Shown: positions 1-64,000 of the stretch, piece by piece | Layout of the letters: each line of letters opens with the position of its first letter | Numbering within the stretch: the stretch's first letter is position 1 | NCBI RefSeq assembly: GCF_000568255.1 | Contig: NZ_KK037166.1 | Coordinates: 1,609,881-1,673,880 of the forward strand | DNA from: Kutzneria sp. 744 | GTDB taxonomy: Bacteria > Actinomycetota > Actinomycetes > Mycobacteriales > Pseudonocardiaceae | Reading direction: 5' to 3' | DNA length: 64,000 nt | The notes under the pieces: generated by a model | The model's input: the letters and a program-made list of their open reading frames with translations, nothing else | Database searches by the model: none | What the model was told of the DNA's origin: nothing | Position numbers and translations under genes: made by a program

Positions 1-1
1 G

Positions 2-518
2 GGCACGGTGTCGGTGGACTCGGTGGATCTGTCCAGGGAAGAGTCGGGTGCGCGAGGTAGTTCTCGTTGCCTCGCACGACGCGGACCTGTTCCCCGGCAC
101 GATCACCGAGAACATCTCGGCCGGTCCGTACGTGGACGAGGCGCTGACCGCGGCCGCTGTCGACGAGGTGGCCAGCGCGCTGCCCAACGGCGTGGCCACG
201 GCCGTGACCGAGCGCGGGCGGTCGTTGTCCGGCGGGCAGCGGCAGCGGGTCGCGCTGGCCCGGGCGCTGGCCGTGGACGCCCCGGTGTTGGTGTTGCACG
301 ACCCGACCACCGCGGTCGACACCGTAACCGAGGCCCGGATCGCGGCCGGTCTTGCCGCGCTGCGGCGCGGCCGCACGACGATCATCGTGACCACCAGCCC
401 GGCGCTGCTCGCGACGACCGATCGGGTCGTGCTGCTCGATGACGGCCGAATAGTGGAACAGGGCAGCCACGCCGTTCTCGCGGCGCGGGCCGACTACCGA
501 GCGGCGGTGCTGGCGTGA
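2..518 (+). CDS. ABC exporter subunit, C-terminal part of nucleotide-binding domain (partial, frameshifted)
   Basis: This is the 3' end of an ABC transporter gene that enters from the left edge. The visible part is the second half of the ATPase domain: Q-loop region (ASHDADLF), signature LSGGQRQR, a degenerate Walker B (VLVLHDPTTAVD, where the usual LDE is replaced by HDP), and the C-terminal H-loop region. Bases 2 to about 45 read in frame 2 (GTVSVDSVDLS, normal for this fold). From about base 50 the protein continues in frame 3, so one base appears to be missing near 44-52. The stop overlaps the GTG start of the next ABC gene by 4 bases, which points to a co-translated heterodimer. The partner's signature is degenerate, which pairs with the damaged Walker B here. 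Adjacency to the siderophore NRPS suggests siderophore export. Confidence 0.85.
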   Translation, partial: ARCRWTRWICPGKSRVREVVLVASHDADLFPGTITENISAGPYVDEALTAAAVDEVASALPNGVATAVTERGRSLSGGQRQRVALARALAVDAPVLVLHDPTTAVDTVTEARIAAGLAALRRGRTTIIVTTSPALLATTDRVVLLDDGRIVEQGSHAVLAARADYRAAVLA

Positions 519-2266
519 CCCGTCAACTTCTTCCCGTGGCCGACGGCCATCGCGTTCGCGCCGTCGTCGGCGAACTGTTCGGCCGGGCCAAGGCCCGCAC
601 CGCGGCCGCGTTCGCCATGCTGATCGCCGCTACGGCGATCGGACTGTTCACCGCTCCCCTCCTCGGCCGGATCATCGACCTGGTCGCGAGCCGCCGGCCG
701 GCGGTCGAGCTGGTGACGCCGGTGGTGGAGTTGGTCCTGGTCGCTGTGGCCGGCGCGGCAGCGACCGCCGCCGGCATGTCGCTGGTGGCGCGGTTGGGCG
801 AGACGATCCTGGCCGAGCTGCGGGAGCGGTTCGTCGCCCGTGCCCTCGGTTTGCCGTTGGACCAGCTGGAAAAGGCCGGTTCCGGCGACCTCACCACCCG
901 GGTCACCAATGACGTGTCGGTGGTCGCCGATGCCGTGCGGCAGGCGCTGCCGGAGCTCGGCCGGTCGGTGCTGACGGTCGTGCTGACCCTCGGCGCGCTG
1001 GCCGTGCTGGACTGGCGGTTCCTGCTGGCGGCGCTGGTGGCCGTGCCGGTGCAGCTGCACACCGTGCGGTGGTACGTGCCGCGGGCCAAGCCGCTGTACG
1101 CCAGCCAGCGCGAAGCCGTTGGCACGCAACAACAGCAGCTGTTGGACACGATCGGCGGCGCACGGACCGTACGGGCCTTCCGGCTGTCCGACACACATCT
1201 GGCACGGGTACGGGAGCGATCCGAAGGCGCCGTCAACCTTGCGCTGCAAGGCATCCGGCTGGTCACGCGGTTCTACGCGCGGCTGAACCTGGCCGAGTTC
1301 GTCGGGCTGTCGGCCGTGCTGGCGGTGGGCTTTGTGCTGGTCGGCGCCAACCTGGCGACCGTCGGTGTGGCCACCGCCGCCGCGCTGTACTTCCACAGCC
1401 TGTTCGGGCCGATCACCACCGCGCTGGCCCTGGTCGACGATGCCCAGGCGGCCAACGCCAGCCTGGCCCGGCTGATCGGCGTGGCCGATCTTCCGCCGGC
1501 CGAGGAGCCCCACGAGCCGGCTCGGCCCGTCGACGCCTCGGTGAAGACCGCGGGCACCGGTTTCTCCTATGTGGACGGTCATCCGGTGCTGCGGGACGTG
1601 GACATCGCCGTCTCCCCGGGCGAGCGAGTGGCACTCGTCGGCGCGAGCGGCGCCGGCAAGACCACGCTGGCCAAGCTGATCGCCGGCATCCACCAGCCGA
1701 CCGCCGGATCGATCACGCTCGGCGACGTGCCGCTGGAGGACCTCGGCCCCGACGGCATCCGCCGCACCGTGGCGCTGATCAGCCAGGAGGTGCACGTCTT
1801 CGCCGGTCCGCTGGCCGAGGACCTGCGCCTGGCCCGGCCGTCGGCCACCGACGCCGAGCTCCGCGACGCCCTCACGACGGTCGGCGCACTGTCCTGGGTG
1901 GACGGTCTGCCCGAGGGCCTCGCCACCGTGGTCGGCGAGGGCGGCCACCAGCTCACCGTGACCCAGGCCCAGCAGCTGGCCCTGGTGCGTCTCGTGCTGG
2001 CCGACCCGCCCATCGCCATCCTCGACGAGGCCACGGCCGATGCCGGCAGCGCCGGTTCCCGTGTTCTCGAGGCCTCCGCCGCCGCGGCTTTGCAAGGCCG
2101 CACCGCATTGGTCGTGGCCCACCGGCTCACCCAGGCCGCGGCGTCCGATCGCATTGTCGTGCTCGACGCCGGCGCGGTCGTGGAAACCGGCACTCACGAG
2201 GAATTGGTGGCCGCCGGCGGCCGGTATTCAACGCTCTGGGCCGCATGGTCGGGGCAAAGGGCCTGA
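515..2266 (+). CDS. ABC transporter, fused membrane and ATPase domains (type IV exporter half)
   Basis: A 583-residue ABC exporter half-transporter. The N-terminal 300 or so residues form the six-helix membrane domain; the ATPase domain follows with Walker A GASGAGKTT, Q-loop LISQE and Walker B AILDEATAD. The signature motif is LTVTQ instead of LSGGQ, so this subunit supplies a degenerate half-site and must work with the preceding subunit, which keeps LSGGQ but has an altered Walker B. This complementary degeneracy is known in heterodimeric exporters. The GTG start overlaps the previous stop (GTGA). It is convergent with the siderophore genes across a shared terminator. The role as siderophore exporter (or IrtAB-like importer) is inferred from position only. 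Confidence 0.9.
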   Translation: MTRQLLPVADGHRVRAVVGELFGRAKARTAAAFAMLIAATAIGLFTAPLLGRIIDLVASRRPAVELVTPVVELVLVAVAGAAATAAGMSLVARLGETILAELRERFVARALGLPLDQLEKAGSGDLTTRVTNDVSVVADAVRQALPELGRSVLTVVLTLGALAVLDWRFLLAALVAVPVQLHTVRWYVPRAKPLYASQREAVGTQQQQLLDTIGGARTVRAFRLSDTHLARVRERSEGAVNLALQGIRLVTRFYARLNLAEFVGLSAVLAVGFVLVGANLATVGVATAAALYFHSLFGPITTALALVDDAQAANASLARLIGVADLPPAEEPHEPARPVDASVKTAGTGFSYVDGHPVLRDVDIAVSPGERVALVGASGAGKTTLAKLIAGIHQPTAGSITLGDVPLEDLGPDGIRRTVALISQEVHVFAGPLAEDLRLARPSATDAELRDALTTVGALSWVDGLPEGLATVVGEGGHQLTVTQAQQLALVRLVLADPPIAILDEATADAGSAGSRVLEASAAAALQGRTALVVAHRLTQAAASDRIVVLDAGAVVETGTHEELVAAGGRYSTLWAAWSGQRA

Positions 2267-2273
2267 AATACAC

Positions 2274-2310
2274 GACGACCCGCCGGGAGGGATTCTCCCG
2301 GCGGGTCGTC
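2274..2310. terminator. bidirectional terminator hairpin
   Basis: A perfect 16-bp inverted repeat (arms 2274-2289 and 2295-2310) with a 5-base loop sits between the convergent ABC exporter and mbtH genes, so it can end transcription from both sides. Confidence 0.9.
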
Positions 2311-2342
2311 CGGCCAGAGGGTGCGAGGCCCACGCGGAATAG

Positions 2343-2552
2343 CTACGAATCCATCGCGTCGGCCAGGGACTTCGGCCTCATGTCGGTCCAGTTCGCCTCG
2401 ACGTGGTCGAGGCAGGCCTGCCGCGCATCCGGGCCGAAAGCCACGGTCCAGCCCGCCGGCACGTCGATTGCCGCCGGCCACAGGCTGTGCTGGTTCTCGG
2501 CGTTGACCAGCACCAGATAGGTGCCGTCCTGATCCTCGAACGGGTTCGTCAT
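2343..2552 (-). CDS. mbtH: MbtH-family protein
   Basis: A 69-residue MbtH-like protein, the small chaperone that binds and activates adenylation domains of many actinobacterial NRPSs. It has the family's N-terminal [10 protein letters not shown] and the conserved [10 protein letters not shown] and VPAGW segments; length is typical. The start has a clear GAGGAG ribosome-binding site 6 bases upstream. It lies 10 bases after the stop of the siderophore-binding protein gene and is probably cotranscribed with it and possibly with the NRPS. Its likely partner is the five-module NRPS in this locus. Confidence 0.97.
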
Positions 2553-2562
2553 AGCGGTCTCC

Positions 2563-3588
2563 TCAGGCGGCGATGTCGGTGCGGGCGCCCTTGACGACCT
2601 CGGTCAGCTTCTGGATGACCGGAGTCGCCAGCACGGGATTGAAGCGGGGCTCGGTCGACCAGTCGGCGACCGCGCCGGCCTTGACCGCCGGCAGCTGGGC
2701 CCACGTCGGGATCTGCGCCAGCTGCTGCTTGGACAGGGCGAAGGTGCGGCTGTCGGACAGGATGAGGTCGGCCGGGTACTTGCCGGCCTGCTCCCAGCTC
2801 AGCGTCTCGAAGTAGTCGTCGGGGCCGGAGCCGTTGACCAGGTCGAGGCCGAGGTCGCGGTAGTAGGACAGGTCGGCGAAGAACTCCGGCTTGCCGACGT
2901 AGAGGTTGTCCTTGTCGCTGGACACGGCCAGCACCTTCAGGCCCGGCTTGGACTTGACGGCCGCCTTGAGGTCGTCGGAGGCCTGCTGGAAGTCGGCCTT
3001 GGCCTTGGTGATGGTCGGCGAGTTGGCGTCGCCGCCCAGCGCCACGGCGAGCTGCTCGTAGCGCTGGATCACCTTGGGCAGCGTGACCTTGTACTCCGAC
3101 AGCGCCACGATGGGCGCGACCCTCTCCACCTTGCCGGTGAGGTCGTTCTGGATGACCCACAGGTCGGTCGGCTTGGCCCCGGACAGGCCGGTGACGACCA
3201 GGTCCGGCTTGAGGGCCGCGAACTTCTCCAGGCTGAAGTCGTCCCAGGCGTTGCCGACCGAGGTCTCGGCGGCCAGGTCGATGTTGCCGGCCTGGATCTC
3301 CTTCTTGCCGTCGGCGGTCTTCTGCGGTCCGAAGACGCCGATGGCGTGCACGCCGTAGTCCCACAGCGGGGCGGCCGAGCTGACGTAGGCCACCACCCGG
3401 GTCGGGCGCCGGTCACGGGTGATCTTCTGGCCTCGGTCGTCGGTGAACTCCCATGGCCCCGTCGACGCCGCCGCTCCCCCACCGTTGCCGTTGCCGCACG
3501 CGGCCAGCACCACGGTCGCCGCGACACCGCCCGCCCCGATCAGGAATCCACGCCTGCTCAGCCCGCCGGCGCCTTGAAACACGGACAT
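2563..3588 (-). CDS. iron-siderophore ABC transporter substrate-binding lipoprotein
   Basis: A 341-residue periplasmic-binding protein of the FepB/FhuD class (helical backbone). The N-terminus has a twin-arginine signal (SRRGFLIG) ending in a lipobox LAAC, so it is likely exported folded by Tat and anchored as a lipoprotein. The start was placed at the ATG preceded by GAGAGGTG; an upstream in-frame ATG at 3621 lies inside the iron box and has no ribosome-binding site. The gene follows the NRPS on the same strand but has its own iron box just upstream, and leads into mbtH. It would deliver the ferric siderophore to the FecCD permeases encoded at 23-26 kb. Confidence 0.95.
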
Positions 3589-3608
3589 GTTCACCTCTCG
3601 GCCAGATC

Positions 3609-3627
3609 TTAGGTTAGGCATACCTTA
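3609..3627. promoter_or_regulatory. iron box (IdeR/DmdR-type operator) before the siderophore-binding protein
   Basis: TTAGGTTAGGCATACCTTA matches the 19-bp IdeR/DmdR1 consensus TTAGGTTAGGCTAACCTAA at 16 positions. It lies 21 bases upstream of the chosen ATG of the binding-protein gene, as expected for iron-dependent repression. Confidence 0.9.
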
Positions 3628-3698
3628 TTTGGCGGACTGACCTGCGGCAACCGTCGGGGCGGGAGATGAGCCGGCTGTGATGGAGCCCTCCCTGCGGG

Positions 3699-6600
3699 TC
3701 ATTGGCTTTCCTCCACCAACGCCGCCAAACCCGCTGCTGTCGGCGTCCGGAAGAACTCGGCGATCGGGACCTCCACCCCCACCCGCTCGGCGATCCTGTT
3801 GCGCAGCAGCACCAACAGCATCGAGTGGCCGCCGAGGGAGAACAGGTCGTCGTCGGCGCCGATGGACTCCAGCCCCAGCCCCAGCACCTCGGCGAAGACC
3901 TCGCACAGGGCGCGTTCCATCGGCGTGACCGGTTCGCGGCCGGCGGCGCCGAGTTCGGGCACGGGCAGGGCGGCACGGTCGAGCTTGCCGTTGCGGGTGA
4001 CGGGGAAGGCATCCAACGGCACGATCGCCGCCGGCACCATGTACTCCGGCAACGAGCGGGACAACGCCCGGCGGAGTTCCTGTGGGTCGACATCGGCCGG
4101 CGTGGTGTAGGCGACGAGGCGCTTGTCCCCCGGGCGGTCCTCGCGAACGATCACGAAGGCCTGGTCCACATCGGGGTGGCGAACCAGCGCGGTCTCGATC
4201 TCGGCGGGTTCGATACGGAAGCCGCGGATCTTGACCTGATCGTCGCCACGACCGAGGTAGTCCAGCTGACCGTCGGACGTCCAGCGGGCGAGGTCGCCGG
4301 TGCGGTACATGCGATCCCCTGGCGCACCAAAGGGATCGGCAACGAAGCGCTCGGCGGTGAGCTCGGGCCGCCCGAGGTAGCCGCGGGCCAGCCCGGCGCC
4401 GGCGAGGTAGAGCTCGCCCCGGACGCCGACCGGCACCGGGTTCAGGTGATCGTCGAGGACGTAGGCGCGGGCGTTGGCGACCGGGCGGCCGACCACGGGC
4501 CGCTCGGAGTCCCGGATTCGGCCGACGAGGGCGTCGACGGTGGCCTCGGTCGGGCCGTAGAGGTTGTACGACTCCGTGCCGGGCAACGACTGGAAGGTCT
4601 CCCACAGCGGCTGCGGAACGGCCTCGCCACCGACGCCGATCACGCCGAGGGAGCACTTGCCGTCCTTGATCACGCCGGCGGCGGCGATCTGGGCGAAGTG
4701 CGACGGGGTCAGCTCGACGAAGTCGAGCCGGCGGTCGATCACCACCGCCGCCAGCCGGTCCGGGTCGCGGCGGGTGTCGTCGTCGACGACGTGCACCTCG
4801 TGCCCGTCGAGCATCCACAGCTGCGGCTGCCAGGAGGCGTCGAAGAAGAACGCCCAGGCGTGCCCGACCCTCAGCTGTCGCCCGCCGGCCTTGGCCACGG
4901 CCGGGCGGTAGAGGGTTTCCCGGTGGCTGTGGAACAAGTTCACCAGCCCGGAGTGCGGGATCACCACGCCCTTGGGCTTGCCCGTCGATCCGGACGTGTA
5001 GAGCACATAGGCGGGGTTCGACGGGGACGGCGGCGTGAGGACGGCATCACTGTCCACAATGTCCTCCACGAACAGGACTTGCCAGCCGGGCAGTCGATCG
5101 GCGAGCCCACGGGTGGTGATGATCAGCTTTGCATCGGCGTCGTCCAGCAGCGCGGCGAGGCGTTCGACCGGCTGGTCGGGGTCCACCGGCAGGTAAGCCG
5201 CACCCGACTTGAAGACGCCGAAGATCGCCTCGATCACGGCGGCGGAACGCGGCAACACCAGTGCCACCACGACTTCCGGGCCTGCGCCGTGGCTGGTGAG
5301 CCAGCGGGCGAGGCGGTCGGTGGTCGCCGCGAACTCCGCGAAGGTGGCGCTTCCGTTGGCGTCGCTCAGGGCGATCGCCTTGGGCGTGGCGACAACCTGC
5401 GCGGCAAGCCGGTCCACGACCGTCGGCGCGGTCATGGTGAGCCGCTCGCCGACGCCCCACTCTTGCAGGATCTGTTGCCGTTCACCGGTTTCCAGCACGT
5501 CGATGCGACTCAGCGGGCGATCCGGATCGGCCACGACGGCGGTCATCAGCCGGACCAGGCGTTGCCCGAGTGTGCGGGCGGTTGCCTCGTCGAACAGGTC
5601 GAGGCTGTACTCCAGCTCGCCGTCGATGCCGTCCGAGCCGGCGGTCTCGATCATGTCGAAGGACAAGTCGAACTTGGCCTGCCGCAGGCCCGTGTCCCGC
5701 CAGGACGCCGGCAGGCCCAGCAGCTGCTCCGGCCCGCCGTTGGCGTGGTAGACGGCCAGCATGACCTGGAACAGCGGGTGCCGGGCCAGCGAGCGCGGCG
5801 GGTTGAGCACTTCGACCAGGTGCTCGAACGGCAGGTCCTGGTGCGCGTAGGCGGCCAGGTCGGCTTCCCGCACTCGGGACAGCAGCTGGCGGAACGTCGG
5901 ATCGCCGTCGGTGTCCGTGCGCAGCACGAGCGTGTTGACGAAGAACCCGGCCAGATCCTCCAATGCGTGATCGGTGCGGCCGGCGACGGGCGTGCCGAGC
6001 GGGATGTCGGTCCCCGCGCCGAGCCGGGTCAGCAGGGCGGCCAGCGCCGCCTGCAACACCATGAACGTGCTGGTGTCGCTGCCGTTCGCGAGTTCGCGGA
6101 GCCTTCGGTGCACCTCCGCCGGCACGGTGAACGGCACTACGCCGCCGCGGTTGGTGGCGCGGGCCGGGCGTTGCCGGTCGACCGGCAGCGTGAGCTCGTC
6201 GGGGATGCCGGCCAGGGTGTCCCACCAGAACGCGGCCTGCTGGCCGAGCAGGCTGTCCGGGTCGTCGGTCCGGCCGAAGACTTCGCGCTGCCACAGTGTG
6301 TAGTCCACGTACTGCACGGGCAGCGGAGTCCACTGTGGAACCTGACCGCTGCTGCGGGCGATGTAGGCGGTGTCCAGGTCCCGCTTGAGCGGGGACATCG
6401 ACCAGCCGTCGCCGGCGATGTGGTGAACCAGCAGCACAATCACGTGCCGTCGCGGTCCGGTCGAGATCAGGCTGGCCCGGATCGGGATCTCCGCGTCCAG
6501 CCGGAAGCAGTAGCTTGCCGCTGCCGCGACCCGTTCGGTGACCTGTTCTTCGCTCACCGTCTCGGTTTCCAGCACCGGGATCGCTTCGTCCAACACGACC

Positions 6601-9600
6601 TGCCTCGGCGTGCCGTTCTCCTCGACGATGATCGTGCGCAGAATCTCGTGCCGGGCAACCACATCGGCCAGCGCCTGCCTTAACGCGCCCGTGTCGACCG
6701 GTCCGTCCAGCTCCCACGCCCAGGCGATGTTGTACGTCGGGTTGAGGCCGTCGAGCCGGTCGAGGAACCAGAGCCGCTGCTGCGCAAAGGACAGCGGCAG
6801 CACCTCCGGCCGCGCCACCCGCGTCAGCGCCCGCCGCCGCTCCCGTCCCGCGTCCAGCAGCTCCGCCAGCCGCGCCGGCGTCGGCGCGTCGAACACCGTC
6901 CGGATCTGCGCTTCCACCCCCAGCATCGCCCGGATCCGGCTCACCAGCCGGGTCGCCAGCAGCGAGTGCCCACCCAGGTCGAAGAAGCTGTCGTCCGCTC
7001 CCACCACCGGCACCCCGAGGACATCCGCGAACAGCTCGCACAGCGCCTGCCCCACCGGTGTCCTCTGCGTCCGGTCCGTCGTGTGCACCGCCGGCGCCGG
7101 CAACGCCCGCCGATCAAGCTTCCCGTTGGCGGTCAGCGGAATCTGCTCCAGCACCACGATCGCCGACGGCACCATATGCTCCGGCAGCCGCTCCCCCACC
7201 CTGGCCCTCAGCTCCGCCGCCAGCCCCGCCATCCGCCTGAACCGCCCCGGGTTTCCCGTGTACGACAGCAGCTGTTCGGCCCCCGGCGCAAAGGCATTCA
7301 CCGGGAACCGGTCATCCGCCGCGAACACCACATCCACCGAACCGTCGCCAGTTGCCGACCACGTGACCACAGTCCGCCGACCCATGCGATCGCCGAGCCG
7401 GTACCAGTCCTCGGGGTTGATGCCGTCGGCGGTGCGGGCGTTGGGCACGTCGTTGACGCGGATCTCGGTGCCGTCTTTGAGGAGTGCGGCGACCTGTTCC
7501 ACTGTGGACACATCGGTGCCCCAGGCGAGAGCATTGGCCGTGACGGGTTGGACGCGATGGGGGTCGGTGTGCAGGACGACGTCGTATCGGTACTGGGTGA
7601 GCTCGTTGACGGCCCGGCCCCGCTTGACCCGAATATCGGCGCCGGCAACACCGTCGATACCGGCGAAGAACTCGGGCGCTACGAGGAGTTCCTTCTCACG
7701 CATGAGGAGCTGCTCGATCAGGCGCTCGTCGCCGCGAGCCGTGGCGACGGCGGCGTGGAAGGCCCGGACCTGGCGGAGGTCACGGACGTCGCCGATTACC
7801 ACGGCGCCACCGGTGGCGAGGAGGGACAAGGCATTACGAAGCACGTCGAGGAGGTAGGCGCCGTTGGGGAAGTACTGGACGACGGAGTTGAGCACGATGG
7901 TGTCGAAGAAGCCGGTGGGAAGGTCGCCGAGCGCGGCGGCCTCGGCGGTGCGGAGCTCGACCTTGCCGGCCAGCGCCGGGTCGGCGGCGACGCGGCGGCC
8001 GAGGGCGGCGATGACCTCGCCGGAAAGGTCGATGCCCCAGTAGCTTTCGCACTCGGGGGCCAACTCGGTGAGTAGCAGACCGGTGCCCACGCCGATTTCC
8101 AGGACGCGGCGGGGCCGCAGCTCGCGAATACGGGCCACCACGGCGTCCCGCCACTCGCGCATCTCCGCGAGCGGCAAGGGTTCGCCGTTGTAGCTGGAGT
8201 TCCAACCGATGAAGTTGTCGCCGTCCGGCACGGGCGTGGCGTACATGGAGTCGTACAGCTCGCGCCACTCGCCAACCTGCTCCTCGGGCTCGACATGGGC
8301 GTCGGCGGCCGGCACGACATAGCCGACGAGTCGCACGTCGCCGGGCCTGTCCTCGCGCGGGATGACAATGGCGTAGGCGACGGCCGGGTCCTGGGCCAGC
8401 ACGGCCTCGATCTCGCCGGGTTCGATCCGGAACCCCCGGATCTTGACCTGCTCGTCCCCACGCCCGAGGAACTCCAACACCCCGTCAGTACGGAACCGAG
8501 CCACGTCTCCGGTCCGGTACAAGCGGGAACCCGGTGCGCCATGGGGATCCGCCACAAACCGCTCGGACGTCAACCCCGCACGCCCCAGATACCCACGGGC
8601 CAACTGCACCCCGGCCAGATACAGCTCACCCGGCGTACCCGGCGGCACCGGCCGCAGCGAAGCGTCCAGGACACAGGCCCGGGTGTTCCACACCGGACGT
8701 CCAATCGGGACAGTCTGCTCGACCGTCTTCAGATGCCACGCCGTCACGTCGACGGAGGCCTCGGTCGGACCATACAAATTGTGTAGTTCCGCAGAAAGCG
8801 TCCGATGGAACAACGCCACCGCCTCAGACGGCAACGCCTCACCGGAACACACCACCCGCCGCAGACTCACACACTCCGCCGCCCCGGGCTCCTGCAAGAA
8901 GACCTGGAGCATCGACGGCACAAAGTGGACAGTGGTGACCTGCTGCTCACGGATCAACCGGGCCAGATACACCGGATCCTTATGCCCCTCCGGCCGCGCC
9001 ACCACCTCGGTCGCACCGACGATCAACGGCCACAGAAACTCCCACACCGACACGTCAAAACTCGACGACGTCTTCTGCAACACCTTGTCATCGGCCCGCA
9101 AGCCGAACTCGCCCTGCATCCACAACAACCGGTTCACGATGCCGGAATGCGACACCACCACACCCTTCGGACGACCCGTCGACCCCGACGTATAGATCAC
9201 GTACGCCGGATTCTCCGGCCTCAAGGCCGTCGACACGGGCGTCGTCGGCCGGCCTGAGGCAGTGGCCGGGTCGTCCAGCAGCAGCGAGCCCGGAAGGCCG
9301 ACAACAGATGTTGTCAACACCAGGGCCGGCTGGGCGTCGGCCAGCATGAACTCGATGCGCTCGGCCGGATAGCCCGGGTCGACCGGCAGATACGCCGCCC
9401 CGGCCTTCAGCACGGCCAGGATACCCACCACAAGGTGCACCGATCGTGGCAGCACGAGCGCCACCACCCGCTCCGGCCCGGCACCCCCCGCGATCAGCTC
9501 GTGGGCCAGCCGGTTCGAGGCCGCGTCCAGCTCGGCATAGGTGAGCTGCTCCCCCTCGAACACCAGCGCCGGATGATCGGGCGTCCGCAGGGCCTGCGCC

Positions 9601-12600
9601 GCGAACAGTTCCGGCACGGTCACCGCCGGAACATCAGCAGTCTCCCCGGACCACATGGACGCCAGACGGTCTCGCTCAGGATCCGTCAGGACGTCCAGCG
9701 CACCGATGCGGCTGTCGGGGGCGGCAACCACCTGCCGCAACAGTGACACCAGCCGGGCCAGCAGGGCTTCCACGTCGGCGCGGTCGAAGACGTCGCTGTT
9801 GTACTCGGCCGAGCCACGGATACCGGTGAGCCGGCCGGGGCGCTCGCCGACGAAAAACACCAGGTCCGCGCGAGAAGTGCCGGTCGAGACCGGCTCCTCC
9901 TCGGCCGTCAGGCCGGGCAGGTCGATGTCCGCGACGGCGTTGTTCTGCCATGACAGCATCGTCTGGAACAGCGGGTGGTGCGTCATCGACCGGACCGGGT
10001 TCAGGGCCTCGACCAGCCGCTCGAACGGCACGTCCTGATGGGCGTGGGCATCGAGGTTGCGGTCGCGGACCCGGGCCAGCAGGTCGCGGAACGACGGATC
10101 GCCGCCGGTGTCGACCCGCAACACCAGCATGTTCACGAAAAAGCCGACGAGCTCGTCCAACGCCTCGTCGGTTCGGCCGGCCACGGACGTGCCGATCGGG
10201 ATGTCGCTGCCGGCGCCCAACCGGGAAAGCAGCGCCGTCAACGCGGCGTGCACGACCATGAACACCGTGGCGCCACAGGACAGCGCCAGCTCGGCGATAC
10301 CCCGGTGCAGCTCGGCGTCCCACTCGAACGTGAAATGCTCGCCCTGGTACGACGACACCGCCGGATGCGGCCGGGTGGTCGGCAGCTCGATCCGCTCCGG
10401 CAGGCCGGCCAACGCCCGACGCCAGTAGTCCAGCTGCGGCTCGATCACCGCGTCGCCGAGGGCCTCCCGTTGCCACAGCGTGAAGTCGGCGTACTGGACG
10501 GGCAACAGAGTCCACTGTGGAGCATGACCGCGGCTGCGAGCCTGGTAGGCGATGCCGAGGTCCCGCCACAGCGGGGCCATCGACCAGCCGTCGCCGGCGA
10601 TGTGGTGGAACATCATCAGCAGCACATGCTCGCGCTCACCCAGCTGGAACAGCGTCACCCGGAACTGGATCTCGGACTCCAGCCGGAACACCGTGGCCGC
10701 CGCCTCCGACACCGCAGCGGCCAGCGTTGCCTCGGTGGCCGTGCGAATGGGCAGCGGCACGTCGACGTCGTCGAGGACGAGCTGCCGGGCCTCGCCGTCG
10801 ATCTCGGGGAACACCGTGCGCAGCGCCTCGTGCCGCTCGACGATGTCCCGCAACGCCAACCGCAGCGCCGCCACGTCGAGGTCACCGTTGAGCCGGACCG
10901 CCGCCGGCATGTTGTACGTCGCAGACGGGCCCTCGAAGCGGTGTAGGAACCACAGGCGCTGCTGAGCGAACGACAGCGGCAGCACGTCCGGCCGCGGGTC
11001 GGCCCGCACCAGCGCCGGCCGGGCCACTGCAGAGTCCGCTGTGGACAGTAGGCCAGCCAGACCGGCGACGGTCGGGGTCTCGAACACCGACCGCAGCTGG
11101 AGCTCGACACCGAACACCGAACGGAGCCGGGCGACCAGGCGGGTGGCCATCAGCGAATGGCCGCCCAGGGCGAAGAAATCGTCGTCGATGCCGACCGAGG
11201 CGACGTCGAGGACCTCGGCGAACAGTCCACAGAGGACCTCCTCGACCGGAGTCCGCGGCGCATGGCCGGCGGTGGCCTCCTGCACGTCGGCGCTGGGCAG
11301 GGCCCGGCGGTCCAGCTTGCCGGACGCCAGCAGCGGCAGCCGGTCCAGCATCACATAGGCCGACGGCATCATGTACTGCGGCAGGCGATCCCGCACGTGG
11401 GCGCGCAGCGAGGCGACCAGCGCGCTGTGATCCCGCTGGCCGGCCGGGTTGTTGCCCAAAGCGGCACGGGAGGCCCGGACCGGCCGGGATCGGTGGATGC
11501 GAGTCGGTGCACCGGTGGTGAACACGACCTCCAGGAGGCCTGCATCGGCCGTGACGGTCGCGTACATCTGATAGCCGAGGCTCGCCGCAAGCGCTTGCAG
11601 TGACTCGGGATCCACGCCGTCTCGTTCGTCCAGTGCGGACAGCGCGGTCTCGTTGTCGCCGACGGCCAGCGCGGCGATCGCCGCGAGCTCGCCCGACAAC
11701 CGGGCGTTGGGCACGCCGGTCAGGCGCAAACGCCCCGGACGCTCGGACAGCAAACGTTTGGCGTCCTCGATCGTGTCGAAGGACGCGACGTGTTCCTCGA
11801 CCGGGGCCGGCTTCACGGCCTTACGCATGATCACGTCGTAGCGGTGCCGGGTGAGCTCGTTGTGGGCGTGGCCCCGCTTCACCCAGACGTCGACGTCGTC
11901 GAAACCTTCGAACCCGGCGAAGTAGTCCGGGTCGAGCACGAGCTCACCCTCACGGGCGATCGCCTGCTCGACGGCGGCCATGGTGCGACGGCCGTGGCGC
12001 AGCTCGGTGCCGGTACGGAAGGCCTTGAGCGAGCGGAGGTTCCGGATGTCACCGAGGAAAATCACGCCGCCAGGACGGAGGTGCGCACCGGCCGTGCTGA
12101 TTACCTCGGCCAGGTACTCGGTGCTCGGGAAGTACTGCGCGACGGAGTTGATGATCACCGTGTCGAACGGCTCTTCCGACAGCGCACCGAGGTCGTGCGC
12201 CGGACTGGCGGCCAAGTGCGCCTTGGCCGCCAGCTCCGGTGGCAAGGCCCGGCGCAGGTTGTCGACCGCCTTCTCGGAAAGGTCGACGCCCCAGTACTCA
12301 TCGGCGTGAGGCGCTATCCGCGACACGATCAGGCCACTGCCGACGCCGATCTCCAGCACGCGCTTCGGCCGCAGCGACAAGATCCGCTCGACGGTCGCCG
12401 CGTGCCATTCCCGCATCTCGTCGAGGGGAATGGCGGTGCCGTCGTAGCTGGAGTTCCAGCCGGCGAAGTTCTCCTCCATGCCACCGGCGGCCGCAGCGGC
12501 GAACACGTCCTCGTGCAGCTCATGCCATTCGTCGACGTGACTGAGCTCGGCCTCCTCGTCGCGCGAGGCCGCCGGGACCACGTAGGCCAGCAGCCGCCCG

Positions 12601-15600
12601 TCCTTGGCGATCACCACCGACTGGCCGATCTGCCCGTGCTCCACCAGCACGGACTCGATCTCGCCGAGCTCGATCCGATACCCACGGATCTTGACCTGGT
12701 CATCGGCCCGACCGAGGAACACCAAGCGGCCGTCGGCCAGCCAACGCACCAGGTCACCGGTACGGTACAGCCGCCCGCCATCGCCGAACGGATCCGCCAC
12801 GAACCGCTCCGACGTCAACCCTGCCCGCCCCAGGTACCCCCGCGCCAGACCAGATCCCGCGAGGTACAGCTCCCCCACGACGCCGGGCGGCACCGGCCGC
12901 AGGCTCGCATCCAGCACATACGCCTTCGTGCCTGGATCGGGGACGCCGATCGGCACGATCGGGCTCTCGGGATCACACAGGCCCAGGGTCGAGTTCGTCG
13001 TCGCCTCGGTCGGACCGTAGGCGTTGAACATCCGCCGACCCGGCGCCCACCGCCGCACCAACTCCGGTGACACACGCTCCGTGCCAGCGAGAAGCACGCT
13101 GTCCCGGGGCAGATCCAGTTCCTCGGGCATCTCCGCCAGCAAAGCCGGCGGCAAGATCATGAAGTTCACGTCGTTGGCGAACGCGTAGTCCACCAGCCCT
13201 GCCCCGGGAAACCGCAGCTCCGTCGGCACGACCACAAGCCGACCGCCGGACAGCAAACCCAGGCAGAGATCCCAGAACGCCACGTCAAAGCTCGGCGAGG
13301 CGAACTGCAACACCACGCTCTGCGGCCCGACCCCGAACCGCTCGACCTGCGTGGCGACGAGCTTGGCCACACCGGAGTGTTGCAGCACAACACCCTTGGG
13401 GCGACCGGAGGAGCCCGAGGTGTAGATCACGTATGCCGCGTCCTCCGGCTGGATGGTAATCCCGGGATCCACAGTGGACATATCAGCCAGTGCTGGGTCG
13501 TTCACGAGCACGCGCGGCACGTCCGCCGGCAGCTTGGCCTCGACGTCGGTGGTCGTGACGATGCACACCGGGGCCGAGTCCTCGACCATGAACGCGATCC
13601 GGTCGGCCGGGTAGTCGGCGTCCAGCGGCAGGTAGGCCGCCCCCGACTTGAGCACGGCCAGCTCGGCGATGATCATCTCGGCCGACCGGGGCACCGCGAG
13701 CCCCACGCCCCGCTCCGGGCCGGCGCCGCGCTCGATCAGCAGGCGCGCCAACTGGTTCGCCCGCGCGTCCAGCTCCGCATAGGTCAACTGGACGTCGTCG
13801 AAGACCAGCGCCACCTTGTCCGGCGCCTCGGTCACACGCCGAGAGAACAGTCCGGGGAACGTCTCGGTGCCGGCCGGGTCGAGGCTGCCGGCCCACTGCG
13901 TCAGCACCCGATCGTGCTCGTCGCCGGCCAGCAGGTCCAGCGCGCCGATCGGACGGTCCGGCGCGGCCAGTGCGGCCCGCACCAACACTTCGAGCCGCCA
14001 CAGGATCGCGTTGGCCCCGGCGTGGTCGAAGACGTCGGTGTTGAACTCCAGCACGCCGCCGATGCCGGCCTCCCGCTCGGTCAGCGAGATCGACAGGTCG
14101 AACTTGGAGGTGCCGGTGGTCACCGGAACCTCGCTGACCGCCAGCCCCGGCAGCACGACCTCGGCGCGGGCGTTGTTCTGGCCGGCGATCATCACCTGGA
14201 ACAGCGGGTGGTACGAGAGCGACCGGGCCGGGTTGAGCACCTCGACCAGCCGCTCGAAGGGCACGTCCTGATGGGCGTAGGCGTCGAGGTTTCGCTCCCG
14301 CACGCGGCCGATGAGCTCGCGGAACGTGGGCTCGCCGGCGGTGTCGACGCGCAGCACCAACGTGTTGACGAAGAACCCGACCAGCTCATCGAGGGCCTGA
14401 TCGGTGCGGCCGGCGATGGGCGAGCCGATGGGCACGTCGGTGCCGGCGCCCAGCCGCGTGAGCAGCGCGGCCAGTGCCGCGTGCACGACCATGAACACGC
14501 TGGCCCCGGACTCGCGGGCGAGGGCCGCCAGGCCGGCGTGGAGGTCGGCGTCCCAGGCGAAGGTGTGCAGCTCTCCCCTGAACGTCGCGGTCGCCGGGTG
14601 CGGCCGGTCCAGCGGCAGCTGGATCCGCTCCGGCAGGCCGTCCAGCGTGTCACGCCAGTAGTCCAGCTGCGCCGACAGCACACTGTCCGGGTCGTCCTCA
14701 CTGCCGAGCAGTTCGTGCTGCCACAGCGTGTAATCCGCGTACTGGACGGGCAGCTCCGTCCACTGTGGAGTCCGGCCGTCGAGGCGGGCGGTGTAGGCAG
14801 TGGCGATGTCGCGCCAGAGTGGGGCCATCGACCACCCGTCGGAGGCGATGTGGTGGAACACCAGGGCCAGCACGTGTTCCTTCTCGCCCAGTCGAAGGAG
14901 TTCCGTGCGCATCGGCGCGTGTCGTTCGAGGTCGAACGGCCCGCGCACGAGGCCGGTCAGCACCTCATCGAAGTCGGCCGGGGCGACGTCACGCAGTCGC
15001 AGGGTCGCGCCGGCGTCGTCCAGGATGTCCTGGTACGGAATGCCGTCACGCTGCGGAAACCGGGTCCGCAGTGCCTCGTGTCGACCGACCACATCGGACA
15101 GTGCGACGGCGAGCGCGTCGATGTCGAGGTCGCCTTCGAATCGCATGATCAGCGGCACGTTGTAGGTGGCGGACGGTCCTTCGAGCTGGTCGAGGAACCA
15201 CAGTCGCCGCTGGGCGCCGGACAGCGGCACCAGCTCCGGCCTTGCGCGCCGAGTCGGCGACGGACGCGAGGCCGTGCCCGCCGTGCCCAGCCGGCCGGCC
15301 AGGCCCGCCGCGGTCGGCGTCTCGAACACCGACCGCACTCCAGCTCGACCCCGCACTCGGCTCGCACCCGCGCGATGAGCCGCGTGGCAAGCAGCGAGTG
15401 GCCGCCGAGTTCGAAGAAGCTGTCGTCCGGGCCCACCTTCGGCAGGCCGAGGATCTCCGCAAACAGCGCGCACAGCTGCCGCTCGGCCGGGCTCGCCGGC
15501 TCCCGGTCCGACGTCGCCTCCACCGGATCCGGCGACGGCAACGCCCGACGGTCGAGCTTCCCGTTGGCCGTCACCGGCAGCACATCCAGGACCACGATCG

Positions 15601-18600
15601 CCGACGGCACCATGTGCTCCGGCAGCCGCTCCGCGGCCAGCGCCCGGAGCTGGGTGGTCAGTGCCGTGATCCGACGGAATCGTCCCGGGTTTCCGGTGTA
15701 CGACAGCAGCTGTTCACCACCGGGCCGCAATGCCCCGACCGGGAAGCGATCGTCCCCAGCGAACACCACATCGACCGAGCCGTCACCGGCTTCGGACCAG
15801 GTCACCGCGGTGCGGCGACCCAGGTCGAGGCCGAGGCGGTACCAGTCTTCGGGGTCGATGCCGTTGGCGGTGCGGGCGTTGGGCACGCCGTTGATCCGGA
15901 ATTCGGTGCTGTTGTCGAGCAGCGTGGCGACCTCGTCCACAGTGGATACGTCTGTGCCCCAGGCGAAAGCGTTTGCGGTGACCGGCCAGACGCGCTGGGG
16001 GTCGGTGTGCAGGACGACGTCGTAGCGGTACTGGGTGAGCTCGTTGACGGCCCGACCCCGCTTGACCCGAATGTCGGCGCCGGCAATGCCGTCGATGCCG
16101 GCGAAGAACTCGGGCGCTACGAGGAGCTCCTTCTCGCGCAGCAGCCGCTGCTCAATGCGGTCTTCCTCACCCCGGGCCACGGCGACGGCGGTGTGGAAGG
16201 CCCGGACCTGGCGGAGGTCACGCACGTCACCGATGACCACGGCACCGCCGGGGGCAAGCAGGGCCAGGGCGCCGCGGAGCACGTCGAGCAGGTAGCTGCC
16301 GCTGGGGAAGTACTGGACGACGGAGTTGAGGACGATGGTATCGAAGTAGCCCTGGGGCAGGGCCGCGAGGCCGGCGGCGTCGGCGGTGCGGAGCTCGACC
16401 TTGCCGGCCAGCGCGGGGTTGGCCTCGACCCGGCGGCCCAGCGAGGCGATGACCTGGGCCGAAAAGTCGGTGCCCCAGTAGCTTTCGCAGTGCGGGGCGA
16501 GCTCGGTCAGCAGCAGGCCGGTGCCGACGCCCAGCTCCAGCACCCGGCGCGGCCGCAGCTCGGCGATCCGGGCCACGATCGCGTCCCGCCACTCCCGCGT
16601 GTCGTCGAGCGGGATCGGCTCGCCGGTGTAGCTGGAGTTCCAGCCGGTGAAGTCGTCGCCGTCAGCGCTCTCGACGGCGTACATGGAGTCGTACAGCTCG
16701 CGCCACTCGCCGACCTGCTCGGTCTGCTCGACCGGCTCCGCGTCCTCGGCCGCCGGGACGACGTAGCCGACCAGCCGCACATCGCCGGGCCGGTCTTCGC
16801 GCGGGATGACGACCGCGTGGGCCACACCATCATGGCTCGCCAGCGTCGCGGCGATCTCCCCCGGCTCGATCCGGAACCCGCGGATCTTGACCTGCTCATC
16901 CCCACGCCCGAGGAACTCCAACACCCCGTCAGTACGGAACCGAGCCACGTCTCCGGTCCGGTACATGCGGGAACCCGGTGCGCCATGGGGATCCGCCACG
17001 AACCGTTCGGACGTCAAGGCCGCGCGGCCGAGGTAGCCGCGGGCCAGCTGGACACCGGCCAAGTACAGCTCACCCAGCGTGCCCGGCGGCACCGGCCGCA
17101 GCGAAGCGTCCAGGACATAGGCCCGGGTGTTCCACACCGGACGTCCAATCGGGACAGTCTGCTCAGCCGTCTTCAAATGCCAGGCCGTCACGTCGACGGA
17201 GGCCTCGGTCGGGCCATACAGGTTGTGTAGGTCGGCCTTCAACGTGCGATGGAACAACGCCACCGCCTCCGGCGGCAACGCCTCACCGGAACACACCACC
17301 CGCCGCAGACTCACACACTCCGCCGCCCCGGGCTCCTGAAGGAACACCTGAAGCATCGACGGCACAAAGTGGACAGTGGTGACCTGCTGCTCACGGATCA
17401 ACCGGGCCAGATACACCGGATCCTTATGCCCCTCCGGCCGCGCCACCACCTCGGTCGCACCGACGATCAACGGCCACAGAAACTCCCACACCGACACGTC
17501 AAAACTCGACGACGTCTTCTGCAACACACGATCATCGGCTTGGAGACCGTACTCGTCCTGCATCCACAGCAGGCGGTTCACGATGCCGGAATGCGACACC
17601 ACCACACCCTTGGGACGACCCGTCGACCCCGACGTATAGATCACGTACGCCGGATTCTCCGGCCTCAAGGCCGTCGAGACCGGCGTCGCCGGCATGCCGG
17701 CCAGTTCGTCGATCAACGCCGGGTCGTCCAGCACCAAGGCCCCGGACAAGCCGACAACACTTGTTGTCAACACCAGGGCCGGCTGGGCGTCGGCCAGCAT
17801 GAACTCGATGCGCTCGGCCGGATAGCCCGGGTCCAGCGGCAGATACGCCGCCCCGGCCTTGAGCACGGCCAGGATGCCCACCACCAGGTGCACCGACCGC
17901 GGCAACGCCAGCGCCACCACGTGCTCCGGCCCCACACCCCGCGCGATCAACGCGTGCGCAAGCCGATCGGAGGCGGCATCGAGCTCGGCGTAGCTGAGCT
18001 CCTCCCCCTCGAACCACAGCGCCGGGTGATCAGGCGTCCTCGCAACCTGCGCCGCGAACAGCTCCGGCACGGTCACCGCCGGCACATCGGCCACGTCCCC
18101 GGACCACACGGTCTCCAGCCGGTCCCGCTCCGTCGCGGTGAGCACATCGAGGCTGCTCAGGCGGCGCTCCGGGTTCGCGACAGTCTGGCGCAGCAGCACC
18201 ACCAGCCGGCCCAGGATCGCATCGACGGTGGCGCGGTCGAAGACCTCGGCGTTGAACTCGGTCTGGCCGTGGATGCCGTCGGCCCGCTCGGTCAGCGAGA
18301 TCCACAGGTCGAACTTGGCCGTGCCGGTGCCGACCGGCTGCTCGGCCACGCTCAGCCCGGGCAGCGCCACCTCGGACGCAGGCGTGTTCTGCCAGGCCAA
18401 CATGGTCTGGAACAGCGGGTGGTAGGCCAGCGACCGGGTCGGGTTCAGCGCCTCGACCAGCCGCTCGAACGGCACGTCCTGATGGGCGTAGGCGTCGAGA
18501 CTGCGCTCACGGACCCGAGCCACGAGATCCCGGAAGGACGGGTCGCCGTCGGTGTTCACCCGCAGCACCAACGTGTTCACGAAGAACCCGACCAGGTTGT

Positions 18601-21600
18601 CCAGCGCCTGATCGGCGCGGCCGGCGATGGGCGTGCCGATGGGGATGTCGGCGCCGCCGCCGAGCCGGGACAGCAGGGCCGTCAGGCCGGCGTGCACGAC
18701 CATGAACACGCTGGAGCCGCACACCCGGGCGAGGTCGGCCAGGCCGGTCAGCAACTCCTCGTCCCAGGCGAAGGTGAAGTGCTCGCCCCGGTACGAGGAC
18801 ACGGCCGGGTGTGGCCGGTCCAGCGGCAGCGCGATCCGCTCCGGCAGGCCGTCCAATGTCTTGCGCCAGTACGCCAGCTGGGCCGCTTCGTCGGTGGCCA
18901 ACAGATCTCGCTGCCACAGCGTGTAATCCACGTATTGCACGGGTAGCTGGATCCACTGTGGAACGTCGTCGCGGCGGCGGGCCGTGTAGGCGGTGGCGAT
19001 ATCCCGCCACAGCGGGCCGATCGACCATCCGTCGGCGGCAATGTGGTGCACCACCAGCACAAAGACGTGCCGACGCTGGTCGACGGCCAACAGCTCGGCC
19101 CGAACCACCGGGCCGGCCTCCAGGTCGAACACCGTGCGCACGATGTCGTCGATCGCGGCATCCACTTCGGACTCGGCAACGGGCCGCACGGCCAGCTCGA
19201 CCGGCGACGACGGCAGAACATGCTGGTGCGGAACGCCATCCGCGGTCGGGAACACCGTGCGCAGCGCCTCGTGCCGGTCCAGCACGTCGGCCAACGCTGC
19301 GCGCAACGCCTCGACGTCCAGCTCACCGGACAGGCGCATGACGAACGGCACGTTGTAGGTGGCCGAACCGCCTTCGAGCCCGTGCAGGAACCACAGTCGC
19401 TGCTGCGCAAAGGACAACGGGACCAGCGACGGCCGATCCTCGACGCGGACCAGCGCCGGGCGCTCGACACCGGACACCGCGCCGGCCAGCTGATCCGACA
19501 GGGCGGCGGCGGTCGATGCGTCGAACACGGCCCGCACCGGCACCTCGGCCCCGACGGCGGAGCGGATGCGCTGGATCAGGCGGGTCGCGGTCAGCGAATG
19601 GCCGCCCAGGTCGAAGAAATCGTCGTCCGGCCCGACCCGGGGCACGTCCAGGACGTCGGCGAACAGCTCGCACAGCAACTGCTCGACGGGGTTGCGGGCG
19701 GCGCGGCCCTGCCCGGCCGAAGGCTGCTCCGGCCGGGGCAGGGCGTTGCGGTCCAGCTTGCCCGACGCCAACACCGGCAGGTGGTCCAGGACCACGAACG
19801 CCGACGGCACCATGTACTGCGGCAACCGATCCCGCACATGCGCCCGCAGCGACGACACCAGGCCGGCGGTCCCCCGACGGGCCGCCGGGTTGTTCGCCCG
19901 GGTCTTGGCCTGCGTCGGCCGGTAGGCGGGGCCGTCCTCGCCCTTCGAGAAGACGACGTCCAGCCAACCTGCCTCGGCGGTCACCGTGACGGCCACCCGG
20001 ACACCCACCCGTTCGCCGAGTCGGTGCAGGTCCTCCGGGTCGATCCCGGCCCGACCGTCGAGCGCTGTGAGAGCCAGACCCGGGTTTGCCTCGTGCAGCG
20101 CGCGGACCGCGGCCAGCTCGCCGGACAGGCGCGCGTCCGGCACGCCCGTGACGCGCAGCCGCGCCGGCCGGTCGACGACCAGAAGCCGTTCCACGGCAGC
20201 GAGATCGCTGAACTCGATCACCTGCTCCTCGACCGGCCGGCGCGGGGCCTTGCGCAGGACGACGTCGTAACGGTGTCGGGTCAGTTCGTTGTGGGCCGCA
20301 CCGCGTTTGACCAGCACGTCGACGTCGTCCAGGCCGTCGAAGCCGGTGAAGAAGTCCGGGTCGAGCACCAGCTCGCCCTCCCGGGCGATGGCCTGCTCGA
20401 CGGTGGCCATGGTGCGGCGGCCGTGCCTGAGCTCGGTGGCCGTCCGGAAAGCTTTGAGGGACCGCAGATTCCGGATGTCGCCGAGGAAGATCACGCCGCC
20501 CGGGGCCAGCCGGGCGGCGACGTTCCTGATCACGTCGGCCAGGTAGTCCGCGCTCGGGAAGTACTGCGCGACGGAGTTGATGACCACCGTGTCGAACGGC
20601 TCGTCCGACAGCTCCCCCAGATCGTGCGCCGGTCGGGCGGCCAGATGCACCTTGTCCGCCAGCTCCGGCGGCAGCGCCCGCCGCAGATTGTCGACCGCCT
20701 TCTCGGAAAGGTCGACGCCCCAATACTGTTCGACCTCAGGCGCGACCTTCGACACGATCAGCCCGCTGCCGACGCCGATCTCCAGCACGCGCTTCGGCCG
20801 CAGCGACAGGATCCGCTCGATGGTCGCCGCGTGCCACTCCCGCATCTCGTCCAGGGGGATCTCGGAGCCGTCGTAGCTGGAGTTCCAGCCGACAAAGTTC
20901 TCTTCCATACCACCGGCTTCGGCGCCGGTGAACACGTCCTCGTGCAGCTCATGCCATTCGTTGACGTGCTCCAGCTCCGATTCGTCGTCGCGGCCGGCCG
21001 CCGGCACGGCGTAGGCGATGAGGCGGCTGTCCTGAGCGATCACCACCGACTGCGCGACCCGCGGGTGTTCGGTGAGCACTGATTCGATCTCGCCGAGCTC
21101 GATCCGATAACCGCGGATCTTGACCTGGTCATCGGCTCGGCCGAGGAACACCAAGCGTCCGTCGGCCAGCCAGCGGACTAAGTCGCCGGTGCGGTACAGC
21201 CGGCCGCCGTCGCCGAACGGATCGGCCACGAACCGCTCCGACGTCAGCGCCGCCCGGCCCAGATACCCCCGCGCCAGACCGGAACCCGACAGGTAGAGCT
21301 CGCCGACCACGCCGGGAGGAACCGGCCGCAGGCTCGCATCCAGCACATACGCCTTCGTGCCCGGGTCCGGGATGCCGATCGGCACGATGGAGCTCGCCGG
21401 ATCGCACAGGCCCAGGGTCGAGTTCGTCGTCGCCTCGGTCGGACCGTACGCGTTGAACATCCGCCGACCCGGCGCCCAACGGCGCACCAACTCCGGCGAC
21501 ACACGCTCCGTACCGGCCAGCAACACGCTGTCCGTCGGCAGATCAAGGTCTTCCGGCAGCTCGGCCAGCAGCGCCGGCGGGAGGATCATGAAGTTCACGT

Positions 21601-22959
21601 CGTGGGCGTGGGCGTACTCCACGAGACCGGGCCCCGGGAAGCGCAGCTCGGACGGCACAATCACCAGCCGACCACCGGACAGCAAACCCAGGCACAGATC
21701 CCAGAACGCCACGTCAAAGCTCGGCGACGCGAACTGCAACACGCGGCTCTGCGGGCCGACGCCGAAGCGCTGCACCTGCGTCGCCACCAGCTTGGCTACG
21801 CCGGCGTGTGACACCACGACGCCCTTGGGCCGGCCCGTCGAGCCCGACGTGTAGATCACGTAGGCCGCGTTGGCCGGGACGATCTCGGCGGCCGGGTCGG
21901 TCGACGGCGCGGCCTCCAGGTCGAGCTCGTCCAGCAGCACGACGTCGCCGTCGAAGCGGTCGGCCAGGTCGCGCGTGGTCACGACGCACACCGGGCCGGC
22001 GTCGGACACCATGAACGCGATGCGCTCGGCCGGATAGTCCTCGTCCAGCGGCAGATACGCGGCCCCAGCCTTGAGCACGGCCAGCTCGGCGACGATCATC
22101 TCGATCGACCGCGGCACTGCCAGCGCGACCACCCGCTCCGGGCCGGCGCCGTGCCCGATCAGGACGTGCGCGAGGCGGTTGGCCCGGGCGTCGAGCTCGG
22201 CGTAGGTGAGCTGAATGTCCTTGAACACCAAGGCAATCGCGTCGGGCGTCGCCTGCACTCGGGCCGCGAACAGGTCCAGCAGCGTGACGAGCTCGGAGTC
22301 GAGATCGGTGTCGTCCAGTCGACGAGTAGTTGCCGAACCTCGTTCTCCGACAGCAAGTTCAGCTGTCCGACCGGGCACTGTGGACGGTCGAAGGCGTCTT
22401 GCAGCAACCGCTCCAGGTGCCGCAGCATGCGGTCCACTGTGGACCCGTCGAGGACGTCCTCGCGGTAGCGGGCTTCGAGCACGGCACCGTCGAGGGACAC
22501 AATCAGATCCAGCGGCAGGTCGGTCTGCGCGTCGAACCCGACGTTGACCAGCACGGCCCCGCCGCGGCCCCGCTCCGGCTGCAGCTCGCCGATCAGTTCG
22601 TCGAACGGGACCTCGTGCGCCAACGCCTCCGCGTGAGCGGCGCGGACCCGCGACTCGACCTCCGCGAAGCTCGGCGAACCGGCGAGATCCACCCGAATCG
22701 GGATCAATGACCCCGTGCCGAAGACGATGTCCGCCGTGCCCGCGTACCGGTGCAGCAGCACCGCGAAGCCGGCCATCACCGAGACGTCGTTCAGTCGGTC
22801 GATCACCGTCAGTGCACGGGTGCGGCGGCCCCGCGGTGGCACGGGCTCGGCCGGGTGCGGCCGGTCCACCGGCAGCAGCAGCTCCTTCGGCGCGGTGGCA
22901 AGGCGATCGAGCCAGAACCCGAAGTCCGCGACGTGCTGCACAGCGTCACCGTTGCTCAC
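3699..22959 (-). CDS. five-module non-ribosomal peptide synthetase for a hydroxamate-type siderophore (two frameshifts)
   Basis: One very large NRPS gene, read as two long pieces because single bases appear to be missing at 22322/22323 and 15337/15338. Adding one base at each gives 6,421 in-frame codons. Domain order: half condensation domain (no HHxxxDG), A-MT-PCP; C-A-MT-PCP; C-A-MT-PCP; C-A-MT-PCP; C-A-PCP. The four complete C domains carry HHIAxDG or HHIASDG; all carrier domains have GGHS. Methyltransferase domains (GVGSGL or GVGTGL) are inserted late in A domains 1-4, an arrangement known for N-methylating modules. No epimerase, cyclase or thioesterase is present. A2 and A4 resemble serine-activating EntF ([16 protein letters not shown]-like and CSGEALP regions), so Ser is the inferred substrate. 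The neighbouring ornithine monooxygenase suggests hydroxyornithine elsewhere. The chosen GTG start follows a distant GGGAGG; the exact start is uncertain. Confidence 0.93.
3715..6815 (-). other. NRPS module 5: C, A, PCP (terminal, no MT, no thioesterase)
   Basis: Approximate limits: C 6810-5480 with HHIAGDG, A 5420-3980, PCP 3940-3715. This A domain differs from the other four ([10 protein letters not shown] core, IGVGGEAVP) and has no inserted methyltransferase. The protein ends a few residues after the carrier domain, so chain release is not explained by any domain or gene seen in the window. Confidence 0.85.
6850..11010 (-). other. NRPS module 4: C, A interrupted by MT, PCP (Ser-like, copy of module 2)
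   Basis: Approximate limits: C 11010-9650 with HHIAGDG, A core 9600-8380, methyltransferase 8330-7250, end of A 7215-7110, PCP 7060-6850. The A core matches module 2, with a 176-bp stretch identical at the DNA level, so serine is again the inferred substrate. Confidence 0.85.
8908..9083 (-). repeat. 176-bp identical copy shared by NRPS modules 4 and 2
   Basis: This stretch of the A4 domain is identical by eye to 17352-17527 in A2. It is the core of a longer, slightly diverged direct repeat of about 8.4 kb in which modules 1-2 were duplicated into modules 3-4. Confidence 0.85.
11090..15260 (-). other. NRPS module 3: C, A interrupted by MT, PCP (copy of module 1 specificity)
   Basis: Approximate limits: C 15240-13900 with HHIASDG, A core 13840-12640, methyltransferase 12540-11440, PCP 11300-11090. 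The A core ([30 protein letters not shown]) is nearly identical to that of module 1, about 8.43 kb away, so both should take the same residue. I could not assign that residue from the pocket positions. Confidence 0.85.
15300..19440 (-). other. NRPS module 2: C, A interrupted by MT, PCP (Ser-like)
   Basis: Approximate limits: C 19430-18110 with HHIAADG, A core 18050-16840, methyltransferase 16750-15700, end of A 15650-15540, PCP 15490-15300. The A core has FDVSVWEF and the His-Phe-Val-Pro-Ser segment seen in serine-activating EntF. The frameshift at 15337/15338 lies in the linker just after the PCP helix, as shown by the [12 protein letters not shown] continuation in the other frame. Confidence 0.85.
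17352..17527 (-). repeat. 176-bp identical copy shared by NRPS modules 2 and 4
   Basis: Partner of 8908-9083; identity over the whole 176 bp inside otherwise diverged flanks suggests recent gene conversion between A domains. Confidence 0.85.
19480..22959 (-). other. NRPS module 1: truncated C, A interrupted by MT, PCP
   Basis: Approximate limits: C-terminal half of a condensation domain 22959-22330, A core 22290-21060, methyltransferase 21000-19860, end of A 19840-19740, PCP 19690-19480. The front half of the C domain, including the catalytic histidines, is absent, so this module is probably the loading module and the C remnant is structural or vestigial. The frameshift at 22322/22323 falls at the C-A junction. 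Confidence 0.85.
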
Positions 22960-23008
22960 CGGTAGACCAGCCTCCCGCTGCTCACGGTGCCCGCGACCGG
23001 GCACAAAC

Positions 23009-23027
23009 TTAGGTGACCCTAACAAAA
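23009..23027. promoter_or_regulatory. iron box 1 between NRPS and permease genes
   Basis: TTAGGTGACCCTAACAAAA matches the IdeR/DmdR1 consensus at 14 of 19 positions; read on the minus strand it ends in TTAGGGTCACCTAA. It lies about 50 bases upstream of the NRPS start and probably controls it. Confidence 0.75.
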
Positions 23028-23048
23028 GGAAGGTTAGGATGCACTCCA

Positions 23049-23067
23049 TAGTGTTAGCCTTACCTAA
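23049..23067. promoter_or_regulatory. iron box 2 between NRPS and permease genes
   Basis: TAGTGTTAGCCTTACCTAA matches the IdeR/DmdR1 consensus at 14 of 19 positions with an intact right half. It lies about 20 bases upstream of the first FecCD permease start. With box 1 it makes the divergent promoter region iron-responsive in both directions. Confidence 0.75.
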
Positions 23068-23089
23068 ATTCGTACCCATCGGAGGCGTG

Positions 23090-24130
23090 GTGCGGCCAGA
23101 CCTCGAAGGCGTCGTTCTCCCGCGACGTCCGCCACAGCAGGCGGCGCGGGCGCTCGGCCTGGTGGCCGCGGTCGGCGTGCTGGCGCTGCTGTGCCTGCTG
23201 AGCATCTGGCTGGGATCCAAGGAGATCTCGTTCGGCGACGTCTGGCGGGTGCTGGTGCACAACGACGGCTCGGCCGACGCCGTGATCATCCACAGTGTCC
23301 GGATGCCTCGCACCGCGCTGGGCCTGCTGGTCGGGGCCGCGCTGGGCCTGGCCGGCACGGTGATGCAGGCCCTGACCCGCAACCCGCTGGCCGACCCGGG
23401 GCTGCTCGGCGTCAGCGCCGGCGCGGCGTTCGCCATCGTGTTCTCGATCACCGTGGTCGGCGTGAGCTCGCTGTACGGCTACATCTGGTTCGCGTTCGGC
23501 GGCGCGATGGCCGCCACCGCCGTCGTCTACTTCCTCGGCACGCGAGGCAATGCCGGCTCCAGCCCGGTGAAACTCACACTGGCCGGGGCCGCCGTCACCG
23601 CGCTGCTGGGGTCGTTCACGAGCGCGATGGTGCTGAGGGACCCGGCCGCGCTCAACCGCTTCCGGTTCTGGTCGGCCGGCTCGCTCACCGGCGCCGACAC
23701 CACCCAGCTGCTCCAGGTGTCGCCGTTTCTGCTGGTCGGCGCCGTGCTGGCGATCGCATGCGGACCGGCGCTGAACAGCCTCGCCCTCGGTGACGACGTC
23801 GCCGTGGCGCTCGGGCGGCGGCTCGGGCCGCTGCGGCTGCGCGGCGCGCTGGCCGTCACGCTGCTGACCGGCGCGGCCGTCGCCGTCGCCGGGCCGATCG
23901 TCTTCCTCGGCTTGATCATCCCGCACGCCGTGCGGTTCGCCATCGGCCCCGACCACCGCTGGCTGCTGCCGTACTCCGCGGTGCTCGCGCCGGTGCTGCT
24001 GCTGGCCGCCGACATCCTCGGCCGAATCCTGGCTCGGCCCGGCGAGATCCGCGCCGGCGTGATCGTGGCGTTCATCGGCGCGCCGGTGTTCATCCACCTG
24101 GTCCGCAGGCGCAAGCAGCTGGAGTCGTGA
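23090..24130 (+). CDS. FecCD-family iron-siderophore permease, subunit 1
   Basis: A membrane permease of about 346 residues and the FecCD type (about ten helices), half of the channel that imports ferric siderophore. It carries family segments such as the MPRTALGLLVGAALGLAG region, QALTRNPLADPGLLG and GLIIPHAVRF (the ATPase-contact loop). GTG at 23087 and GTG at 23090 both follow GGAGG at 23081-23085; the second gives the better spacing. ORF extension upstream of this is non-coding promoter sequence with iron boxes. The next permease begins one base after the stop, so the genes form an operon. Confidence 0.93.
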   Translation: MRPDLEGVVLPRRPPQQAARALGLVAAVGVLALLCLLSIWLGSKEISFGDVWRVLVHNDGSADAVIIHSVRMPRTALGLLVGAALGLAGTVMQALTRNPLADPGLLGVSAGAAFAIVFSITVVGVSSLYGYIWFAFGGAMAATAVVYFLGTRGNAGSSPVKLTLAGAAVTALLGSFTSAMVLRDPAALNRFRFWSAGSLTGADTTQLLQVSPFLLVGAVLAIACGPALNSLALGDDVAVALGRRLGPLRLRGALAVTLLTGAAVAVAGPIVFLGLIIPHAVRFAIGPDHRWLLPYSAVLAPVLLLAADILGRILARPGEIRAGVIVAFIGAPVFIHLVRRRKQLES

Positions 24131-24131
24131 C

Positions 24132-25172
24132 ATGAGCCTGCCCGTGACCATCCGCCTCGCCAGGCCCGCGGTGTCCGTGCGGGTGCGACCACGCGTCGCT
24201 CTGGTCGGCCTCGTGCTGCTGGTGCTGGCGTTTCTGTTGCTGTGCTTGGGCATGACCATCGGCGAGGTGCCGATGGGGCTGTCCGACGTGCTGTCCGGGC
24301 TGTTCGGCGTCGGCGACACCGGGAACGGCTACATCGTGCAGGAGCTCCGGCTGCCGCGGGCGCTGACCGGCCTGTTGGCCGGGCTGGCGTTCGGCGCCTC
24401 GGGCGCGGTGTTCCAGACCATCACCCGCAATCCGCTGGCCAGCCCCGACATGATCGGGATCAACGCCGGCGCGGCAACAGCTGTTGTCGCCGGCCTGGCC
24501 TTCGGTTTCGGCGATGGGCTCGGCAGCACCTCACTCGGGCTGCTCGGCGGTCTGGCATCCGGATTGATCGTCTACGTGCTGGCGTGGCGGCGCGGCACCA
24601 GCGGCTACCGCATTCTGTTGGTGGGCATCGGTATTTCGGCGATGTGCACCAGCCTGACCGACTATCTGCTCAGCAAGGCGCAGATCACCGAGGCGCAGGC
24701 GTCGATGGGCTGGCTCGTCGGCAATCTGGCCAATCGCGGCTGGGACAACGTGGTGCCACTGTTCGCGGCGTTCGTCGTACTCTTTCCTTTGGTGCTGGGC
24801 CTTTCACGGTGGATGAGCACGCTCCAGCTCGGGGACGAGGTGGCCGCCGGTCTCGGCACCCCGGTGCAGCCCGTGCGGCTCGGCCTGTTGTTGGCCGGCG
24901 CCGGTCTCGTCGCGTTCGCCACGGCTTCGGCCGGCCCCATCGCCTTCGTGGCCCTGACCGCCCCGCAGATCGCGCAGCGGCTGGCCCGGCTGTCGTCGCC
25001 GCCGGTCGTCGCGTCCGCGCTCGGCGGCGCGGTTCTGGTGCTGGGCAGCGACATCGTGGCCCGCGTGATCACCCCGACCGGCCTGCCGGTCGGCATCGTG
25101 ACCGGCGCGCTCGGCGCCCCGGTCCTGCTCTGGCTGCTGGTCAGGGCCAACCGTTCCGGCTCCGGAGGCTGA
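24132..25172 (+). CDS. FecCD-family iron-siderophore permease, subunit 2
   Basis: A 346-residue FecCD permease that pairs with subunit 1. It has the family's ELRLPRALTGLLAGLAFGASG region, QTITRNPLASPDMIG and the late GPIAFVALTAPQIA loop that contacts the ATPase. The ATG lies one base after the previous stop. Hydrophobic helices run through the whole length. The ATPase gene follows after three bases. Confidence 0.95.
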   Translation: MSLPVTIRLARPAVSVRVRPRVALVGLVLLVLAFLLLCLGMTIGEVPMGLSDVLSGLFGVGDTGNGYIVQELRLPRALTGLLAGLAFGASGAVFQTITRNPLASPDMIGINAGAATAVVAGLAFGFGDGLGSTSLGLLGGLASGLIVYVLAWRRGTSGYRILLVGIGISAMCTSLTDYLLSKAQITEAQASMGWLVGNLANRGWDNVVPLFAAFVVLFPLVLGLSRWMSTLQLGDEVAAGLGTPVQPVRLGLLLAGAGLVAFATASAGPIAFVALTAPQIAQRLARLSSPPVVASALGGAVLVLGSDIVARVITPTGLPVGIVTGALGAPVLLWLLVRANRSGSGG

Positions 25173-25175
25173 CAC

Positions 25176-25985
25176 ATGACATCGGACACGCCCTCGCTGC
25201 GGGTGCAGGGGCTGCGCGTCGCCTACGACGACCGGATCGTCATCGACGGCCTCGACCTGAACATCCCGCCCGGCCAGATCACCGCCGTCGTCGGGCCGAA
25301 CGCGTGTGGCAAGTCGACCTTGTTGCGTACGGTGGCCCGTTTGTTGACGCCTCAGTCCGGCGGCGTTTTCCTTGACGGCCAGTCGATCCATCAGCTGCCG
25401 ACCCGTCAGGTGGCCCAGCGGCTGGGAATTCTGCCCCAGTCCCCCATCGCCCCCGAGGGCATGACCGTGTCGGATCTCGTCAGCCGTGGCCGGGCCCCGC
25501 ATCAGACGTGGTGGCGGCAGTGGTCCACTTCGGACGAAGGTGCCGTACGGAATGCCTTGGCGGCCACGGAGATGACCGACCTGGCCGACCGCCGCGTCGA
25601 TGAGCTTTCCGGCGGGCAGCGACAGCGGGCGTGGATCGCCATGGCCGTCGCCCAGGGCACGCCCGTGTTGCTCCTGGACGAGCCGACCACCTACCTGGAT
25701 CTTGCCCATCAGATCGACGTTCTGGACCTCGTCGTCGACCTGAACCGCGACGAGGGCCGGACCGTTGTCATGGTGCTGCACGATCTTCCTCAGGCCTGCC
25801 GCTACGCCGATCACCTGATCGCAATGAAGGCCGGCCGGATCGTCGCGTCCGGCCGGCCTTCCGAGGTCATCACCGAGGAGCTGGTGGACACCGTGTTCGG
25901 CGTGCGCTGCCGGGTCAGTCCCGACCCGGTCAGCGGCACGCCGATGGTGATCCCGATCAGCCGGCACCACCAGGGTGTCAGCTGA
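25176..25985 (+). CDS. siderophore ABC importer ATPase (FepC/FecE type)
   Basis: A 269-residue ATPase with Walker [10 protein letters not shown], signature LSGGQRQR and Walker [13 protein letters not shown], followed by the H-loop VLHDL. It belongs to the iron-siderophore importer class and would energise the two permeases. The 3' end overlaps the 3' end of the convergent ornithine monooxygenase gene by 8 bases. Confidence 0.96.
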
Positions 25986-27285
25986 CGCTGACCGCGTACC
26001 TGGGCATCAGGCTGGCACGTCGGTCCACAATGGACGTCAGGATCTCGCCGACGCGCACCGCCGTGTTCGACAGCAGCGAGGACGTGATGCCGTGCGTGTG
26101 CTCCGTGCCGCCCTGGAGATAGATCCCGCCCCTGATCACGGATTCCGTCGTGATCCGGTAGTCCCTCTCGACCTTGAGGCGACCTTCTTCGTCCCGGGCA
26201 CACTGTTTGCTGAGGTCGCCCAACAGCGGCGTCGGATCGGCCGGCAGATACCCCGTGGCGTAGATGACCGCGTCGGCGTCGAGGACTGTGCGGTCGCCCG
26301 TGGTCAGCGATTCCACCGCCGCCGTGACCGTGCTGCCCGTGTCCACCACCTGCACCGGCCGGGACACGTTGAACAGGCGCAGTCGTTGCGTGCCGAGGAC
26401 TTTCTCGCGGTAGACGCGGCGGTAGAGCTCGTCGATCAGGTCGACGTCGACCGCCGAGTAGTTCGTGGAGCCGTGGTAGCGCATCAGACGGTCCTTGACC
26501 GGTTCGCCCGCGCGGTAGAACTGGTCGACCGCTTCGGGGTCGAAGATCCGGTTCGCGAAGGAGCTGTCGTCGGCCGGGCTGTAGCCGTAACGGGCGAACA
26601 CCGCGCAGATCTCGGCGCGAGGGAACTCGTCGTGCAGCAGCGCCGCGACCTCCGCCGCGCTCTGGCCGGCGCCGATGATCACGAACCTCCTGGGGTCCTT
26701 CATGGTGGGGATGCGGCGCAGCAGTTCGTTGTTGTGCCAGACCCTGGGGCCGGTGGTGATGCCTTCCGGCAGCTGCGGCCGCAGACCGGTGCCCATCACC
26801 AGGTTGCGGGCCCTCAGCATCGTGCCGTCCGACGTCCGCACGTCGAGGAAAGCGATTTCCTCGCCGTCATGGACCGGTTGCACGTCGACCACTTCGACGC
26901 CGTAGGAGACCACGTCGTCGACCTTGGCCGCCGCCCATTCGAAGTAGTCGTGGAACTCCACGCGGAGCGGGAAGAGGTTTTTGTGGTTGATGAAATCGAC
27001 CAGGCGGCCGGCCGAGTGCAGGTAGTTGACGAACGTGAACTCGCTGGTCGGGTTGCGCATCGTGACCAGGTCCTTGAGGAACGACACCTGCATCGTGGCG
27101 GTGTCGATGAGCATGCCCCGATGCCAGCCGAAGCGCGGTTGGCGTTCCAGGAAGTGCGCCGTGACCGGCTCCGCCGCGTTCGCGTTGTGCTCCGCGAGGG
27201 CGATCGCCAGCGCCAGGTTCGAGGGCCCGAACCCCACCCCTACGAGGTCGTAGATCGGAACCTGCTCGCCGGCCTCAGCACTCAT
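25978..27285 (-). CDS. L-ornithine N5-monooxygenase (SidA/PvdA-like), siderophore tailoring
   Basis: A 435-residue flavin-dependent N-hydroxylating monooxygenase. It has the FAD site [12 protein letters not shown], the substrate segment [15 protein letters not shown], the NADPH site [10 protein letters not shown] and the C-terminal ATGY motif. These enzymes hydroxylate the side-chain amine of ornithine or lysine to begin hydroxamate formation; ornithine is favoured here by resemblance to ornithine-type members. It stands alone behind a strong iron box, convergent with the importer genes. The product would be loaded by the NRPS. No separate acyl- or formyltransferase for the hydroxamate was seen nearby. 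Confidence 0.95.
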
Positions 27286-27329
27286 GTCGCTCCCTCTGTC
27301 CGCCCCGGTTCAGGGAACCCTAACCTAAC

Positions 27330-27348
27330 TTAGGTGAGCCTATCCTAG
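27330..27348. promoter_or_regulatory. iron box before the ornithine monooxygenase
   Basis: On the minus strand CTAGGATAGGCTCACCTAA matches the IdeR/DmdR1 consensus at 16 of 19 positions. A second partial copy (CCTAACCTAACTTAGG) overlaps on its downstream side, as is common where two repressor dimers bind. Confidence 0.9.
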
Positions 27349-27381
27349 TACGATCGTGGTGATGTTCGTCCCGCTCCTCGT

Positions 27382-27413
27382 CAAGAGTTAAGGCCTGGAC
27401 GCAAGAGTTAAGG
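27382..27413. repeat. 12-bp direct repeat, 20-bp period
   Basis: CAAGAGTTAAGG occurs at 27382-27393 and again at 27402-27413, exactly two helical turns apart, upstream of the hypothetical gene at 27478. It could be a binding site for a tandem-binding activator. Confidence 0.6.
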
Positions 27414-27477
27414 ACGCTCCCCCGCCCTGTCGGCGGCGGACAATCGGCTCCGGACGACCGCCGCTCTTGGGAGTACC

Positions 27478-27993
27478 GTGCCGACGATTCCCGCCCCGAG
27501 ATCCGCCTGCGACCCGCTTCGCGGCGCCGCCGACACCTTCATCGTCTCGCTGCACACCGTCGTGCACGCCCCTCGTCAGACCGCCCGCACACGTGCCGTG
27601 CTCCGCGCCTGCCGTGACCACGTCTCCCGTTTCCTCCCCGGTCTCCCGTCCGACGCCCGGGTCATCAACACGCGGAACTGCCGGGACGGCGGCGGTGGCG
27701 TGTTGTTGCTGGACCACCCGCTCGGCGTCGGGGACACCTGCATCGTCGAGTACGAAGTCAACCTGGCGCCGGCCGATCACTGGGAGCAGGTGTTGACCGC
27801 GCCGGCTTGGGATCTGGTGATTCAGGTGCGGTTCCATGCCGCGGCCGTGCCGGTGCGGTGCTGGGGGTATCGGGGGGATAGGGGTGGGCGGGTGGTTGAG
27901 GAGGCCGTGGGGTTGACCGGCGGGAGGTCGGCGCACACGGTGACGCTGGATGCCCGGCCGGGGGTGCATGGCATTCGGTGGGAGTGGCGTTGA
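27478..27993 (+). CDS. hypothetical protein, resembles C-terminal part of actinobacterial HTH regulators
   Basis: A 171-residue protein starting at GTG. I do not recognise a named family. The segment around LLLDHPLGVGDTCIVEYEV and LVIQVRFHAAAVPVRCW resembles the small beta-rich C-terminal domain found behind a helix-turn-helix in many actinobacterial regulators, but no helix-turn-helix is visible here. It sits between the siderophore locus and the lanthipeptide locus. Possible explanations are a stand-alone sensor domain or a regulator that lost its DNA-binding half. Confidence 0.6.
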   Translation: MPTIPAPRSACDPLRGAADTFIVSLHTVVHAPRQTARTRAVLRACRDHVSRFLPGLPSDARVINTRNCRDGGGGVLLLDHPLGVGDTCIVEYEVNLAPADHWEQVLTAPAWDLVIQVRFHAAAVPVRCWGYRGDRGGRVVEEAVGLTGGRSAHTVTLDARPGVHGIRWEWR

Positions 27994-28206
27994 GTCTTTG
28001 AGGTGCCGCGCGAGATGAGAGACGGCGTGGCGTGCACGGACCGGGAACGTCAGGGGTGGGCGTGCGCGCCGGCTGACGTGAGCACGGGTTCGGGTGGCAA
28101 GGCCGCGACGGCGCGGAGATCCGTCAAGTACCGGGCGGGCTCCCGGACCCGACCGGCGGTGACGGCGGTGATGGACGCGCTGGCGTCACTGGCATAACGA
28201 TGTGGA

Positions 28207-28231
28207 GACCCGGACGACAACCGCCCGGGTC
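28207..28231. terminator. possible weak terminator
   Basis: A 7-bp inverted repeat (GACCCGG and CCGGGTC, loop 11) lies between the convergent hypothetical gene and the isomerase-like gene. The stretch 27994-28245 otherwise shows no convincing gene. Confidence 0.4.
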
Positions 28232-28245
28232 CTGTCCCCCAGTGA

Positions 28246-29034
28246 TCAGTAGCCGGGGAAGACGCGCCGCAGGTCGTCCAGGGTCAGTGAACCGGTGACC
28301 TTCACGGACTCCGGGGTGTGCTCGGCTGCGTGCCGACCGGAGAACAGCCGCACCAGGTACTCGGTCGGCGCGACGATCTTGGCCTCGGCGGCGGCCGGCA
28401 GGTCGGTCAGCTCGACCACGTCGTCGATGACCAGACCCAGGTCGCGGTCGGGCATGGTGGCCCGCACGGCGACCGTCACGGCGCCGTCGACCTGGTCGGC
28501 CTTGCCGGCGAAGCGCAGCAGCGGGCCGATGGTGTCGACCAACAGCACGGCGGCGTCACGGGCGACGGTGGCGGTGGGATCGAAGGCGACGTTGACGTCC
28601 CACGCGTGCAGGGCGAACTCGGTGAGCCGCATGCCGGCGACCCCGGCCACGTCCAGCGGCTGGGGCATGAAGCCGAGGTCGATCCGCAGCTCGACCAGCG
28701 CCCGGTCGTCCAACGCCTCGAAGGCGCCGACCAGCTCCTCGTTCACGGCGGGGAAGGCGGCGACCTGCTCGTCCGGAGTCATGCCGTCCCAGCGGGCCCA
28801 CACCTCCTTGTTGAAGTCCATGCCGGGGTTGGCGTCGCCGGCGAGGGCGGCGTCGAGGGACGCCTTGGAGATCACGGCGCCGCTGCCGAGGTGGCTGACC
28901 GTCTGGGCCACGGTCCAGTCCGCGGAGCCCGAGGTGCGCACGATGTCGTCCGGCCCCAGCGCGGCCAGCCGGCTGACGAGCTCGTCGTGGCCGCGACGCA
29001 GCGCGGCGATGATCTGGGCGGCTTGGCTGCTCAT
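28246..29034 (-). CDS. maleylpyruvate isomerase-family mycothiol-dependent protein (TIGR03083 type)
   Basis: A 262-residue protein of the DinB/maleylpyruvate-isomerase family. The N-terminal four-helix domain begins AAQIIAALRRGHDELVSRL and contains the WTVAQTVSHLGSGA segment with the metal-ligand His; a central HAWDVNVAFDP segment gives the second metal His region. A C-terminal SCP2-like domain ends at FPGY. Members use mycothiol, often for detoxification, and most have no known substrate. The start was placed at the ATG that begins the conserved N-terminus; an upstream extension to 29085 has no support. No strong ribosome-binding site is visible. Confidence 0.85.
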   Translation of the reverse strand: MSSQAAQIIAALRRGHDELVSRLAALGPDDIVRTSGSADWTVAQTVSHLGSGAVISKASLDAALAGDANPGMDFNKEVWARWDGMTPDEQVAAFPAVNEELVGAFEALDDRALVELRIDLGFMPQPLDVAGVAGMRLTEFALHAWDVNVAFDPTATVARDAAVLLVDTIGPLLRFAGKADQVDGAVTVAVRATMPDRDLGLVIDDVVELTDLPAAAEAKIVAPTEYLVRLFSGRHAAEHTPESVKVTGSLTLDDLRRVFPGY

Positions 29035-29094
29035 GTCGACAAGATAGTCGCTGCAGAATACCACCACCGCCCCACGGCGGGTCAAGGCGCCTGC

Positions 29095-29342
29095 ATCGCT
29101 TGAATCGCGCTCACCCTAGCCTCAACTGTACGTGTGTCTGGTTTAAATAGAGCCGCTCTGGCCCTATGCGAACTTCATAACCGGGATCGTAAACCTCACG
29201 GGGACCCCAGGCTATCCTTTGTTGAACCAGTGAGGGTATAGCCCGCGTACGGACAACCCCTCTATGGGGCGATACCCTACCGTCTTGAATCTAATTGCGA
29301 TAAGACTCCTGGCCTAACAACCACCTCACTAATCGAGCCTAA
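29095..29342. other. anomalous near-50% GC segment, random-looking, truncates a gene
   Basis: GC is about 53% by count over 29101-29340, in a neighbourhood near 70%. It has stops in all frames, no inverted ends and no recognisable gene. On its right it cuts the FAD/NAD(P)-binding gene: after the GECVED residues the reading frame abruptly uses TTA, ATT, AGT and AGA codons and ends. It most resembles gap filler or a misassembly; a foreign insertion is less likely. Confidence 0.7.
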
Positions 29343-30816
29343 GTCCTCCACGCACTCGCCCCGCGCCAACAGGGCCCGCACCAGGGGATCGTCGGCACGG
29401 CCGATGCTGGGCGGAGGCAGCCGGGCCTCGATCAGGCAGCGGGCGGTGAGCGTCGCGGCCTCGGTCACCGCCACGAAGCCGTCCGCACGAGGCGTGATCT
29501 CCAGGCCCGGCCCGAGGAAGCGGACGAACCCGGCGCGGGCCAGGGCCAGCATTTTCTTCTGTCCGCCGCCCCGGCGGTCCGCTGGTCAGGAAGCTGGTCA
29601 TGGGCAGGAACCGCTGCTCGATGTCGATCACCCGGGACGCCCCGGCGATGCGCCGCTCGGCCAGCAGCTCGTGCACCACGCCGAGAGCAGAGCCGATGCC
29701 GTTGACGGCCCCGATGAGCGGGCTGCGGTCCCGGTTGTTACGGACATCCAGCACCTCGGCCAGGAACCGCTCGGCGAAGGTGTGGAAATCCCCGCCGTGC
29801 CAACGCAAAGGCTCGAACAGGGCGTCGATGTCGAAGCGGTCGCCCGGTACTGCCTCCTCGATCAGGGCGTCCAGCTCAGCGGAACCCCAGTCGAACTTCT
29901 CGAACCCCGTGACGAAGTCCGCCCACTGGCCTCGGACCCGCTCCGGGTGGGCCAGGAAGAGCTCGTGGTAGTAGCCCCACGCCCCTTCCTTGACGACCAA
30001 CGGCCAGAGATCGGAACCGAAGTCCAAAGCAGCACCCGGCACGGTCTCCCGGTCCAGGAACTTGGGCAGCGGCGCGGGTTCCGCCAGCCGGTACCCGGGC
30101 TTGGCGTGATACGGCAGGCCGCTGCGGGAACCGGCGTACAGCACCGGTTCCCGCCCGCTCGGCTCGTACACCAGCTCCCCGCCGGGAACGCGGTGGAACT
30201 GGCCGCCGCGGCCTTCGGTGAGCAACACCATGTAGTCCACAAAGGTCAGCCCCAGGCCACGGGCGATCACCGGCGCACCGGCGGGGATCGCCGACACATC
30301 GGAGGCATAGCCGCTTGGCACGTAGGTCAGGCCGAAACGTCGAGCATGGTCGAGGTACTCAAGCTCCGCAGAGGAAGGCAGCGGGTCGATGTGCCCCTGG
30401 GCCAGAATCACGGCATCCACGTCAAACGCCACACCGGACGACAAAACAACCCGTCCGTCCACAATGTCCACAACGCGGTCGGTGTGCACGACCAGACGTG
30501 ACACACGAGACGCCGCCTGCTCGAACACCCACGAGAAGTACGCACCCGCCTGCGGCCGCGTGGCGAAGGCCGTCGCCGGCAGCCCGGACCACTCCCCCAG
30601 CGACGGCACGCCCGGCCCGAACATCGCCACCCCGGCGACGGTCGAGTTCATCCACAGCAGCGACGGCTGCCGTTCCCGCCAGATCCGTCCCGGACCCGGC
30701 GGAAAGGGGTCCACCACATGCACTTCGAGATCGAGAGAACCGGCAAGCGCGCCGAGCCGCTCCAGCACCGAGGTGCCGCGCGGCCCGGCGCCCACGATGC
30801 ACACCCGCGCGCTCAT
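29277..30816 (-). pseudogene. FAD/NAD(P)-binding oxidoreductase (PF13454 type), frameshifted and 3'-truncated
   Basis: The product begins with a Rossmann site VCIVGAGPRGTSVLERL and continues through segments typical of the NAD_binding_9 oxidoreductases found in actinobacterial metabolite clusters. A run of four C (29569-29572) carries one base too many: removing it joins FLTSGPPG to GGQKKMLALARAGF and restores one frame. The natural C-terminus is missing; the last 20 or so codons (from about 29342) are low-GC filler. Visible natural part is about 490 residues. The ATG overlaps the stop of the upstream adenylation-dehydrogenase gene (ATGA), so the two are translationally coupled and probably act in one pathway. 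Whether the gene is truly broken depends on the assembly. Confidence 0.8.
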
Positions 30817-33504
30817 GCGCTCGTGGTCAGCTGCCGCCGGTCGGCGCCGATGTAGTCGGCGACGGCCTTGGAGATCAGCAGCGGCTCGGCGACCCGCCTT
30901 CCCTGGTAGGCAACGTAATTGGCGACCATGCCACGGCCGCCGAACGGGGCGTTGCCGTCGTCGGCCTCCAGCAGCGTGGTGTTCAGGCACACCTCGTGCC
31001 GCTTGCGCAGCAGCTTCACCGTCTCCGGCAGGTCCCCGTACACCATCGCGCCCATCGCCCGCTCCTCCAGGAACGGCAGCGTCAGGATGTCGTGCAGGGC
31101 GCGCTGGTCGCCGTACACGACGACGTTGAAGATGGGCGCGAACAGCTCGTCGCAGGTCACCTTGTGCCCCTTGGGCCGCCGCAGCACGGTCGGCTCCAGG
31201 CTCATCCGGGACAGGTCGACGCGGCCGCCGTGCACGATGTGCCGGGCGTTGCGGTGCAGGTACTCCAGGGCGAAGCCGAACGCCTGCTCGTAGAACATCG
31301 GCGAGTAGTCGGCCTTGGGGTCGGACCGCTCCCCCAGCACCAGCTCGTCGATGCGCTTGCCGAGCGTGGCGAAGAAGCGCTCCTCCAGCGACTCGTGCAC
31401 GCACACCAGGTCCGGGCCGAAGCAGTCCTGGCCGGAGTTGAGCAGCCGGATCTCCAGCAGGTCGGTGACGGCCAGGTCGACGTCCGCGCCGGGGCCGACG
31501 ACGAACGGGTTGATGCCCTGGCCGTAGTACACGAACAGCTGATCGGGGCGCAGCTGGGCGCGGATCTTCTCGGCGTTGGAGTACGCCCCGGTGAACACCA
31601 CCACCTCGGAGGCGGCGGTCTCGCCGGTGACGAACTCCTTCTGGGTGCTGGTGGACAGCGTGATCGGCAGCCCGTGCACGGGGGCGAGCAGCTCGTGCAG
31701 GGCGATCAGCTGCCGGCGGATGTGCGCGGACGGCCGGAACACGACCTCCTCGCTGTACAGGGCCGGCACCAGCAGGTACAGCACGTAGCCGAACAGCGGG
31801 ACGTTGGACGGCATGAACACGGCGGTGCGGTTGACCAGCGGCGGCGACCACAGCGCGACCTCGGCGGCGGCGCCCTTGAGGGTGGCCAGCGCGGTGTTCA
31901 GCTCGCCGGCGGCGGTGCGGTAGTTGGACATCTCGGTGAGCACGCCGAGCACCTCGTCGCGGTGCTCCCGCAGGTACTGCTCGACCTTGCGCAGCGCGTC
32001 GACCCGCTCGGCCAGCGGGATCCGGCTCAGGTCGGTGCGCATGCCGTTGATGGCCACCGGGAACACCTCCTCCGGGTCGTCCTTGACCTGGCCCGCGGCC
32101 AGCTCGCGCAACGCCCGCTGATCGACCTTTCCGTTGTGGTTGAGGGGAAAGTTGTGCACGACGAGCACCTGGTTGGGCTGCTCGTGCACGGCCAGGCGCT
32201 CGCCGAACACGCGCCGCCAGTACTTCGGGTCGCGCCCGGACTCGTCGGCGACGACGAACACCAGCTTGCTGCCGCGGCGCTCATGCTCCAGCGCCACCAC
32301 ACGGACCGGCGCGCCGAAAGGCTTCGGCCTTACGTGCCAGGGCTTCCGGGTACAGGGTGTGCCCGTGCCGGTGCACCGCGCCCTTGCGGCCGAGCACGGC
32401 GACGTTGCCGTCCTCGTCGAGGTAGCCGATGTCGTTGGTGTGGTACAGGGTTCGCGTGCTCTCCAGGAACCGGCCGTCCTTGTCGATGGTGCCGACGAGC
32501 AGATCCTCGCTGCGCACCACCAGCTCGCCCACGACACCGGCCGGCACCGGGATGCCCTTGTCGTCGAGGACGTCGACCTCGAAGCCGTCCAGCGGCTTGC
32601 CGCACAGGTTCTCGTCGCCGGGCGCGGCCAGCGCGATGTTGCCGGCCTCGCTGCTGCCGTAGCCGTCCAGCAGCGGCTTGCCGGTGAACTCGCGGAACTT
32701 GGCGATCAGGGTGCTGCCCAGCGGCGCGCCGCCGACGCACCACATGCGCACGTGGGCCAGCTGGTCGGGGGTGACCTGGCGGTGGTCCATGACCCGCAGC
32801 AGCGAGTCGTAGGTCGACGGGGTGGTGTCGACGACGGTGACGCGCATGCTGGTGATGGCCTCGACGGCCCGGTCGAGCCGGGCCCGCGGCACGATCACCA
32901 GGCAGCACCGGCTCTGCCACCACAGCAGGATCAGCGACAGGCCGTACTGGTGCGAGAACGGCAGCATCGGCAGCATGACGTCGTCGTCACGGTAGCCCAT
33001 GCGGCGCGCGGTGGCGTCGATATTGCTGCGCACCGACCGTCCACTGCGGACGATGATGGCCGGCGCGCCGGTGGTGCCGGAGGTGAGCAGCACCAGGGCG
33101 TCCCGGCGGTTCCACCACGCCGAGAAGTCCAGGGCCAGCGGCTCGTCGGTGACGTTGGCGTCGGCCGCCGGCGCCACGTCGGCCATCCTCACGACCCGCA
33201 CCCCCGGCGGCGCGTCGGTGGCGACGGCGTCGCTGCCGAGCATCCACTGCACGGAGCGCAACGCGGGCGCGCGGTCCTCGGCCGACTGGTGCTCGTCCAG
33301 CAGCATGATGGACACGTCGAGATGGATCAGGGTGAGCAGCGCAAGCACGTAATCGGTGGAATTCGCGCCGACGAGGGCGACGCGGTCGCCCGACCGTAAG
33401 CCGGCCGCGACCAGTTTCCTCGCCAGGGCGGCGCACCGGCGGGCCACCGTCTGCGTGGACCAGACCGAACCCTCGCTGACCAGACGCACGTCGACGCTGC
33501 TCAC
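30813..33504 (-). CDS. adenylation domain fused to aldehyde dehydrogenase-fold reductase (one frameshift)
   Basis: An AMP-forming synthetase domain (residues 1 to about 470) fused to an aldehyde-dehydrogenase-fold domain (about 480-896). The first has LLTSGTTGAPAI, GYGSSEAG, the YHTNDIGYLD loop and the terminal NHNGKVD lysine. The second has the catalytic cysteine in NSGQDCF and a DELFAPIF segment. The usual ELGG general-base Glu is replaced (YYGQGINP), as in thioester-type dehydrogenases and reductases, so reduction of an activated acid to an aldehyde is plausible (inference). A run of three A (32317-32319) has one extra base; removing it restores 897 codons. GTG start with GAGGAG seven bases upstream. 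No carrier domain is present. It is divergent from the lanthipeptide operon. Confidence 0.85.
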
Positions 33505-34334
33505 CTGGTGCTCCTCTGCTCGTCGCATGCGAACATCGCACGGTTTCGGTGTTTCCTTGTTTCCTCAACTCGGGAAACACGGCTACGGACCTTTGTGTTC
33601 GACACGATCGACGCTCCCCTTCCAGGCCCGCGCGCCGTGAAGACGGCGCGCGACAACGGATTTGGTGAGCGGATCCCGGCGACTGCCGGGCGAATTCGAG
33701 GTGCTGGCCTGCGACGTGACCACCGTCATGAACGCTACCGGGCCCGGCCACGCGGTTCAAGAATGAAGCTCGGTTCGGCGTGGGAACGCATCCACCCCTG
33801 CCCCCGCGCACCCGTACGGACGTGGGAAGACGTTGCGCCGCACCGCCTACGCGCGAATCAAACGTCGTACGACGGTTGGAACACCGTGAAACACCGATGG
33901 AGTAGTCATTTGAGCGTGGCTCAAAGCCTCATCAGAATCGAACGGGATTTGCGGACCACGTTCGTAAGTGGTGTGCGAGCGTCGTTCGGGAAAGCGTGAC
34001 CGATCCGTCCGGGCAAGGCCGTTGACAGTCGAACGTCCTACCGGTAGTCGTGTAACCAGAGCGGAACGACTGGGGTGCAGTAACTGGGGTAGTGCTGGGG
34101 TGAGCGCGCAGAGGCGCGCCGTGAGCGCACGTTGGTGCGCCCCCCGGTGTGCGGCAGATGCGACTGCCGTCTTTCACGCCGTTCGCCACTGGGCGGGCCG
34201 AGGGTTCTCCTCGTGTGCCCGCGAATCAGGCATGCGGCCGTTTCACACCACACACACTCACGCTGTGGCGCGCCCTGGCGCGCCCACAGCCCGTTTCCCA
34301 TGGGCCGGAGCGGTCCGGAGGGAGCACACACACC
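33505..34334. promoter_or_regulatory. 830-bp divergent control region of the lanthipeptide locus
   Basis: No convincing gene is present. It holds an 8-bp inverted repeat GTGTTTCC/GGAAACAC (33549-33556, 33573-33580), a 9-bp hairpin GCGCGCCGT/ACGGCGCGC (33630-33651), a 17-bp palindrome TTTGAGCGTGGCTCAAA (33909-33925), and three CTGGGGT copies at 34070, 34084 and 34095. These are candidate regulator sites and an untranslated-leader hairpin for the two divergent operons. Confidence 0.55.
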
Positions 34335-34979
34335 ATGAAAGGCGCGATCTGTGCGCTGCGCTGGCCGGAGTCCGACGACTACGACCGGATCGCGGCGTGG
34401 CTGCGGCCGATGTCGCACGCCGCGGCCCTGACCGGCGACACCCACGAGGCGATCGACGCGGCCGCGCTGCGGCAGGCCGCCGAGAGCGGGCAGGTGCGGT
34501 ACTTCGTTGTCGTGTCAAGGGACGGCGAGCCGGTGGGCGTGGTCAACTACCGGGCCGCGGGCGGCGGCGGGGCCCACTCGTACGCGATGGGCGGCGCGGT
34601 CGGCATCTCCGAGAGGTGGCAGGCCGGCTACGGCGCCGAGGCGCTGAGCCTGCTCACCGATTTTGTGTTCCACCAGCTCAACGCCCACCGGGTGGAGTTC
34701 TCGACGGCCAGCTACAACCGGCATTCACTGCAGGTGCTGACCAGGGACGGCTTCACGTTGGAGGGTGTGCTGCGCGACTACTACTTCGTCGACGGCGAGT
34801 ACCACCACCGCACGATCTGGTCGATCCTGCGGCACGAGTACTACGCCAACCGGGCCGAGTACGGGCGCCGGCTGCCGATGCCCGAGCTCGTCCCGGCCGA
34901 GGACAAGGCCAGGGCCCGGGAGTCGCTGGCCAAGTACCTCGCCAACGACGGGCCCTCGTCCTGGGGAGAGATGCGATGA
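34335..34979 (+). CDS. GNAT-family N-acyltransferase in lanthipeptide operon
   Basis: A 214-residue RimJ/RimL-like GNAT protein. It has the acyl-CoA-binding core around VGISERWQAGYGAEALSLLTDFVF and the later ASYNRHSLQVLTRDGFTLEGVLRDYYF segment. ATG follows GGAGGGAG. The stop overlaps the LanKC start by 4 bases, so acylation and lanthionine formation are coupled. In goadvionin and selidamide biosynthesis GNAT enzymes transfer fatty acyl groups to RiPPs; acylation of the lanthipeptide N-terminus (or of a side chain) is the leading inference here. A resistance or tRNA-modification role cannot be excluded. Confidence 0.85.
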   Translation: MKGAICALRWPESDDYDRIAAWLRPMSHAAALTGDTHEAIDAAALRQAAESGQVRYFVVVSRDGEPVGVVNYRAAGGGGAHSYAMGGAVGISERWQAGYGAEALSLLTDFVFHQLNAHRVEFSTASYNRHSLQVLTRDGFTLEGVLRDYYFVDGEYHHRTIWSILRHEYYANRAEYGRRLPMPELVPAEDKARARESLAKYLANDGPSSWGEMR

Positions 34980-37570
34980 AACCGGCAATAGAGCTGTATT
35001 CGCTGGCCGACCGGGTGTTCTTCGAGGATCCGATGCGCTGGCACGCCGAGCAGACCTTCGAGCTGGCCACCGGTGACGTGCCGGCCGGCTGGCGGCGCAG
35101 CGGCGCGGGGCCGTGGGTCATGCTGCGGCCGGACGGCCTGGTCCTTCCCAAGCAGGGCTGGAAGATTCACGTGTCGGCCGTGCCGTCGAACGCGCTGGAG
35201 GTGCTCAAGGCCGTCGCGGGCTACCTGGTCGAACACGGCGTGGCCTTCAAGTTCCTACGCGGCCGGGCGTTGCTGCACGCGTACAGCATGAAGTACGCGC
35301 CACGGGCGGCGAGCGGCAAGCTCGTCACCATCTACCCCGTCGACGAGGCCGAACTGGAGCGGGTGCTGGTCGGCTTGGACGAGCTCGTCGGCGGCGCGGA
35401 CGGCCCGTACGTGCTGAGCGACCTGCGTTTCCACGACGGGCCCCTGTACGTGCGCTACGGCGGCTTCGACAAGCGCTACTGCGTGACCGAGGACGGCGAG
35501 CGTGAGCTGGCGATCGAACGGCCGGACGGCACGCTGGTGCCGGACGAGCGTCGCCCGGTGTTCACCGTGCCGGAGTGGGTCCAGCTGCCGGCTTTCCTTC
35601 AGCCGCATCACGACAAGGTGAAGTCCGGTGGGCAGCTCGATTACGACGTGACCGAGGCGCTGCACTTCTCCAACGGCGGCGGCGTGTACGTGGCCAAGCG
35701 GCGCACCGACGGGCACGAGGTCGTCATCAAGGAGGCACGGCCGCACGCCGGACTGTCCGGTGATGAGCAGGATGCGGTCACGAGGCTGGCTCAGGAGGAG
35801 TGGGCGCTACGCCAATTGGCGGGTGTGCAAGGGATTCCGGCGCTGCACGAGGTCGTCCAGGTGTGGGAGCACCGGTTCCTGGTGATGGACCGGGTGCCCG
35901 GGCAGGCCCTGCAGCACTGGATGGCCAACCAGTTCCCGTTGGTGGGCGTGTCTTCCACGCCCGAGCAGCGCCGGGCCTACGCCGAGCGGGCGATCAAGCT
36001 GCACGACCGGATCACCGAGCTGGTGGCGCGGGTGCACGAGCGCGGCGTGGTGTTCGCGGACCTGCACCCGGCCAACATCATGGTCGACGACAACGACGAG
36101 CCCGGCCTCGTCGACTTCGAAAGCGCGTTCCCGGCGAGCGAACAGCGCCGCCAGCTGGCCGGCCACGCGGGTTTCGTGTCACGTGAGGTGTCGGGCGTCG
36201 ACGTGGACCGCCAGGCGTTGACCGTGTTGCGGCTGTGGATGTTCATGCCGCTGACCAGCGTGCTGGCGTTGGCGCCGGCCAAGCTCGGTGAGCTGATGAG
36301 CGAAGCGGAACAGCTGTTCGAGCTGCCGCCGGAGTTCACCAAGCCGGTGCACGAGCTGTCGGATCGCCGCGCCGTGAACCAGGTTCCGGCCCCGGTGTCC
36401 GCCCCGTCCGCGCGCTGGGGCGAAGCCGGGTGGTCCGCGGCCGTCGAATCGCTGGCGGCGGCGATCGCCGCCAGCGCCACGCCCGACCGTGAGGATCGCC
36501 TCTTTCCCGGTGACATCGAGGGTTTCATCTCCACCGACGGCGCCAGCTTCGCGCACGGCGCCGCCGGCGTGCTGTGGGCGCTGTCGTCAGCGGGGCTGCC
36601 GACCGAACGCAAACACCGGGAATGGTTGCTGCACAAGGCATCCGTGCCGGTGGAGCGGCCAGGCTTCTTCGACGGCGTACACGGCGTGGCCCACGTGCTC
36701 GACCATCTCGGCTATCGGGCGGAAGCGGCGGGTCTGGTGGTCCGGGCGGCCGACCTGGTGGCCGAGACGACCGACCTGACGCTGTTCAGCGGGTTGGCCG
36801 GCATCGGGCTGAATCTGCTGCACCTGCACGACAAACGGCCCGGCGCCGGGCATCTCGCCCGAGCGCTGGAGCTGGGTCTCCGGGTCGGCGACGCGTTGGA
36901 GAGCGGTCAACCCTGCGGCATCGACCGGCCGCCCGGTCGGCTGGGGCGGGTCCGCGACTCCGGCACCAACGGGGGCCTGCTGCGGGGCTGGTCCGGGCCA
37001 GCGCTGTTCCTGTTGCGGCTGTACGAGGCGACCCAGGATCGCGTCTGGCTCGATCAGGCGGTCCGGGCCGTGCACCGCGACCTGGACCTGTGCGTGGCCG
37101 ACGAACAGGACGGCACGCTCCAGGTGGACGGCGGCTTCCGCCGGCTCCCGTACCTGGAGATCGGCTCCGCCGGTATCGCGCTGGTGGGCGACATGGTGTC
37201 CCGACACACCGCCGACGAGCGCGTCCTGGCCGCTCTGGGTCCGCTTTCGCGCGCCTGCGAGAGCATGTTCGTAATGGACGCGCAGCTTTTCAACGGCCGC
37301 GCTGGATTGCTCGCGATTCTCTCTGGACTTTCCCGCTCGGGGCATGCTAGTCTCATTTCAGAGCGAATCGGACAGGACCTAGAATCCAGCGCTGAGGATC
37401 ACCTCGCGAAGCTCCGGTGGCATCTGCTCGAATATCATGGACATGCCTCTTTTCCCGGTGACGGATCGTCCCGCTTGTCCATGGACTTCTCGACCGGCAA
37501 CGCCGGAATCATCGCAGCCATAAACTCGACGATTCGACCTGGCGTGCCGTTCATGCCCTTCGCACAGTGA
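34976..37570 (+). CDS. lanKC: class III lanthipeptide synthetase LanKC
   Basis: An 864-residue three-domain synthetase: N-terminal phospho-Ser/Thr lyase domain (about 1-200), central kinase (about 220-460) and C-terminal LanC-like cyclase (about 520-864). The kinase has VVIKEARP with the ATP lysine, VFADLHPANIMV (catalytic loop) and LVDFES in place of DFG. The cyclase lacks the Cys-Cys-His zinc ligands, as is normal for class III, and ends with DFSTGNAGI. Length and layout match RamC/AmfT/LabKC. It phosphorylates Ser in the precursor, eliminates phosphate to dehydroalanine and cyclises to labionin or lanthionine. Four precursor genes follow directly. Confidence 0.95.
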   Translation: MKPAIELYSLADRVFFEDPMRWHAEQTFELATGDVPAGWRRSGAGPWVMLRPDGLVLPKQGWKIHVSAVPSNALEVLKAVAGYLVEHGVAFKFLRGRALLHAYSMKYAPRAASGKLVTIYPVDEAELERVLVGLDELVGGADGPYVLSDLRFHDGPLYVRYGGFDKRYCVTEDGERELAIERPDGTLVPDERRPVFTVPEWVQLPAFLQPHHDKVKSGGQLDYDVTEALHFSNGGGVYVAKRRTDGHEVVIKEARPHAGLSGDEQDAVTRLAQEEWALRQLAGVQGIPALHEVVQVWEHRFLVMDRVPGQALQHWMANQFPLVGVSSTPEQRRAYAERAIKLHDRITELVARVHERGVVFADLHPANIMVDDNDEPGLVDFESAFPASEQRRQLAGHAGFVSREVSGVDVDRQALTVLRLWMFMPLTSVLALAPAKLGELMSEAEQLFELPPEFTKPVHELSDRRAVNQVPAPVSAPSARWGEAGWSAAVESLAAAIAASATPDREDRLFPGDIEGFISTDGASFAHGAAGVLWALSSAGLPTERKHREWLLHKASVPVERPGFFDGVHGVAHVLDHLGYRAEAAGLVVRAADLVAETTDLTLFSGLAGIGLNLLHLHDKRPGAGHLARALELGLRVGDALESGQPCGIDRPPGRLGRVRDSGTNGGLLRGWSGPALFLLRLYEATQDRVWLDQAVRAVHRDLDLCVADEQDGTLQVDGGFRRLPYLEIGSAGIALVGDMVSRHTADERVLAALGPLSRACESMFVMDAQLFNGRAGLLAILSGLSRSGHASLISERIGQDLESSAEDHLAKLRWHLLEYHGHASFPGDGSSRLSMDFSTGNAGIIAAINSTIRPGVPFMPFAQ

Positions 37571-37653
37571 TTTCTTCCGATATCAACGCGAGGGCTCTTC
37601 TACGACCCGGCTCAGCCCCGGGGAATGTCATACGCGAACGGAGGTGATCACCC

Positions 37654-37734
37654 ATGATCCTGGACCTTCAGACCCTGGAGACGTCCGCCGCCGAGACCCG
37701 CCTGCCGGGCTCGACCGTCAGCGGTGGCTGCTGA
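37654..37734 (+). CDS. lanA1: class III lanthipeptide precursor A1
   Basis: A 26-residue precursor. The leader has the ILDLQTLE motif recognised by class III synthetases. The C-terminal part is LPGSTVSGGC, where STVSGGC fits the SxxSxxC rule for labionin or avionin rings, and Cys is the last residue. The ribosome-binding site GGAGGTGATC is a near-perfect 16S complement seven bases before the ATG. It lies 83 bases after LanKC. Confidence 0.93.
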   Translation: MILDLQTLETSAAETRLPGSTVSGGC

Positions 37735-37791
37735 GAAATCAGCGCCTGTAGCCCACTTTCCGAACTAGTCTTCGAAGCGAGGTGACCACCA

Positions 37792-37872
37792 ATGATCCTG
37801 GACCTTCAGACCCTGGAGACGTCCGCCGCCGAGACCCGCCTGCCGGGCTCGACCGTGAGCGGTGGCTGCTGA
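37792..37872 (+). CDS. lanA2: class III lanthipeptide precursor A2
   Basis: Encodes the same 26-residue peptide as A1; the DNA differs only at a synonymous valine codon (GTG for GTC). It has its own GAGGTGACC ribosome-binding site and a 57-base spacer after A1. Confidence 0.93.
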   Translation: MILDLQTLETSAAETRLPGSTVSGGC

Positions 37873-37925
37873 AAAGCGCCCGAAGTCATTCTTTTCGCAC
37901 TAGCGCACGAAGCGAGGTGACACTC

Positions 37926-38006
37926 ATGATCCTGGACCTTCAGACCCTGGAGACCTCCGCCGCCGAGACCCGCCTGCCGGGCTCGACCGTCAGCGGTGGC
38001 TGCTGA
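37926..38006 (+). CDS. lanA3: class III lanthipeptide precursor A3
   Basis: Third copy of the identical 26-residue peptide, with one synonymous change in a threonine codon (ACC for ACG). Ribosome-binding site GAGGTGACA; 53-base spacer after A2. Confidence 0.93.
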   Translation: MILDLQTLETSAAETRLPGSTVSGGC

Positions 38007-38059
38007 ACCAGATTCACCCTTGTTGTCAGACGGAATTCTTCAGCACAAAGGAGCACACC

Positions 38060-38149
38060 ATGATCCTGGACCTGCAGAACATGGAGACCGCGGCCGTCGA
38101 GTCCCGCCTCCCGGGCAGCACGGTGAGTGCCACCTGCTTCAACGCCTGA
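38060..38149 (+). CDS. lanA4: class III lanthipeptide precursor A4 (variant)
   Basis: A 29-residue diverged paralogue: leader ILDLQNMET and core STVSATC followed by Phe-Asn-Ala. It keeps the SxxSxxC ring motif but its Cys is no longer C-terminal, so it cannot undergo the C-terminal Cys decarboxylation possible for A1-A3. Ribosome-binding site AAAGGAG. Confidence 0.92.
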   Translation: MILDLQNMETAAVESRLPGSTVSATCFNA

Positions 38150-38169
38150 TGCGTTAAGCGATAGTCGGT

Positions 38170-38199
38170 CGGTGCGGGCGGCGTGCAACGCCCGCACCG
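38170..38199 (+). terminator. hairpin after the precursor array
   Basis: A 10-bp inverted repeat GGTGCGGGCG/CGCCCGCACC with an 8-base loop lies 21 bases after lanA4 and before the exporter gene. It can act as a terminator, or as an attenuator that keeps precursor mRNA in excess over the downstream genes. Confidence 0.75.
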
Positions 38200-38244
38200 G
38201 CCATTTATTGTCTCCGGCGAGACCGAAAGGCGGGTGAGAACACG

Positions 38245-39531
38245 ATGGCGGCACCTGTGAAAGCGCTCGACGCGACGCCGGCCCGGGTCGGATATCCGAT
38301 CATGCTGCTCGCGTTCGGCACCAGCATGGTCGGCGTCGGAATCGGCTCCTACGGCCTTCCTCTTTTCGTTCTCACCACCACCGGAAGCGCGACGCTGACC
38401 GGCTGGATCGCCGCCGCCGCGCTCGTCGGCTCCCTGCTCACCGGTGGCCTGATGGGGCCGCTGATCGACCGGGTCGGCATGCGCCGGGCCTGGATCTTCT
38501 CGCTCGCCGGCGGCTCGACCACCGCGGCGCTGACGGTCGCCCTGTTCGCGGCCGGGCTGCTGCCGCCGTGGCTGCTGGTCTCGCTCTCGTTCGTGCGCAG
38601 CTGCGTGGAGTCACCCGGCCGGGTCGCCATCTTCGGCATGATCCCGGCCGTCGCCGAAGCCTCGGGCCGCAACCTGGCCCGCGCCAACGGCACCGTGCGC
38701 GCCATGAACGGGGTGTCCAACCTGGCCAGCCCGATCGCCGCCGGCATTATCGCCGCGGTGCTGGGCAGCGTCTTCACCATCCTGGCCGACGCTGTCTGCG
38801 CGCTGCTCGCCCTGACCGTGGCGCTGGTGTTCCTGCGCCGGCCGACGATGACCACCATCGACGAGGTCAACGCCACCCGACCCCGCCGTCGCTCGTACCA
38901 GCGCGAGTTCCGGGAGGCCATCCGGTACTTCTGGTCCGACCGCCTGTTACGCACGCTGATCTGCTTCACCGTCTTCTTCGCCGCACTGGACGCGGCCATC
39001 GCCAACATCGGCCTCACCCTGTACGCGCAGCAGGTGTTGGGCTCCGTGACCTGGTACGGGGTGCTGGTCAGCTGCTTCGGCCTCGGGTCGCTGGCCGGCA
39101 CCGTCGGCTACAGCGTCTTCGGGCACAGAGCCCCGCCGCGCGGCCTGTACCTGAGCGCCTATCTGGGGTTCGCCCTGGTGGTGCTGCTGCTGTCGGTGAA
39201 CGACCACACGGCCGTCGCGCTCGGCTTGATGGTGGTGGCCGGCGTGCTCACCAGCCCGATCGACCTGCTCTACCTGGCCGCGCTGCAGGAACGCGTGCCG
39301 GAGCGGATGTTCGGCCGGGTCACCAGCGTCGCGACGACCGTCATCTCCGGTCCCGGACCGGTCGCCGTGGCGCTGGTGACCTGGCTGATCACCGGCGTCG
39401 GCGCGCACGCCGCCTTCGCCCTCATCGGCGGCTGCTACCTGGTGGTGGCGGTGTCGCTGCTGTTCGTCCGGTCCCTGCACCAGCTCCGTCCGCCCAAGCC
39501 CGTCACCACAACCGCGGAGGTGTCGTCATGA
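38245..39531 (+). CDS. MFS transporter, probable lanthipeptide exporter
   Basis: A 428-residue major facilitator with about 12 hydrophobic helices, of the drug/macrolide exporter (DHA3-like) type. The loop GPLIDRVGMRRAW between helices 2 and 3 is the MFS signature. It follows the precursor genes on the same strand and its stop overlaps the ATG of the next gene. Class III loci often encode ABC exporters instead; an MFS here fits a very small product. Export or self-protection is inferred from position. Confidence 0.88.
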   Translation: MAAPVKALDATPARVGYPIMLLAFGTSMVGVGIGSYGLPLFVLTTTGSATLTGWIAAAALVGSLLTGGLMGPLIDRVGMRRAWIFSLAGGSTTAALTVALFAAGLLPPWLLVSLSFVRSCVESPGRVAIFGMIPAVAEASGRNLARANGTVRAMNGVSNLASPIAAGIIAAVLGSVFTILADAVCALLALTVALVFLRRPTMTTIDEVNATRPRRRSYQREFREAIRYFWSDRLLRTLICFTVFFAALDAAIANIGLTLYAQQVLGSVTWYGVLVSCFGLGSLAGTVGYSVFGHRAPPRGLYLSAYLGFALVVLLLSVNDHTAVALGLMVVAGVLTSPIDLLYLAALQERVPERMFGRVTSVATTVISGPGPVAVALVTWLITGVGAHAAFALIGGCYLVVAVSLLFVRSLHQLRPPKPVTTTAEVSS

Positions 39532-40391
39532 GCAGCCCGGAACTGGACTTCGACCTGACGCTGGCCGGCCGGAACGCCACGTGGGCGTTCACCCCGGCCG
39601 GTGTGCAGGTCAACTACTCGGCCAGCAAGGGAGTGCCGAGACTGCTGCGCCGGATCGGGCAGCGGCTGGTGCCGTTCGAGGCGATCACCTCGGCCACCGT
39701 GCACGACGACGACGGGCTGCCGTCGCTGGCCCTGTCCCTGCGGCCGGGCTCCGACCCGTACACCGAGGTCGCGGCCGGGCAGCTGCCCGAGGACTACGCG
39801 CTCTACCGGCTGGAGCTGGACCAGCACCAGGCCGAACACGCCTTGCGGTACAAGGACACGATCAACGACCGGTGCGCGCTGACCGACGAGCCGGCGCCGC
39901 GCTTCCTGCTCGACACGGACACGGCTCCGTTGCGGCTGCGCGGTTTCGACGGTGTCGCCACGTTCGACGGCGACTCGGTGCGGTTGTCCTGGGGCATGAA
40001 GGCCAGCCTGGCCAAGCAGGCCGGCGGCGACCAGGTGTACCGGATCGGCGAGCTGGCCGCCGTGGAGTGGTCGCTGCCCGGGTTCGTGCGGGGCCACCTG
40101 CGGCTGCGGCCGGTCGGTGTGCTGCGGCCGCAGATGGACGTGATCGACGACCCGCACACCCTGCTGTTCGGGCTCGGCTACGGCGCCGTCGCGGAGTCCC
40201 TGCCCTTCGCGGCGGCGCTGACGGCCGCCATCGGCAACGGCAGCGGCCCGATCGGGGACCTGACCTCGGCCGGCGTCCGCGCCGAGCAGGTCGCGGCGGC
40301 CATCCGCACGCTGGGCGGGCTGATGGCCGACGGCCTGCTCAGCCGCGAGGAGTTCGAAGCCAAGAAGAAGCACCTGCTGGACCAGATCTGA
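39528..40391 (+). CDS. DUF4429 domain protein with C-terminal SHOCT-like segment
   Basis: A 287-residue cytosolic protein with two DUF4429-like repeats (residues about 5-120 and 135-225), each a PH-like beta fold in known members, and a C-terminal LGGLMADGLLSREEFEAKKKHLL segment typical of the SHOCT oligomerisation motif. No enzymatic motif is visible. The ATG overlaps the MFS stop, so it belongs to the operon; its role in the pathway is unknown. Confidence 0.8.
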   Translation: MSSPELDFDLTLAGRNATWAFTPAGVQVNYSASKGVPRLLRRIGQRLVPFEAITSATVHDDDGLPSLALSLRPGSDPYTEVAAGQLPEDYALYRLELDQHQAEHALRYKDTINDRCALTDEPAPRFLLDTDTAPLRLRGFDGVATFDGDSVRLSWGMKASLAKQAGGDQVYRIGELAAVEWSLPGFVRGHLRLRPVGVLRPQMDVIDDPHTLLFGLGYGAVAESLPFAAALTAAIGNGSGPIGDLTSAGVRAEQVAAAIRTLGGLMADGLLSREEFEAKKKHLLDQI

Positions 40392-40402
40392 GGGGCACGC
40401 TG

Positions 40403-42061
40403 ATGATCACCTATCCCGGCTGCTGGCACGCCACCGTCGACTACCTGGAAACCGCCGGCGTGGAGACGGTGTTCGGCCTGCCCAGCGACGACCTGGGCTA
40501 CCTGGCCGCCGTCGACGGCTCCAAGCTGACTTCGGTGTTGTGCCGGGACCAGCGCAACGCCGTGTTCATGGCCACCGGCCACGCCATGGCGTCCGGCCGA
40601 CCCGGCGTTGTCGTGGTGGGCAAGGGACCGGCCGTCACGAACACGCTGACCGGCTTGCTGGAGGCCAGGTTCTCCGCCGTCCCGGTGGTCGTCCTCGCTA
40701 CCGGGACGTCGTCGGAGCACCGGGGCTCCGGGGCCTTTCAGGAGCTCGACCAGCTGGCGGTGCTGGCCCCGCTGACCAAGTGGGCGACCCGGGTGGATCA
40801 CCCGTCACGGGTGGTGGCCGCCCTGGAGCGGGCATTCGACGTTGCGGCGAGCGGGGTTCCGGGGCCGGTGTACGTCGAGTTCCCGGACGACCTGCGGGAG
40901 ACGGAGATCGTGCGCACCCGGCCCTGGGCCGCGCCGATCGAGCGCACGGTTTCGGTTGCCGGCGCCGACAGTGCTGCCGTGCAGGCGATTCAGCTGGCGC
41001 GTAGGCCGTTGATCCTGGTCGGCGGCGGCATGCGGCACCGGAACTCGGGGCGACTGCTGGAGAAGCTGGCCGAGAAGACCGGCGCGGCGGTGCTGGCGAC
41101 GGCGTCCGGGCGTGGCTCGTTCGACGAGGAGCATCCGCAGTTCCTTGGCCTGGCCGGATTGTACGCGCGGCCGGCGGTGTCGGAGCTGGTGCGCGACGCC
41201 GATCTGGTGATCACCCTGGGCAGCCGGCTGGAGGAGACCGCTCGCTACGGCTGGCGGCACGACCAGCAGACCGTGCAGGTCAACATCGACGCCGCCGAGT
41301 TCAGCACGGAGTTCGCCGGGCCGCGAGTGCTGGGCGACGGCGGCGATGTCGTGCGGTCGTGGCTGGGGTTGGTCGGCGAGCCCGACCCCCAGTGGCTCAA
41401 GCGGGTCACCGGCGCTCGACGGTCGCTTGTGGACGATGCCGCGACTGAGCTGGCCCGACTGCGGGCCACGCCCCGGCTCCAGATCGCCGAGGTGCTGGCC
41501 GCCTTGCAGGACGCGCTGCGGCCGGACGCGATCCTCGTGCAGGAGAACGGTTTGCAGGACATGTGGTCCTACATCTTCCCGTACTTCCGGTGCGGCGGCT
41601 CGATCGTGCCGTCCGAGCAGACCAGCCTCGGCTTCGGCGCGGCGGCGGCCGGCGGCGTGCGGCTGGCCCACCCGGACCGCCAGGTGGTCGCCTTCGTCGG
41701 CGACGGCGCGTTCACCATGGTCATGTCCGATGTGGACACCCTGGTGGAGAACGGTATCGGCGTGTTGTTCGTGGTGCTGGACAACGGCGGCTACGGCTGG
41801 CTGCAGACGCAGCTGGAGCAGCGCGGGCTGACCGAGTTCTCGTTCACCCGGGCCCGGACCGCGCCGACCCGGCATCCCCACGTGCACGCCATCACGCTCA
41901 CCGAGCGGGGCCACCTGCGCGAGCAGCTGACCGACGCGCTGGCCGCGACCGAGCACGGCACGGTCGCCATCGCGCGGGTGCCGGTCGAGCTGGACGACGC
42001 GCCGCCCGGGATTTCACAGCTGGAGGGGGACTTCCCGACACTGAAAGAGGAAAGGTCGTGA
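40403..42061 (+). CDS. thiamine-diphosphate-dependent enzyme (acetolactate synthase-like)
   Basis: A 552-residue member of the acetolactate synthase/benzoylformate decarboxylase superfamily, with the pyrimidine-binding domain (about 1-165), central domain (about 180-310) and pyrophosphate-binding domain (about 350-520). GDGAF followed by VLDNGGYG forms the cofactor-binding motif. The N-terminal part has GVETVFGLPSDD. Substrate cannot be told from sequence. Decarboxylation or carboligation of a 2-oxo acid could make an unusual acyl or aldehyde unit for the locus (inference). A ribosome-binding site is weak; it lies 11 bases after DUF4429. Confidence 0.87.
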   Translation: MITYPGCWHATVDYLETAGVETVFGLPSDDLGYLAAVDGSKLTSVLCRDQRNAVFMATGHAMASGRPGVVVVGKGPAVTNTLTGLLEARFSAVPVVVLATGTSSEHRGSGAFQELDQLAVLAPLTKWATRVDHPSRVVAALERAFDVAASGVPGPVYVEFPDDLRETEIVRTRPWAAPIERTVSVAGADSAAVQAIQLARRPLILVGGGMRHRNSGRLLEKLAEKTGAAVLATASGRGSFDEEHPQFLGLAGLYARPAVSELVRDADLVITLGSRLEETARYGWRHDQQTVQVNIDAAEFSTEFAGPRVLGDGGDVVRSWLGLVGEPDPQWLKRVTGARRSLVDDAATELARLRATPRLQIAEVLAALQDALRPDAILVQENGLQDMWSYIFPYFRCGGSIVPSEQTSLGFGAAAAGGVRLAHPDRQVVAFVGDGAFTMVMSDVDTLVENGIGVLFVVLDNGGYGWLQTQLEQRGLTEFSFTRARTAPTRHPHVHAITLTERGHLREQLTDALAATEHGTVAIARVPVELDDAPPGISQLEGDFPTLKEERS

Positions 42062-42065
42062 CGAG

Positions 42066-43319
42066 ATGGGCACTGCAGGAGCGCCGCGCCGGATCGTGAT
42101 CACCGGCTGGGGCGCGGTCACCCCGCTTGGCCTGACGGTGGAGGAGACGTGGTCGGCGATGCTGCGCGGGTGCAGCGGCATCGCCGAGCTGACCACTGTG
42201 GACACCACGGGCCTCACGGTGCGGATCGGCGGTGAGGTGCGGGGCTTCAACCCCGAGGACTACATGCCGCGGACGGTGAGCCGCCGGCTGGACTCGTTCG
42301 CCCAGTACGCGGTCGGGGCCGCGCAGCAGGCCGTCGAGCACGCCAAGTTCACCATCGGGCCGGACGAGGCCGACCGGGTCGGCGTGCTGATCGGCAGCGG
42401 CTACGGCGCGGCCAACTACAACCAGCAGGTCGCCCACGTCGTGCGGGATCGCAGTCCCCGCGCGGTGAGCCCGTTCTCGCAGGTCACCGGGGCGATCGAC
42501 AGCGCCGTCGGCGAGGTCACGATGCGCATCGGGGCCCAGGGTCCGAGCCGGGCCCAGTCCACCGCCTGCGCCACCGGCACCGACTCCATCGGCGAGGCCG
42601 CCCGCTGGATCCGTTACGGCATAGCGGATGTCGTCGTCGCCGGCGGGGCCGAGAGCTGCCTCAACCGCGCCGATCTGGCCGGTAGCGCCAATGCCCGCGC
42701 GCTCTCCACCCGTAACGACGACCCGACGCGGGCCTCCCGCCCCTTCGACGCCGCCCGCGACGGCTTCGTGATGAGCTCCGGGGCCGGGGTGCTGGTGTTG
42801 GAGGAACTGGAACACGCCCTTCGCCGCGGCGTGCCCATCCTGGCCGAGGTCAGCGGTTATGGGTCCACTTCGGACGCTTACCACCTCACCGCCCCGCATC
42901 CCGAGGCGATCGGCGCCCGCAAGGCCATGCGCCTGGCGCTGGAGGACGCCGGCGTCGATTCGTCCGATGTGGACTACATCAACGCCCACGGCACCAGCAC
43001 TCCCATCGGCGACGAGCGTGAGGTCTACGCCATCCGATCTGTGCTGGGGGCTCGCGCCAGTGCCGTGCCCGTGAGTTCGACGAAGTCGATGACCGGCCAC
43101 ATGCTCGGGGCCGGCGGTGCGGTCGAGGCCATCGTGTGCGCCCTGGCCATGCGGGACAGCGTCGTGCCGCCCACGGTGAACCTCGACGACCCTCTGGACG
43201 CCGAGATGAACTTCGTGCCCAATGTGGCACAGGAGCACGAGGTTCGGGTCGCCGTCAGCAACTCCTTCGGCTTCGGCGGGCACAACGCAGTGCTGGTTTT
43301 GTCGGCCTGGGAGCACTGA
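42066..43319 (+). CDS. beta-ketoacyl-ACP synthase II (FabF/KasA-like)
   Basis: A 417-residue condensing enzyme with an intact catalytic triad: Cys in STACATGTDS, His in NAHGTSTP and His in KSMTGHMLGAGG. The C-terminal NSFGFGGHNA is the family end motif. It extends acyl-ACP chains with malonyl-ACP. No acyl carrier protein or malonyltransferase gene is present nearby, so housekeeping partners would be needed. The ATG is four bases after the previous stop, and the enoyl reductase ATG overlaps its stop. It probably helps build an acyl chain for the lanthipeptide; a resistant duplicate target enzyme is an alternative. Confidence 0.92.
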   Translation: MGTAGAPRRIVITGWGAVTPLGLTVEETWSAMLRGCSGIAELTTVDTTGLTVRIGGEVRGFNPEDYMPRTVSRRLDSFAQYAVGAAQQAVEHAKFTIGPDEADRVGVLIGSGYGAANYNQQVAHVVRDRSPRAVSPFSQVTGAIDSAVGEVTMRIGAQGPSRAQSTACATGTDSIGEAARWIRYGIADVVVAGGAESCLNRADLAGSANARALSTRNDDPTRASRPFDAARDGFVMSSGAGVLVLEELEHALRRGVPILAEVSGYGSTSDAYHLTAPHPEAIGARKAMRLALEDAGVDSSDVDYINAHGTSTPIGDEREVYAIRSVLGARASAVPVSSTKSMTGHMLGAGGAVEAIVCALAMRDSVVPPTVNLDDPLDAEMNFVPNVAQEHEVRVAVSNSFGFGGHNAVLVLSAWEH

Positions 43320-44074
43320 TGCTGCTCACCGGCAAGCGGCTCGTGATCACCGGGGTCATCACCGAGTCGTCCATCGCGTTCCACACCGCCCGGGTCGCCC
43401 AGTCGCAGGGGGCCGAGGTCCTGCTCACCGGCTTCGGCCGGCTGTCCCTGGTCCGCCGGCTGGCCGACCGTCTGCCCAAGCCCGCGCCGGTCGTCGAGCT
43501 GGACGTGACATCCGCCTCGGACCTGGCGTCGCTGTCCGAGCGGGTCGCCGAGCACATGCCGGCCGTGGACGGGGTCGTGCACTCCATCGCCAACGCCCCC
43601 GCCTCGTGCTTCGGCGACTTCATGGCCACGCCGTGGGAGGACGTCGCCTCGGCCGTGCACGTGTCGGCCTTTTCCTTCAAGGCCTTGGCCGGTGCCGTTG
43701 CCCCGCTCTTGACGCCCGGGGCTTCGTTGGTGGGCCTCGACTACGACGCCCGTGTGGCGTGGCCCGACTACGACTGGATGGGCGTGGCCAAGGCTGCGCT
43801 GGAGTCCGTCACCCGTTACGTGGCAAGGGAACTCGGCCCGCATGGGGTCCGGGCCAACCTCGTCGCGGCCGGGCCGTTGCGCACGATGGCCGCCCGGTCC
43901 ATCCCCGGCTTCGCCGACATCGGCGAGACGTGGAACGCCCGGGCTCCCCTGGGCTGGGACGCCGACAACGCCGAGCCGGTGGCCCGCACGGTCTGCGCCC
44001 TCCTGTCCGACTGGCTCCCGGCCACAACAGGCTCGATCGTCTACGCCGACGGCGGCGTGCACATCATCGGCTGA
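43319..44074 (+). CDS. InhA/FabI-like enoyl-ACP reductase
   Basis: A 251-residue SDR closely resembling mycobacterial InhA: GKRLVITGVITESSIAFHTARVAQ near the N-terminus, VHSIANAP, and the late VCALLSDWLPATTGSIVYADGG. The active site YDWMGVAKAALE keeps the Tyr-(x6)-Lys spacing of FabI enzymes. It reduces enoyl-ACP with NADH. It overlaps the ketosynthase stop (TGATG) and ends the operon before a strong terminator. A dedicated copy beside a ketosynthase suggests acyl-chain building; a resistance duplicate is possible. Confidence 0.92.
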   Translation: MLLTGKRLVITGVITESSIAFHTARVAQSQGAEVLLTGFGRLSLVRRLADRLPKPAPVVELDVTSASDLASLSERVAEHMPAVDGVVHSIANAPASCFGDFMATPWEDVASAVHVSAFSFKALAGAVAPLLTPGASLVGLDYDARVAWPDYDWMGVAKAALESVTRYVARELGPHGVRANLVAAGPLRTMAARSIPGFADIGETWNARAPLGWDADNAEPVARTVCALLSDWLPATTGSIVYADGGVHIIG

Positions 44075-44085
44075 CTTTGAGTTGG

Positions 44086-44128
44086 GAAGGGGGCTTTCCC
44101 ACACTCGGAGTGCGGGAAAGCCCCCTTC
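44086..44128. terminator. strong bidirectional terminator
   Basis: Perfect 15-bp arms GAAGGGGGCTTTCCC (44086-44100) and GGGAAAGCCCCCTTC (44114-44128) with a 13-base loop, between the convergent enoyl reductase and oxidoreductase genes. It marks the right edge of the lanthipeptide operon. Confidence 0.95.
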
Positions 44129-44134
44129 ACAGCT

Positions 44135-44974
44135 TCAGGGGTGTAGGCGGGTGCCCATTTTGGCTAGGAAGGCCAGGGCCGTGTCCTCGTCCTTGTCGGG
44201 GACGCCGATGATGATCTCGTCGACTCCCAGGGCGGAGAGGTGCTCGATACGGTCGGGGGTGGCGCGGTCCAGGGCGGCGATGTAGGGCTTGCCGGGGCGG
44301 GAGGCCTTGGACCAGCGTTCCAGGAGCAGGCGCACAGCGGCGTCGACGTCGGTCTCGCCGGGCGTGGTGATCCAGCCGTCGGCGTGGGCGGCGATCCAGT
44401 CGAAGGTGCGCTCGGTGCCGCCGGCCCCAATCAGCAGCGGCAGGTGGGACTGGACAGGCTTGGGGTAGGCCCAGCTGTCGCCGAACGACACGAACTTCCC
44501 TTGGTACGCAGCGACGTCAGAGGTCCACAAGGCCCGCATGGCCTCGATGTACTCGCGCAGCGCGGTGTAGCGGAAGCGGCCGGGGATGCCGTGGTCGGCC
44601 AGTTCGTCGGTGTTCCAGCCGAAGCCGGCGCCGAGCGTGACGCGGCCGTCGGACAGGTAGTCCAGGGTCGCGATAGCCTTGGCCAGGGTGATCGGATCGG
44701 ACTCCACCGGCAGCGCAACCGCCGTGGCCAGGCGGATCCGCGACGTCACGGCGGCGGCCGCACCGAGGGAGACCCAGGGGTCCAGGGTGCGCAGGTAGCG
44801 GTCGTCGGGGAGCTCGGCGCCGCCGGTGCGGGGATGGGCGGCGTCGCGGCGTACGGGGATGTGGGTGTGCTCGGGGACGTAGAAGGAGTGGAAGCCGGCG
44901 TCCTCGGCGGCGCGGGCGCACGTCGCCGGACGGATGCCCCGGTCGCTGCTGAATAGCACGACGCCGAACCTCAT
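44135..44974 (-). CDS. LLM-class F420-dependent oxidoreductase
   Basis: A 279-residue luciferase-like (TIM-barrel) oxidoreductase of the probable-F420 subfamily. Typical segments are FYVPEHTHIP, DPWVSLGAAAAVTSRIRLATAV, LDYLSDGRVTLGAGFGWN and PLLIGAGG. The ATG has GAGGTGG three bases upstream. A 20-bp palindrome like a KstR operator lies 13 bases upstream of the start. The substrate is unknown; if the operator is real, it may belong to steroid or lipid breakdown. Confidence 0.9.
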   Translation of the reverse strand: MRFGVVLFSSDRGIRPATCARAAEDAGFHSFYVPEHTHIPVRRDAAHPRTGGAELPDDRYLRTLDPWVSLGAAAAVTSRIRLATAVALPVESDPITLAKAIATLDYLSDGRVTLGAGFGWNTDELADHGIPGRFRYTALREYIEAMRALWTSDVAAYQGKFVSFGDSWAYPKPVQSHLPLLIGAGGTERTFDWIAAHADGWITTPGETDVDAAVRLLLERWSKASRPGKPYIAALDRATPDRIEHLSALGVDEIIIGVPDKDEDTALAFLAKMGTRLHP

Positions 44975-44986
44975 AGCCACCTCACA

Positions 44987-45006
44987 AACTAGAACGCGTT
45001 CTAGTT
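44987..45006. promoter_or_regulatory. 20-bp perfect palindrome, KstR-like TetR operator
   Basis: AACTAGAACGCGTTCTAGTT is a perfect 20-bp palindrome containing the TNNAACNNGTTNNA core described for the steroid-catabolism repressor KstR in mycobacteria. It sits in the 5' region of the F420-type oxidoreductase gene, where bound repressor would block transcription. Confidence 0.8.
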
Positions 45007-45015
45007 GGCACGGTA

Positions 45016-45660
45016 TCAGCGCAGGGCGATCGCCGTCACTACGAAACCGTCCCGCACCAGGTAGCGGCCCTCGAAGCCGGTCAACGGCACCCCACAGACC
45101 AGGGGTGGCTCGACCCGCAGCTCGACCGAGAACCGGTTCTCGTCCGGGTGGAAGGTCAGGCGCGCGTCGCCAAAACCGAGCCATCGCTCGGTCAGCGGGA
45201 ACCACGCCTTGTACACGCTCTCCTTGGCGCTGAACAGGATGCGGCCCCAGAACAGATCGCCGGGCAGCGCGGCCAGCATCTCCCGCTCCTCGGGCAAGGT
45301 GACAACGCCGAGAACGCCGTCGGGCAGCTCGTCGTGGATCTCGGCGTCGATGCCGACGGTCAGCATCTCGTCGGCCCGGGCGACGGCGGCGGCGTAGTAG
45401 CCCCGGGTGTGGGTGATGCTGCCGACGATGCCGGCCGGCCACAGCGGCTGCCGCTTGGGGCCGCGCAGGATCGGCACCTCGGGCACACCGAGCTTGCCCA
45501 GGGCCCGCCGGGCGCAGGTGCGCGCGATGGTGAACTCCCGGACCCGCTTCTCCACGGCCCGGGCGACGTCCGGCTCCTCCTCGGGCAGCAGCCGGGCGTC
45601 GGGGTCGTCGCCGAGCACGTCGGCCGACACGACCTCGGCGGGCAGCAGGTCCTCGATCAC
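45016..45660 (-). CDS. Sfp/EntD-type 4'-phosphopantetheinyl transferase
   Basis: A protein of about 214 residues that attaches phosphopantetheine to carrier proteins. It shows VGIDAEIHDELP (magnesium site), FSAKESVYKAWFP (catalytic segment) and the EntD-like REFTIARTCARRAL and VGSITHTRGYYAAAV regions. The GTG at 45660 fits the family N-terminus (VIEDLLPAEVV); an upstream ATG at 45711 gives a 17-residue extension without a better ribosome-binding site. It can activate the five PCP domains of the siderophore NRPS; whether it is dedicated to that role is unknown. Confidence 0.93.
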   Translation of the reverse strand: MIEDLLPAEVVSADVLGDDPDARLLPEEEPDVARAVEKRVREFTIARTCARRALGKLGVPEVPILRGPKRQPLWPAGIVGSITHTRGYYAAAVARADEMLTVGIDAEIHDELPDGVLGVVTLPEEREMLAALPGDLFWGRILFSAKESVYKAWFPLTERWLGFGDARLTFHPDENRFSVELRVEPPLVCGVPLTGFEGRYLVRDGFVVTAIALR

Positions 45661-45815
45661 TGCACGGACGTTACCGGTCCGGCCGGGGACGCCCCGCACC
45701 TCGACGACCATGTCGAAGCCGGGCGAGCACCGGCTACGGCGAACGGACCTAGCGCGACGGTCGAACGGTCCCGCATGATCTGCACGGCTGCCACCACCTT
45801 CACTGGAGCAGCCCT

Positions 45816-47381
45816 ATGTCGTCACGACGCCTAACCCTGCTGGTCGTCGCCGCCCTGGCCTTGCTGGCCGCGCCGGCCACTGCGGCCACTCCCGGCGCCG
45901 TCAGCGCCGACTTCGCCCAGACCTCCGCCTGGGGCGGTGGATACCAGGGCCAGTACACCGTCACCAACCAGAGCAATCACGGCATCAGCAGCTGGAAGGT
46001 GGAGTTCGACCTGCCGGCCGGCACCACCGTGTCGTCGTCCTGGGACGCCACGGAAACCGTCAGCAACAACCACTACACGTTCACCAACAAGAGCTACAAC
46101 GGCACGGTGGCGGCCGGGGCGACGGCGGCGTTCGGCTTCGTCGCCAGCGGATCGGCGCTGCCGGGCAACTGCCTGCTGAACGGGGCGACCTGCGCCGGGG
46201 TGGTGGACACGACGCCGCCGTCCGCGCCGAGCAATCTGAAGGCCGGCACCATCACCACCACGGGCGTCGCGCTGAGCTGGTCGGGGTCGACGGACAACAT
46301 CAGCGTCACCGGCTACGACGTCTACAAGGGGTCGACCAAGGCGCTGACCATCGCCGGCACCTCGGCCACGGTCACCGGCCTGGCGCCGTCCACTGCGTAC
46401 ACGTTCACGGTCAAGGCGCACGACCTGGCCGGCAACCAGTCGGCGGCTTCCAACGCCATCACCGTTACGACGGCCGCCGGCTCGGGCAGCGGCAGCACGT
46501 GGCCGCTGAAGGTGGCGCCGTACGTGGACATGGGCTCGTGGCCGACGCCGGTGCTGACCGACACCGCCAACGCCTCCGGGCTGCAGAACTTCACCCTGGC
46601 CTTCGTCACCGGCAACGGCTGCAAGGCGAGCTGGTTCAACGCCTACGACCCGACCACCGGCTGGGACCGGGCCGACATCGACGCGCTGCGGGCCCAGGGC
46701 GGCGACGTGACGATCTCCTTCGGCGGCGAGGCCGGCACCGAACTCGCGGGCTCGTGCACCGACCAGACGGCGATTCAGCAGCAATACCAGGCCATCATCA
46801 CCGCGTACGCCACGAGCCGGCTCGATTTCGACATCGAGGGCGCCGCGGTCGTCGACCACACTTCCGTCGACCGGCGCAATGCGGTGCTGGCGAAGTTGCA
46901 GGCGGCGAATCCGGGCCTCCAGGTCTCGTACACGCTGCCGGTGATGCCTTACGGGCTCACTTCGGACGGCACATACATCGTGCAGTCGGCGGTGAACCAC
47001 GGCGTGGACGTCAGCCTGGTGAATGTGATGGCCATGGATTACGGCCAGCACGACGGCATCGACATGGGCCTGAAGGCGCAGCAGGCGGCGCAGGCCACGC
47101 ATGACCAGCTGAAGGCCATTTACCCGGCGAAGACCGATTCCCAGCTGTGGGGCATGGTCGGTGTGACGCCGATGCTCGGCGTCAACGACGACGCCAGCAC
47201 GTTCTCGCTGGCCAATGCCTCGGCGCTGGCCACCTACGCCAACGGCAAGCACCTGGGCGAGCTGGGTTTCTGGGAGGTCACCCGTGACCGCAACGCGTGC
47301 AACGGCAGCCTGACCAACTGCACCAATGTGACGCAGCAGCCGTACGACTTCAGCCGGCGATTCGAGGCTTTCACCGGCTGA
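45816..47381 (+). CDS. secreted GH18 chitinase with CBM2 and fibronectin III domains
   Basis: A 521-residue secreted protein: signal peptide (residues 1-23, ending ATAA), cellulose/chitin-binding CBM2 domain (about 25-130, GYQGQYTVTN start and paired cysteines CLLNGATC), fibronectin III domain (about 135-220) and GH18 catalytic domain (about 230-521). The catalytic DxDxE motif is LDFDIEG. The layout is that of actinobacterial extracellular chitinases. The promoter lies in the 155-base divergent gap with the phosphopantetheinyl transferase. Confidence 0.93.
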   Translation: MSSRRLTLLVVAALALLAAPATAATPGAVSADFAQTSAWGGGYQGQYTVTNQSNHGISSWKVEFDLPAGTTVSSSWDATETVSNNHYTFTNKSYNGTVAAGATAAFGFVASGSALPGNCLLNGATCAGVVDTTPPSAPSNLKAGTITTTGVALSWSGSTDNISVTGYDVYKGSTKALTIAGTSATVTGLAPSTAYTFTVKAHDLAGNQSAASNAITVTTAAGSGSGSTWPLKVAPYVDMGSWPTPVLTDTANASGLQNFTLAFVTGNGCKASWFNAYDPTTGWDRADIDALRAQGGDVTISFGGEAGTELAGSCTDQTAIQQQYQAIITAYATSRLDFDIEGAAVVDHTSVDRRNAVLAKLQAANPGLQVSYTLPVMPYGLTSDGTYIVQSAVNHGVDVSLVNVMAMDYGQHDGIDMGLKAQQAAQATHDQLKAIYPAKTDSQLWGMVGVTPMLGVNDDASTFSLANASALATYANGKHLGELGFWEVTRDRNACNGSLTNCTNVTQQPYDFSRRFEAFTG

Positions 47382-47402
47382 TGTCGAGGCGGCGGCCCCC
47401 GA

Positions 47403-48934
47403 TCAGCTCTTGCGGGGGTCGCCGTCGATACGCAACTGGCCGGCCACCCGGATGACCCGGATCTGCTTGTGCTGGGTGACGTTGCTGCCGTCCGTGCCGA
47501 TGAAGGTGACGTCGACCGGCACCGAGACCGAGCCGTCGGGATTGTCGGACACACCGAAAGCGCCGTTTCCGTAGACCTGGCTGAATCCGGCCCAGTACTG
47601 GTTGTAGGCGTTCTGGTCGTTGTTGAACAGCGCCTGGATGTTGGTCGACAGCGAACCCCACCCGGCGGTCGGATTCGGGGTGTTGTAGTAGTTGATCACC
47701 AAGGTGCCGGCCTGGCCCTTGTCGATCGGCGGGCCGCCGGGATCGTTGGTGGCCTGGGCCGGGTCGTCGTCGTGGTGGTCGTGGTCGTGGTCGTCGAGGC
47801 GCCGGTCGTGCTGCTCGGCGCCGGCGCGGACGAGGTCTGCTGCGTCCCGGTGTTGGCCGGCGGCGGGACCTGGCCCGCGGTCGTCGTCGGCTTCAGCGAG
47901 GTCGTCGGCGGGGTGCCGCCGTTGCCGTTGCCGTTCAGGGCCGCGATCACGATCAGGCCGGTGGCGATCACCACCACCGCCACGACCAGCCCGATGATGA
48001 TCGTCCGCCGCGACGCCGGCTTGTCCGGCGCCGGCGGCTGGCGCACGTCCTGCTTGGTCGTCTGCTCCGGCAGCGTCGCGGTGGCCAGGAACAACGCCGG
48101 CGGCTCGGCCTCGCCTTCGGCGGCCAACACGGCGGTCCTCGCGGTCGGCGTCCAGGTCATCGAGCGGCCGGCGCCGACCTCGGTCAGCGCGTCCGCGGCC
48201 TCCCGCATGGTCGGCCGGGCCTCGGGCTCGGCGTCCAGCATGCCCATCAGCAGCGTCGTGACGGAGCCGGCCTGCTTGGGCGGCGGCACCTTGCCCGTCG
48301 CGACGGCGTGCAGCAGGGCGAGCGGGTTCTGGCTGGTGCCGAACGGCGGCCGGCCCTCGACCGCGTTGTACAAGGTCGCGCCGAGCGAGAACACGTCCGC
48401 CGCCGGGCTCGGGTCGTGGCCGCGGGCCACCTCGGGCGCCAGGTACGCGGGCGTTCCGGCCGAGATCCCGGTCTGTGTGACAGTGACGTCGCCGACGGCG
48501 CGGGAGATGCCGAAGTCGGTGATCTTGGCGGTGCCGTTCTCCGTGAGCAGGATGTTGGCCGGCTTCACGTCCCGGTGCACGATGCCGGCCGCGTGCGCCG
48601 CGGACAGCGCCGAGGCCACCTGCGCGCAGATCTTGGCCGCCTCCTCGGGCGAGAGCGTGCCGCGCTCGGCCAGCACCGAGGACAGGCTGCGGGACGGCAG
48701 GAACTCCATCACCAGGCACGGCTCGCCGTCGTTCTCGGCGACGTCGAACACCGTGATCGCGTTGGGATGCTGCAGTCGGGCGGCGATCCGGGCCTCGCGC
48801 ATGGCCCGCCGCCGCGCCTCGTCCGTCTCCTGCTCGGACAGGCCGGGCTGCAGCACGAGCTGCTTGATCGCGACCAGCCGCTCGAGACGCTCGTCCCTGG
48901 CCTGCCACACGACGCCCATGGCGCCGCTGCCCAC
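47403..48934 (-). CDS. membrane Ser/Thr protein kinase, Pkn type (one frameshift, start uncertain)
   Basis: A PknB-like kinase of about 510 residues: glycine loop GSGAMGVVW, VAIKQ lysine, HRDVKPANILL, DFGISR and the APE region, then one transmembrane helix (TIIIGLVVAVVVIATGLIVIAAL region, about residues 290-312), a Thr-rich linker and an extracellular domain. Within the ACG repeats near 47763-47790 one base is missing: restoring it links the Thr-rich linker to DPAQATNDPGG and the end at 47403, giving 511 codons. The GTG at 48934 cuts into the kinase fold; homologous residues (LIGGHYRLVER) continue upstream to an in-frame CTG at 48967, and an in-frame stop lies above, so the true start may be a rare codon or reflect another sequence error. 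Confidence 0.85.
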
Positions 48935-49124
48935 CCGTTCGACCAGCCGGTAGTGCCCGCCGATCAGCTGCCCCGTGTCGATGACCGATTACTCCTCGTG
49001 AACACCCTCACCCGCACGTCCCTCGATGGGTCACACAATAGCGACCTTGTATTACTACGGGCAGTAGGTGTTGGCCACACCTGACCCGGGTCCACTATGG
49101 ACGTGCGACGGTACGTTGACCAGC

Positions 49125-49859
49125 ATGAGGACAGCAATTGTGACCGGCGCGGGCGCCGGCATCGGGGCGGCCACGGCGGTGGCCCTGCTGGACGCCGGCT
49201 ACCACGTGGCGCTGGCCGGGCGGCGCGAGCAGACGCTGCGGGAGACCGCCGGCGACCGGGAGAACGCCCTGGTCGTGCCGTGTGACGTGGCGGTCGAGGA
49301 ACAGGTCGAGGCCCTGTTCGAGACCGTGGAGAGCACGTGGGGCCGGCTCGACCTTCTGGTCAACAATGCCGGCACGAACGGCCGGGCCGCGCCCGTCGAG
49401 GACATGTCGGCCGAGATGTGGTCGAAGGTGATCGGCACCAACCTCACCGGTTCCTTCCTCTGCGCCCGTGCCGCCTTCCGGGTGATGAAGCGCCAGCGGC
49501 CGCGTGGCGGCCGGATCATCAACAACGGCTCGCTGTCCGCGCACGTGCCGAGGCCCAACTCGGTGGCCTACACCGCGAGCAAGCACGCCGTGACCGGACT
49601 GACCCGCGTGCTGTCGCTGGAGGGCCGCCAGCACGACATCGCGTGCGGCCAGATCGACGTCGGCAACGCCGAGACGGCGATGACCGCCCGAATGGCCGAC
49701 GGTGCGCCCCAGGCGGACGGCTCCATTCGCCCGGAACCGCGTATGGACGTCTCCGCGGTGTCCGACGCGGTGCTCTACATGGCGGGCCTACCCTTGAGCG
49801 CCAATGTGCAGTTCATGACCGTCATGGCCACATCGATGCCATTCATCGGGCGCGGCTGA
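49125..49859 (+). CDS. short-chain dehydrogenase/reductase
   Basis: A 244-residue classical SDR with cofactor site [12 protein letters not shown], catalytic Ser in NGSLS and Tyr-Lys in YTASK. An Arg-Arg after the second beta strand (AGRRE) suggests NADP preference. It stands alone, divergent from the kinase. Substrate is unknown. Confidence 0.9.
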
Positions 49860-49876
49860 CACAATAAAGGCCGCTC

Positions 49877-49929
49877 ATGGGACGATCCCATCGTGCCCTG
49901 TCAGGACGAAGCTGAATACGACTCAGCTT
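49877..49929. promoter_or_regulatory. two short inverted repeats between SDR and DUF4360 gene
   Basis: ATGGGA-CGA-TCCCAT (49877-49891) and AAGCTGA-ATACGAC-TCAGCTT (49909-49929). The first may end SDR transcription; the second lies just before the conserved DUF4360 upstream block and could be an operator. Confidence 0.45.
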
Positions 49930-49935
49930 GTTACT

Positions 49936-49976
49936 CCGTTCAGTGGGCCACATTTTTCGCATTTGCGGCTACCGTG
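49936..49976 (+). promoter_or_regulatory. conserved upstream block of DUF4360 gene 1
   Basis: CCGTTCAGTGGG (49936-49947) and GCTACCGTG (49968-49976) recur with the same 20-base gap before the second DUF4360 gene. TACCGT fits a minimal -10 element (TAnnnT). Both genes also share TATTGGGAAGGA just before the ATG. Confidence 0.65.
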
Positions 49977-50020
49977 GGTCGCACCCGCCCCCCAGTCGTG
50001 GAGTATTGGGAAGGACACCC

Positions 50021-50656
50021 ATGCTGAAAACGCTGGCCGCAACCGGTGTGGTTTTCTCCCTCTTGCAAACGATCCAGCCGTTTGCGTGGACCACCCCTCC
50101 GCCGCCCGACAAGATTGTCATCGACGTCGCGACGGTCCTCGGCTCCGGGTGCCCGGCCGGCACGGCCGCGGTCGCCGTCGCCCCGGACAACACGGCGTTC
50201 ACCGTGACCTACAGCAGCTACACGGCGCAGGTCGGGGTCGGTGCGCTCCCGACCGACCTGCGTAAGAACTGCCAGCTGAACCTCCGGGTTCACGTGCCGT
50301 CAGGATTCACGTACGCGATCGCAGAGGCCGATTACCGGGGATTCGGCCATCTGGAGAAGGGTGCGACCGGACAGGAGCGCGCCAACTACTACTTCCAGGG
50401 CAACGCGCCGACGGCCTATATCTCGCACAACCTCTCCGGGCCGTTCGACGACGACTGGCAGAACACCGACACCACCGATATCGCCTCCCTGATCTGGGAG
50501 CCGTGCGGCCAGGAGCGGAACTTCAACATTAACACCGAACTCCGGGTTGCCTCCGGAACGTCCAACCCGAAGACGACAACCAGCTTCCTCAGCATGGACT
50601 CAACGGACGTGGGCATTACGACCACTTACCACTTCGCGTGGAAGACCTGCCCCTGA
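50021..50656 (+). CDS. secreted DUF4360 protein 1
   Basis: A 211-residue exported protein of the DUF4360 family. It has an N-terminal signal (MLKTLAATGVVFSLLQTIQ), then SGCPAGTAAVAVAPDN, a KNCQLNLRVHVP segment, FTYAIAEADYRG and a C-terminal Cys pair region (WEPCG, WKTCP), consistent with a disulphide-stabilised beta fold. The ATG follows GGGAAGGA. Function is unknown. A paralogue lies at 59339 with the same upstream layout. Confidence 0.88.
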   Translation: MLKTLAATGVVFSLLQTIQPFAWTTPPPPDKIVIDVATVLGSGCPAGTAAVAVAPDNTAFTVTYSSYTAQVGVGALPTDLRKNCQLNLRVHVPSGFTYAIAEADYRGFGHLEKGATGQERANYYFQGNAPTAYISHNLSGPFDDDWQNTDTTDIASLIWEPCGQERNFNINTELRVASGTSNPKTTTSFLSMDSTDVGITTTYHFAWKTCP

Positions 50657-50669
50657 CGGTCAGGTCAAA

Positions 50670-50706
50670 AGGAAGCCCCGTGCGACGGTGTGGCGCGGGG
50701 CTTCCT
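50670..50706. terminator. terminator after DUF4360 gene 1
   Basis: An 11-bp perfect stem AGGAAGCCCCG/CGGGGCTTCCT around a 15-base loop, 13 bases after the stop codon. Confidence 0.85.
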
Positions 50707-50735
50707 CATGCGCCGGTCGCAACCTGCTTCATGCT

Positions 50736-50760
50736 TGCCCGAGAGAGCGGGACTCGCGGT
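50736..50760 (+). repeat. dispersed intergenic motif, copy 1
   Basis: TGCCCGAGAGAGCGGGACTCGCGGT; near-identical copies lie at 53547-53568 and, inverted, at 62155-62176. All three are outside genes. Confidence 0.7.
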
Positions 50761-50763
50761 GCT

Positions 50764-51399
50764 TCAGACCAGGTCCAGTAGCTCCCGGCAGCGGCGCACG
50801 GCGTCGGCCGCGCCGCTGATGGTCAGCTCCCCCGCCGCCATGGCGTCGTCCGCCGACATCTGGCCGGCGCCCAAGCGCACCAGCGTCACCGCGTCCGCCG
50901 TCGCCACCACCGACGCCGCCCCGGCCCGCCCGGCCGCGGCCTGCACGCGGCCGTCCCGTACCTCGAACCGGAAGACCTCGTCGTCAACGTGGAACTCATA
51001 GTCCTCGTCGATGTCGCCGGCGCGGTCCTCGCGCAGGCGGGTCTCGGCGGCGAGGAAGCCCCAGCGCGGGCGCACGGCGTCCACAGTGGACTTGTCCGGG
51101 GTGAAGCCGAAGCCCCAGCGGGTGAGGTCGAGCACCATGGGCCGCAGCAGCGCGCCGCCCGCGGTGAGCTCGTAGGCGGGGCGGCCGGCGCACTGCTGGA
51201 TGACGCCCTTGTCGACCAGGAACTTCAGCCGGTCGGCCAGCAGGTTGGTGCCCAGCCCCGGCAGGTCGGCCAGCAGATCGCTGTAGCGGCGCGGCCCCAA
51301 CAGGAGCTCACGCACGATCAGCAGGGTCCACCGCTCGCCCAACACGTCCAGCGCGGACGCGAGGCCGCAGTACTGGTGGTAGGCACGCCTGATGTTCAA
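50764..51399 (-). CDS. HxlR-family transcriptional regulator with SCP2-like C-terminal domain
   Basis: The N-terminal winged helix is typical of HxlR (ALDVLGERWTLLIVRELLLGPRRYSDL); residues from about 110 form an SCP2-like sterol-carrier fold. The TTG at 51399 was chosen because GGGGGAGG lies eight bases upstream; GTG at 51408 or a longer form to 51471 are alternatives. It lies between the terminator of the DUF4360 gene and the ROK regulator. The target is unknown. Confidence 0.88.
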   Translation of the reverse strand: MNIRRAYHQYCGLASALDVLGERWTLLIVRELLLGPRRYSDLLADLPGLGTNLLADRLKFLVDKGVIQQCAGRPAYELTAGGALLRPMVLDLTRWGFGFTPDKSTVDAVRPRWGFLAAETRLREDRAGDIDEDYEFHVDDEVFRFEVRDGRVQAAAGRAGAASVVATADAVTLVRLGAGQMSADDAMAAGELTISGAADAVRRCRELLDLV

Positions 51400-51525
51400 G
51401 ATCCTCACCTCCCCCGTGGGATCACCGGCACGAAAGTTTGCTGATACAACCTTATCCTCGGGAACGGTCACGAGAGGCGGAATCGGCGTTTTTCCGGGTC
51501 TCGGTCCAAGAGCCGACGTGGCCGG

Positions 51526-52742
51526 TCAGGCCGATCGGCGCATGTGGTCGGCCGGGTTCTGCACGATGCGGTTGACCACGGAGCCGGCCGCGCCGCGAAC
51601 CGCCGCCTCCCAGCCGAGTCTGGACACCTCGACCTGCGGCTCCGTCCACCGAGCGCCCAACACCCTGGTCGCCATCTCGGCCTGCACCGGCTCCCGCAGC
51701 CACGGCGCCAGCAACGCGAACATGCCGCCCAGCAGCACGGCGTCCAGGTCGAGCAGGTTGACCATGCCGGCCAGGGCGACGCCGAGGGCCTCACCGGCCG
51801 TCCGCACGGCGTTGACGGCCCGCTCGTCGCCTGCCACCGCCCGTTCCACCAGCCGAGCCAACGGCCCGGCCGGGGTGGCCAGGGTCGTGCCGGTGCTGGG
51901 CGGCAGGCCGGCCGCGCGCAGGATCGCCTCCTGGCCGGCGATCGCCTCCAGGCAGCCGCGGGCGCCGCAGCCGCAGACGGGGCCGTCGGGCCGCACCGTC
52001 ACGTGACCGAGCTCCCGGCGAAGCCGTTGCGGCCACGGAACAGCTCGCCGCCGACGATCACGCCAGCGCCGATGCCGATCTCGCCCGAGACGTGGATGAA
52101 GTCGGTGCGGGTGGGCTCGCCGAACCACAACTCCCCCAGCGCCGCCAGGTTCGCCTCGTTCTCCACGCTGACCCGCGGCCACCCGGGCCGGGACAGGTCG
52201 TCCACCACCGCCACCTGGGTCCAGCCGAGATTCGGCGCGGAGGCCAGCAGCCCTTCGGCCGTCCGCACCAGGCCCGGCACGGCCGCCACGACGCCGGACG
52301 CCGACAGTCCGGCGGCTTTCGCCCCGTCCAACGCGGACTCCACCAGCCCCGCCGCCTCGGCCAGCACTTCGGCCACGGGCCGGTCCCGGTTGTCCGCCAA
52401 CGACACCGCCTGGTGCCGTGGGCGTCCGGACAGGTCGAGCACGCAGCACGCCAGGTAGTCCACGTTGATCTCGACGCCGACACCGACCGGCCCGTCGGGG
52501 TTGAGCCGCAGCGCTTGTCCGGGGCGGCCAACGCTGTTGCCGGCCGGCCCGGCCTCCACGATCAGCTCGTGGCGGGCCAGTTCGTCGACGAGGCTGGAGA
52601 CCGTGGCCTTGGTCAGGCCGGTCGCCGCGGCCACCTCGGCCCGCGACACGCCCTCGCCGTCGGCGATGCCGCGCAGCACCACACCCAGGTTGTGGTCGCG
52701 CATCCCCTGCTGTCTGACCGGGATACCGGCCGTTTCGCTCAC
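51526..52742 (-). CDS. ROK-family transcriptional regulator (one frameshift)
   Basis: A ROK repressor of about 405 residues: N-terminal MarR-like helix-turn-helix (VSRAEVAAATGLTKATVSSLVDEL) and a sugar-kinase-like domain with the zinc motif CGCGARGCLE. A run of three C (52014-52016) is one short: adding a base joins GRNGFAG to ELGHVTVRPDG and gives 406 codons. GTG start at 52742. The family senses sugars; no sugar-utilisation genes lie next to it apart from secreted glycosidases further along. Confidence 0.88.
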
Positions 52743-52874
52743 CTGGCGGAGTGTACGTAGTCGGGCGGCCGAAGGGGCCCTTGCCCGTTTCGTGGCGTCC
52801 GAGCGACCCCCCGTAATCGGTCACGGGGTCGGGCCGATGGGTCGGGTAGAGGGGCGAGGGGCGAGGAGCCGGCC

Positions 52875-53531
52875 ATGAGCATGAGCCGCACCATCCAGCG
52901 CGTGCTGACCGATCCGAACAATCCGGGGTCGCTGTCCGCGCGGGCGCGGGCCAAGCGGTGGAACGAGCTGACGCGGCGGTTCCCGTCGCTGGCGTCGATG
53001 CGGGTGCTCGATCTGGGCGGGCTGCCCGATTTCTGGCGGCAGTCGAGCATCCGGCCGGCCCATGTCACGACCGTGAACCTGGTGCCGGCGCAGGCCCCGG
53101 AGCCCTGGGTCGACCACGTCGTCGGCGACGCCTGCGCGCCGGAAGGCCTGTCGGGCAAGGAGTTCGACCTGGTGGTGTCGAATTCCCTGCTGGAGCACGT
53201 CGGTGGCTATTCCCGGCGGCGGCAGCTGGCGGACGTGATCCACGGGCATTCCGACCGGCACTGGGTGCAAACGCCCTACCGGTATTTCCCCATCGAGCCG
53301 CACTGGGCGTTCCCCGGGCTCCAGTTCCTGCCCGTGCCGGCCCGGGCCGCGGCCGTGCGCCTGTGGCCGCTGGGTCACGCCGCGATTCCCGGCCGCGCCG
53401 AGTCGACCGACGCCGTGCTGGCCACCGAGCTGTTGTCGCTGACGGAGATGCGCCTGCTGTTCCCCGACTCGGACATCTGGCACGAGCGCGCCGCCGGTCT
53501 GACCAAGTCCCTGGTCGCGGTGTGTGCTTGA
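52875..53531 (+). CDS. class I SAM-dependent methyltransferase
   Basis: A 218-residue protein with a Rossmann-type motif I (MRVLDLGGLPDFW), an acidic end of strand 2 region and the FDLVVSNSLLEHVGG motif IV typical of methyltransferase domain 11 proteins. The usual GxGxG is reduced to LGG. Divergent from the ROK regulator. Substrate is unknown. Confidence 0.8.
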   Translation: MSMSRTIQRVLTDPNNPGSLSARARAKRWNELTRRFPSLASMRVLDLGGLPDFWRQSSIRPAHVTTVNLVPAQAPEPWVDHVVGDACAPEGLSGKEFDLVVSNSLLEHVGGYSRRRQLADVIHGHSDRHWVQTPYRYFPIEPHWAFPGLQFLPVPARAAAVRLWPLGHAAIPGRAESTDAVLATELLSLTEMRLLFPDSDIWHERAAGLTKSLVAVCA

Positions 53532-53546
53532 AACCGTGTTTCGGTG

Positions 53547-53568
53547 TGCCGGAGAGCGGGACTCGCGG
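53547..53568 (+). repeat. dispersed intergenic motif, copy 2
   Basis: TGCCGGAGAGCGGGACTCGCGG just after the methyltransferase stop; matches copies at 50736 and 62155. Confidence 0.7.
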
Positions 53569-53731
53569 GGGGTTGAGGGTTACTCGACAGTGATGGAGCG
53601 AAAGGCTTTTCTGCGGTTTTTATCACGATCATGAGCACTTCACTGTCACGGTGGTGACGATTACTGACCGGAGTCAAAACCGGTCCCGTGTGGCAGAATC
53701 ACCGCACCACGACAGTTCTGGGGATGAAGCC

Positions 53732-54934
53732 ATGAGAACGACCGCCGAACGGCTGCCCAGGGAATTGGCGACACTGATCAGACCTCAGCTGGCCCCGCTG
53801 GCCGAGGACATCGTCCACACGATCCGGGCCACGATCCCGGAGTACGCGAAGCCGCTGGACGGCTGCTACGGGCAGGCCATCCGGCTGGGCGTCGACCAGG
53901 CGCTGAAGCAGTTCGTGGACCGCATCGCCGAACCCGACCGGCCCCGCGCCGACTTCGCCGAGGTGTACCGCCAGCTCGGCCGGCTGGAGGCCAGCGAGGG
54001 CCGCAGCCTCGACTCACTGCAGAAGGCCTACCGCCTCGGCACGCGCGTGGCGTGGCGGCACCTGATTCGGTTCAGGCAGCGCAGCGGCCTGCCCACGGCC
54101 ATGATGTTCACCCTCGGCGAGGCCACCCTGGCCTACGCCGACGAGCTGATCGCCCTGTCGGTCGAGGGCTACGCCGACATGCAGGCCCGCAGCGCGCAGG
54201 GCTTGCAACGGCGACGCAAGCGCCTGGTGCGGCTGCTGATCAGCGAGGAGGACCGGGACCGCCCCGAGGCGGCCGAGCTCGCCGCCCCCGCCCGCTGGCC
54301 GCTGCCGGCGCAGCTCTGCGTCGTGATGCTGGATCGTGTCAGCGGAGACTCCGTGCCCGAGCTGCCGGACACCGTGCTGGCCGATTTCCAGGGCGCCCAG
54401 GCCTGCCTGATCGTGCCCGATCCCGACGCCGCCGACTGGTGGTCCCGCTGCGCCGACGCGCTGCCCGGCTGGCGGGTGGTGATCGGGCCGACCACCGCCC
54501 TGTCCGACGCCGCCAAGTCGTACCGGCATGCGCAGCTGGCCCGGGAGCTGGTGCGGCGCAACACCATCGAGGACACCTCCCCGGTGCGGTGCGCCGATCA
54601 CCTGTCCACGCTGTGGCTGCTCACCGACGAGTTCCTGGTCGAGCAGCTCATCCGCACGCGCCTCGCGCCGCTGGCGCCGCTGACCGACAAGCAGCACAAG
54701 CGGCTGGGCGAGACGCTGCTGGCATGGCTGGAGACCCGCGGCGGCGCCCCCGAGATCGCCGCTCGCCTTCGTGTGCACCCGCAAACCGTGCGCTACCGCA
54801 TGCGGCAGGTGGAGCGCCTGTTCGGGGACCAGCTCCGCTGCCCCGACGCCCGTTTCGAGCTGGAGGTCGCCCTCCGCGCCGCCTCCCTCATCGAGCCTCC
54901 GCCCCAGGAGCAGGAGGACCGCGAAGCCGGCTAG
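53732..54934 (+). CDS. PucR/CdaR-type transcriptional regulator
   Basis: A 400-residue regulator with an N-terminal sensor domain (RsbT co-antagonist-like helical region, about 15-160) and a C-terminal PucR helix-turn-helix: GETLLAWLETRGGAPEIAARL then VHPQTVRYRMRQVERLFG. The ATG at 53732 was chosen over an upstream GTG at 53651 because family similarity begins there. It stands alone; the 200-base gap upstream contains the dispersed motif and no gene. Confidence 0.88.
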   Translation: MRTTAERLPRELATLIRPQLAPLAEDIVHTIRATIPEYAKPLDGCYGQAIRLGVDQALKQFVDRIAEPDRPRADFAEVYRQLGRLEASEGRSLDSLQKAYRLGTRVAWRHLIRFRQRSGLPTAMMFTLGEATLAYADELIALSVEGYADMQARSAQGLQRRRKRLVRLLISEEDRDRPEAAELAAPARWPLPAQLCVVMLDRVSGDSVPELPDTVLADFQGAQACLIVPDPDAADWWSRCADALPGWRVVIGPTTALSDAAKSYRHAQLARELVRRNTIEDTSPVRCADHLSTLWLLTDEFLVEQLIRTRLAPLAPLTDKQHKRLGETLLAWLETRGGAPEIAARLRVHPQTVRYRMRQVERLFGDQLRCPDARFELEVALRAASLIEPPPQEQEDREAG

Positions 54935-54992
54935 CACAGCACCTTCAAGTCCTCACCACAGGTTCCTGACATCTCGGCCGTAGCCTCCCGGC

Positions 54993-55988
54993 ATGCGAAC
55001 CGCACTCGGTATCGGAATTCTCTTCGCCGGCACGGTTTTCGTCGCGCCGACGGCGACGGCCGCGGACCATGTGGTGGTGCACGAGCAGGCGGTCAGCGCC
55101 GCCGACCAGCAGGCAGTGCTGGCCTACTGGACGCCGGAGCGGATCAGGGCGCTCATCGTGCCGTCCACTGTGCACAACCCGCCCAAGGCCGGCCCCGACG
55201 GCGCGCCCTGGACCGGGGAGAACCGGACGGTGGGCCGGCTGTTCTTCACCGACCACGGCGAGGACGCCAGCTGCACGGCGACGGTCGTGGACAGCGCCAA
55301 CCGCAGCACGGCGGTGACCGCCGGGCACTGCGTGAACAACACGGATCTGTTGGGGGACAACAACGCCTGGAACGCCAACGTGCTGTTCGTCCCCGGCTAC
55401 CACGACGGCCAGGCCCCGTACGGCGAGTTCGTCGGCCGGCTCGGCGTGGCCGACGCGACCTGGCTGCGCAACGACCAGCAGGACGCCGCCAAGTACGACC
55501 CGTACGACCAGGCCTTCGTGGTGCTGAACCCGAACGCCCAGGGCCAGCGGGTCCGGGACGCCGTCGGCGCCGCCCAGCACATCGGCTTCGACCGGCCCGG
55601 CGCCGTCGACCAGTTCCAGTTCGGCTATCCCCGCGCCAGCAGCGATCCCGCCCGTGACAACCTGCCCGAGTACACCGGCGAGCGGCCGGCCTTCTGCCAC
55701 GGCGTCGCCAAGGAGTACCCGGGACCGCCCGACTTTCCGGCCGGTCCCGACATGTGGGGTGCGGCCTGCACCATGGGTGGCGGCTCCAGCGGCGGCCCCC
55801 GGATCGCCGACTTCCACCACGGCATCGGCACCGTCGTCGGCGACAACACCCAGGGCGGCTATCTCACGACCGGCACAGACAACGTCTGTGCCACGCCAGA
55901 CCACTCGGGATGCGCGCGACACCTGGTCGGGCCGCAGTTCAGCGGCAAGATCACCAAACCGTTGTACGAACGCGCCCAGCATTCCTGA
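54993..55988 (+). CDS. secreted trypsin-like serine peptidase
   Basis: A 331-residue secreted peptidase with a signal peptide (cleavage near ATAA-D24). The catalytic triad is visible: His in TAGHC, Asp in YDPYDQAFVVL and Ser in GGGSSGGP. Cysteines around the His and Ser suggest disulphides. It resembles the peptidase S1 proteins secreted by many actinomycetes. Confidence 0.9.
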   Translation: MRTALGIGILFAGTVFVAPTATAADHVVVHEQAVSAADQQAVLAYWTPERIRALIVPSTVHNPPKAGPDGAPWTGENRTVGRLFFTDHGEDASCTATVVDSANRSTAVTAGHCVNNTDLLGDNNAWNANVLFVPGYHDGQAPYGEFVGRLGVADATWLRNDQQDAAKYDPYDQAFVVLNPNAQGQRVRDAVGAAQHIGFDRPGAVDQFQFGYPRASSDPARDNLPEYTGERPAFCHGVAKEYPGPPDFPAGPDMWGAACTMGGGSSGGPRIADFHHGIGTVVGDNTQGGYLTTGTDNVCATPDHSGCARHLVGPQFSGKITKPLYERAQHS

Positions 55989-56111
55989 CCTGTCGAACGA
56001 GTCGATCAGCGCAAAGAGCATCGAGAAAGGCACCGAACGGCCCATTGACCCCTGCTCACGCTCATCACTACCGTCAAGCGCGAATTTTTTTCATGTTTTA
56101 CAGGGAGCGTG

Positions 56112-57851
56112 ATGAGGGCACTGATCGCGGTGCTCGCGGCGGCGACGGCTGTGCTCAGCACGGCCCCCGCGGCGACAGCGGTAACGGAAACACGCGGCCT
56201 GACCGTCCACAACGGGACCTTTGTGGACGGTCATGGCCGCGAGGTCGTGTTGCGGGGCTTCAACATAGCCGGCGAGGTGAAGCTGGCCGAGAACGGTTTC
56301 CTGCCGTTCGCGAGCACGGCCGACGCACAGGCCTCGGCCGCGGCGATGCGCCGGCTCACCGGCGCCAACGCGGTCCGCTTCATGATCTCGTGGGCCGGCG
56401 TTGAACCGGTCAAGGGCCAGGTCGACACCGGCTATCTGACCAAGCTGACCGACCAGATGCGGGCCTTCCTGGACGCCGGCTTCGAGGTGCTGCCGGACTA
56501 CCACCAGGACCTCTACTCCCGCTACCTGTTCAACACCGGCAGCTGGTACAGCGGCGACGGCGCGCCGAAGTGGGTGGTGGACCAGGGCCACTACCCGCAG
56601 GAGAGCTGCGGCCTCTGTGTCCACTGGGGACAAAACGTCACGAACAACGGCGCGGTTACCGCGGCCACCAGCGACTTCTGGCACAACGCCAACGGCGTGC
56701 AGGACGAGTTCGTCAACCAGGCCACGCAGACCATGCGCTACCTGCACGACCACCTGAGCGCCGACGAGTTCGCCGGGCTCGCCGGCATGGACCCGTGGAA
56801 CGAGCCGTTCGCCGGCCGCTACGACAGCAACCAGACCAGCCAGTCCTGGGAGCAGACGGTGCTGTGGCCGTTCTTCCAGCGCTTCCGGCAGGCCATGGAC
56901 ACCGCCGGCTGGCCGGACAAGCCGGCCTTCGTCGAGCCGAACATGTTCTGGAACGCCAACATCTCGTTCCAGAAGCAGGTCGGCGGCTTCCTCGACACCG
57001 GCGCGATGGGCACCCGCTACGTCTTCAACACGCACTTCTACGACGAGCTGGCGCAGTCGGGCGTGTTCATGCCGGGCAAGGCCGGCGACGGCCAGTACTC
57101 GAACGACTTCGGCACGATCCGCGACCGCGCCACGGCACTGGGCACGGCGGCGATCGTCACCGAGTTCGGGCACCCGTTGACCGGCAACACGTCGGACAAG
57201 ACGCCGACCGTGGAGAAGGCGATGTACCAGGCGCTGGACTCACGGCTGTCCGGTGCGAACTGGTGGAGCCACCCGGCGCAGTCCGGCCCGGTGCTGTCGG
57301 GCACGCAGTGGCACTGGGACGTCTACAGTGGACAGCACCACGAGCTGATGAACGACAACCCGAGCAAGGTGCTGACCACGGCCGACGCCTGGAACGGCGA
57401 GGACTACTCGGCCGTGCAAGGAAATCAGCTCCGCCTGGATTCGCGGCTGCTGGACCGGCTGTACCCGGCGGCGGTGGCCGGCCACACGCTGGCGTTCACC
57501 TACGAGGACCGGTCGCGCGACGGCAGCCAGGTGCTGACCTGGAACCCGGTCCCCGGCTCCATGCCCGCCACGTCGGCGATCGTCGGCAGCGGCCGCTACG
57601 GCGTGCTGGTGTGGCAGGGATCGGCCTCGGACGCCCCGACGGAGCTGCACGTGCCGGCCGACATGAACGCAGTGGTGGTCTCGGATCTGACGGCCTCCCG
57701 CGCCGGCGACCGCCTGCTGCTGCCGGCCACGCCGGGCCTGCACTACGCGCTCGTGGCCGAGCCGTCGGCGACGCCGTCGGATGCCCAGCTCGCCGCCGCC
57801 CGTGCCGAACTCGCCCGCTGGGCGCCCTCAGCCACTGCCGGGAACTCCTAG
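56112..57851 (+). CDS. secreted GH5 glycoside hydrolase, endoglycoceramidase-like
   Basis: A 579-residue secreted enzyme: signal peptide (to about residue 22), GH5 TIM barrel (about 30-440) and a C-terminal beta domain (about 460-560). The acid/base Glu is in MDPWNEPFAG and the nucleophile in IVTEFGHPL. The N-terminal VVLRGFNIAGEVKL is typical of endoglycoceramidases and related glycolipid hydrolases. ATG at 56112 follows GGGAG; a GTG directly before it is less likely. Confidence 0.9.
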   Translation: MRALIAVLAAATAVLSTAPAATAVTETRGLTVHNGTFVDGHGREVVLRGFNIAGEVKLAENGFLPFASTADAQASAAAMRRLTGANAVRFMISWAGVEPVKGQVDTGYLTKLTDQMRAFLDAGFEVLPDYHQDLYSRYLFNTGSWYSGDGAPKWVVDQGHYPQESCGLCVHWGQNVTNNGAVTAATSDFWHNANGVQDEFVNQATQTMRYLHDHLSADEFAGLAGMDPWNEPFAGRYDSNQTSQSWEQTVLWPFFQRFRQAMDTAGWPDKPAFVEPNMFWNANISFQKQVGGFLDTGAMGTRYVFNTHFYDELAQSGVFMPGKAGDGQYSNDFGTIRDRATALGTAAIVTEFGHPLTGNTSDKTPTVEKAMYQALDSRLSGANWWSHPAQSGPVLSGTQWHWDVYSGQHHELMNDNPSKVLTTADAWNGEDYSAVQGNQLRLDSRLLDRLYPAAVAGHTLAFTYEDRSRDGSQVLTWNPVPGSMPATSAIVGSGRYGVLVWQGSASDAPTELHVPADMNAVVVSDLTASRAGDRLLLPATPGLHYALVAEPSATPSDAQLAAARAELARWAPSATAGNS

Positions 57852-57860
57852 AATCGCCGC

Positions 57861-58673
57861 ATGGCCGAGGCCACGCCGCTCGATCGCAAGCTCGGCATCA
57901 AGCCGGGCCACCTGGTGACGCTGCGGCATGCCCCGCCGGGGTGGATGTTCCCGGACGTGACAGTGCTGGAAGGCGACCCCCGGCGTGGCTGGTTCATACC
58001 ATGGTGGATTCACACATTGAGAGGTTGGATTAGCGCTAGGATGCTTCTGATCAGTACCGCAGGGTAATCGCCCAGCTAAGATTACGATTTATCGCATCTA
58101 TCCCCTGATGGTCCATTAGGTGCACTCAAAAACCCGATTACCTGTTCGATCTGGATCCTGCTGTATCAGAATGACCTTTTGATATTTAAGGCCAACTGGC
58201 GGAAGGCGCCCTCAAATTCTGTCTACCTTTCGCCGATAGACTAGAATTTATCTACTCGTCCATGCCGCCACGACCACATCAGGTGTTACGCGGACTCTAT
58301 AGCATGACGTGGGAGAACACTCACCCATACGATTAGGATAACTGGCGGGTTCATGGAGCCTTCGGGCAGACGGAAACTGTGCAGCGACACGAAAGTGTTC
58401 GCCGGGGCAGACGTCGTCCTCGCCTTCTACCGCCGCCACGCCGACCTCAGTGACGACGTCACCACCCTTGTGTCGGGACTGGCGGTGACGTCGTCGCTGT
58501 GGGTCTGCTGGCCCCGCCGCGCCGGTGGTCACCGCAGTGACATCACCGACAACCTGCTGCGCGAACTGCTGCTGCCGACCGGGCTGGTCGACGTCAAGGT
58601 CGCCGCGCTGTCACAGGACTGGTCGGGCCTGAAGTTCATGTGGCGCAAGGAACTTCGTCACCTCAGGGTGTGA
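57861..58673 (+). pseudogene. DUF3052-like protein split by an anomalous segment
   Basis: The 5' part (57861 to about 57990) encodes KLGIKPGHLVTLRHAPPGW and PDVTVLEGD; the 3' part (about 58360-58673) encodes ADVVLAFYRR, LWVCWPRRAGG and GLVDVKVAALSQDWSGLKF. Together these make a typical DUF3052-family protein. Between them lies about 350 bases of near-50% GC sequence with stops. Both halves are in the same frame, and removing 357 bases between the two GGTTCAT copies rejoins them. The 3' end overlaps the convergent membrane-protein gene by 11 bases. Confidence 0.8.
57998..58347. other. anomalous near-50% GC segment inserted in a gene
   Basis: GC is 146 of 300 bases over 58021-58320, against roughly 70% around it. 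There is no long frame, no terminal inverted repeat and no recognisable gene. GGTTCAT occurs at 57991-57997 and 58348-58354, which could be a 7-bp target duplication or chance. It looks like random filler or a misassembly. Confidence 0.7.
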
Positions 58674-59019
58674 CCTCGTGGTCGCGGTGGCGGCCGAGCT
58701 CGGCCGTCTGCTGCTCCTGGGCGTTCAACTGCTCGGCCAGCCGGTCCCGCTCACGGGCGGCGTCGTTGGCCTCCCGCCGCGCGGTCCGGTAGTCGGCCCG
58801 CGCCGCCCGACGGCGACGGCCGGCCACGGCCACCATCCACACGCCGAGGCAGAACACCAGGGCGATCACGATGCCGCCGAGAAAGATCTGCATATCGTTG
58901 GCGTTCGCCACGTGTTGCCCGAACGCGGTGATCTCGTGCCCGGCACCGGAGCCGTTGAACGCCACCGCGGTCACCGCTGCGGCGACCGACAGCACGATCA
59001 ACACGAGTCCGACGATCAT
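58663..59019 (-). CDS. small membrane protein with coiled tail, unknown function
   Basis: A 118-residue protein with two membrane helices (about 1-20 and 44-67) followed by a charged, probably helical cytoplasmic tail (RRRRAARADYRTARREANDAA region). No family recognised with confidence. It is convergent with and slightly overlaps the broken DUF3052-like gene. Confidence 0.75.
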   Translation of the reverse strand: MIVGLVLIVLSVAAAVTAVAFNGSGAGHEITAFGQHVANANDMQIFLGGIVIALVFCLGVWMVAVAGRRRRAARADYRTARREANDAARERDRLAEQLNAQEQQTAELGRHRDHEVTP

Positions 59020-59251
59020 GGCCGTTCACCTCCACTGGGGGCCCGTCCGGCCCGATGGCTGCGGTTACCCGTTCGGCGCCGACTCAAACGCGTGCGCCGA
59101 ACGGAGTCGCCGGGTTTGGGCAGTCGCAGCATCGGCGTGAGCGTTTACCGATAGCCCGTACGCAGCAAGACACGGAAAGCCGTTTCCGACGCGTAAAGCA
59201 ACCGAGGTCAATTCATCCCACCATCGGACAACGGGCCGTTTTCATGTTCCA

Positions 59252-59292
59252 CCGTTCAGTGGGTGCTCCGTTGTTACGACTGCGCTACCGTG
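59252..59292 (+). promoter_or_regulatory. conserved upstream block of DUF4360 gene 2
   Basis: CCGTTCAGTGGG (59252-59263) and GCTACCGTG (59284-59292) repeat the block before DUF4360 gene 1 with identical 20-base spacing. The rest of 59020-59338 shows no gene. Confidence 0.65.
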
Positions 59293-59338
59293 AGCCACGC
59301 GTGCGATCCTGTCGTGAAAAGTATTGGGAAGGAAACCC

Positions 59339-59965
59339 ATGCTTACTACGATGGCGGCTACCGGTATGGCATTATCGATGATCTTTGCCCCGGTTTCCGC
59401 TCCCGATTCCGCCCCGCCTTCAGGTCCGGTCACCGTCAACGTCGTGACGGTCAACGGATCCGGGTGCCCCGCCGGCACCGCCGCCGTGGCCGTCGCCTCG
59501 GACAACTCCGCGTTCACCGTCACCTACAGCCAATACCTGGCCCAGGCCGGGCCGCAGTCGGCGCCGACGGACATCAGGAAGAACTGCCAGCTGTCCCTGC
59601 GCGTCCATGTCCCCCAGGGGTTCACGTACGCGATCGCCGAGGCCGATTACCGGGGCTTCGCCGATCTTCACTCGGGCGCCTCCGGCATGGAACAGGCCAA
59701 CTATTACTTCCAGGGAACGTCGCCGACGGCGCGCGTCCCCCACCGGTTCTCGGGTCCGTTCTTCAACGACTGGGAGACGGTCGACAGGACCGATGTCGCG
59801 GCATTGGTCTTCGCGCCCTGCGGCGTCGACCGGAACCTCAATGTCAACACCGAGCTGCGCGTCGCGGCCGGCACCTCGGACCCGTCGACCACCAGTTTCA
59901 TGACGATGGACTCCACGGACGGAAGTGTTAACACCATTTATCGCTTCGCCTGGAAGGAATGTTGA
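59339..59965 (+). CDS. secreted DUF4360 protein 2
   Basis: A 208-residue paralogue of the protein encoded at 50021, with the same landmarks (SGCPAGTAAVAVASDN, KNCQLSLRVHVP, FTYAIAEADYRG, FAPCG) and a signal peptide ending near residue 22. The ATG is preceded by TATTGGGAAGGAAACCC, almost as in copy 1; an in-frame upstream ATG (59324) lies within this shared leader and is less likely. Function is unknown. Confidence 0.88.
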   Translation: MLTTMAATGMALSMIFAPVSAPDSAPPSGPVTVNVVTVNGSGCPAGTAAVAVASDNSAFTVTYSQYLAQAGPQSAPTDIRKNCQLSLRVHVPQGFTYAIAEADYRGFADLHSGASGMEQANYYFQGTSPTARVPHRFSGPFFNDWETVDRTDVAALVFAPCGVDRNLNVNTELRVAAGTSDPSTTSFMTMDSTDGSVNTIYRFAWKEC

Positions 59966-59980
59966 TCTTTTTCGGCCGGA

Positions 59981-60007
59981 TCGGTGGCGCTCCCCCGGCG
60001 CCACCGA
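59981..60007 (+). terminator. terminator after DUF4360 gene 2
   Basis: 10-bp stem TCGGTGGCGC/GCGCCACCGA with a 7-base loop, 15 bases after the stop. Confidence 0.8.
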
Positions 60008-60064
60008 CCCGCTGACAGCTTCCCGGCCTCGTCGGCGTCCTCCGCACGCGGCGCCCGGTCAGGC

Positions 60065-60108
60065 CCCACCGGCGCCCGGTTCCAGCCGCCCAACCGGGCG
60101 CCGGTGGG
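60065..60108 (-). terminator. terminator of the FAD monooxygenase gene
   Basis: A 17-bp perfect stem (60065-60081 with 60092-60108) and 10-base loop, 4 bases beyond the monooxygenase stop on the minus strand. Confidence 0.9.
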
Positions 60109-60112
60109 CTCC

Positions 60113-61531
60113 TCAGGCCGGCACCAGCCCGAACCAGCGGGACAGCGCCGCCGCCAGCGGCCCCGGCTCGGCCCGGCCGTCGGCGGTGGCCAGCCAGGCG
60201 ACGTGGCCGTCCGGCCGGACCAGCATCGCCGCGACCTGGCCCTCGTCCATCGACTCGGTGTCCAGCGGCTCGGCCCGCACCACGTCGACCCGGTCCAGGG
60301 GCGGATGGTCCAGCCCACCGAAGTCGAGCAGCAGTCCGGAGCCGCCGCGCAGCAGCTTGGCGACACTGGTCGGACACCCGTCGATCGCGATCGGAATGTC
60401 CGGAGCCATTCGCCCGAGCCACGGATGAGTGGCGAATTCGCCCATCTCGTACCGGGTTTCCACCCCGGTCGCGAGTTCGGCCAGGTATCGGCCGACGCCG
60501 TCGAGCTCGCTCAGTTCGGCGAACAGGTCGCGCAAGGGGCCGATCCCGTCGCCGGCGAGCAACGCCTGTGCCTGCGTGTGCAGCAGGACTCGCGCCCCGG
60601 CCGCATGCCGCTCGCGGTGGTACGTGTCGAGCAGTTCCGGCGAGGCCCAGCCCCGCACGGCGGCGGCCAGCTTCCAGCCCAGGTTCATCGCGTCCGCGAT
60701 GGCCAGGTTGACGCCCTGCGCGCCGGCCGGCGGGTGGATGTGCGCGGCGTCGCCGGCCAGCAGCACGCGTCCGCTGCGGTACTGGGCCGCCTGCCGGGCG
60801 GCGTTGCCGAACCTGGTGAGCCAGCGGGGTTCGGCCATCTCGACGTGCCGGCCGAGCGCTTCGTCCACCGTGGAATTGAGCTGGGCCAGGGTGATCGGCT
60901 CGGCACGGTCGAACACGGGGTCCGCCACCACGACACGGACGTAGCCTGGGCGCGGGATCACGAAGACGCCGCCCAGGTGCTTACCGGGGACAAGATCGGT
61001 CTCGACGTCGCCGAGCATGACGTAGCGAGTGGTTGGTGTGCCGGGGAAATCGATGCCGGCGAGCTTGCGCACCGCGCTGCGGCTGCCGTCGCAGCCGACC
61101 AGGTACCGGGCCCGGATCTCGCCGTTGACGGTGACGCCGCTGTCGTCCTGGGTGAAGCCGTGCACGGCTTGGCCGCGGCGAATGTCCACGCCGAGCTCGG
61201 CGGCGTGCTCTTCGAGGATCTCCTCGACGCGGGTCTGCGCGATGCCGAGCGTGTACGGGTGCTCCCAGCCGAGACTGCCGATGTCCAGCGGCGCCGGCAG
61301 GCCGCCGAAGGACGTCACCGGCACCTTGTGGCCCTCGGCGATGAAGCGGTCGGCGATGCCCCGCCGGTCGAACGCGTCCAGGCTGCGGGCGTTCAGGTTG
61401 AAACCACGGCAGAATCCCGGTTTCCGCGGTTCGCGTTCGAGCAACACGGTGCGCACGCCGACCATCGCCAGCTCACAGGCCAGCGTCAGCCCGGCCGGCC
61501 CGGCGCCGGCGATCACCACATCGGTGTCCAT
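60113..61531 (-). CDS. FAD-dependent aromatic monooxygenase (PheA/TfdB family)
   Basis: A 472-residue class A flavoprotein hydroxylase: dinucleotide site VVIAGAGPAGLTLACELA, the LVGCDGSRSAVRK (DG) motif and the GDAAHIHPPAGAQGVNLAIADAMNLGWKLAA motif region. A C-terminal thioredoxin-like domain ends the protein. Relatives hydroxylate phenols, polyketides or rifampicin. The ATG overlaps the PadR stop (TGATG), so the pair is one transcription unit and the regulator likely controls this enzyme in response to an aromatic compound or drug. Confidence 0.92.
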   Translation of the reverse strand: MDTDVVIAGAGPAGLTLACELAMVGVRTVLLEREPRKPGFCRGFNLNARSLDAFDRRGIADRFIAEGHKVPVTSFGGLPAPLDIGSLGWEHPYTLGIAQTRVEEILEEHAAELGVDIRRGQAVHGFTQDDSGVTVNGEIRARYLVGCDGSRSAVRKLAGIDFPGTPTTRYVMLGDVETDLVPGKHLGGVFVIPRPGYVRVVVADPVFDRAEPITLAQLNSTVDEALGRHVEMAEPRWLTRFGNAARQAAQYRSGRVLLAGDAAHIHPPAGAQGVNLAIADAMNLGWKLAAAVRGWASPELLDTYHRERHAAGARVLLHTQAQALLAGDGIGPLRDLFAELSELDGVGRYLAELATGVETRYEMGEFATHPWLGRMAPDIPIAIDGCPTSVAKLLRGGSGLLLDFGGLDHPPLDRVDVVRAEPLDTESMDEGQVAAMLVRPDGHVAWLATADGRAEPGPLAAALSRWFGLVPA

Positions 61532-62103
61532 CACTGCTCCTCCCCCGGTTTCGGCCACGCGATCGTGCCGGCGGTCATCTCGGCGGCGGCCTGTCGCAGC
61601 CATTCCACTTCCGCGCGGCGCATCGCCTGCGCGTACTCCACCTCGATCATGAACAGCCGCCGCAGGGTGATCCCCTTCAGCTGGTCGTCGGTCTGCCTGA
61701 CGGATTCCTCCAGCCGGTCGGCCCGCTCGGTGAGCGCGGCGACGGCGCCCTCGACGCCGAGCACGCCGACGTAGCTGACGGCGGCGATGAACTTCGGGTA
61801 CTCGTTGACCGGCACCCGGATCAGCTCGTCGATCCACTTCTGGAACTCGGCCAGCCCCAGCTCGGTGTATTCGTAGACGGTGCGTTCCGGCCGGTTGCCG
61901 TCCCGCACGATTTCCACCGCACGGATCCACCCGTCCCGCTCCAGCCCCTCGACCACGTCGTAGAGGGAGCCCGTGGTGACCTTGAAGCTGGTCTCCTTGT
62001 TCCGCTCCCGCAGTCGCTGCGCCATCTCGTACGGGTGCGACGGCTGCTCCATCAACAGCCCCAGCACCGCCAGCGCCAGCGTGTTGCGGCTTCTCCTGCC
62101 CAC
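61531..62103 (-). CDS. PadR-family transcriptional repressor
   Basis: A 190-residue PadR protein: winged helix (LAVLGLLMEQPSHPYEMAQRL, TTGSLYDVVEGLERDGWI) and C-terminal helical Vir domain. The GTG at 62103 has GAGGA six bases upstream; the GTG two codons earlier is too close to it. It is coupled to the FAD monooxygenase and probably represses both through the repeated site upstream. Confidence 0.92.
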   Translation of the reverse strand: MGRRSRNTLALAVLGLLMEQPSHPYEMAQRLRERNKETSFKVTTGSLYDVVEGLERDGWIRAVEIVRDGNRPERTVYEYTELGLAEFQKWIDELIRVPVNEYPKFIAAVSYVGVLGVEGAVAALTERADRLEESVRQTDDQLKGITLRRLFMIEVEYAQAMRRAEVEWLRQAAAEMTAGTIAWPKPGEEQ

Positions 62104-62118
62104 GGCCACTCCTCGGAT

Positions 62119-62140
62119 CCGACTATTCGGAACCGACTAT
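62119..62140. promoter_or_regulatory. candidate PadR operator
   Basis: CCGACTAT occurs twice (62119-62126, 62133-62140), with a TCGGAACCGA palindrome between and overlapping them, 16 bases upstream of the padR start. Confidence 0.6.
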
Positions 62141-62154
62141 ATGACCGCTGTCAA

Positions 62155-62176
62155 CCGCGAGTCCCGCTCTCGGGCA
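62155..62176 (-). repeat. dispersed intergenic motif, copy 3 (inverted)
   Basis: On the minus strand this reads TGCCCGAGAGCGGGACTCGCGG, matching copies at 50736 and 53547. It lies between padR and the mce-associated gene. Confidence 0.7.
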
Positions 62177-62190
62177 CCTGAGTTGCCGGT

Positions 62191-62664
62191 TCAGAGCACG
62201 GTCAGGCCGGTCACCCGCCAGGTGTCCCCGGTCCGGTGCGCGACCACCCTGAGCTGGGCCGATGTCGAGGTGTTGCCGTTGTCTCCCGTCCGCACGGCCT
62301 GCTGGTCCACGAACACCAGCAGCGTCGCGTCGTCGGTGTGGAGCTCCCGCACCGCTATCGCGCGGACGGTGCTGACCAGGACCAGTTTCTGCGCGGCCGC
62401 CTGCGTGCGGACCTGCTCGAACAGCTGCTCGTACTGCCGCATGGCATCCCCGACGAGGACGCTTCGCGCCGCCTTCTCGGTGCGGGCGGTGTCGGTGTAG
62501 TCGTAGGAGAAGGAGTTCTCGACCGCCTTCCTCACCTGGTCCTTGACCTGGCTCGTGGTCGCCGTGTCGACCAGCGCCGTGTTGGCCATCGGCGGCGCCT
62601 GGTCGACCCAGAACCAGACCGCCGCGGCGATGGCCACGACGATGACCGCCGCCGCGGCCCTCAC
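62191..62664 (-). CDS. Mce-associated membrane protein 2
   Basis: A 157-residue protein with one N-terminal membrane helix (AAAAVIVVAIAAAVWFWV) and an extracellular NTF2-like domain, the layout of Mas proteins that accompany mce operons. Its start overlaps the end of the preceding mas gene by 4 bases. It is the last gene of the mce operon here. Confidence 0.88.
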   Translation of the reverse strand: MRAAAAVIVVAIAAAVWFWVDQAPPMANTALVDTATTSQVKDQVRKAVENSFSYDYTDTARTEKAARSVLVGDAMRQYEQLFEQVRTQAAAQKLVLVSTVRAIAVRELHTDDATLLVFVDQQAVRTGDNGNTSTSAQLRVVAHRTGDTWRVTGLTVL

Positions 62665-63143
62665 TCGATCACCTGCACGGTCCCGGTCTTCCAGCCGTCC
62701 TCGGTCCGGGACAGCACCGCGTCCACGCGGCTCTTTCGTACGGAGGGCTGACCGTCAGCCTGCCTGATCGTCACCTCGACTGCCACAAGCACGGTCGCCG
62801 TGCCGGCGCGAGTGTCCACCGTGTCCACCGCCGCGTCGACAATCTTGGCCGTGGACACGGTTTTCTGCTGCTTGGTCGCGTTCACGTCGCTGTCGTGCTG
62901 ATTGGTCAGCTGGTTGAGCAGATTGCCGGTGGTGACCCGCTGCCACTGCGTGAGATCGTCCTCGGCCTTGCGGTAGTCGACCGTGTTGAGGGTCTTGATC
63001 TGGTCCGAGGCGGTCGCCAGCACCAGGTCCCGGGTCTGCCCGTAGGTCACGTCGTCGGAGTGGTCGGACTGCCACCAGTTCCAGCCCGCCCAGCCGGCAC
63101 CCAGCACGGCCAGCAGCGCGACAACCGCGAGGACCCGGTTCAT
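62661..63143 (-). CDS. Mce-associated membrane protein 1
   Basis: A 160-residue Mas-type protein with an N-terminal helix (VLAVVALLAVLGAGWAGWNWW) and a periplasmic domain. Its start overlaps the mce gene stop by 4 bases. Mas proteins stabilise Mce lipid-uptake complexes in mycobacteria and relatives. Confidence 0.88.
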   Translation of the reverse strand: MNRVLAVVALLAVLGAGWAGWNWWQSDHSDDVTYGQTRDLVLATASDQIKTLNTVDYRKAEDDLTQWQRVTTGNLLNQLTNQHDSDVNATKQQKTVSTAKIVDAAVDTVDTRAGTATVLVAVEVTIRQADGQPSVRKSRVDAVLSRTEDGWKTGTVQVIE

Positions 63144-64000
63144 CCCGACAATCCCAGCAGCTGCGCCATGTTCGTCGGCGACGGCGTGGTCGTGGTCGTG
63201 CCGAGGGCACCCGGTAGCCGCGGCGTGTTGCCGCGCGGCACGTTCTGCGAGCCCCGGACGTCGATCGGGCTGTTGGGCGGCTCCGCGCAGTAGGCCTGGG
63301 CGTTGGCCGCCTTCGGCGCCGTGCTGTTGGCCGGTCGCTCCTGCGTCGTCTCGTAGCCCTTGGTGCAGGGGAAGGGATTGAAGAAGTTCAGCACCAGTCC
63401 CAGGTGCCCTGTGCCGTCCGGCGACAGCCCCGGCGTGAACGCCGTGATCACCGGGTAGGCCACCAGCAGCTCCTCGATACCGGCCGTCCTCGACGAGGTG
63501 ATCGCCGTTGTCGTGTACAGGTTGGCCAGCACCACGCTCAGATTCCGCCCCGAGGACCGGAGGATGTCGTCCACCGGCTGCGCCGCCGCCGGCGCCGCGC
63601 TGATCAGCGACCGGATGTCGGCGTCGGATCCCTTGAGCTGCGCGGCAACCTTGTTCAGCGACTGGGCGAAAGAGGTGATCGCCGCCGCGTCCTTGTTCTG
63701 CGTCTCCAGCACGGTCTTGCCGTCGCTCAGCAACGCCTTCGTCTGCGGCAGGTTCTTCGCCGCCTCGGTCGTCAGGCTGCTGCTGGCGTCCAGCAGCTTC
63801 TGCAGGTCCGGTCCCGTCCCGGTGAACGTCTTGTCCAGCTCGTCCACCACGACCTTCAGCTTGTCCGCCGGCACGCTCTTGACCAGGGCGTCCAAATTGG
63901 ACAGCACCTGGTCCGGGCTCGGCGGCAGCGTCGTCCGCTCCTGCGGTATCACCGATCCCTGGCTCAGATAGGGCCCCTTGTCGTCCTGCGGCTCCAGGTC
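63140..64000 (-). CDS. MCE-family lipid-uptake protein, C-terminal part (partial)
   Basis: The 3' 286 codons of an mce gene that continues past the right edge. The visible part is the helical region downstream of the MCE/MlaD domain and the Pro- and Thr-rich tail (GTTTTTPSP). Two mas genes follow, so this is most likely the last mce gene (mceF position). An internal GTG at 63952 is not the true start since the frame stays open to base 64000. Confidence 0.88.
   Translation of the reverse strand, partial: DLEPQDDKGPYLSQGSVIPQERTTLPPSPDQVLSNLDALVKSVPADKLKVVVDELDKTFTGTGPDLQKLLDASSSLTTEAAKNLPQTKALLSDGKTVLETQNKDAAAITSFAQSLNKVAAQLKGSDADIRSLISAAPAAAQPVDDILRSSGRNLSVVLANLYTTTAITSSRTAGIEELLVAYPVITAFTPGLSPDGTGHLGLVLNFFNPFPCTKGYETTQERPANSTAPKAANAQAYCAEPPNSPIDVRGSQNVPRGNTPRLPGALGTTTTTPSPTNMAQLLGLSG

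Follow-up and report, generated by a model that had tools for sequence, protein, structure and literature searches.

Several lipidated peptides are known that resemble the product considered here. Solabiomycins A and B, anti-tuberculosis compounds of Streptomyces lydicus (Asamizu 2022 and Ijichi 2023, as summarised in the review PMC13192320), are described as fatty-acylated RiPPs with a labionin-type motif, and that review gives the acyl group of solabiomycin B as 13-guanidinotridecanoyl. Lipolanthines (microvionin, nocavionin and nocaviogua) are made with a class III synthetase, and formation of their avionin ring is described as dependent on the decarboxylase MicD. Lipoavitides (Ren 2024) are described as RiPPs that are acylated at the N-terminus by a non-modular fatty acid synthase. 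In goadvionins the acyltransferase GdvG is described as joining the peptide to an acyl chain, as we propose below, and that chain is a polyketide. The fusaricidins of Paenibacillus polymyxa consist of an NRPS-made peptide and an omega-guanidino lipid, 15-guanidino-3-hydroxypentadecanoic acid, and deletions of fusB to fusG showed that all six genes are needed for fusaricidin/antifungal activity (PMC6829208).

The window, i.e. the entire 64,000-nucleotide stretch of Kutzneria sp. 744 DNA that was analysed, contains a locus that we read, with a probability of roughly 0.7, as solabiomycin-like; its predicted product is a very small, ring-shaped labionin-type peptide with a charged, omega-polar fatty acyl tail.

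Gene content and precursor peptides

Profile searches of the window with Pfam and NCBIfam models confirmed that the locus is real. On the plus strand it starts with a GNAT N-acyltransferase gene (34335-34979; Pfam Acetyltransf_3, 2.3e-14), which overlaps the gene for the lanthionine synthetase LanKC (34976-37570) at an ATGA, in agreement with the coupling claimed in an earlier note on this DNA. LanKC belongs to class III (NF038151, 955 bits, cut-off 575); the class IV model scored 377 and did not reach its cut-off of 650. Then follow four tiny precursor genes, members of a 103-nt direct repeat family, and genes for a predicted MFS exporter (38245-39531; MFS_1, 7.8e-29), a DUF4429/SHOCT protein (39528-40391, domain match, no role assigned), a ThDP (TPP) enzyme that is acetolactate-synthase-like by its profile matches (40403-42061), a FabF-type ketosynthase (KS; 42066-43319; TIGR03150 above cut-off) and an enoyl reductase (ER) of the InhA/FabI family (43316-44074; NF005908 above cut-off, the InhA model below its own). 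The operon thus ends in KS and ER as the earlier note had it. The genes listed in that note were all found; the DUF4429/SHOCT gene was missing from its list, and the four precursors (37654-38149) were left undescribed.

On the minus strand, divergently, lie the adenylation-aldehyde dehydrogenase gene (A-ALDH) and then a gene for a PF13454 FAD-NAD(P)-binding flavoprotein (29277-30816). The adenylation part (32281-33528; AMP-binding, 4.1e-51) and the part holding the adenylation C-terminus and the dehydrogenase (30813-32318; PF00171 Aldedh, 3.8e-26, with the Cys motif NSGQDC) are in different frames. With the queries used, neither a PKS nor an ACP was detected at the locus, as had been claimed, and FabA and MaoC queries gave no dehydratase match in the window at E 0.01. 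An SDR gene (PF00106) is located 5 kb downstream, at 49068-49859, and upstream (2.3-27.3 kb) there is an NRPS cluster of its own that includes siderophore-type genes.

Precursors 1 to 3 (37654-37734, 37792-37872 and 37926-38006, all plus strand) encode one and the same 26-aa peptide, MILDLQTLETSAAETRLPGSTVSGGC, with the C-terminus GSTVSGGC; precursor 4 (38060-38149, plus strand) encodes a 29-aa variant, MILDLQNMETAAVESRLPGSTVSATCFNA, with a tail after the Cys. All four have an LDLQ leader and a core STVSGGC or STVSATC, that is, the LxLQ leader and S-x2-S-x(2-5)-C core of class III precursors, and three of the four contain the solabiomycin-type core G-S-T-[VI]-S-G-G-C. At 26 and 29 aa they fall below the minimum length of 30 aa applied in a published survey of lanthipeptides, which is new here; that method would have discarded them. 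Precursors at LanKC loci with the lipid cassette described below are mostly 26-29 aa long with a single terminal S-x-x-S-x-x-C, and those at ordinary LanKC loci (n = 4) measure 45-48 aa and have two motifs.

The lipid cassette and the fusaricidin operon

A fusaricidin-type cassette of five enzymes (ER, acyl ligase, ALDH, acetolactate-synthase-like enzyme and KS) is present at the locus, with A-ALDH frameshifted. These are homologues of five of the six lipid genes of the fusaricidin-type operon. Compared with the fus-like genes of a Paenibacillus locus (L071), which has the order fusG-F-E-D-C-B-A with equal lengths of F, E and B, the identities were 37% for ER (FusG-type), 36% for A (FusF-type), 41% for ALDH (FusE-type), 45% for the ThDP enzyme (FusD-type) and 51% for KS (FusC-type). 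The fusaricidin locus differs in having the dehydratase FusB, of which the FabA and MaoC queries found no counterpart at the window locus, and neither a GNAT nor a LanKC, both present in the window, is among its eight listed genes (PMC6829208).

In phylogenetic trees, KS and ER sequences group by locus and not by host. The window KS falls in a cassette-specific clade (the next best KS of this genome has 41% identity), and the seven ERs from LanKC loci in the tree cluster together, with a support of 0.93, apart from housekeeping InhA. Cassette labels in the trees were assigned by hand from coordinates, and the Amycolatopsis coloradensis genome entered the KS tree twice; L086 (26% identity) was excluded from clustering and retained among the 58.

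Since the ER is InhA-like, with 67% identity to the other InhA of the genome, and the KS is FabF-like, both could be self-resistance copies of fatty acid synthase targets without a biosynthetic role. The clades just described speak against this, as does the need for fusC and fusG, homologues of these genes, for fusaricidin activity (PMC6829208), and we regard it as very improbable. An acyloin or hydroxyketone lipid was considered as well, for which A-ALDH would reduce an acid to the aldehyde and the TPP enzyme would condense this with pyruvate; the enzyme is acetolactate-synthase-like, and the outline of the A-ALDH fusion may resemble a carboxylate reductase. However, in fusaricidin the lipid that accompanies the homologous cassette is 15-guanidino-3-hydroxypentadecanoic acid (PMC6829208), and the solabiomycin acyl group is given as 13-guanidinotridecanoyl (PMC13192320), which makes such a lipid improbable. 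Both ideas were considered at first and given up once the trees and the match to the fusaricidin genes were available.

The acyl group of lipoavitides is said to be short and branched and made by a KS III; the window KS is FabF-type, and one KS III query found no match in the window.

Conservation of the locus and state of the window copy

With LanKC as the query, the cassette was found at the four nearest LanKC relatives (57-58% identity) and in one further genome (G073), and it was absent from all four ordinary LanKC loci examined. Homologous loci with GNAT, LanKC and precursors only, which the earlier note named as the case that would overturn its reading, were not encountered among these nearest relatives. 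Neighbourhoods were inspected in nine LanKC-bearing genomes besides that of the window. The window LanKC belongs to a clade (support 0.93) that comprises 12 of the tree's 16 cassette LanKCs. One cassette LanKC (L047) clusters with the ordinary ones, which counts against our reading.

A single LanKC protein as a query of genome contigs gave no matches, and a search with an A-ALDH alignment yielded 14 LanKC loci, which name candidate producers. A-ALDH is present in all of these by construction; a GNAT was found at 13, an MFS gene at 10 and DUF4429 at 7. The flanks of these loci were cut; further searches filled in the counts for KS and ER, and adjacency was checked separately. Two entries (G312 and L039) are one genome, Saccharopolyspora flava. 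At three Crossiella loci no TPP gene was found near LanKC, which also counts against our reading.

Cores of the form GST[VI]S[GT]GC occur at seven Streptomyces loci (within L203-L216), which we equate by core sequence with the published sol cluster. All seven contain GNAT, LanKC, KS, TPP, ALDH and flavoprotein genes; two extended ones also have an ER, an A domain, an ACP-like ORF and a sequence matched by the dehydratase query, the last two not found at the window locus. The labionin-type motif and the six genes common to all seven loci are shared with the window. Differences are that the window LanKC is in another clade, that A and ALDH are fused in the window-clade relatives and separate at the two extended loci, and that the window locus has MFS and DUF4429 genes. 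The core G-S-T-V-S-G-G-C is identical to that of solabiomycin B as deduced from a table in PMC13192320; against the likeness, a bridged G stands at the second position in this table, where we read a Ser-derived residue. The lipidated lanthipeptide built with RiPP and fatty acid enzymes that the earlier note proposed is well supported by gene content and by the cluster-specific KS and ER clades. Its novelty is weaker, given this core, the similar Streptomyces enzyme sets and the published fus operon, whose fusG-F-E-D-C-B order the lipid genes follow; the locus is best read as a further member of the solabiomycin-like kind, rather than an undescribed type.

Nocaviogua is described as having an 8-residue core of the same pattern, A-S-V-S-S-N-G-C, and an N-terminal C13 guanidino fatty acyl chain, and the window product could accordingly be a lipolanthine proper, its C-terminal Cys oxidatively decarboxylated to give an avionin ring. 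However, no clustered HFCD decarboxylase (PF02441), of which MicD is the lipolanthine example, was found either in the window or among 24 further pieces of cassette LanKC loci, and the PF02441 matches of this genome are at 2.30, 3.83 and 10.95 Mb, with the locus at 1.64 Mb. The three controls of the HFCD model were in its own alignment; the same model detected HFCDs at L214 and L209, the latter as an HFCD-like ORF in the flank of one of the seven sol-like loci. That no PKS gene was found at the window locus also argues against a lipolanthine, which we consider unlikely, and lipolanthine membership was dropped for want of a clustered decarboxylase.

The fusion of A and ALDH, as stated in the earlier note, is one frame of 896-982 aa in six close relatives (one of them marked with an internal TGA). 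Prauserella alba and Amycolatopsis jejuensis are examples of relatives whose genes are intact. In the window it is not one open frame, the match shifting frame between 32320 and 32315. The divergent FAD enzyme is the PF13454 flavoprotein, but its match (30807-29920 and 29558-29349) also shifts frame and ends early, an apparent C-terminal truncation. If real, these frameshifts would block acyl activation and the flavoprotein step here. An R2-like gene present in the relatives had no match in the whole genome, in a search that had no positive control, and their VinK gene is missing at the locus, the best match elsewhere in the genome having only 33% identity. It is almost an even question whether the cluster in the window is decaying and inactive, which is compatible with our reading of the family: two genes within about 4 kb are frameshifted, the R2-like and VinK genes are missing, and by contrast an 11.8-kb ORF upstream is intact. 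The other genes of the locus, however, are open, and with one contig at a genome completeness of 95.19%, assembly errors are possible. The broken frames, the missing R2-like and VinK genes and the failure of the queries used to find an ACP or a dehydratase in the window all count against the solabiomycin-like reading.

Proposed pathway and the ThDP enzyme

Gene content, precursors, conservation and homology are observed; ring type, acyl identity, the role of GNAT and export are the parts of the solabiomycin-like pathway that we infer. LanKC would bind the LDLQ leader and form a labionin-type ring (S-x2-S-x2-C) from the core G-S-T-V-S-G-G-C. The cassette (adenylation domain, ALDH, ThDP enzyme, FabF-type KS and InhA-type ER) would make a polar-ended fatty acyl chain, which judging by gene homology is most likely omega-guanidino, with ACP, KR and dehydratase lent by the primary fatty acid synthase. 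In the least certain step, the ThDP enzyme and ALDH would make or process an odd-carbon starter aldehyde or acid that the A domain activates. Once the leader is removed, GNAT would acylate the N-terminal Gly with this chain, and export would fall to the MFS protein. The flavoprotein perhaps performs a sulfoxidation; in solabiomycins SolS sulfoxidises the labionin, and equating the flavoprotein with SolS is a guess. Were the arginine 2-oxo acid simply decarboxylated, the starter would have an even number of carbons, a misfit with the C13 and C15 chains that counts against the scheme.

On this reading, one common lipid-making cassette links the NRPS-made fusaricidins and the ribosomal solabiomycins. 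In all 46 cassette TPP enzymes of the set, which was restricted to loci with a TPP match above 200 bits, the catalytic Glu is replaced by Gln, as it is in the window enzyme; a TPP family with this replacement is, by sequence, new here. BbmA and CsmA are close solved structures. More speculatively, these enzymes may form a distinct carboligase family, the cofactor-activating Glu always being Gln, that uses one-carbon chemistry, and not the simple decarboxylation of a 2-oxo acid, to make the odd-carbon starter for omega-guanidino fatty acids. Under this tentative proposal, one lipid module would have been combined with NRPS and LanKC/GNAT systems and, in Firmicutes, with ATP-grasp peptide systems, and the window clade would be a separate lineage with fused A-ALDH, where the R2-like and VinK-type enzymes of the relatives may give a differently oxidised tail. 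The Gln-for-Glu enzyme makes the start of omega-guanidino fatty acids directly testable with one enzyme.

Gene content of the locus and its relatives

As judged from its sequence, the locus is a predicted solabiomycin-like fatty-acylated class III RiPP member with a fusaricidin-type lipid cassette. The operon on the forward strand consists of genes for a GNAT (34335-34979), a class III LanKC (34976-37570; 955 bits versus a cut-off of 575), four precursors (37654-38149), an MFS protein (38245-39531), a DUF4429/SHOCT protein (39528-40391), a ThDP (TPP) enzyme (40403-42061), a FabF-type ketosynthase (KS, 42066-43319) and an InhA-type enoyl reductase (ER, 43316-44074). An adenylation domain (A), an aldehyde dehydrogenase (ALDH) and a PF13454 flavoprotein are encoded on the opposite (reverse) strand. 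The chemistry class proposed in an earlier note, a lipidated lanthipeptide combining RiPP and fatty-acid enzymes, was right; its gene set has to be extended by the precursors and the DUF4429 gene, both missing from that description. Within the window, the queries used detected no dehydratase, ACP or KS III.

With LanKC as query (E 1e-100), a match occurred in 87 of the 397 genomes searched from the order, the window's own among them, and the surroundings were inspected in nine genomes besides that of the window. The four nearest relatives (57–58%; Prauserella alba, P. salsuginis, the numbered genome G364 and Saccharopolyspora flava) all carry GNAT, LanKC, MFS, TPP, KS, ER and A-ALDH together, as does Nakamurella aerolata (LanKC 48%). 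At four ordinary LanKC loci (48%), GNAT, A-ALDH and KS gave no match. Homologous loci with GNAT, LanKC and precursors alone, which the earlier note had named as the counter-evidence, were therefore absent from this nine-genome sample.

The ALDH part was present in 9 of 298 genomes, its own included (E 1e-40). Three of six positive genomes with inspected surroundings contained LanKC; the other three contained A-ALDH, TPP and KS (weak, 30%, in one), and LanKC was not seen within the stretches inspected. An A-ALDH alignment scan gave 58 named loci, with ALDH in 57, TPP in 50, KS in 43, ER in 29, GNAT in 19 and LanKC in 14. As they were retrieved through A-ALDH, these 14 LanKC loci all have A and ALDH by construction; they contained GNAT (13), TPP (10), KS (9) and ER (6) within limited flanks. 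Once longer stretches were added, KS was found in all 14 (extending L029, L030, L061, L031 and L032) and ER in 10 (extending L029, L030, L061 and L031). Three Crossiella LanKC loci, two of them extended, showed no TPP, and neither did L057, where the contig ends.

In 10 of the 14 LanKC loci, a gene for an R2-like diiron-type protein separates A-ALDH from GNAT (e.g. L019, 17312-18247; L026, 1-951); the protein had no match in the window genome, in a search run without positive control. In L052, a FAS1/MaoC-type dehydratase region fused to a YqcI/YcgG domain lies near the cassette (18057-19163).

Precursors and comparison with solabiomycin

Precursors 1–3 are identical (26 aa, MILDLQTLETSAAETRLPGSTVSGGC) and the fourth is a 29-aa variant with a three-residue tail at its end; they sit in a 103-nt direct repeat of four copies with 64–100% identity. 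The examined cassette LanKC loci have 2–4 precursors ending in S-x-x-S-x-x-C, mostly of 27 aa, a few appearing as 24–25 aa as the shortest start was taken. The sole candidate precursor of L047 differs (34 aa), and the four ordinary LanKC loci have precursors of 45–48 aa with two motifs each. In a lanthipeptide survey, ORFs of <30 aa were discarded (PMC7268733).

In a 2026 review, solabiomycin A/B is given as 13-guanidinotridecanoyl, G, bridged G, dehydrobutyrine, I or V, bridged A, G, G and bridged A (PMC13192320). If the bridged residues stem, in order, from Ser, Ser and Cys, and dehydrobutyrine from Thr, the deduced cores are GSTISGGC and GSTVSGGC. On this reading of the review table, the main core of the window would be that of solabiomycin B, and the earlier note's suggestion of an undescribed type is probably incorrect.

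A GNAT relative was present in 14 of 392 Streptomyces genomes, of which 12 new ones were taken for locus analysis. Seven solabiomycin-like loci (L203–L209) contain LanKC, KS, TPP, ALDH and flavoprotein genes, along with three precursors whose cores read GST[VI]S[GT]GC; two of these, when extended, also contain ER, A, a dehydratase-query match and an ACP-like ORF, the latter assigned by motif and not by family search. Five others (L210–L214) contain GNAT, A, KS, ER and other precursors, with only short matches to the ALDH query and no TPP match; LanKC was seen in four, and L213 ends at a contig edge. An arginase-family gene lies within the LanKC/ER/A/GNAT locus in L210 (3571-4596) and L211.

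The product ring is expected to be labionin and not avionin, because no HFCD, the Cys decarboxylase family (PF02441) needed for avionin, was found near the window locus. A type I PKS and HFCD are also present in L214, and an HFCD-like ORF lies in the flank of L209.

The fusaricidin-type cassette and its proposed starter unit

In Paenibacillus loci the order is ER-A-ALDH-TPP-KS, with an additional FabA-like gene in L071 and L077; in L071 an NRPS beginning with a condensation domain comes next. The gene order of L071 equals fusG-F-E-D-C-B-A of P. polymyxa, and gene lengths equal those of fusF (1461), fusE (1224) and fusB (408 bp). Window proteins matched five of the six genes of L071 (ER 37%, A 36%, ALDH 41%, TPP 45%, KS 51%). 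According to the fusaricidin study, the lipid is 15-guanidino-3-hydroxypentadecanoic acid, and one-by-one deletion of fusB-G each time abolished antifungal activity and fusaricidin peaks (PMC6829208).

Gln occupies the catalytic Glu position of the ThDP enzyme ([RK]DQ[RS]) in 46/46 aligned members, window included, and the GDG motif is kept. The substitution also occurs in twelve later-checked stretches: seven are the solabiomycin-like loci, and of the five others, two come from genomes already represented in the 46. The catalytic Glu of ThDP enzymes activates the cofactor; glyoxylate carboligase has Val there. If two-carbon units extend the chain, tails of 13 and 15 carbons would need an odd-carbon starter. 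Decarboxylated 2-oxo-arginine would give a C4 starter; a C5 starter derived from a 2-oxo acid longer by one carbon would fit, and so would extension of a C4 aldehyde by one carbon.

Loci of Fictibacillus, Rossellomorea and Brevibacillus (L078, L079, L081, L069, L083) have a related GNAT, a VinK-like AT, separate A and ALDH, and TPP, with no LanKC match. Scans of L078/L079 gave a GHMP kinase, PALP, an ATP-grasp ligase, a beta-eliminating lyase, KS III and ACP; the product of such loci is possibly a lipid-amino-acid or dipeptide.

Phylogeny, broken frames and flanking genes

In the KS tree all 14 actinobacterial cassette rows (loci of 13 genomes, one entered twice) cluster (0.96) away from host KSs, and the next best KS of the window's own genome has 41% identity. 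In the ER tree, the seven sequences from LanKC loci cluster (0.93) separately from housekeeping InhA; an ER from the S. lucensis cassette, which is without LanKC, is placed elsewhere. Twelve cassette LanKCs, the window's among them, form one clade (0.93). Three further cassette LanKCs, from Streptomyces, form their own clade, L047 lies among ordinary ones, and the seven LanKCs of the solabiomycin-like loci form another clade. These groupings speak against a recent target duplication for resistance.

The A-ALDH of six relatives is a single open frame of 896–982 codons, with a TGA marked inside one; two weak matches (33–34%) reach 399 and 446 codons. The window's A-ALDH match switches frame between 32320 and 32315. 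That of the flavoprotein does so between 29920 and 29558 and breaks off early. As the upstream ORF of 3924 codons is intact, frequent indel errors are a less likely cause; with an assembly of one contig and 95.19% completeness, sequencing or assembly error may still lie behind the broken frames.

A gene for a PptT-like 4'-phosphopantetheinyl transferase (45016-45711) follows closely after the locus, separated from it by one for a luciferase-like oxidoreductase. A distinct NRPS cluster at 2343-27285 resembles a siderophore cluster, with MbtH, FecCD transporters, a periplasmic binding protein and a Lys/Orn N-monooxygenase.
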